In this document: in pieces, positions 1 to 25,168 of the stretch | Layout: every line of letters starts with the position of its first letter | Numbering within the stretch: position 1 is the stretch's first letter | DNA from: a virus | Reading direction: 5' to 3' (one strand) | IMG/VR virus record: IMGVR_UViG_3300017764_000093 | Span: 1-25,168 of that record | DNA length: 25,168 nucleotides | The notes under the pieces: model-generated | Databases searched by the model: none | What the model saw: only the letters and a program-made list of their open reading frames with translations | What the model was told of the DNA's origin: nothing | Program-made: the position numbers and the translations under genes

Positions 1-1
1 A

Positions 2-187
2 AAGAGTTCAAAAGATTTAGATAAGATTGATACTTTGGGTAGTATATCAAAAGATGATATCTGTAAACAACTAGCAGAATTTGCATCAAAGAAAACAAAA
101 CAAAATTTTGTACCTATTGATTACAGACATCTTGACCAATACGCAATCGCATTAAATATAGAACCTATCTTGAAAAAAATTAAATAA
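2..187 (+). CDS. 3' end of an unrecognised gene (partial)
   Basis: An open frame enters from the left edge and runs 61 codons to TAA at 185-187. The visible part is lysine-rich and probably soluble, with no membrane segment; it contains the stretch DYRHLDQYAIALNIEP and ends in KKIK. I do not recognise the family. In T4 the gene before the scaffold is the prohead protease gp21, but nothing in these residues supports that, and the bS21 gene lies between. The stop is only 6 nt before the bS21 start and is in the same reading frame, so the two are probably cotranscribed and translationally coupled. Codon use and AT content match the neighbours. Confidence 0.6.
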   Translation, partial: KSSKDLDKIDTLGSISKDDICKQLAEFASKKTKQNFVPIDYRHLDQYAIALNIEPILKKIK

Positions 188-196
188 AGGAGAGTG
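187..196 (+). promoter_or_regulatory. Unusually close ribosome binding site of the bS21 gene
   Basis: AAAGGAGAGTG puts the core GGAG (189-192) one base before the proposed GTG start at 194; the usual gap is about 5-9 nt. The site also touches the stop codon of the upstream gene. The GTG is chosen because the bS21 similarity starts a few residues later and no other start codon lies nearby in frame; the next in-frame ATG is at residue 27-28, inside the conserved part. The poor spacing may weaken de novo initiation and favour coupling to the upstream gene, which is an inference. Confidence 0.5.
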
Positions 197-466
197 GCTA
201 ATAAAAAACAGGTTTCGGTAAAAGTTCAGAAAGGGAACATACAAAAAGCATTAAGGTTGTTTAAAAGAAGAATGGAAGATTCAGGACATCTTCATTTACT
301 TAGAGAAAAACAAACCTATACAAAACCAACCACAGTTCGTAGAAGAGAGAAGCAATTAGCAGTAAGAGCTCAGAACAAATTAACTCTATTGGAGAAGATA
401 GAGGGTGGGGATACTTCAATCAGAATATTCCAAAAGAAAAAGAAAAAAGGTAGTAGAAGGAAATAA
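194..466 (+). CDS. rpsU: Phage-encoded small-subunit ribosomal protein bS21
   Basis: This 90-residue basic protein matches the bS21 family. It has a short beta-strand start (QVSVKVQKGN), an 'xxALRLFKRRMEDSG' helix, the 'YTKPTTVRRREK' block that follows the helix in bS21, and a basic tail. Family members are usually about 55-75 residues; here the C-terminus is extended by about 25 residues and ends in a Lys/Arg-rich stretch (KKKKKGSRRK) suited to RNA contact. bS21 sits on the 30S platform near the anti-Shine-Dalgarno end of 16S rRNA and affects mRNA selection. Phages carrying bS21 are known. Its place next to late head genes suggests late expression. The GTG start has a Shine-Dalgarno sequence at an odd distance. 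The family call is firm; an effect on host ribosomes is inference. Confidence 0.85.
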   Translation: MANKKQVSVKVQKGNIQKALRLFKRRMEDSGHLHLLREKQTYTKPTTVRRREKQLAVRAQNKLTLLEKIEGGDTSIRIFQKKKKKGSRRK

Positions 467-490
467 TTTTCGTTTTCTTCACTATTATGA

Positions 491-498
491 TACTTATA
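491..498 (+). promoter_or_regulatory. Candidate late promoter box TACTTATA (gp22-gp23 unit)
   Basis: TACTTATA is a copy of the TAYTTATW motif found at most unit starts in this window, and the same variant precedes the tail sheath gene. It lies 138 nt upstream of the scaffold gene, giving that unit the longest leader here. Transcription would start near 505, at the foot of a 7-bp hairpin. No independent -35 element is evident, as in T4 late promoters. Assignment rests on position and recurrence. Confidence 0.45.
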
Positions 499-504
499 CT
501 AAGT

Positions 505-528
505 AACACACTAATCTATGTGTGTTTT
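505..528 (+). terminator. Hairpin downstream of bS21: weak terminator or 5'-end stem
   Basis: AACACAC (505-511) pairs perfectly with GTGTGTT (520-526) around an 8-nt loop, followed by TT, ATA and another T run. It could be a weak terminator for the bS21 unit. It also begins where a transcript from the TACTTATA box at 491-498 should start, so it could instead be a protective 5' stem on the gp22-gp23 mRNA. The sequence alone does not decide. The rest of the 467-635 gap shows no gene. Confidence 0.45.
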
Positions 529-635
529 ATATTTTAGTTGGTTAATGAATACCCTTTTTTAAGTGGTAACCGAACAACCGACCTAACTCTATTGAGAATC
601 CAAATATTTTCAGGAAAACAAAAAGGAAGGCAATT

Positions 636-1748
636 ATGGCAAATTCTAAATTATTAAAAGAAGCCATCGCTGACGCAAAAGCTGTGAAAGAAACTGCAAT
701 CGCTAACGCTAAGATAGCATTAGAAGAAGCATTTACTCCACGTTTACAATCTATTCTATCTCAGAAACTTCAAGCAGAAATGAATGAAGAAGAAGATGAG
801 GAAGAAGTAGAGGAAAACGTAGAAGAAGTAACTGAAGAAAAAGTTGAAGAAGCTACTGAAGAAGTAACTGAAGAAACTGAAGTAAACGAAGAAGCTGAAG
901 AAGTTAAAGAGGAAACTGAAGAAGTATCTGAAAAAACTGAAGAAGTATCTGAGGAAGCTGAAGTTAATGAAGAAGCTGAAGAAGTTGAAGAAGCAACTAC
1001 GATTACTGTAACTGAAACAGAAGATGAAGAAGGTGATGATGATATGGATGAAATGCATGGTAAAGACGAAATGGAATCTGATGAAGATGACATGGATGAA
1101 GAACTAGACTTAGAATCTATTATCAAAGAATTAGAAGCTGAACTATCAGAAGAAGAATCTGATGAAGAAGAAATGGAAGAAACTTACGAAGAAGATGAAG
1201 AATCTGATGAAGAAGTATCTGAAGAAGAATCTGAAGAAGAGGAAATGGAAGAAGAAGAAGCTGAAGAAGAAGATGATGATATTGACTTGGATGAAATCTT
1301 AAAAGAGATGGGCTACGGTGAGGATGAAGAATCTGATGAAGTAGAAGAATCTAAGGAAGTAGAAGAAAACAAAGTTGATGAAACTGCGAAAGAACTTGAA
1401 GAAGCATACGCTACTATCAAAGAATTACAAGGTACAATCAATGAAGTAAATCTTCTTAACGCAAAATTACTTTATGCGAACAAATTATTCCGTTCTTACG
1501 CATTGAATAATGACCAAAAAGTAAAAGTTGTTGAAACTCTTGACAGAACAAAATCTGTAAGAGAAGTAAAACTAGTATTCGCTACATTAGCAGAATCGAT
1601 GAAATTCGGTGGAGACACAAAAAAGAAAACTAAAATTACAGAAGGCATTGCGTCTAAAGTAACTAAGTCAACTGCTCCAAAGAAAGAAATTATTTCTGAA
1701 AGTAACGAAGTAGCTAACAGATTTAAAAAGTTAGCAAACATTAAATAA
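636..1748 (+). CDS. 22: Prohead core scaffolding protein, gp22-like
   Basis: This 370-residue protein has a helical N-terminus (residues 1-48, MANSKLLKEAIADAKAVKET onward), a very acidic Glu/Asp/Val/Thr repeat region (about 49-250), and a helical basic C-terminus (about 251-370). It lies directly before the capsid gene, as T4 gene 22 does. gp22 forms the internal core on which the shell assembles and is then cut into small acidic peptides by the gp21 protease. At least six matches to the protease site [L/I]xE|[A/G/S] are visible: after E9, E31, E256, E320, E336 and E355. They lie in the two helical ends, so cutting would free the acidic middle almost whole. AAGGAAGG lies 9 nt before the ATG. 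Low complexity makes finer homology uncertain. Confidence 0.85.
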   Translation: MANSKLLKEAIADAKAVKETAIANAKIALEEAFTPRLQSILSQKLQAEMNEEEDEEEVEENVEEVTEEKVEEATEEVTEETEVNEEAEEVKEETEEVSEKTEEVSEEAEVNEEAEEVEEATTITVTETEDEEGDDDMDEMHGKDEMESDEDDMDEELDLESIIKELEAELSEEESDEEEMEETYEEDEESDEEVSEEESEEEEMEEEEAEEEDDDIDLDEILKEMGYGEDEESDEVEESKEVEENKVDETAKELEEAYATIKELQGTINEVNLLNAKLLYANKLFRSYALNNDQKVKVVETLDRTKSVREVKLVFATLAESMKFGGDTKKKTKITEGIASKVTKSTAPKKEIISESNEVANRFKKLANIK

Positions 1749-1775
1749 TTAATTAATCTAATAAGGAGAGAAAAA

Positions 1776-3398
1776 ATGGCAAATTTTGATTTATCTAAAC
1801 TTATGGAAGGAAAGAACCCACAAGCAGTAATGCTTGAGCAAACTCGTGGTTTGAAAAACAAATGGGAACAAACTGGACTTCTAGAAGGTTTAAACGAAAG
1901 AGAACAATCTCAGATGAGTGTTCTTTTAGAAAACCAAGCAAAACAATTGCTTGATGAAGCAAACGCTACTTCAACTACTTCAGGAAATGAAGAGTGGAAT
2001 GGTGTAGCTTTACCATTGGTAAGAAGAATCTTTGGTGAAATCAGTGCGAAGAATTTCGTTTCTGTTCAACCAATGAACTTACCATCAGGTCTAATATTTT
2101 ACTTAGACTTTAAATACAATAACGCTCAGTTTGGTACAGGTTCACAACAACCTTATCAAAACTCATCTATCTTTGGTGGTGATGGTTCGGACTTAGGTTC
2201 AACTAACGTTGCTAAAAATGGTTTGTATGGAGCTGGTAGATTTGGCTATACGCTAAATGACCAATCAGTAGACGTAGCAAGTGGAAACACAACTGTTGCA
2301 ACTGCAAGTATGGTAGACCTTAATCATGACAGTAGATATACTGCTTCTTTAGCAGCTAATGAACTGATTAAGATTACTATTCCTCACGCTAATATTTCTT
2401 CAACTATCGACAAAGATGCGATTAAAGCATTTACTGTTGGTGATGAAGTTGGTGGAAACATCAAAGAAACAATTGGTGAGTTTGCACACGTAGCTGGAGC
2501 TAACGCTGTATTTATCGTATCTGCATCTTCTGATGCTGGATTAGATGCAGTATCAGTAAACTTCGCTAACGTACCTGCTGCTGAGAACAGAGGTGACTTT
2601 GAAGATAAGAGTCCTGTATTAAACACACCTGATTCAAGTGGAACTGTACTTGATATTCCTGAAATCGACCTAGAGTTGAAATCAGAGGCTATCGTTGCTA
2701 AGACTAGAAAGTTGAAGGCAGTATGGACTCCTGAACTTGCTCAAGACCTTAACGCTTACCATTCAATTGACGCTGAAGCTGAATTAACTTCTATGTTATC
2801 TGAGTACATCTCATTAGAGATTGACTTAGAAATCTTAGATATGTTAAAAGCTAACGCTTTAACTGAAGAAAAATGGTCAGTTACTATCGGACAAGAGTGG
2901 GATGGAACAGGTTGGACTGCACCAAATTCATCTGTAGCATATCAGAAAAATAACTGGTTCGCTACTTTAGGTGTTAAATTAAACAAAGTATCTAATAAGA
3001 TTCATGCATTGACTCTTAGAGGTGGTGCTAATTTCGTTGTGGCTAGTCCTGACGTATGTACTATCTTAGAATCAATTCCTGGTTTCTCTGTAAACGCTGG
3101 TAAAGACTCTATGGAGTTTGCAGCTGGTGTAAGTGCAGTTGGAGCATTATCTAACAGATACACAGTGTACAAAAACCCATATATGACTTCTAACGAAATC
3201 TTAATGGGCTTTAAAGGAAGTAATTTCCTTGAAAGTGGAGCAGTTTACGCACCATATGTACCGCTAATTATGACACCGTTGGTATATGACCCAGCGAACT
3301 TTACTCCTCGAAGAGGTGTAATGACTAGATACGCTAAGAAAATGGTAAGACCAGAATTCTATGGTAAAATCTATGTAAAAGACTTAAACGCTATTTAA
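1776..3398 (+). CDS. 23: Major capsid protein, gp23-like
   Basis: At 540 residues this is close to T4 gp23 (521). It forms the hexamers of the head shell (HK97 fold). Recognisable blocks are LPLVRRIFGEISAKNFVSVQ with PMNLPSG following (about 78-105), the segment with LKAVWTPELAQDLNAYHSID (about 313-333) and DAEAELTSMLSEYISLEID after it, and a C-terminal block containing TPLVYDPANFTPRRGVMTRY. The N-terminal propeptide should be removed by gp21: LDE|A after E61 fits the site and lies near T4's cut at residue 65; LLE|G after E37 is a second match. Mature length would be about 479. AAGGAGAG 6 nt before the ATG is one of the strongest Shine-Dalgarno sites here, fitting the most abundant virion protein. 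Only 27 nt separate it from gp22, and a strong terminator follows. Confidence 0.95.
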   Translation: MANFDLSKLMEGKNPQAVMLEQTRGLKNKWEQTGLLEGLNEREQSQMSVLLENQAKQLLDEANATSTTSGNEEWNGVALPLVRRIFGEISAKNFVSVQPMNLPSGLIFYLDFKYNNAQFGTGSQQPYQNSSIFGGDGSDLGSTNVAKNGLYGAGRFGYTLNDQSVDVASGNTTVATASMVDLNHDSRYTASLAANELIKITIPHANISSTIDKDAIKAFTVGDEVGGNIKETIGEFAHVAGANAVFIVSASSDAGLDAVSVNFANVPAAENRGDFEDKSPVLNTPDSSGTVLDIPEIDLELKSEAIVAKTRKLKAVWTPELAQDLNAYHSIDAEAELTSMLSEYISLEIDLEILDMLKANALTEEKWSVTIGQEWDGTGWTAPNSSVAYQKNNWFATLGVKLNKVSNKIHALTLRGGANFVVASPDVCTILESIPGFSVNAGKDSMEFAAGVSAVGALSNRYTVYKNPYMTSNEILMGFKGSNFLESGAVYAPYVPLIMTPLVYDPANFTPRRGVMTRYAKKMVRPEFYGKIYVKDLNAI

Positions 3399-3422
3399 TA
3401 ACGATTAAATCTTAAATAAATT

Positions 3423-3451
3423 AAGGGGGAACGAAAGTTTCCCCTTTTTTT
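3423..3451 (+). terminator. Strong rho-independent terminator after gp23
   Basis: A stem from 3423-3432 (AAGGGGGAAC) pairs with 3437-3446 (GTTTCCCCTT) across a GAAA tetraloop, with one G-T pair, and runs directly into a T tract to 3451. It ends the scaffold-capsid unit just before the next promoter box. Confidence 0.9.
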
Positions 3452-3482
3452 GTGTCTTTTTTTCCAATTCAAAATAAATTGA

Positions 3483-3490
3483 TATTTATA
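3483..3490 (+). promoter_or_regulatory. Candidate late promoter box TATTTATA (gp13 unit)
   Basis: TATTTATA lies 32 nt after the gp23 terminator and 29 nt before the gp13 start, a clean terminator-promoter pair. It fits the window's TAYTTATW motif. Two Shine-Dalgarno-like sites follow (TAGGAGG at 3491-3497 and AGGAG nearer the ATG). It would drive the run of coupled genes from 3520 onward. Confidence 0.5.
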
Positions 3491-3519
3491 TAGGAGGTAA
3501 ACTATTATAGGAGATTAAT

Positions 3520-4665
3520 ATGAGTAATTTTTGGACAGGTTCTGTTGAAAACGTAATATCGGGTTCAACACCATTTGGAATATATGATACGGATTCTCAG
3601 TTTCAAACTGATGGACCGAAAGTGGCATCTTGGTGTGCTAAAAGATTGGGGTATCCAATCGTTGATGTTGAACTAATTGATTTAAGTTTTTATGCTTGTT
3701 TTGAAGAATCGGTATCCGAATACTCAGCACAAGTAAATCAATTCCAAATAAAGAATAACCTTACCTCACTTCAAGGACAAGAAACAGGTTCTAACTATAC
3801 TCAGAAAAACATTAAAGGTAATCCTTTATCAAACCTAATAGATATATCACAAGCTTATGGAACATATGCTAATGTTGGTGGTAGAACTGATGTTAAAAAA
3901 GGTTCTATAACAGTTGGTAGTGGTTCACAAGATTATGATTTACAAGCTTTAGTTGGTGATGTATCTGAAAGTGGAAAACGATTAAACATTACTAAAGTAT
4001 ATTACGAAGCTGCTCCTGCGATGCAAAGATTCTATGACCCTTATTCTGTAAGTGGGAACGGAACTATGAATCTAATGAATGATATGGGTATGAGTAGATT
4101 ATCACCAGGTACTCAATTTATAATGATGCCTGTATATGAAGATTTACTAAGAGTACAGGGTATAGAATTTAATGACCAAATTAGAAAATCAGCTCATTCA
4201 TTTAATATTGTAAATAATAAATTAAAAATATTTCCATATCCAACGCATGAATATGAACTATGGTTTGAATACATTGTAAAAGAAGAATTTGATTCATCAT
4301 CTACATTAGTAACAGATGGTGTTATAGCAGATTATTCAAATACTGAATATGATTTTCATGTATATAGTAGGATAAATGATGTTGGTAAACAATGGATTAG
4401 AAAATACGCATTAGCATTGGCTAAGGAGTTACTTGGAGCAATTAGAGAAAAATATTCTTCAGTACCAATTCCTGGTTCAGAAGTAAATTTAGATGGAGCT
4501 GCTTTACGAGCTGAAGCACAGAGTGAAAAGGATACTCTTATAGAACAATTAAGAGATAATTTAAATGATATTTCGGATAAAGAACGATATACAAGTGAAG
4601 CAGACCAAGCGGATGCTCAACAAAGGGTAGTATCTAAAATACCATTAAACATTTATATAGGATAA
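3520..4665 (+). CDS. 13: Neck protein, gp13-like head completion protein
   Basis: This 381-residue protein aligns in blocks with T4 gp13 (309 residues), which joins gp14 to seal the DNA-filled head and receive the tail. The N-terminal block 'KRLGYPIVDVELIDLSFYAC' (about 41-60) mirrors T4's '[20 protein letters not shown]'. The central region has the FYDPY and gapped M..LMNDMG elements. The C-terminal block has WIRKYALALAKELLGAIREK and, about ten residues later, 'NLDGAALRAEAQSEKDTL', matching T4's 'KDYATALAKELNGQI' and 'TIDGQRLIEEARLEKEAL'. The extra length sits mostly after the first block (about 75-150). The gene starts after a promoter box and an AGGAG site, and gp14 follows 3 nt after its stop. 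Confidence 0.88.
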   Translation: MSNFWTGSVENVISGSTPFGIYDTDSQFQTDGPKVASWCAKRLGYPIVDVELIDLSFYACFEESVSEYSAQVNQFQIKNNLTSLQGQETGSNYTQKNIKGNPLSNLIDISQAYGTYANVGGRTDVKKGSITVGSGSQDYDLQALVGDVSESGKRLNITKVYYEAAPAMQRFYDPYSVSGNGTMNLMNDMGMSRLSPGTQFIMMPVYEDLLRVQGIEFNDQIRKSAHSFNIVNNKLKIFPYPTHEYELWFEYIVKEEFDSSSTLVTDGVIADYSNTEYDFHVYSRINDVGKQWIRKYALALAKELLGAIREKYSSVPIPGSEVNLDGAALRAEAQSEKDTLIEQLRDNLNDISDKERYTSEADQADAQQRVVSKIPLNIYIG

Positions 4666-4668
4666 ATT

Positions 4669-5124
4669 ATGGCAAGGTTTTTAACAGCAAATGATATATC
4701 TTTTTTTGAGAAGATATCATCTGAGTTAGTAGATGATGTAATTGAAACAACTATTCAGTTTTTTAAACTTTCAATTGGTGAAAGTAAAACAAATCTGTAT
4801 GGAGAATCATTGGCTAAATCTTACCACCAAGGAGTAAATATAAATGCAGTTATTGAAAGAGAAGATTCAGTTACAAACTATGAAGGATTTGGACCGGATA
4901 CGGCTCAAAATGTAGAATACAGATTTAACAGACACACTTTATCAACTAAAGATGTATATCCTGAAATTGGAGATATAATTTTCCATAATGAGGCATACTT
5001 TGAAATAAGTAATGTTAGAGAGGACCAAATGATTGGTGGAAGAAGTGGAAATAGATTCTCTATAATTTGTTCAACATTTATGAGTAGACGTTCTCAATTA
5101 AATTTAGAAACTAGAATAGCATAA
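4669..5124 (+). CDS. 14: Neck protein, gp14-like
   Basis: This 151-residue protein is much shorter than T4 gp14 (256) but keeps its core. 'LYGESLAKSYHQGVNINA' corresponds to T4's 'IFGEDLKNKFTKAWKFAA', then an 'E..D....Y.GFG' segment, and 'PEIGDIIFHNEAYFEISNV' corresponds to 'PKEGDLIYFPMDNSLFEIN'. gp14 binds gp13 and the portal to complete the neck. The N-terminal portion and the long C-terminal tail of T4 gp14 are absent, so this looks like a minimal form. Order supports the call: it sits exactly between gp13 and gp15. The start has a weak AGGA site inside the end of gp13, and its TAA overlaps the next ATG (TAATG), so it is probably translated by coupling. Confidence 0.75.
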   Translation: MARFLTANDISFFEKISSELVDDVIETTIQFFKLSIGESKTNLYGESLAKSYHQGVNINAVIEREDSVTNYEGFGPDTAQNVEYRFNRHTLSTKDVYPEIGDIIFHNEAYFEISNVREDQMIGGRSGNRFSIICSTFMSRRSQLNLETRIA

Positions 5125-6263
5125 TGGCAAACGACCCGTTAAAGAAACCAAAAAATAGAGCACAACAATTTTCTCATAAAAAAGAAAATAAAGTTGGTAT
5201 AACTTTATATGATATAGATTATGCTATGATGGAATATATGACTGATGTTGTAATTCCTGATGTTGAAGAAAATGGTACTAAAGTTAAAGTACCTCTTATA
5301 TACGGAAATCCAGAAAGATGGAAAGCTGCATCTAAAGATGGTTTTATAAGAGATGTTAGAGGGAAGATTCAAATACCATTAGTAATGTACAAAAGAAATA
5401 GTATAAGTAGAGATGATTCTTTTGCTAATACTATGAATAGAAATGTATCATATCCAACCTTAACAAAATATAATAAAAATCAGAAATACGATAAATTTTC
5501 TATTATGAATGGAGTTAATCCAAATAGAGAAGCATTTAATGTATCTATTCCTGATTATGTAACAATTTCATATGAAGTAATGATTTGGTCAAACTTTACA
5601 GAACATATGAATAAGATAGTAGAAGCTTTTCAATATGCTACAGATGAATATTGGGGTGATAGACAAAAATATAAATTTAGAGTAAGAATCGATTCATTTG
5701 ATAATCAAACTGAAGTAGGTGAAGGAACGGAACGTATAGTTAGAACTACATTTACTATGGCAGTTAACGCATACTTACTTCCAGCTGAGTTTGATAATAG
5801 ACCAACAACTGCAAAAGAATACACTCCAAAAAGAGTATCTTTTGGTATTGAAGCTGATTTAACGGGAGGTAATAATACTCTAAGTAAACAATCAAGCGTT
5901 AATCAGTATGGTGATGTTTTAGATTTCTTAGGAATGAGAGGTTCTGGGACAGGAAGTTTTGTAGATGCAGATACCTTTAGATTAGAAAATGTGGAAGTAC
6001 CAAAATTACCTCCAGCATTGGTTGATAGTTTCAATACAGATGAGTACTTTAGAATTTATATAAACGGATTATTGATTGATAATAAAAAATATACTTTCGC
6101 TGTGAGTAGTTCAGCTAATGCAGTGGAGTTTACAGTTACAACAGGTTCACTATCAGAAGGTGGAACATATCCTGATGATTTAATAGCAACAACTTCATCA
6201 CTTGGTTATATATTGACTGGGAGTGATGAGATTGGTATAACTGGAAAATATATAGAGTTATGA
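5124..6263 (+). CDS. 15: Tail sheath stabiliser/terminator, gp15-like, with added C-terminal module
   Basis: Residues 1 to about 240 correspond to T4 gp15 (272 residues), which caps the tail and connects it to the neck. Matching elements are KVPLIYGNPERWKA (T4 VPITYASKEHFMM), KIQIPLVMYKRN, YVTISYEVMIWSNFTEHMNK (T4 MIYELSIFTRYEDDMFQIVE) and a late TTFTMAVNAYLLPAE (T4 SLTFEVNGWMYPP). At 379 residues it is about 100 longer. The extra C-terminus ends in a beta-rich module with 'RIYINGLLIDNKKYTF' and 'LTGSDEIGITGKYI'. A similar module ends the next two genes. The start overlaps gp14's stop by one base, and the stop overlaps the next ATG by four (ATGA), so the cluster is coupled. The gp15 call is strong; the role of the extension is unknown. 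Confidence 0.82.
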   Translation: MANDPLKKPKNRAQQFSHKKENKVGITLYDIDYAMMEYMTDVVIPDVEENGTKVKVPLIYGNPERWKAASKDGFIRDVRGKIQIPLVMYKRNSISRDDSFANTMNRNVSYPTLTKYNKNQKYDKFSIMNGVNPNREAFNVSIPDYVTISYEVMIWSNFTEHMNKIVEAFQYATDEYWGDRQKYKFRVRIDSFDNQTEVGEGTERIVRTTFTMAVNAYLLPAEFDNRPTTAKEYTPKRVSFGIEADLTGGNNTLSKQSSVNQYGDVLDFLGMRGSGTGSFVDADTFRLENVEVPKLPPALVDSFNTDEYFRIYINGLLIDNKKYTFAVSSSANAVEFTVTTGSLSEGGTYPDDLIATTSSLGYILTGSDEIGITGKYIEL

Positions 6264-6592
6264 GTCTAAAACAAATTAAAGATATAATTTCACAACTAAA
6301 CGCTCCTAATGAAGTACAATTAGAAGAGGTCAATTTATCTACTAATAATTTATATTACATATGGAAAGCTAGTAATTGTAAACTAAGAAATTTTGATAAA
6401 AGATTTGAGGATTTGAGACAAGACCATTCTAAATTTGATGTATTTATAAATGGACAATTTATTATTGAAAACGATTACATATTTGAACAAAAAAATAATG
6501 ATTTTATAATTAATTTTAAAAAAGCAAATTTTCCCTATGTATTAGTTGGAAGTGATGTGATAACAATCGAAGGTGATATAGATAGAATATGA
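6260..6592 (+). CDS. Small virion-associated protein with ING-type beta module
   Basis: I do not recognise a named family for this 110-residue protein. The N-terminal half (1-55) is polar and probably helical. The C-terminal half has 'FDVFINGQFIIENDYIF' then 'FIINFKKANFPYVLVGSDVI' and TIEGDI, which resembles the end of the preceding gp15-like protein (INGxxI, a YxF strand, then GSDxIxIxG). This pattern recalls the 'YLNGxxLxxxxYTxxxxxIxF' beta module found in many phage fibre and tail proteins. Overlaps of four bases (ATGA) on both sides tie it to gp15 and the next gene. A tail or fibre-attachment accessory role is inferred from location. Confidence 0.7.
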   Translation: MSLKQIKDIISQLNAPNEVQLEEVNLSTNNLYYIWKASNCKLRNFDKRFEDLRQDHSKFDVFINGQFIIENDYIFEQKNNDFIINFKKANFPYVLVGSDVITIEGDIDRI

Positions 6593-6954
6593 GTAGAAAA
6601 AAACCAAATATTATAACACCTCACAATGATAAGGGGGCATTTAATGATTTAGTATTGAACGTTTTTAGCGATTCTTTTGTATCATCACATACACCAGATT
6701 CACTTAGTTTAAGTGGTACTTTATTCACATTAACACTATTAAATAAAAAATTTACATATGAAGAGGTTAAAGTTGATGTTTCTTCTGACTACGTTGATAT
6801 TTATTTACAAACAATAAAGCAAAAGGCATCCGCATATACAATTGTAGAGGATGGAAATAATATTAAGGTTACTTTTAATCAAGCTATATCTTTTGAACCG
6901 GGAGATATTGTAGCTGATGATTTTCAAATAAGAGGAAAAATAGTGAGTAGATAA
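6589..6954 (+). CDS. Small virion-associated protein, second ING-like module
   Basis: This 121-residue protein has no family I can name. Its N-terminal half is Ser/Leu-rich with beta character. From about residue 60 it has DVSSDYVDIYLQTIKQKASA, YTIVEDGNNIKVTFNQAI and EPGDIVADDFQIRGKIV, the same order as the ends of the two upstream proteins, except that the ING turn is replaced (YLQT). This is the typical 'strand, DYT strand, IxVTF strand, GDxVxxxG' layout. It starts inside the upstream stop (ATGA) and ends one base before the long fibre gene's ATG. It may link gp15 or the baseplate to the fibre encoded next, by position only. Confidence 0.7.
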   Translation: MSRKKPNIITPHNDKGAFNDLVLNVFSDSFVSSHTPDSLSLSGTLFTLTLLNKKFTYEEVKVDVSSDYVDIYLQTIKQKASAYTIVEDGNNIKVTFNQAISFEPGDIVADDFQIRGKIVSR

Positions 6955-6955
6955 T

Positions 6956-9900
6956 ATGGCAACACTAATTAAAAGTAAACAAATACAAGGAACAGTAACC
7001 GCATCCGCCGTTAGTGGAGATTTTCAAGTTAGTGGTTCATTTCAACATACTGGTTCATTAGAAGTTCAGGGTTCGGTAACGGCAAGTGGAGATATCCAAG
7101 CTACAACATTCAAAGGAGATGGTTCTTTACTATCAGGTGTAGAATCAACAGGTAGAGGAATATTCTCAGGTTCACAACAATTACCAACTGGATTAATAAG
7201 TTCATCAGAACAATTTCCAAGCGGTCTTGTTAGTGGTTCATCTCAACTATATACTGATTTAGATGCTAGATATGGTAATGAATTAGGTGATGGTTTAGTA
7301 AGTGGTTCTGTTTTAAGACCAGGTGGTGATTCCGTAATATCAAGTTCAGCTCAAGTAAATTATAATAGTTTACAAAATACACCAGAAGGCTTGGTAAGTG
7401 CTTCTATCCAAATATTGGGTGGAACTGATATAGTAAGTGGTTCTGTAATAAGAACTTTAAATGGAACTGATATAGTAAGTAGTTCAGCACAAATCACAGC
7501 ATTAGGATTTGTAAGTGAGAGTGGTGGAGGTGGAGGTTCAAATGAATCTTTAAATTCATTTACCGCATCTTACTATACCGATTCAGCATCATTTGATACA
7601 AGAATAGATGGTATTAGTGCAAGTGGTAGTGGTGCTAATTGGAACGTAAACCTATCAAATATTCCAAGTGGTTTAATTAGTGGTTCAGGACAAATTACTG
7701 ATTTAGGATTTGTTTCTGAAAGTGGAGATAGTACACCAGCAGGAACTATTAGTGGTTCAGAGCAAATAACAGATTTAGGATTTATTTCTTCATCAGACTC
7801 AACAACTTCATTAAATACATTTACCTCATCTATACAAACAGAGGTTGATGGAATAAGCGCAGCTACTTCATCTTATTTAACATCAAGTGGTTCAGTTGAT
7901 TATACTGATTTAACTTCAGTACCAAGTGGTATTTTAAGTAGTTCAGAACAAATTACAGATTTTGGATTTATATCGGAATCTGCAGAAAATACTTCATTAA
8001 ATGCATATACTGCATCAAATGATATTAATATTACAAATATACATTCTACAACTTCTTCATTAGAACAAAGAGTTGGAGAGATAGAATCAAACACAGGTTC
8101 ATATAGTGGAGGTGGTGGTGGAGATGTAACTCATCTTAATACATTTACTTCTTCCATACAAACAGAGGTTGATGGATTAAGTGCAGCAACTTCATCATAT
8201 ATTACTTCACTTCCAAGTGGATTATTAAGTGGTTCAAAAACAGAAATACCAAGTGGTACAGTAAGTAGTTCAGCACAAATTACAGCATTAGGATTTGTAT
8301 CAGCAAGTTCTTCAGTACCAGCTGGAACAATTAGTGGTTCTGGGCAGATAACATCTTTAGGATTTATATCATCCTCTGATTCAACAACATCTTTAAATTC
8401 ATATACATCATCTACAGATGTAAGAATAAATCAATTAGCATCCGCAACTGGTTCTTATATAAGTGGATTAGATAGTGGAATAGTTAGTGGAGCAGGTCAA
8501 ATTGGAGGGTTGGGATACATAAGTGGTTCTCAGGTTTCATCTTCAATTTCATTTGATGGAAATAGAGTAGTATCAAATACAGATTTACCAAGTGGAGTTT
8601 ATAATAACAACTTCGGAACAAGTGGCTCTATAATGGAGTTTGTAGAATCAGTATTTTTTCCAAATACTGCACCAGCAATAAACTCGGTATCATTTAGTAT
8701 TGATGAATACGAAGATACTAATTCAATTATCGGAACTGTATCAGCAACAGATGCAGAAGGACAAACAATAACATTCGCTACTCAAAGTGGATATTCCACA
8801 GACAAATTCGCAATACACCCATCAACAGGTGTTATAACCGCTAGAGCAAGAACAACATCATCACTAAATACAGATACATCTGTTTACGCTGGTGGAGCAC
8901 ATCCATTCTTAATAAAGGCAACAGATACATTTAGTGGTACAACAAACAAAACAATTCATATTAGAGTAACACCTAATACCGCACCTAAATTTAGAGAAGG
9001 TTCAGCGGGGGGAACTCAAATTACATCAGTAGCTTCAAGCTTCAATGAAAATTCATCTAATAACTCTTTGGTAAAAAGAGTTTACTTTACAGATGATGAA
9101 AGTGATTCAATAACAATTACATCAAGTTCTATTGATAACGAACATTTTGATATTACAATTTATTCAAACTACTTTGATATTAGACAAAATACAGGTTCAT
9201 TGGATTATGAAGTTCAATCATTATATACATTCTCAGTAACCGCATCTGATGAACATTTCTTATCAGCATCACAAGGTACAGTGGGGCAATCAATTTTACC
9301 TGTATCTGTAAGTGTAACTGATAATGTGCACCCTACTATTAATAACCAAACACTATCATCAATTAGTGAAAATAGTTCAAATGGGGCAACTGTAGCAACA
9401 ATATCAGCTACAGATAATGAAGGAGATACAATAACATTTAGTGATTTTACATTATATAAATTAGAATTAGATAACGCTAATGTTTCAAGTGCATCATATG
9501 GAGGTACATCACATACTGACCCAACAAACGATGCATTCCAATGTAGTGGAACTGGGCAAGTAACAAGAAAAAATGGTGTACATATAAATTCTGATTTAAT
9601 CAACGAATATCAATATACAGTGAGAATTAGAGATTCATATAATACAGCATCTAACGAAGCAGTAATTACAATTCCAATTACAGATGATACTGCACCAACA
9701 GTATCTGATAACTGGACTACTCCATATGTTATCGAATCAGCGGTAAGTGGTGCTAGTGTTTATGTTAGTTCAAATGGTAGAAGTGGTACAATAGCAGCAT
9801 TTTCAGCAAATCAATCAGTAACTTGGACTTTAAATAGTGGTAGTGGAGTATTTGATATAAATTCTTCAAATGGTAGATTATCCATAAAAACTAATTTAAG

Positions 9901-10873
9901 TGGTTCTACAACATCAAGTGGAGATTTACTAAGTGGAAGTTCAATAGCAACCAATACATTCGGTACAACTACGGAAACACCATTTACTACAAGTGTAGCA
10001 GCTAACCAAGCACCATCTATATCATTTACAAACCAATCAGCTAAGTTCGAAACAGAGTTAGCATTGAGTGGTGTAACTATGGTAAGTATGAGTGTAAGTG
10101 ATGATGAATCGGATACTCCATTTAGTGCATCACTAAGTGGTTCAGATTTACAATTAGTTTATTCAAACGCTAATTCATCATCAATTGGATTGCATTTAAC
10201 ACAAAATGCAACTGCTAGAGAATATTTTTATAGTGTAACAATTACAGACCAATTTGGTAAATCACAAACTTATAGTGATAGAAGTTTCACTGTAGCAACA
10301 TCAGCTGATTATGGTAAAACTTATGTATATCGTTCAGATTATGGTTCTGATAGTGGATTAAGTTCAAATTACTCAGCAGTGATGGGAATTAGTTCAACAG
10401 ATTCATCAACACCACCTGAAGTAACTGGATTCTCCGCAAATGATACTTCACCAATGAGATTGATAAGTTCATCTTTAGGAGATGCATCATTAAGTTTAGC
10501 AGGTGGAGGAACAGCTACGAGAGTAGCAATACTAAGTGGTTCAAACTTAGATACAATATTAAGTGCTAGTTCATTCTCAATGGGTGGAGCAGCAAATCAA
10601 TACATAGTAATAGCACCATCAGGTTCAGATATGATTGGAGTACCAACATCGATGACTGATTCATTCGGTGGAAGTACCGCTGGACAATATGTTATGGCTA
10701 TAAATGCAGATGGAGGTAGTTGGGGAGCAGAAAGTTCGATAGTACATTTATTAGATACATCGGGCTCGGTTAACGGATATGATAAACACTTTGTAATAGG
10801 TAGGAAAGGACACAACGCAGCAAATACAGTATTAATGAGAATAATTGCAAGTTCAGGTTCTTTACCATCGTAA
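6956..10873 (+). CDS. Long fibre/adhesin with SGS-Q repeats and cadherin-like domains
   Basis: This 1305-residue protein is modular. Residues 1-60 form a short beta start (MATLIKSKQIQGTVTASAVS). About 68-525 carries at least eight imperfect copies of 'xGxxSGSxQIxxLGFxS', with coiled-coil-like 'SLNTFTSSIQTEVDG' linkers. About 569-1120 holds four or five cadherin-like modules opening with NTAP or TAPTV and carrying acidic motifs such as SATDAEGQTITF, YFTDDESDSITI, SATDNEGDTITF and SVSDDESD, which in such domains bind calcium. About 1120-1305 is a Gly/Ser-rich tip with no family I recognise and no S74 chaperone. It has no signal peptide, one sign that it is a virion and not a bacterial surface protein. 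It directly follows the gp15 cluster. Receptor binding is inferred. Confidence 0.8.
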   Translation: MATLIKSKQIQGTVTASAVSGDFQVSGSFQHTGSLEVQGSVTASGDIQATTFKGDGSLLSGVESTGRGIFSGSQQLPTGLISSSEQFPSGLVSGSSQLYTDLDARYGNELGDGLVSGSVLRPGGDSVISSSAQVNYNSLQNTPEGLVSASIQILGGTDIVSGSVIRTLNGTDIVSSSAQITALGFVSESGGGGGSNESLNSFTASYYTDSASFDTRIDGISASGSGANWNVNLSNIPSGLISGSGQITDLGFVSESGDSTPAGTISGSEQITDLGFISSSDSTTSLNTFTSSIQTEVDGISAATSSYLTSSGSVDYTDLTSVPSGILSSSEQITDFGFISESAENTSLNAYTASNDINITNIHSTTSSLEQRVGEIESNTGSYSGGGGGDVTHLNTFTSSIQTEVDGLSAATSSYITSLPSGLLSGSKTEIPSGTVSSSAQITALGFVSASSSVPAGTISGSGQITSLGFISSSDSTTSLNSYTSSTDVRINQLASATGSYISGLDSGIVSGAGQIGGLGYISGSQVSSSISFDGNRVVSNTDLPSGVYNNNFGTSGSIMEFVESVFFPNTAPAINSVSFSIDEYEDTNSIIGTVSATDAEGQTITFATQSGYSTDKFAIHPSTGVITARARTTSSLNTDTSVYAGGAHPFLIKATDTFSGTTNKTIHIRVTPNTAPKFREGSAGGTQITSVASSFNENSSNNSLVKRVYFTDDESDSITITSSSIDNEHFDITIYSNYFDIRQNTGSLDYEVQSLYTFSVTASDEHFLSASQGTVGQSILPVSVSVTDNVHPTINNQTLSSISENSSNGATVATISATDNEGDTITFSDFTLYKLELDNANVSSASYGGTSHTDPTNDAFQCSGTGQVTRKNGVHINSDLINEYQYTVRIRDSYNTASNEAVITIPITDDTAPTVSDNWTTPYVIESAVSGASVYVSSNGRSGTIAAFSANQSVTWTLNSGSGVFDINSSNGRLSIKTNLSGSTTSSGDLLSGSSIATNTFGTTTETPFTTSVAANQAPSISFTNQSAKFETELALSGVTMVSMSVSDDESDTPFSASLSGSDLQLVYSNANSSSIGLHLTQNATAREYFYSVTITDQFGKSQTYSDRSFTVATSADYGKTYVYRSDYGSDSGLSSNYSAVMGISSTDSSTPPEVTGFSANDTSPMRLISSSLGDASLSLAGGGTATRVAILSGSNLDTILSASSFSMGGAANQYIVIAPSGSDMIGVPTSMTDSFGGSTAGQYVMAINADGGSWGAESSIVHLLDTSGSVNGYDKHFVIGRKGHNAANTVLMRIIASSGSLPS
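7157..8530 (+). repeat. SGS-Q repeat array inside the long fibre
   Basis: At least eight imperfect copies of the unit 'P(S/A)G.(I/V/L)S(G/S)S.QI..LGF(V/I)S.S' are spaced irregularly by 15-70 residues. Examples are PSGLISGSGQITDLGFVS, PAGTISGSEQITDLGFIS and PSGILSSSEQITDFGFIS. At DNA level the octamer AGTGGTTC recurs. Related units occur singly in the 693-residue fibre (near 11934) and the 1310-residue fibre (near 17233), so the unit is shared between fibre genes. Confidence 0.8.
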
Positions 10874-10897
10874 TATATATAAAAAAGGAAAAAGAAT

Positions 10898-11488
10898 ATG
10901 CCATCGTTTAGTTCAAGAGTACAATTAACAGATTTAGCAACTGGTTCAAACGTCGTATTAGCAGATGTTGAAAGAATCAAAGGTGCTTTTAAAACCTATG
11001 TATCTGCATCTGTAATGAACGCAACATCCGTTAATTATTTTTCGGATAAACAAATACTTTGGGTAGAGGATAGTGGTTCTTTATTTCAAGCAACTGTTAC
11101 ACCTGCAAATTATATTGATACCTTCGCAGATACTGTAGCATTTAAACCATTTAGTTATATAACTGGTTCATTTGTATCGGCATCTTATAATAGTTCAACG
11201 GCACATCTAACTTTCTTTGGACAAGAACTTAGTGGTTCAGACCAAATATCAATGTCTGTTGATTTATCAGAATTGACGGGTTCTGGTGGTGGAGGTGGTG
11301 GTAGTGGTGATATTACAGCAGTATTTGCAGGAGATGGTTTAACTGGTGGAGCTTCAAGTGGTAACGCTACTTTAGAAGTGGATGCAGGAAAGGGAATTTC
11401 TTTAGTAGGAGGAGTTACAGTAGATACAGGTTCAGCACATTTTACGGCTGGTGTACAAAAAACAAATTTAGATGGTGGTGAAGTTTAA
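10898..11488 (+). CDS. Small fibre-associated structural protein with Gly-rich hinge
   Basis: This 196-residue protein has a beta-rich N-terminal domain (about 1-125, opening MPSFSSRVQLTDLATGSNVV), a hinge of SGSGGGGGGSGD-type sequence (about 126-138), then 'DITAVFAGDGLTGG' and a short C-terminal piece. The 'DITxVxAGxGLTGG' element is common in phage fibre shafts and is followed by the usual 'LEVDAGKGIS' strand. The last residues are LDGGEV, nearly the same as the LDGGEF that ends the 693-residue fibre. It is preceded by AAGGA-type sequence and follows the long fibre by 24 nt. It looks like a fibre connector or shaft piece; the exact role is not readable. Confidence 0.65.
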   Translation: MPSFSSRVQLTDLATGSNVVLADVERIKGAFKTYVSASVMNATSVNYFSDKQILWVEDSGSLFQATVTPANYIDTFADTVAFKPFSYITGSFVSASYNSSTAHLTFFGQELSGSDQISMSVDLSELTGSGGGGGGSGDITAVFAGDGLTGGASSGNATLEVDAGKGISLVGGVTVDTGSAHFTAGVQKTNLDGGEV

Positions 11489-11496
11489 TCATCATA

Positions 11497-11504
11497 TATT
11501 TATA
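11497..11504 (+). promoter_or_regulatory. Candidate late promoter box TATTTATA (693-residue fibre)
   Basis: TATTTATA lies 8 nt after the preceding stop and 97 nt upstream of the next gene. Transcription would start near 11511, right at a 16-bp perfect palindrome (11512-11527). It is a member of the TAYTTATW set. Confidence 0.45.
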
Positions 11505-11511
11505 AAAGAAT

Positions 11512-11527
11512 AATCCTATATAGGATT
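11512..11527 (+). repeat. Perfect 16-bp palindrome in a leader
   Basis: AATCCTATATAGGATT is fully self-complementary and can fold as a 6-bp stem with a 4-nt loop. No T run follows, so it is not a standard terminator. It sits at the predicted transcript start and could be a 5' stem or a dyad binding site. The rest of the 11489-11601 gap shows no gene. Confidence 0.6.
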
Positions 11528-11601
11528 TAATCGGGGTATATACTCTAATAAATTGGTTATATTATTTTTAATTAACAAAACGAGAAAACAAAAGAAAAAT
11601 T

Positions 11602-13683
11602 ATGGCTCAAACTATTAAACATAGAAGAGGTAAACTCGAGAGTATTAAAGACATAACCCCGATTAATGGTGAGTTAATCATCGCTTCGGGTTCTGACTTA
11701 TCGGTACACCAAGAGGGTTTACTGTTTGTCGGAGTTGAAGGAAACGTATTAACTCCCTCGAACAAAATATTAACAGGTTCGGCAACCTTAGACGTAACAA
11801 CGAGTGATTTTGACCACTCAGTCGATGGTATTCCGTACTACGAAACCGATGCAAAAAAATTAACAATTTTAGGGCACGGAGGTAACACAGATGTAGAATT
11901 AGCACATGGACAGATTGATTTCAAAGGTTCAGGTATTGTATCTTCATCTTCACAGGTATCAGCATTAGCAGGTATCAATGATTCAACTTTAACTATTACC
12001 GCTGGTGATGGTTTAAAAACTGGTGGTACATTTACTACTAACCAAAGTGGAGATTCTTCAGTAACATTAGATATTGATGTAGATGCTATGGCTGGTGTAG
12101 GTATAGTTGCTGATAACACAAATGAAGAATTAGATGTTAACGTAGATGATTCATCTATTGAAGTAAATGGTTCTAATGCACTACAAGTAAAAGATGGTGG
12201 TATTGATAACGATATGCTTGCTGGTTCAATTGGAGCTTCAAAATTAGCTGGTTCAATTGGAGATTCTAAATTAAGTCAATTAACTACTGCAGGTAAAGTT
12301 GCTTTATCAGCATTAGAAATAGATGGCGGTACTGATATCGGTGAAGCGCTAGTAGATGCTGATTTAATGATTGTTGATAATGGAGCAGGTGGTACTAACA
12401 GAAAAGCTACAATGAGTAGATTGGCAACTTATATGCAAGGTGCATTATCATTCTCAAGTGGTGATATCGAAGGTGTAACTGCTGGTTCGGGTATTACACA
12501 AGGTGGAACATCAGGTACTGTTGTAGTTGGTGTAGATTCAGGTTCATTAGCTGGTAGTGGTTTAGTTGCACCTGCAGGTGGAGCAATCAATGTAAATGTT
12601 GATGATTCAACAATTGAAATCAATTCAGATACAGTAAGAATTAAAGATGATGGTGTAACATACGCTAAAATCCAAAATGTATCGGCAACTAACAGAATCT
12701 TAGGTAGAGATTCATCAGGTGCAGGTGTAATTGAAGAAATAACACCAGCTAACCTTAGAACAATGTTAAACGTTGCAGATGGAGCAGCAGCAAACGTTGC
12801 TACTGATTTATCAGGAACAACAGCAGCAGCTCAACTTACAATTAATTCATCAACAGGTAATAACGTTGTAATCGCTGAAGCATCCGCTACAATCGCTGGT
12901 TTAATGAGTACAACTCACCACGATAAATTAGATGGTATAGCGACTGGTGCAGAAGTAAATGTTGCTACTAACCTTTCACAAACAACGGCAGCAGCTCAAC
13001 TTACAATAGAATCTTCAACAGGTACGAATATCGTAGTTGCTGAAGCATCTGATAGTATTGCTGGTTTAATGAGTACTACTCATCACGATAAATTAGATGG
13101 TATTGAAGCTAGTGCAACCGCTGACCAAACAGCAATTGAGATTATTAATTTATTAAACTCTGATTTAGGTGGAGATAAACAAATTGGTACTCAAACAGAT
13201 GATAAGATGACATTTGGTGGTAGTGTGACAGTAACTGGTGATTTACAGGTAAATGGAACAACTACAACTGTTGATTCTACAACTGTAAACATTGGAGATA
13301 ATATCTTAGAATTGAACTACGCTGGAACAGCCGCTGATGCTGGTATCTTAGTAAAAGATGCAGTTGGTGGAGCTAACGTAAGTGGTTCTTTACTATGGGA
13401 TGCATCTGCAGATTATTGGATTGCTGGAGCATTAGGTTCAGAAGGAAGAGTAATTGTAGGTAATGGTACTGATACCGCTGGTAAGATAACTAAATTCTCA
13501 GCAGATGGTGTAATTACTGATTCCATACTTTCAGAAAGTGGTACAACATTAACAATTTCAAATGATGTAATAGTTAGTGGATTAACTGCTTCTCAATTAG
13601 TAGTAACTAATGGTTCAAAACAATTAACATCTTCAACTGATATTTCAGCACTAACGTTAACGTTAGATGGAGGAGAATTTTAA
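11602..13683 (+). CDS. Tail fibre protein, 693 residues
   Basis: The N-terminus MAQTIKHRRGKLESIKDIT, then INGELIIASGS, resembles the attachment segment of phage fibres, and MAQTIK also opens the 478-residue fibre at 17751. The shaft has 'TITAGDGLKTGG' and 'GVTAGSGITQGG' elements, 'NVDDSSIEVNGSNALQVKDG' with a second copy 'NVDDSTIEINSDTVRIKDDG', a 55-residue tandem duplication (about 398-507) with the common fibre motif 'HHDKLDGIxxGA', and a late module 'NIGDNILELNYAGTAADAGI' through LLWDASADYWIAG. It ends in LTLDGGEF with no S74 chaperone. No clear Shine-Dalgarno precedes the ATG. It is probably trimeric and surface-exposed; which fibre it forms cannot be told. Confidence 0.75.
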   Translation: MAQTIKHRRGKLESIKDITPINGELIIASGSDLSVHQEGLLFVGVEGNVLTPSNKILTGSATLDVTTSDFDHSVDGIPYYETDAKKLTILGHGGNTDVELAHGQIDFKGSGIVSSSSQVSALAGINDSTLTITAGDGLKTGGTFTTNQSGDSSVTLDIDVDAMAGVGIVADNTNEELDVNVDDSSIEVNGSNALQVKDGGIDNDMLAGSIGASKLAGSIGDSKLSQLTTAGKVALSALEIDGGTDIGEALVDADLMIVDNGAGGTNRKATMSRLATYMQGALSFSSGDIEGVTAGSGITQGGTSGTVVVGVDSGSLAGSGLVAPAGGAINVNVDDSTIEINSDTVRIKDDGVTYAKIQNVSATNRILGRDSSGAGVIEEITPANLRTMLNVADGAAANVATDLSGTTAAAQLTINSSTGNNVVIAEASATIAGLMSTTHHDKLDGIATGAEVNVATNLSQTTAAAQLTIESSTGTNIVVAEASDSIAGLMSTTHHDKLDGIEASATADQTAIEIINLLNSDLGGDKQIGTQTDDKMTFGGSVTVTGDLQVNGTTTTVDSTTVNIGDNILELNYAGTAADAGILVKDAVGGANVSGSLLWDASADYWIAGALGSEGRVIVGNGTDTAGKITKFSADGVITDSILSESGTTLTISNDVIVSGLTASQLVVTNGSKQLTSSTDISALTLTLDGGEF
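12793..13122 (+). repeat. Tandem 55-residue duplication in the 693-residue fibre
   Basis: Two head-to-tail copies of 165 nt start at 12793 and 12958. Both encode 'NVAT(D/N)LS(G/Q)TTAAAQ' followed by 'STGxNxVxAEAS' and 'IAGLMSTTHHDKLDGI'. Stretches such as GATAAATTAGATGGTAT are conserved at DNA level, while many third positions differ. Confidence 0.85.
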
Positions 13684-13716
13684 TTAAGTTCTTGAAATTT
13701 ACTTAATAACTAAAGA

Positions 13717-13745
13717 GTCCCCTATTTATATAGGGGATTTTTTTT
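13717..13745 (+). terminator. Rho-independent terminator after the 693-residue fibre
   Basis: TCCCCTAT (718-725 of this kilobase, i.e. 13718-13725) pairs perfectly with ATAGGGGA (13730-13737) around a TTAT loop, followed by eight T. The stem-loop itself contains the promoter-like octamer TATTTATA at 13723-13730. Confidence 0.92.
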
Positions 13746-13764
13746 GGTTAATTTATAAATGGTA

Positions 13765-13772
13765 TATTTATT
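13765..13772 (+). promoter_or_regulatory. Candidate late promoter box TATTTATT (1310-residue fibre)
   Basis: TATTTATT lies 20 nt after the terminator and 31 nt before the ATG at 13804, again a terminator-promoter pair. The same variant precedes the tail tube gene. TAGGGG at 13787-13792 is the only Shine-Dalgarno-like sequence before the ATG. Confidence 0.45.
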
Positions 13773-13803
13773 ACTATAACAACTTATAGGGGTTTCAGAT
13801 TAG

Positions 13804-16800
13804 ATGGCGATATTAATATTCAAACAAGGATTAGATAGTGAAACGGGTTCGTTAGCATACGCTGAACCAATATTTCACACACCTTCGAATACTTTAGTAA
13901 TAAGTGGTTCGGATAGTAGGACGTATAGACTAGCTTTAGTAGATAAAATAAATACGGGTTCAATTCACACAACTGGTGATTTTAGTGGCTCGAATTTATT
14001 ATTAGATGGTAACGCTACAATACGTGGTAACATCACTATGGGAGGAAGTGGATTAGACTTCGGTGATGCATCAGATGATAACATAGTATTCAAAGCAGAT
14101 ATCAGCTCTTCAATAATTCCCGATTCAAACAATAGTTTCAACTTAGGTTCAGATGCACAACGATGGAATGATTTATACATTAGTGGAGCAATATCCGCTA
14201 GTGGAGGTCATTTTGATTTCGATTCAGATTCATTTATTGATTTAAATGCAGCTAGTAGATTCGATGTAGATGCTGGTGGAGTACTAAGTTTGGATTCTAC
14301 AAACTCGATTACAATAGGTACTGCACAAGACGTACCAATCAATATAGATGCTACTACCTTTGATGTAGATGCTAGTTCAACTTTAACTTTAGATGCAACT
14401 CGATTTAATATTGGGCACGTTGGGGATTCTCCAATGGATGTTGAAGTTTCTACTTTAAATATAGGAGCTAGTGGATACCTACATTTATCATCATCAGCTA
14501 CTTTAGATGTAGATGCTAGTGGAGCAATAACAATTAACGGAGAATCAACTACTTCAATTTCATCATCAGGTGCATTGAGTATTGACTCCGAAACAGGAAT
14601 TAATATCGGTACTACAACCGATAAACCAATCGATGTAGATTCATCAACTTTAGATATAGATGCAAGTGGTGCAATCACTATTAGTGGTAGTGGTGTATTT
14701 GATGTAAACGCTGCTGGAGCATTAACATTAGATTCAGATACATCGATTTCTATCGGTACAGATAAAGATAAACCAATTGATATAGATGCAAGTACATTTG
14801 ATGTAGATGCTAGTGGAGCAGTAACTGTAGATTCAACATCAACAATTTCATTAGATGGTGTTGGTAACTCAAACTTTACAATTGATAGTGGTAACCTTAC
14901 AATTAATAATACCACAAGTGGTGATATGACTTTACAATCAGCTGGAGCAATTGATATTGATGCTGATGGTGGTAAAATTAATATAGATGGTAGTGCTGGT
15001 ATTCAAATTGGCGCAGAAACGGATGTAGCGATTGATATTGATTCATCAACTTTAGATATAGATTCAAGTGGAGCAATCACAATAAATGGTGAAAGTACAA
15101 CCGCTATTTCTTCATCAGGCGCTTTAAGTATAGATTCTGAAACAGGAATAAACATTGGTACAACTACAGATAAGCCAATTGATATAGATGCTAGTACTAT
15201 GACTATAGATACCAGCGCTGAGTTAGATGTACGAGCTCTTGAATTAGATATAGATGTTACTCAAGCAATAAAAATAGATGGTACATCTACTTTATCTATT
15301 GATGTAGATGGAGCAACGAACATAAACACATCTGTTGGAAATATTTCAATAGATTCAGAAGCTGGTTCAATCTCAGTAGATGGTCACACTGGAGTAGAAG
15401 TAACATCCACAAATAGTGGAAATGTTACAATTGATGGTAAGGCAGGTGTAAAGATACAAGAAGATGGAACTGATGTAATTGCAGTAGATACAAATAGAGA
15501 TGTATTATTTTCACAAACTGGTGGTTCTGAATCAGACCCAGATGTACAAATAGATGGATACTTTAAAGCTAGTGAAGCTTCTACTTTAGTTGGAGCAGTA
15601 ACTGCTTCCTCAACAATATCCGCAAGTGCTGATATAACAACAACAGGTTTAAATGCTGGTAATATCAATGTTGGTATTACGGGTGATAACGAAATTGATA
15701 CCGATAGTGGAAATCTAACTATAGATTCAGCTGGAGGTACTGTTACCATTGATGATAATACAATTATTACTGGTGACTTAACAGTGAATGGAACTAGAAC
15801 ATTTACAAACACAGCTACATTAGATGTAGCAGATAATATTATAAACATTAACTATGGAGGTTCATCTGTATTAGCTGGACTTTACGCTAATGATGTAACT
15901 GCACCAAATGTATTATCAGGTTCAATCCTTTGGAATGGAACAACTGATAGATGGATTGCTGGGCAAAGTGGTTCAGAACAAACTCTATTATTAAATAATG
16001 GTGATTCTATAATTAGTGGTAGTGGTGTAAATAACCAAATCACAACATTTACAGCTACACATGGAGTAGATTCATCAGCAAACTTAACATTTGATGGTTC
16101 AGTTCTAAGGGTAACTGGTGAACAACAAATAACACACAATCTTAGTGGTTCAAAGTCAGCTTCATTCTCTGATTTAATTATTACTGATGATGCAAGTATA
16201 GCATCTTTAACTGTAACTGATTTAACTGATAATAGAATTGTACTTGCTGGTGGTGGTGGTGAATTACAAGATTCATCAAGACTTACATTTGATGAGACCA
16301 CTCTATACGTTAATGGAAATCAAAACATTGAAGGTGATTTAAGTGGTTCATTAAGTGGTTCATTTAAAAATGTAAATGTAGCTGATAATCTAACTGTAGA
16401 TGGTGTAGTAAGAGCTGAACAATTAAATGTAACAAGTAGTGAAAATGTATTAGCAACTTTCATTTCAACAGATGCAGCCGCTAAGATAGTTCTAAAAGAT
16501 GTAGATGGAGAAGGAGCTAGATTATCTTATATAGGAAGTAGTGATACTGTTGGTTTAGGTCAAAGTAATACTCATAACCAAATGGCTATTCACATTGATA
16601 ACAATGAAAGAGTAGCGATTGGTAGTAATCATACAATCCCTAATGCAGTATTAGATGTTAGTGGAAGTTTGATAGTAAGTGGAACTTTAGAAACAACTGG
16701 TGATTTTGCTGGAGTAAGTGGTTCATTTAAAGCTCTTAAAGTAACCGATTTAGGTGATAATGATGTAGTATTTGTTGGACCAAATGGAGAATTAGAAGGT

Positions 16801-17736
16801 GATGGGAATTTAAGATGGAATGGTTTAGGTTTAGCAGTTACAGGAGAAATAAGTGCTACAACCAGTGGTTCATTCGCTGATTTAAGTGTATCAGATGATG
16901 CAAAAATCGCATCTCTTACTGTAACTGATTTAACAAGTGGTAGAGTAGTATTTGTAGGTGGAGGTGGAGAATTAGTAGATTCTGGTGACCTAACATGGAA
17001 TGGTACTACTTTAATAGCTTCAGGTCATATTGATGCTCAAGGTAGTGTTATTGCAACTTCAATCACAGGTTCTATTGCTTCAACAAACGGAGTAGTATCG
17101 GGCTCATCTCAAGTAGATTATTCTGCGTTAAGTGGAATAAATAATAATATAGTTTCAGCATCAACTGATACTAATCAAGTTGATATGATTATTAACGATG
17201 GTAGTATATCAGCAAATTTAAAAGGTAATGTAATAAGTGGTTCGGCTCAGATTACCGCATTGGGATTTGTATCATCAAGTATTGGAGATACACTTCAGCA
17301 AGTAACAACCGCAGGAGCTACAACAGATGTTGCAACCACATTCTCAAATGCAACTGATTCAACATCTAAAACTACTGGAGCATTGGTTGTTGGTGGTGGT
17401 GTTGGTATAAATAATACATTAAATGTAGGTGGTGATGTGATAGCATTCGCATCATCCGATAAAAGATTAAAAGATAATATTAAACCAATCGAAGGAGCTT
17501 TAGATAAAGTTTCTAAAATAAGTGGTAACACTTTCGATTGGAACGAAGAAAAACAAAATACTTATAAAGGTAAGGATTATGGGGTAATCGCTCAGGAAAT
17601 CAAAGATGTGATGCCAGAACTTGTAGATACAAGAGATAATGGATACCTTGCAGTAAAATATGATAAAATTGTTCCTTTACTGATTGAATCAATTAAAGAA
17701 TTGAAAAAAGAAATTGAGGAGCTAAAATCTAAATAG
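13804..17736 (+). CDS. Giant tail fibre with C-terminal S74 self-cleaving chaperone
   Basis: This 1310-residue protein begins with a short attachment-like segment (MAILIFKQGLDSETGSLAYA). Next is a 'NSFNLGSDAQRWNDLYISG' element (about 112-130) typical of S74 fibres, and a long run (about 130-560) of beta repeats built on 'STLDIDASGAITI' and 'SIDSETGINIG'. Then comes a 'DNIININYGGSS...SGSILWNGTTDRWIAG' type module shared with the 693-residue fibre, and three copies of 'LTVTDLT...FVGGGGEL'. The last 93 residues are a Peptidase S74 intramolecular chaperone: SSDKRLKDNI, YGVIAQEI, DNGYLAVKYDKIVPLLIESI and a terminal coiled coil. The Ser-Lys dyad S1218/K1223 is intact. The domain should trimerise the fibre, then cut itself off before S1218, leaving about 1217 residues. 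Confidence 0.88.
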   Translation: MAILIFKQGLDSETGSLAYAEPIFHTPSNTLVISGSDSRTYRLALVDKINTGSIHTTGDFSGSNLLLDGNATIRGNITMGGSGLDFGDASDDNIVFKADISSSIIPDSNNSFNLGSDAQRWNDLYISGAISASGGHFDFDSDSFIDLNAASRFDVDAGGVLSLDSTNSITIGTAQDVPINIDATTFDVDASSTLTLDATRFNIGHVGDSPMDVEVSTLNIGASGYLHLSSSATLDVDASGAITINGESTTSISSSGALSIDSETGINIGTTTDKPIDVDSSTLDIDASGAITISGSGVFDVNAAGALTLDSDTSISIGTDKDKPIDIDASTFDVDASGAVTVDSTSTISLDGVGNSNFTIDSGNLTINNTTSGDMTLQSAGAIDIDADGGKINIDGSAGIQIGAETDVAIDIDSSTLDIDSSGAITINGESTTAISSSGALSIDSETGINIGTTTDKPIDIDASTMTIDTSAELDVRALELDIDVTQAIKIDGTSTLSIDVDGATNINTSVGNISIDSEAGSISVDGHTGVEVTSTNSGNVTIDGKAGVKIQEDGTDVIAVDTNRDVLFSQTGGSESDPDVQIDGYFKASEASTLVGAVTASSTISASADITTTGLNAGNINVGITGDNEIDTDSGNLTIDSAGGTVTIDDNTIITGDLTVNGTRTFTNTATLDVADNIININYGGSSVLAGLYANDVTAPNVLSGSILWNGTTDRWIAGQSGSEQTLLLNNGDSIISGSGVNNQITTFTATHGVDSSANLTFDGSVLRVTGEQQITHNLSGSKSASFSDLIITDDASIASLTVTDLTDNRIVLAGGGGELQDSSRLTFDETTLYVNGNQNIEGDLSGSLSGSFKNVNVADNLTVDGVVRAEQLNVTSSENVLATFISTDAAAKIVLKDVDGEGARLSYIGSSDTVGLGQSNTHNQMAIHIDNNERVAIGSNHTIPNAVLDVSGSLIVSGTLETTGDFAGVSGSFKALKVTDLGDNDVVFVGPNGELEGDGNLRWNGLGLAVTGEISATTSGSFADLSVSDDAKIASLTVTDLTSGRVVFVGGGGELVDSGDLTWNGTTLIASGHIDAQGSVIATSITGSIASTNGVVSGSSQVDYSALSGINNNIVSASTDTNQVDMIINDGSISANLKGNVISGSAQITALGFVSSSIGDTLQQVTTAGATTDVATTFSNATDSTSKTTGALVVGGGVGINNTLNVGGDVIAFASSDKRLKDNIKPIEGALDKVSKISGNTFDWNEEKQNTYKGKDYGVIAQEIKDVMPELVDTRDNGYLAVKYDKIVPLLIESIKELKKEIEELKSK
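14536..15183 (+). repeat. Protein repeat conserved with heavy synonymous change
   Basis: Residues 245-277 (14536-14634) and 428-460 (15085-15183) agree at 32 of 33 positions, both reading NGESTT(S/A)ISSSGAL and then SIDSETGINIGTTTDKPID. Yet 21 of the 33 codons differ, 20 of them silently. Looser copies of the unit fill the space between and around them. Confidence 0.85.
17455..17733 (+). other. S74 chaperone domain of the 1310-residue fibre
   Basis: The codon of the catalytic serine (S1218, TCC) is at 17455 and the domain runs to the C-terminus. Motif S-D-K-R-L-K gives Ser and Lys five residues apart, as in endosialidase-type S74 domains. VIAQEI and the LAVKYDKIVPLLIE helix are family landmarks. 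Predicted cut: just before S1218. Confidence 0.88.
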
Positions 17737-17750
17737 AATTTTAGTTTATT

Positions 17751-19187
17751 ATGGCACAGACAATAAAGTTAAAACGTTCATCAACTGAGGGTAAAATCCC
17801 CACTACTTCACAACTTGCTTTAGGGGAAATTGCTATCAACACATTTGATGGTAGAATATTCTTTGAAAAGAACGATGGCTCTGCTACTATAGAACAAATT
17901 CTAACTACCGATTCCATAACAACGGGTTCGATTACAATTACAGGAAGTTTACAAACCGATAATATAACAATTGATAACGCTACAATTAGTAGTGATTTAG
18001 ATATAACTTTAGATTCAGCTGGAGATATCATTTTCGATGCAGATGCTACAGATATCATATTAAAAGATGGTGGAACTGAATTTGGTAGATTTAAAAGAGA
18101 TAGTTCTAATTTTGTAATAAAATCTGCTACCAGTGATAAAGATATTATATTCAAAGGAGTTGATAATAGTTCTACTATATCAGCTCTTACATTAAATATG
18201 TCTGAAGCAGGTGCTGCTACTTTTCATGGTGGTATAGCAGAAGCTGGAACTATTAGTGAGGGAACGTGGAACGCAGATGTAATAGCATCAGCTTACTTAG
18301 ATGCAGATACGGCACATTTGAGTGGTACACAAACATTTAGTGGAGCAAAAACATTTAGTGCTGGTATTACAGATGCAGGAACAATAGCTGCTGGTACTTG
18401 GAATGGTACTGCAATCGCATCGGCTTACTTAGATTCAGATACAGCACACCTAAGTGGAACACAAACATTTAGTGGAGCTAAAACATTTAGTAGTCCCGTA
18501 TCAGTAACCAATGGTACACACATAGGTCTTACTATTGTAGGTTCAGGTACTAGCCATACACAAGGTGCTATTGCTCTTAAAAGTTCAACTTCAGATACTC
18601 CAGAGGCTAGAGGTCAGGGTGTATTTATGTTTAATGAGGGTGATGATTCTACTTTTTATATGGGAACTCAATACCAAGATGCTGATACATGGCAAATTGG
18701 TAGAGCTACGGGAACATCTATAAACACCGAAGCTGCAGAATCAGGTAATGCGTTTTTAAAAATTAGTAATGCAGGTGTAGTGACTGTTGATGCATCAACT
18801 CAATCAACAAGTAAAACGACTGGTGCACTTCTAGTAGATGGTGGTGTTGGTATCGCAAAAACACTTAATGTTGGTGAAGATGTTGTAGCATACGCTTCTT
18901 CAGATGAGAGATATAAGGATTTAATCACACCAATTGAGAATCCAAATGAAAAAATTAAATTACTAAGTGGTAACACATTCGTATGGAATGATAAGCACGA
19001 AGTATTCAAAGGTAAAAAAGATATCGGTGTAATTGCACAAGAGGTAGAAAAAGTTTTACCAGAGATTGTAGAAACAAGAGATAACGGATACAAAGCCGTA
19101 AAATACGAAAAGATAGTAGCTCTACTTATAGAATCAAATAAAGAACTTCTTAAAAGAGTAGAAGAGTTAGAATCAAAAATCAAATAA
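17751..19187 (+). CDS. Short tail fibre with second S74 self-cleaving chaperone
   Basis: The N-terminus MAQTIKLKRSSTEGKIPTTS, then QLALGEIAINTFDGRIFFEK, is the widespread phage fibre attachment motif. The shaft has 'DITLDSAGDIIFDADATDI', two tandem 44-residue repeats (about 165-252, 'GTWNxxxIASAYLDxDTAHL' plus SGTQTFSGAKTFS), and a glycine-rich segment before the chaperone. The last 95 residues are S74: SSDERYKDLI, IGVIAQEVEKVLPEIVETRD, a VKYEKIVALLIE helix and a coiled coil. The dyad is S384/K389, so the mature fibre would be about 383 residues. It starts 14 nt after the longer S74 fibre, without a clear Shine-Dalgarno. The two chaperones share the pattern but differ widely in sequence, arguing for two separate fibres. 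Confidence 0.87.
   Translation: MAQTIKLKRSSTEGKIPTTSQLALGEIAINTFDGRIFFEKNDGSATIEQILTTDSITTGSITITGSLQTDNITIDNATISSDLDITLDSAGDIIFDADATDIILKDGGTEFGRFKRDSSNFVIKSATSDKDIIFKGVDNSSTISALTLNMSEAGAATFHGGIAEAGTISEGTWNADVIASAYLDADTAHLSGTQTFSGAKTFSAGITDAGTIAAGTWNGTAIASAYLDSDTAHLSGTQTFSGAKTFSSPVSVTNGTHIGLTIVGSGTSHTQGAIALKSSTSDTPEARGQGVFMFNEGDDSTFYMGTQYQDADTWQIGRATGTSINTEAAESGNAFLKISNAGVVTVDASTQSTSKTTGALLVDGGVGIAKTLNVGEDVVAYASSDERYKDLITPIENPNEKIKLLSGNTFVWNDKHEVFKGKKDIGVIAQEVEKVLPEIVETRDNGYKAVKYEKIVALLIESNKELLKRVEELESKIK
18243..18500 (+). repeat. Two tandem 44-residue repeats in the 478-residue fibre
   Basis: Units of 132 nt start at 18243 and 18375. Both encode 'AGTIxxGTWNxxxIASAYLD' followed by 'xDTAHLSGTQTFSGAKTFS'. 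ACACAAACATTTAGTGGAGC is identical in both copies. Confidence 0.88.
18900..19184 (+). other. S74 chaperone domain of the 478-residue fibre
   Basis: Catalytic S384 (TCA at 18900) and K389 lie five apart in S-D-E-R-Y-K; GVIAQEVE and the VKYEKIVALLIE helix follow. Predicted self-cleavage is just before S384. Confidence 0.87.
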
Positions 19188-20183
19188 ATGTACGATGTTT
19201 ATTACACAACTGGTGGTGGTCCTTGGGTCAACGCTGGAACTGATATGTGGGTAAATGATTTCTTAGAAAATATAGTACCACATTTAAAAGTAAGACCAGT
19301 TTTACTGATTCATAGAACAAAACCCAACGGATTTGAGGATTTTGAATTTCCAATAGAAACTCATTGGCAGGGAGATAATGTTGGTGAATTTGAAAGAATT
19401 TGTGATGGAGCTAGAAGAATCAATATATTACATGGACATTATACTCCAATGAAAGCTATAGTAAACAATAAAAATAAAATACATTCTAATGTATTACATA
19501 ACTCAGTAGACCATATTTTGAAATCACAAGTAGGTACAGATGCAGGAGTAGGTTGGCATCCTTGGTTAGATTCAAAGTGGGAAAAAGACGTAAACGATTG
19601 GGCAACTCATTCTATATGGGTTGGTTTATTTGATATTTTAATTAAAAATAAGAAAATACCTAATTATTATGAATTTAAACATAATTTACCTTTGAGTAAA
19701 TCAAATGGATTAGGATATGCTGCTAGATGTGAGGGAAGAAAAAACCCACATTACTTAGAAAATCTAAAATGTTTTATTTTTACTAATTCTTTTGAGTTTA
19801 ACGCTTTTTGGAAAAATGCAGTTAAGTTAAATTATGATAAAGCAAGGATTTATCATTACTATGGTAACTTTAAAGATAAGTTTTATAATATGAATTGGGG
19901 AATATCCCATTCAGCATTCACTTCAGAACCATTTGGTTATGGAATATTTGAATCAGTAGATAGAGGAAAACTACCAATTTTACATGAAACTTGGTGTAAA
20001 GATTTCGAATATCCATACAGAGTTTCAAATAAAAAACAATTTAATGATATTTATAATCACATTGTAAGTGAATCATATGAGGTAAAGTGTAATTGGTTTA
20101 AAAAACTAAAAAACTATATGGTTACTAATTATTCAGATAAAAAACAATGGATTAATTCATTATTAGATATTTATAACATATAG
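19188..20183 (+). CDS. GT-B fold glycosyltransferase (GT4-like) in the fibre cluster
   Basis: This 331-residue protein has a glycine-rich N-terminal loop (TTGGGPWVNAGTDMW, residues 7-21), an 'INILHGHYTP' segment (79-88), and the C-terminal motif SEPFGYGIFESVDRGKLPI. E247 and E255 form the E-x7-E pattern that binds the nucleotide-sugar donor in GT4-type retaining glycosyltransferases. It lacks a signal peptide or membrane helix, so it acts in the cytoplasm. The length is short for the family (usually 350-400) and the rest is divergent. It begins immediately after the S74 fibre stop (TAAATG) and ends 9 nt before the Hint protein, so it is cotranscribed with virion genes. Likely acceptors are the phage's own fibres or host surface sugars; donor and acceptor are not readable. 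Confidence 0.72.
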   Translation: MYDVYYTTGGGPWVNAGTDMWVNDFLENIVPHLKVRPVLLIHRTKPNGFEDFEFPIETHWQGDNVGEFERICDGARRINILHGHYTPMKAIVNNKNKIHSNVLHNSVDHILKSQVGTDAGVGWHPWLDSKWEKDVNDWATHSIWVGLFDILIKNKKIPNYYEFKHNLPLSKSNGLGYAARCEGRKNPHYLENLKCFIFTNSFEFNAFWKNAVKLNYDKARIYHYYGNFKDKFYNMNWGISHSAFTSEPFGYGIFESVDRGKLPILHETWCKDFEYPYRVSNKKQFNDIYNHIVSESYEVKCNWFKKLKNYMVTNYSDKKQWINSLLDIYNI

Positions 20184-20192
20184 GGATATAAT

Positions 20193-21509
20193 ATGGCAAC
20201 AGTTAATAGTGGAAATACACTAAGTTTAAATAATTTAGCAGCAGCTACAGATGAAAGTACCAAATCTTTAGGTAGTTGTGCTGGTAGTACGGCAACTCCC
20301 ATTTCAATGTCAGCTTTTGCTATTGATTCAGTTGGTTCACTTAGTGGATTTACATATGTTGTTGAAAGTACTGCTGAAGATTATGTATTAGGATTTACTA
20401 ATCCTGGTGGTAGATTTGAAAAAATATCCCAACAAAAGAAAAACTTTGATTGGTCCGTAACAAAAAATGGTGGAGGAACTTCACTATTTTCATCAGCATC
20501 TTATTCACAAGCAGCTGCTGGTAGTGGTTCAATAACACTAACTGCTGGAGATATGGCAAATTCAGGAGTATTAATAGGAGCTACTGCTCATACATTAGGA
20601 GTAACATTTGCAGATGGATATAATGACCATATTGATGTAGCAGGTGGATATAACGTTGAAATGACAAAAACAATATATTCGGTAGATTCTTATGATGGTA
20701 ACGCAGCTGCACTTTGTTTAGTATCTGATTCACCTATAATGAAAGCTGATGGAACAATTGTAGAAGTTGGTGATTTAAGTGCTGGTGATGTGTTGAGTGG
20801 ATACTCACTAAGTGGATTATCGGAAGATTCTGATAGTAACTTCTTAGAGTGGGAATCTGATTCATTGGGAGAAACTCAAAAAAATGTAACTGTAGTGAAT
20901 GTAACATATTCATTCAGTAATAAGATATATAATATAAATGATGGTGAAATAAAGGGTACATCAGAACACCCAATGTTAGTAAAAGATACATCATCTGGAA
21001 AATATAAATTTAAAGAATTAGTAAGATTAGAAATTGGTGATAAACTCATAAAAGAAGTAGATTCGGTATTAACCGAAGTTGAAATAGTATCAATTATAAT
21101 TGAAGCAGCTGATGTAGAAATAGTTTCTTTAGATGTAGAAGCACAAGATACATATTTAGTAAATGGATATGTAACTCACAATAAAGGAGGAAATTCACAT
21201 ACAGATTTAGCTGCACCTGATGTACCAACTGATATAGCATGGAACAATAGTACTAAAACATTAAGTTGGACAGCTCCATCTTCAGTAGGTACTACTGGAA
21301 TTACAGCATATAATTGGGAGATAAATACCAATAGTGGATTTGGGGCAGCTGGACAGGTAGCAGTTCAAAATCAATGGAGTACTACTACAATAGCTGTACC
21401 ATCTATAGTTACTTTAAATAATGGAACTGAGTATTATTTTAGAGTACAAGCAATTGACCAAGGGTTGCCGGGAACATACGGAACTTTAACATTTACACCA
21501 GGCGCATAA
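20193..21509 (+). CDS. Virion-type protein with internal Hint (intein-like) domain and FN3
   Basis: The 438 residues fall in three parts. Residues 1-174 are a Gly/Ser/Ala-rich beta region of no family I recognise. Residues 175-330 are a Hint domain: Cys175 opens block A (CLVSDSPIMKADGTIVEVGD), block B is GTSEHPMLVK with T256-x-x-H259, and the end is VSLDVEAQDTYLVNGYVTHN with H329-N330. No homing endonuclease is present. Residues 331-338 are KGGNSHTD, and 343-436 form a fibronectin type III domain (PDVPTDIAWNNSTKTLSWTA, YYFRVQAID). The residue after N330 is lysine, not Cys/Ser/Thr, so standard splicing is not expected; self-cleavage at Cys175 or after N330 is possible. It follows the glycosyltransferase by 9 nt. 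The Hint call is strong; the processing outcome is inference. Confidence 0.8.
   Translation: MATVNSGNTLSLNNLAAATDESTKSLGSCAGSTATPISMSAFAIDSVGSLSGFTYVVESTAEDYVLGFTNPGGRFEKISQQKKNFDWSVTKNGGGTSLFSSASYSQAAAGSGSITLTAGDMANSGVLIGATAHTLGVTFADGYNDHIDVAGGYNVEMTKTIYSVDSYDGNAAALCLVSDSPIMKADGTIVEVGDLSAGDVLSGYSLSGLSEDSDSNFLEWESDSLGETQKNVTVVNVTYSFSNKIYNINDGEIKGTSEHPMLVKDTSSGKYKFKELVRLEIGDKLIKEVDSVLTEVEIVSIIIEAADVEIVSLDVEAQDTYLVNGYVTHNKGGNSHTDLAAPDVPTDIAWNNSTKTLSWTAPSSVGTTGITAYNWEINTNSGFGAAGQVAVQNQWSTTTIAVPSIVTLNNGTEYYFRVQAIDQGLPGTYGTLTFTPGA
20715..21182 (+). other. Hint domain (bacterial-intein-like), Cys175 to Asn330
   Basis: These 156 residues carry nucleophile C175, block B T256/H259, and C-terminal H329-N330. 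All residues needed for the N-to-S shift and Asn cyclisation are present, but the +1 nucleophile is replaced by K331. The nearest downstream Ser and Thr are S335 and T337. Confidence 0.8.
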
Positions 21510-21537
21510 TAAAAATTATGTTTTGTAAAAAATATGA

Positions 21538-21545
21538 TATTTATA
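21538..21545 (+). promoter_or_regulatory. Candidate late promoter box TATTTATA (21580 gene)
   Basis: TATTTATA lies 28 nt after the Hint gene's stop and 34 nt before the next ATG, in one of the few gaps of this region. It is a full match to the TAYTTATW set. Confidence 0.5.
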
Positions 21546-21579
21546 TATACAACAAATAATGTTACATTAATAAAGAATT

Positions 21580-21861
21580 ATGGCAAAGAAAACAGACGAA
21601 GTTAAGTTTACACAAGAAGAATTGGATTCTATCCAAAATATAAGAACAGAGGCCTCTCAAATATTTTTTAGTTTGGGTCAATTACATATCGAAAGAAGAA
21701 ATGTTAATGAAGGGCTTGATATAAGAGAAGAGCAGATTGAAGAGAAGCATGATGCATTGGTTTCGAAAGAAAAAGAGTTGTATGAAAAGTTAAACACAAA
21801 GTATGGGGATGGAACTTTTGACCCAGTGAGTGGAACTTTTATACCAAATGAAAAGAAATAA
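21580..21861 (+). CDS. Small coiled-coil protein of unknown function
   Basis: This 93-residue charged protein is helical from about residue 12 to 75 (FTQEELDSIQNIRTEASQIF and EEQIEEKHDALVSKEKELYE) with heptad-like spacing, and it ends in YGDGTFDPVSGTFIPNEKK. The 'YGDGTxDxxTGxFxP' ending looks like that of small uncharacterised proteins of T4-like marine phages, which is recollection and unchecked. It has its own candidate promoter and sits just before the tail sheath gene. It could be a tail assembly or chaperone factor; nothing here proves it. No strong Shine-Dalgarno is seen. Confidence 0.65.
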   Translation: MAKKTDEVKFTQEELDSIQNIRTEASQIFFSLGQLHIERRNVNEGLDIREEQIEEKHDALVSKEKELYEKLNTKYGDGTFDPVSGTFIPNEKK

Positions 21862-21885
21862 TTATCTTTTTGAATTATTAACTAA

Positions 21886-21893
21886 TACTTATA
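21886..21893 (+). promoter_or_regulatory. Candidate late promoter box TACTTATA (tail sheath)
   Basis: TACTTATA lies 39 nt before the gp18 ATG and is the same variant as the box before gp22. A strong AAAGGAG site (21918-21924) follows it. Confidence 0.45.
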
Positions 21894-21932
21894 TGTGTAT
21901 AATATTACATTATCACTAAAGGAGAAAAAAAA

Positions 21933-24284
21933 ATGGCAGAAAAAATCGTATCACCGGGAGTATTTACAAGAGAGAATGACTTATCATTCATTTCCCAAGG
22001 AATTGGTGAAATTGGTGCAGTTGTTATAGGACCTTTCCATAAAGGACCTGCATATGTACCAACCATCGTAAATACCCAATCAGAATTTGAAGAAATATTC
22101 GGTACACCTGATGGAACTTACTATACAGGATATACCGTACAAAATTATTTAAGAGAAGCAGGAACAGTAACAATTGTGAAAACTGGTCACGTTGGAGGAT
22201 ATACTCAAGTAGACCCAATCGGAATTGTAGTATCTGGTTCAAAACATGCTGGAGGAGTATCAGGAAGTGCTGGAGCTAGACAATTAGTAGGAGTTCTACA
22301 TGCAACTGAAAATGGAACAGAAGATACTGGATTCCCTGTAGCAAGTAACTCAATTGAGTGTCAAGTCTCATCATCAACATTTAATATAAGTGGTTCAGAA
22401 GTAGGAACATCTGTATCAGCATCTATCATACCATCATCTGGTAGTGATATTTCTGATGTATTTGGTGAATCACCACTAGGAGGTAAAAATGTATATGCAT
22501 ACAAATACTTCGAAAAAGCAGCAACAGACCAAGCAGGGTTCTTCGCAGCTAGTGGTTCATCTGTAGAGTTCGTTTCTTTAGCAGACCAAGATTTTGCATT
22601 TAATGAGCAAAGAGCAACAACACCATATATTAAATCACAACTTATATCTGGAGATAGACACAATCTATTTAGATTTCACACTTTAGGACATGGTACTGAT
22701 ACGAACCAAGCCGTAAAGATATCTATCTTTAATGTAAAAGCAGCTGGTTCAACAGCAGCTACAGATTACGCAACATTCTCAATTGCAGTAAGAAAGTTTA
22801 GTGATACAGATAAAAGAAAGAATGTATTAGAAACATTCAATAATCTAAATTTAGACCCAGCTTCACCTAATTACATTAAGAAAGTAATCGGTGATAGAGT
22901 TATCTCTATAGATGCAAATGGGAAAATGACTGAAACAGGTGATTATGTGAACAACTCTAAACACATCTATGTAGAATGTGTTGAAGAAGGTTCATTCCCA
23001 ATATCAGCAGCACCATTTGGACACGCTGAGTATCTAAATCCTGTAGCTGTAAGTGGAGATGCAACTGGTTCAGAAAATGATATAGTTCCAGCGGCAACAT
23101 TCAGAACAAACTCTGATAGTAATACTGCTAGTTCTAAATTGAACTTTGCTGGTATCGATGTAGAAACAGCAACAACTAAAATAGATAACAACAATTACTT
23201 AGCACCGATTCCAAATAACTCTGGAACAGGTTCAAACTCAATATTCGCATTTGATTCAACACTTTCTTATGAAATGACTGGTTCAGCTGCAGTAGATATC
23301 GCTAAGAGACAATTTACTATCGGATTCCAAAGTGGATTTGATGGTTGTTCACCAACGACTAGAAAACAATTAGGTTCAAATATTTCATCTGGAAATTCGC
23401 AAGGATATGATTTATCATCTTCTACTGCTAGTGGTTCAATTGCATATGTTAAAGCAATTAACGCAATTTCTAACCCTGATGATTTTGATATCAACTTAGT
23501 ATCTACACCAGGTGTTGTACGAAGATTACACTCTTATGTATTTGGTAAAGTAGTAGATATGGTAGAAGCTAGACAAGATGCATTCTTTATTGGAGATGTA
23601 ACTTCAGTAAACGATACTATATCACAAGCTACAACACAAGCTGAAGCAGTTGATTCAAACTACGCTGGTGTTTATTACCCTTGGGTTAAAACAATTGATG
23701 TTAATACAAATAAATTAACAGCAGTTCCACCATCAGTATTGATGCCAGGTATATTCGCAGCTAACGATAGGTTGGCAGCTGAATGGTTCGCACCTGCTGG
23801 TTTAAATAGAGGTGGTATCGTAGGAGCAGTTTCTGTATTAAACAGATTAACGCACGCTGAAAGAGATACACTTTATGAAAGTAAAGTAAATCCAATCGCT
23901 TCATTCCCTGGCGAAGGTATTGTAGCATTTGGACAAAAGACATTGCAAGATAAAGCATCCGCTTTAGATAGAATCAATGTTAGAAGATTATTAATCAAAG
24001 TAAAAAAGTTTGTGGCTAGTACATCTCGTTACTTAGTATTTGAACAAAACACCGCTCAAACTCGTAACAGATTTATTAACACTGTACAACCTTATTTAGA
24101 AGGTGTACAACAAAGACAAGGGTTATACGCATTCAAAGTAGTAATGGACGAAAGTAATAATACTCCTGATGTTATCGATAGAAATATCTTAGCAGGACAA
24201 ATATTCTTACAACCTACGAAAACGGCTGAATTCATAGTAATAGACTTTAACATATTACCAACTGGAGCATCGTTCTCGGCATAA
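21933..24284 (+). CDS. 18: Contractile tail sheath protein, gp18-like
   Basis: At 783 residues this is longer than T4 gp18 (659). The N-terminus has the sheath signature VSPGVFTRENDLSFISQGIG, then GAVVIGPFHKGPAYVP and a SEFEEIFG element, matching T4's 'LSPGIELKE...GKFQWGPAF...FGQP'. The C-terminal third carries the conserved domain: NPIASFPGEGIVAFGQKTLQ, ASALDRINVRRLLIKVKKF, an 'FEQNTAQTRNRF' element and a final FIVIDFNILPTGASF. The extra length lies in the middle (about 90-480), rich in SGS-like sequence, probably surface-exposed loops. The sheath contracts to drive the tube through the envelope. AAAGGAG 8 nt before the ATG is a strong ribosome site, as expected for a protein made in many copies per virion. 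Confidence 0.95.
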   Translation: MAEKIVSPGVFTRENDLSFISQGIGEIGAVVIGPFHKGPAYVPTIVNTQSEFEEIFGTPDGTYYTGYTVQNYLREAGTVTIVKTGHVGGYTQVDPIGIVVSGSKHAGGVSGSAGARQLVGVLHATENGTEDTGFPVASNSIECQVSSSTFNISGSEVGTSVSASIIPSSGSDISDVFGESPLGGKNVYAYKYFEKAATDQAGFFAASGSSVEFVSLADQDFAFNEQRATTPYIKSQLISGDRHNLFRFHTLGHGTDTNQAVKISIFNVKAAGSTAATDYATFSIAVRKFSDTDKRKNVLETFNNLNLDPASPNYIKKVIGDRVISIDANGKMTETGDYVNNSKHIYVECVEEGSFPISAAPFGHAEYLNPVAVSGDATGSENDIVPAATFRTNSDSNTASSKLNFAGIDVETATTKIDNNNYLAPIPNNSGTGSNSIFAFDSTLSYEMTGSAAVDIAKRQFTIGFQSGFDGCSPTTRKQLGSNISSGNSQGYDLSSSTASGSIAYVKAINAISNPDDFDINLVSTPGVVRRLHSYVFGKVVDMVEARQDAFFIGDVTSVNDTISQATTQAEAVDSNYAGVYYPWVKTIDVNTNKLTAVPPSVLMPGIFAANDRLAAEWFAPAGLNRGGIVGAVSVLNRLTHAERDTLYESKVNPIASFPGEGIVAFGQKTLQDKASALDRINVRRLLIKVKKFVASTSRYLVFEQNTAQTRNRFINTVQPYLEGVQQRQGLYAFKVVMDESNNTPDVIDRNILAGQIFLQPTKTAEFIVIDFNILPTGASFSA

Positions 24285-24306
24285 TTTTGAAAAAAAGAAA
24301 TTTATA

Positions 24307-24314
24307 TATTTATT
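24307..24314 (+). promoter_or_regulatory. Candidate late promoter box TATTTATT (tail tube)
   Basis: TATTTATT lies 23 nt before the gp19 ATG, in the 53-nt gap after gp18, followed by AAAGGAG at 24323-24329. It would allow extra expression of the tube gene beyond read-through from gp18. Confidence 0.42.
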
Positions 24315-24337
24315 AGTATAATAAAGGAGAAAACAAA

Positions 24338-24826
24338 ATGGCAGAAGTATTAGAATTCAACGAAATGTTTTATACCAACTTTGAACCGAAGATGAAAAAT
24401 AGGTTCATCATGAACATTGATGGTATAGATTCATATTTAATAAAAACGGCTAACAGACCTACGATTTCATTCGAACCCGTAACTTTAGACCATATCAATG
24501 TAAAAAGAAAGCTTAAAGGAAAAGGTGAGTGGCAAGATGTAGAGATTACTATGTATGACCCAATCGTACCTTCAGGAGCACAACAAGTAATGGAATGGGT
24601 GAGAACATCACATGAATCCCTTACTGGTAGAGATGGATACGCAGATTTCTATAAGAAAGATGTAAACTTCTTTATGTTAGGACCTGTAGGTGATAAGATT
24701 GAACAATGGACTCTTAAAGGTGCATTTATTACATCAGCAGCATTCAATGACTTAGATTGGGCTTCTAATGACCCAGCTGAGATTACATTAACGTTATCTT
24801 ACGATTACGCAATATTAGAATTCTAA
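24338..24826 (+). CDS. 19: Tail tube protein, gp19-like
   Basis: At 162 residues it is practically the same length as T4 gp19 (163). It forms the inner tail tube as stacked hexameric rings around the DNA channel. Tube-family blocks are NRFIMNIDGIDSYLIKTANR, 'INVKRKLKGKGEWQDVEITM' followed by YDPIVPSGAQQVMEW, and a C-terminal 'DLDWASNDPAEITLTLSYDY'. Position directly after gp18 is as in T4. The gene has a strong AAAGGAG site 8 nt before the ATG and is followed by a terminator, so its messages end cleanly. Confidence 0.95.
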   Translation: MAEVLEFNEMFYTNFEPKMKNRFIMNIDGIDSYLIKTANRPTISFEPVTLDHINVKRKLKGKGEWQDVEITMYDPIVPSGAQQVMEWVRTSHESLTGRDGYADFYKKDVNFFMLGPVGDKIEQWTLKGAFITSAAFNDLDWASNDPAEITLTLSYDYAILEF

Positions 24827-24852
24827 AATATACTTTAAATATACTTTGATTT

Positions 24853-24884
24853 AAAAGGTTCTCTTAGTGAGAACCTTTTTTTTT
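24853..24884 (+). terminator. Strong rho-independent terminator after gp19
   Basis: AAAAGGTTCTC (24853-24863) pairs with GAGAACCTTTT (24869-24879) around a TTAGT loop and is followed by more T to 24884. It closes the sheath-tube unit. Confidence 0.93.
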
Positions 24885-24904
24885 CTACTTTTTTAACTTT
24901 TATA

Positions 24905-24912
24905 TATTTATA
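24905..24912 (+). promoter_or_regulatory. Candidate late promoter box TATTTATA (baseplate gene)
   Basis: TATTTATA lies 20 nt after the terminator and 25 nt before the ATG at 24938, the third terminator-promoter pair in the window. Confidence 0.5.
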
Positions 24913-24937
24913 TACAAACAAATAAGAGTTATTTATT

Positions 24938-25168
24938 ATGGCAGAAAAGAAAACGTATGATTTCCCAACGGAAGTAATCAGTTTACCTTCAGAGGGTAAA
25001 GGTTATCCAACCGATAGTCCACTTTCAAAAGGTGAGATAGAAATCAAATATATGACAGCGAGAGAAGAAGAAATACTATCTTCTCAGAACTTAATCAAAA
25101 AAGGTGTAGTATTGGATATGTTATTTGAATCAATTATAGCTGATTCATCTATTAATCCAGATGATATC
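24938..25168 (+). CDS. 26: Baseplate hub protein, gp26-like (partial)
   Basis: The first 77 residues of a gene that leaves the window on the right. LPSEGKGYPTDSPLSKGEIE (residues 17-36), then IKYMTAREEEILSSQNLIKK and GVVLDMLFESII, match the T4 gp26-type baseplate family, whose members share 'LPSxGxxYP...GxIEIKYMTAxEEDIL...GxVLDKLL'. Such proteins take part in baseplate hub assembly. The family match comes from memory of the motif, so the T4 gene number is less certain than the baseplate assignment. The start is set by ATG with MAEKKTYDFP; AAGAG lies 11 nt upstream, a weak ribosome site. Confidence 0.68.
   Translation, partial: MAEKKTYDFPTEVISLPSEGKGYPTDSPLSKGEIEIKYMTAREEEILSSQNLIKKGVVLDMLFESIIADSSINPDDI

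Follow-up and report, generated by a model that had tools for sequence, protein, structure and literature searches.

Hint domains that process themselves occur in inteins, Hedgehog proteins, bacterial toxins and ciliate ubiquitin loci. The reading frame considered here raises the question of what such a domain does in a tail gene of a virus when the residue that follows it, at the +1 position of the splicing nucleophile, is a lysine. It lies in a 25,168-nucleotide stretch of viral DNA (IMG/VR record IMGVR_UViG_3300017764_000093), the whole of which is referred to below as the window. A first-pass annotation, made from the letters of this DNA, had described a 156-residue intein-like domain with Cys175, Thr256/His259 and His329-Asn330, placed between a beta-rich N-terminal part of unknown type and a fibronectin III (FN3) domain in a phage fibre locus. 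The residue numbers and the domain length are borne out, and the Lys that had been read after Asn330 is confirmed as Lys331, a non-canonical +1 residue (Table 1).

Table 1. Positions of the Hint gene, its parts and its neighbours in the window, and of three viral proteins used for comparison
Feature	Position	Strand	Remarks
Peptidase_S74 tail fibre protein (C-terminal chaperone domain)	17751..19187	+	Upstream of Hint gene
331-aa protein	19188..20183	+	Directly upstream of Hint gene; 57/57 checkable loci
Whole ORF	20193..21509	+	438 aa; order N-part, Hint, Lys331, linker, FN3
N-part (N-extein position), residues 1-174	20193..20714	+	
Hint domain, residues 175-330	20715..21182	+	156 aa
Cys175, block A, Hint residue 1	20715..20717	+	51/51 invariant
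Block B T256-S-E-H259	20958..20969	+	Thr 48/51, His 51/51
Block G His329-Asn330	21177..21182	+	Each 51/51 invariant
Lys331, +1 residue	21183..21185	+	51/51 invariant; codons AAA 46, AAG 5
Linker GGNSHTDLAAPDV	21186..21224	+	pLDDT <50 at residues 333-338
FN3-like domain (C-extein position), residues about 345-435	21225..21497	+	
Tail sheath	21933..24284	+	Downstream in 94/94 checkable loci
Tail tube	24338..24826	+	Downstream in 94/94 checkable loci
L231, C-terminal HNK-stop Hint on a lambda gpI-like tail assembly protein	2276-3457	+	phrog_32 E 1.6e-37
L240, collagen-repeat tail fibre	1638-5348	-	1237 aa; Hint-like region at start, before collagen part
L246, collagen-repeat tail fibre	5182-9774	+	1531 aa; Hint-like region at start, before collagen part

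The Hint signal is weak from a single sequence and clear once relatives are added. Searched with the window protein, Pfam returns PT-HINT at E 7e-4 and 20.2 bits, below the cut-off of 27.7, and NCBIfam returns intein_Nterm at E 0.02, with the best stretch beginning exactly at residue 175. Among 51 family members, PT-HINT is matched in 22 and Intein_splicing in 21. A profile of 34 Hint domains searched against PDB sequences finds BIL2 (6tmm/6y75) at E 2e-5 and the bacterial intein-like (BIL) domain of C. thermocellum (2lwy) at E 3e-4, and the intein-like assignment is thus upheld by profile search. Structure prediction agrees with it. For an AlphaFold model built from 51 sequences (pLDDT 84), Foldseek places 6y75, the Tetrahymena BIL2 domain, at the top (E 1.5e-9), and VIA-align of model residues 170-335 likewise ranks 6y75 first (Z 19.8, rmsd 1.8 Å over 141 residues, 22% identity), followed by inteins, the C. 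thermocellum BIL (2lwy, Z 17.9) and Hedgehog at Z 15-18.7. These VIA-align matches all concern the Hint region. By modelled fold, together with Cys1, the block B His and the C-terminal His-Asn, residues 175-330 are assigned to the Hint superfamily; at this length there is no room for a homing endonuclease insert. Two low-confidence stretches flank the domain in the model, residues 167-172 before it and 333-338 after it, and both are probably flexible.

The closest Pfam model to the window Hint is PT-HINT of polymorphic toxins, from which the window protein differs in its tail locus and in carrying FN3 in place of a toxin at the C-terminal end; in the few bacterial PT-HINT cases read, the +1 residue is variable (A, G, Q). 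With the score under the Pfam cut-off and the toxin absent, a toxin-type PT-HINT was rejected. A defence protein was set aside as well, the PADLOC search giving no match.

The flanking parts also agree with their first description. Residues 46-164 of the N-part consist mostly of beta strands in the AlphaFold model, and a PDB sequence search with the N-part found no significant relative. The C-part matches PF00041 at E 4e-4 over residues 351-424, which is under the Pfam cut-off in the window protein, and at E 7e-8 in the best relative. Within the predicted beta-rich domain of the N-part, D141, N144, H146 and K159 are invariant; K159 and an Asn or Asp could be a candidate pair for an internal isopeptide bond.

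The tail setting proposed for the gene is supported on both sides by the Peptidase_S74 fibre gene upstream and the sheath and tube genes downstream. Two fibre genes with S74-type C-termini precede the Hint gene, and a 93-aa protein follows it before the sheath and then the tube. Because sheath and tube lie downstream at every checkable locus, the Hint gene is a fixed tail-locus gene and not a mobile intein, and from this position its product would be expected in the virion. The 331-aa protein immediately upstream is better conserved than the Hint protein; it has no Pfam, PHROG or PDB match and is probably a GT-B-type glycosyltransferase. Elsewhere in the structural gene region of the window, a 1305-aa ORF (6956-10873) has no PHROG match.

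IMG/VR was scanned for the family with three queries, namely the full-length protein, its Hint and its N-part; the scan patterns excluded the HN junction, the seeds being other parts of the protein. Two scans gave the best 80 of 202 relatives and the best 80 of 224 relatives. At least 99 distinct complete family proteins were obtained, all of which carry N-part, Hint and C-part, and none of the 99 complete ORFs from these best matches is a Hint-free copy. A mobile intein was rejected on this count, among the matches listed, and on the lack of an endonuclease and of a canonical +1 residue. A canonical class 1 intein was rejected because Cys, Ser or Thr at +1 is absent and Lys takes the position throughout. 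No full-length match to the family was found in 50,697 phage records, and no confirmed relative in the genome_contigs search. Three family-carrying contigs measure 214-289 kb, so that jumbo phages make up at least some of the viruses concerned. The carriers of this tail gene are large aquatic phages.

Conservation was assessed on 51 representatives at less than 90% identity, with a median pairwise identity of 52% and a minimum of 34%. C175, H259, D283, D319, H329, N330 and K331 are invariant in all 51, as is the residue at -1, Leu174. Lys331 is also constant across 100 ORFs, and the only other invariant lysine among the representatives is K159. Synonymous codons differ between members at H259, N330 and K331, which argues that the invariance is not mere recent copying. 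Of the three parts, the Hint shows the tightest amino-acid constraint, with a median pN of 0.299 against 0.357 for the N-part and 0.397 for the C-part; pN is quoted rather than dN/dS, as synonymous sites are highly diverged and dN/dS values are rough.

Lysine at +1 recurs outside the family. Viral contigs were scanned for the motif D-x-Y-x-V-x-G-x-phi-V-H-N with the +1 position left free, and the 18 Hint-like clusters so obtained have Lys at +1 in 12 cases, Cys in two, Phe, Ala and Val in one each, and an end at the Asn in one. This sample is shaped by the search motif, its clusters are related and the HNK families may share ancestry; the binomial P of 2e-14 for 12 Lys in 18 clusters presumes an independence that related families violate, and the count itself is the evidence. 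The two clusters with Cys are read as true inteins. In 11 of the 12 Lys clusters the lysine is the final residue of the protein (HNK-stop), and the HNK Hints sit on differing N-parts, one of them a lambda gpI-like tail assembly protein. The HNK-stop Hints (L228, L229, L231, L236, L254 and others) resemble the window Hint in Cys1, block B His and HNK; their N-parts are of tail or unknown type, and they differ from the window protein in having no C-extein.

One relative, L252, has an N-part distantly related to that of the window (E 1.6e-28) and ends in HNKGTNDAP-stop without FN3. The lysine can therefore persist where FN3 is absent, and release of FN3, which the first-pass annotation had put forward, does not hold as a general purpose of the domain. 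A supported branch of the Hint tree separates the HNK-stop group from the window family, residues other than Lys stand at +1 in between, and Lys at +1 costs six changes, at least three of which are forced by well-supported branches. The +1 Lys is either ancestral with occasional loss or was gained more than once. In the collagen-repeat fibres of L240 and L246, the Hint-like regions, which have no N-extein, are without Cys1 and the block B His and have kept His-Asn; which Hint residues are retained seems to depend on the exteins that a protein has. In Alexandravirus tail proteins (AD1_108, pEaSNUABM32_00111; phrog_38766), a phage tail Hint is detectable by sequence as in the window, whereas the N-part is collagen-like, the Hint is C-terminal, the +1 residue is Thr and FN3 is missing.

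The comparison with BILs can now be refined. A-type BILs are defined by a His-Asn end and a +1 residue other than Cys, Ser or Thr (PMC7765530, PMC5874633), and the window Hint has this junction in H329-N330-K331. A-type BILs such as that of C. thermocellum (2lwy) also share with it the Hint fold, Cys1 and the block B His. On the other hand, they are described from variable stretches of bacterial proteins that are not conserved, whereas the window Hint belongs to a conserved tail gene at a fixed place and its +1 residue is always Lys. The earlier likening to a BIL without a splicing nucleophile thus stands as to the type of Hint and fails in treating the lysine as a mere loss, given its invariance in the 51 representatives and its recurrence in viral Hints. 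From the same two observations, Lys331 appears to be functional in the domain and not simply a lost nucleophile. Furthermore, HNK-stop proteins keep Asn and Lys without any C-extein, which makes it more likely that the Asn-Lys pair serves the fate of the N-part than that it frees a C-part.

In Hint chemistry, Cys1 and the block B His lead to a thioester, and the His-Asn pair leads to cyclisation of the Asn. In the window protein, Cys175, aided by H259, would convert its link to Leu174 into a thioester, and Asn330, aided by H329, would cyclise and break the bond to Lys331. The Hint would be excised with Lys331 participating in the reaction, and the outcome would be either N-part and FN3 joined via the Lys331 amine or two separate pieces. 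We consider it fairly probable that this conserved phage tail-locus protein undergoes self-processing by means of a BIL-type Hint domain in which Lys331 stands in for the +1 nucleophile. Removal of the Hint by itself is likewise somewhat favoured, joining via Lys331 being about as likely as cutting only.

For joining, we tentatively propose that the side-chain amine of the +1 Lys attacks the thioester and Asn330 cyclises, leaving an isopeptide between N-part and FN3 with the alpha-amine of Lys331 free. A lysine acceptor would have a reported precedent in BIL2 of the Tetrahymena BUBL1 locus (6y75, 6tmm), the best structural and best profile match of the window Hint. For BIL2, a zinc-activated, non-canonical splicing that yields a lysine isopeptide is reported, and its acceptor lysine is described as part of the ubiquitin-like domain that comes next and not stated to be at +1 (PMC8616854). 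BIL2 is eukaryotic and lies between ubiquitin-like domains, unlike the window Hint with its phage tail-locus protein and invariant +1 Lys, and no ubiquitin-like family is found among the Pfam matches of the 51 members. As far as residue conservation indicates, the invariant +1 Lys would be compatible with a BUBL-type lysine isopeptide product. Against any chemistry of Lys331, the residue could be kept for structure, for example for a salt bridge.

An ordinary A-type BIL that only cuts is a possible account, to be taken seriously if short of likely. Cyclisation of Asn330 would release FN3 with an N-terminal Lys, hydrolysis of the thioester would release the N-part, and Lys331 would be chemically idle. 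Published BILs without a nucleophilic +1 residue mostly cut, the A-type at the C-terminus (PMC7664689, PMC5874633, PMC7765530); BILs with changed +1 residues are described as mostly cutting only (PMC7664689), and for A-type BILs splicing by an alternative route is also reported (PMC5874633). The +1 residue does vary (T, A, R, F, P) in other Hints examined, yet a passive residue needs neither the invariance of K331 in the family nor the retention of Lys as the last residue of a protein.

A Hedgehog-like transfer is rather doubtful, although the Hog structure 1at0 matches the model at Z 17.8, a match that concerns the Hint only, and most viral HNK-type Hints form the C-terminal domain, as in Hedgehog. 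The thioester of the N-part would then be passed to an outside amine, for instance on an adjacent tail subunit or on a molecule of the host surface, so that the tail is cross-linked and FN3 remains on the Hint. A Hog-type reaction needs no C-terminal His-Asn, however, and H329-N330 is invariant; nor is an adduct-recognition region recognised, the Hint being followed by an FN3-like domain in the window protein and by a region that recognises the adduct or sterol in Hedgehog.

It is less probable still that the Hint serves as a folded structural spacer, currently inactive. The family Hint is never seen without its flanks among the matches listed, as a spacer would have it, but its catalytic residues are all invariant while much of the remainder is variable, and it is the part under the strongest constraint. 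A mobile intein in decay, its +1 nucleophile already lost, is very improbable even though jumbo phages carry true inteins, terminases being an example (PMC7412058), since among the matches listed every complete ORF has the Hint, no endonuclease insert is present and the +1 residue is invariant rather than drifting.

In the open literature, with most primary BIL papers covered via reviews, we found no description of a Hint that is a fixed element of a phage tail gene and is followed by an unvarying +1 Lys. The window family has an A-type BIL junction, and its fixed tail gene and invariant +1 Lys differ from the published setting. To return to the reading of a self-processing tail protein, the unvarying lysine suggests that a tail protein of a virus is cut or cross-linked in a manner not yet characterised. 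If the Hint cuts, these phages would have a maturation step built into tail assembly. If joining via lysine is true, viruses would possess an ATP-independent isopeptide-forming module, useful in protein chemistry, and if the lysine is the nucleophile, viral HNK Hints would be a class in which lysine takes the part of Cys, Ser or Thr in the maturation or cross-linking of virus tail proteins.

A cellular origin was rejected on the genome_contigs result, and a search of 296 genomes of one bacterial phylum gave two matches, a strong one with Thr at +1 (L299) and a weak one with Lys at +1. The strong match (L299, G250:C46, ORF from about 12486) is a tail-collar-like protein encoded on a bacterial genome contig; it has FN3-like repeats and, at its C-terminus, a Hint close to that of the window (E 4.6e-25), and it ends in HNTKVDPLE-stop. 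The bacterium shares its phylum with the Aquimarina record L269, and the locus looks like a prophage or a tail-like element. Finally, two jumbo-size viral contigs that also carry the window family (L300, G003:C1:19500-25500; L301, G004:C1:78500-84500) encode a protein of 765-791 aa with three tandem Hint-like domains, which are linked by short joining stretches and end in HNK-stop.
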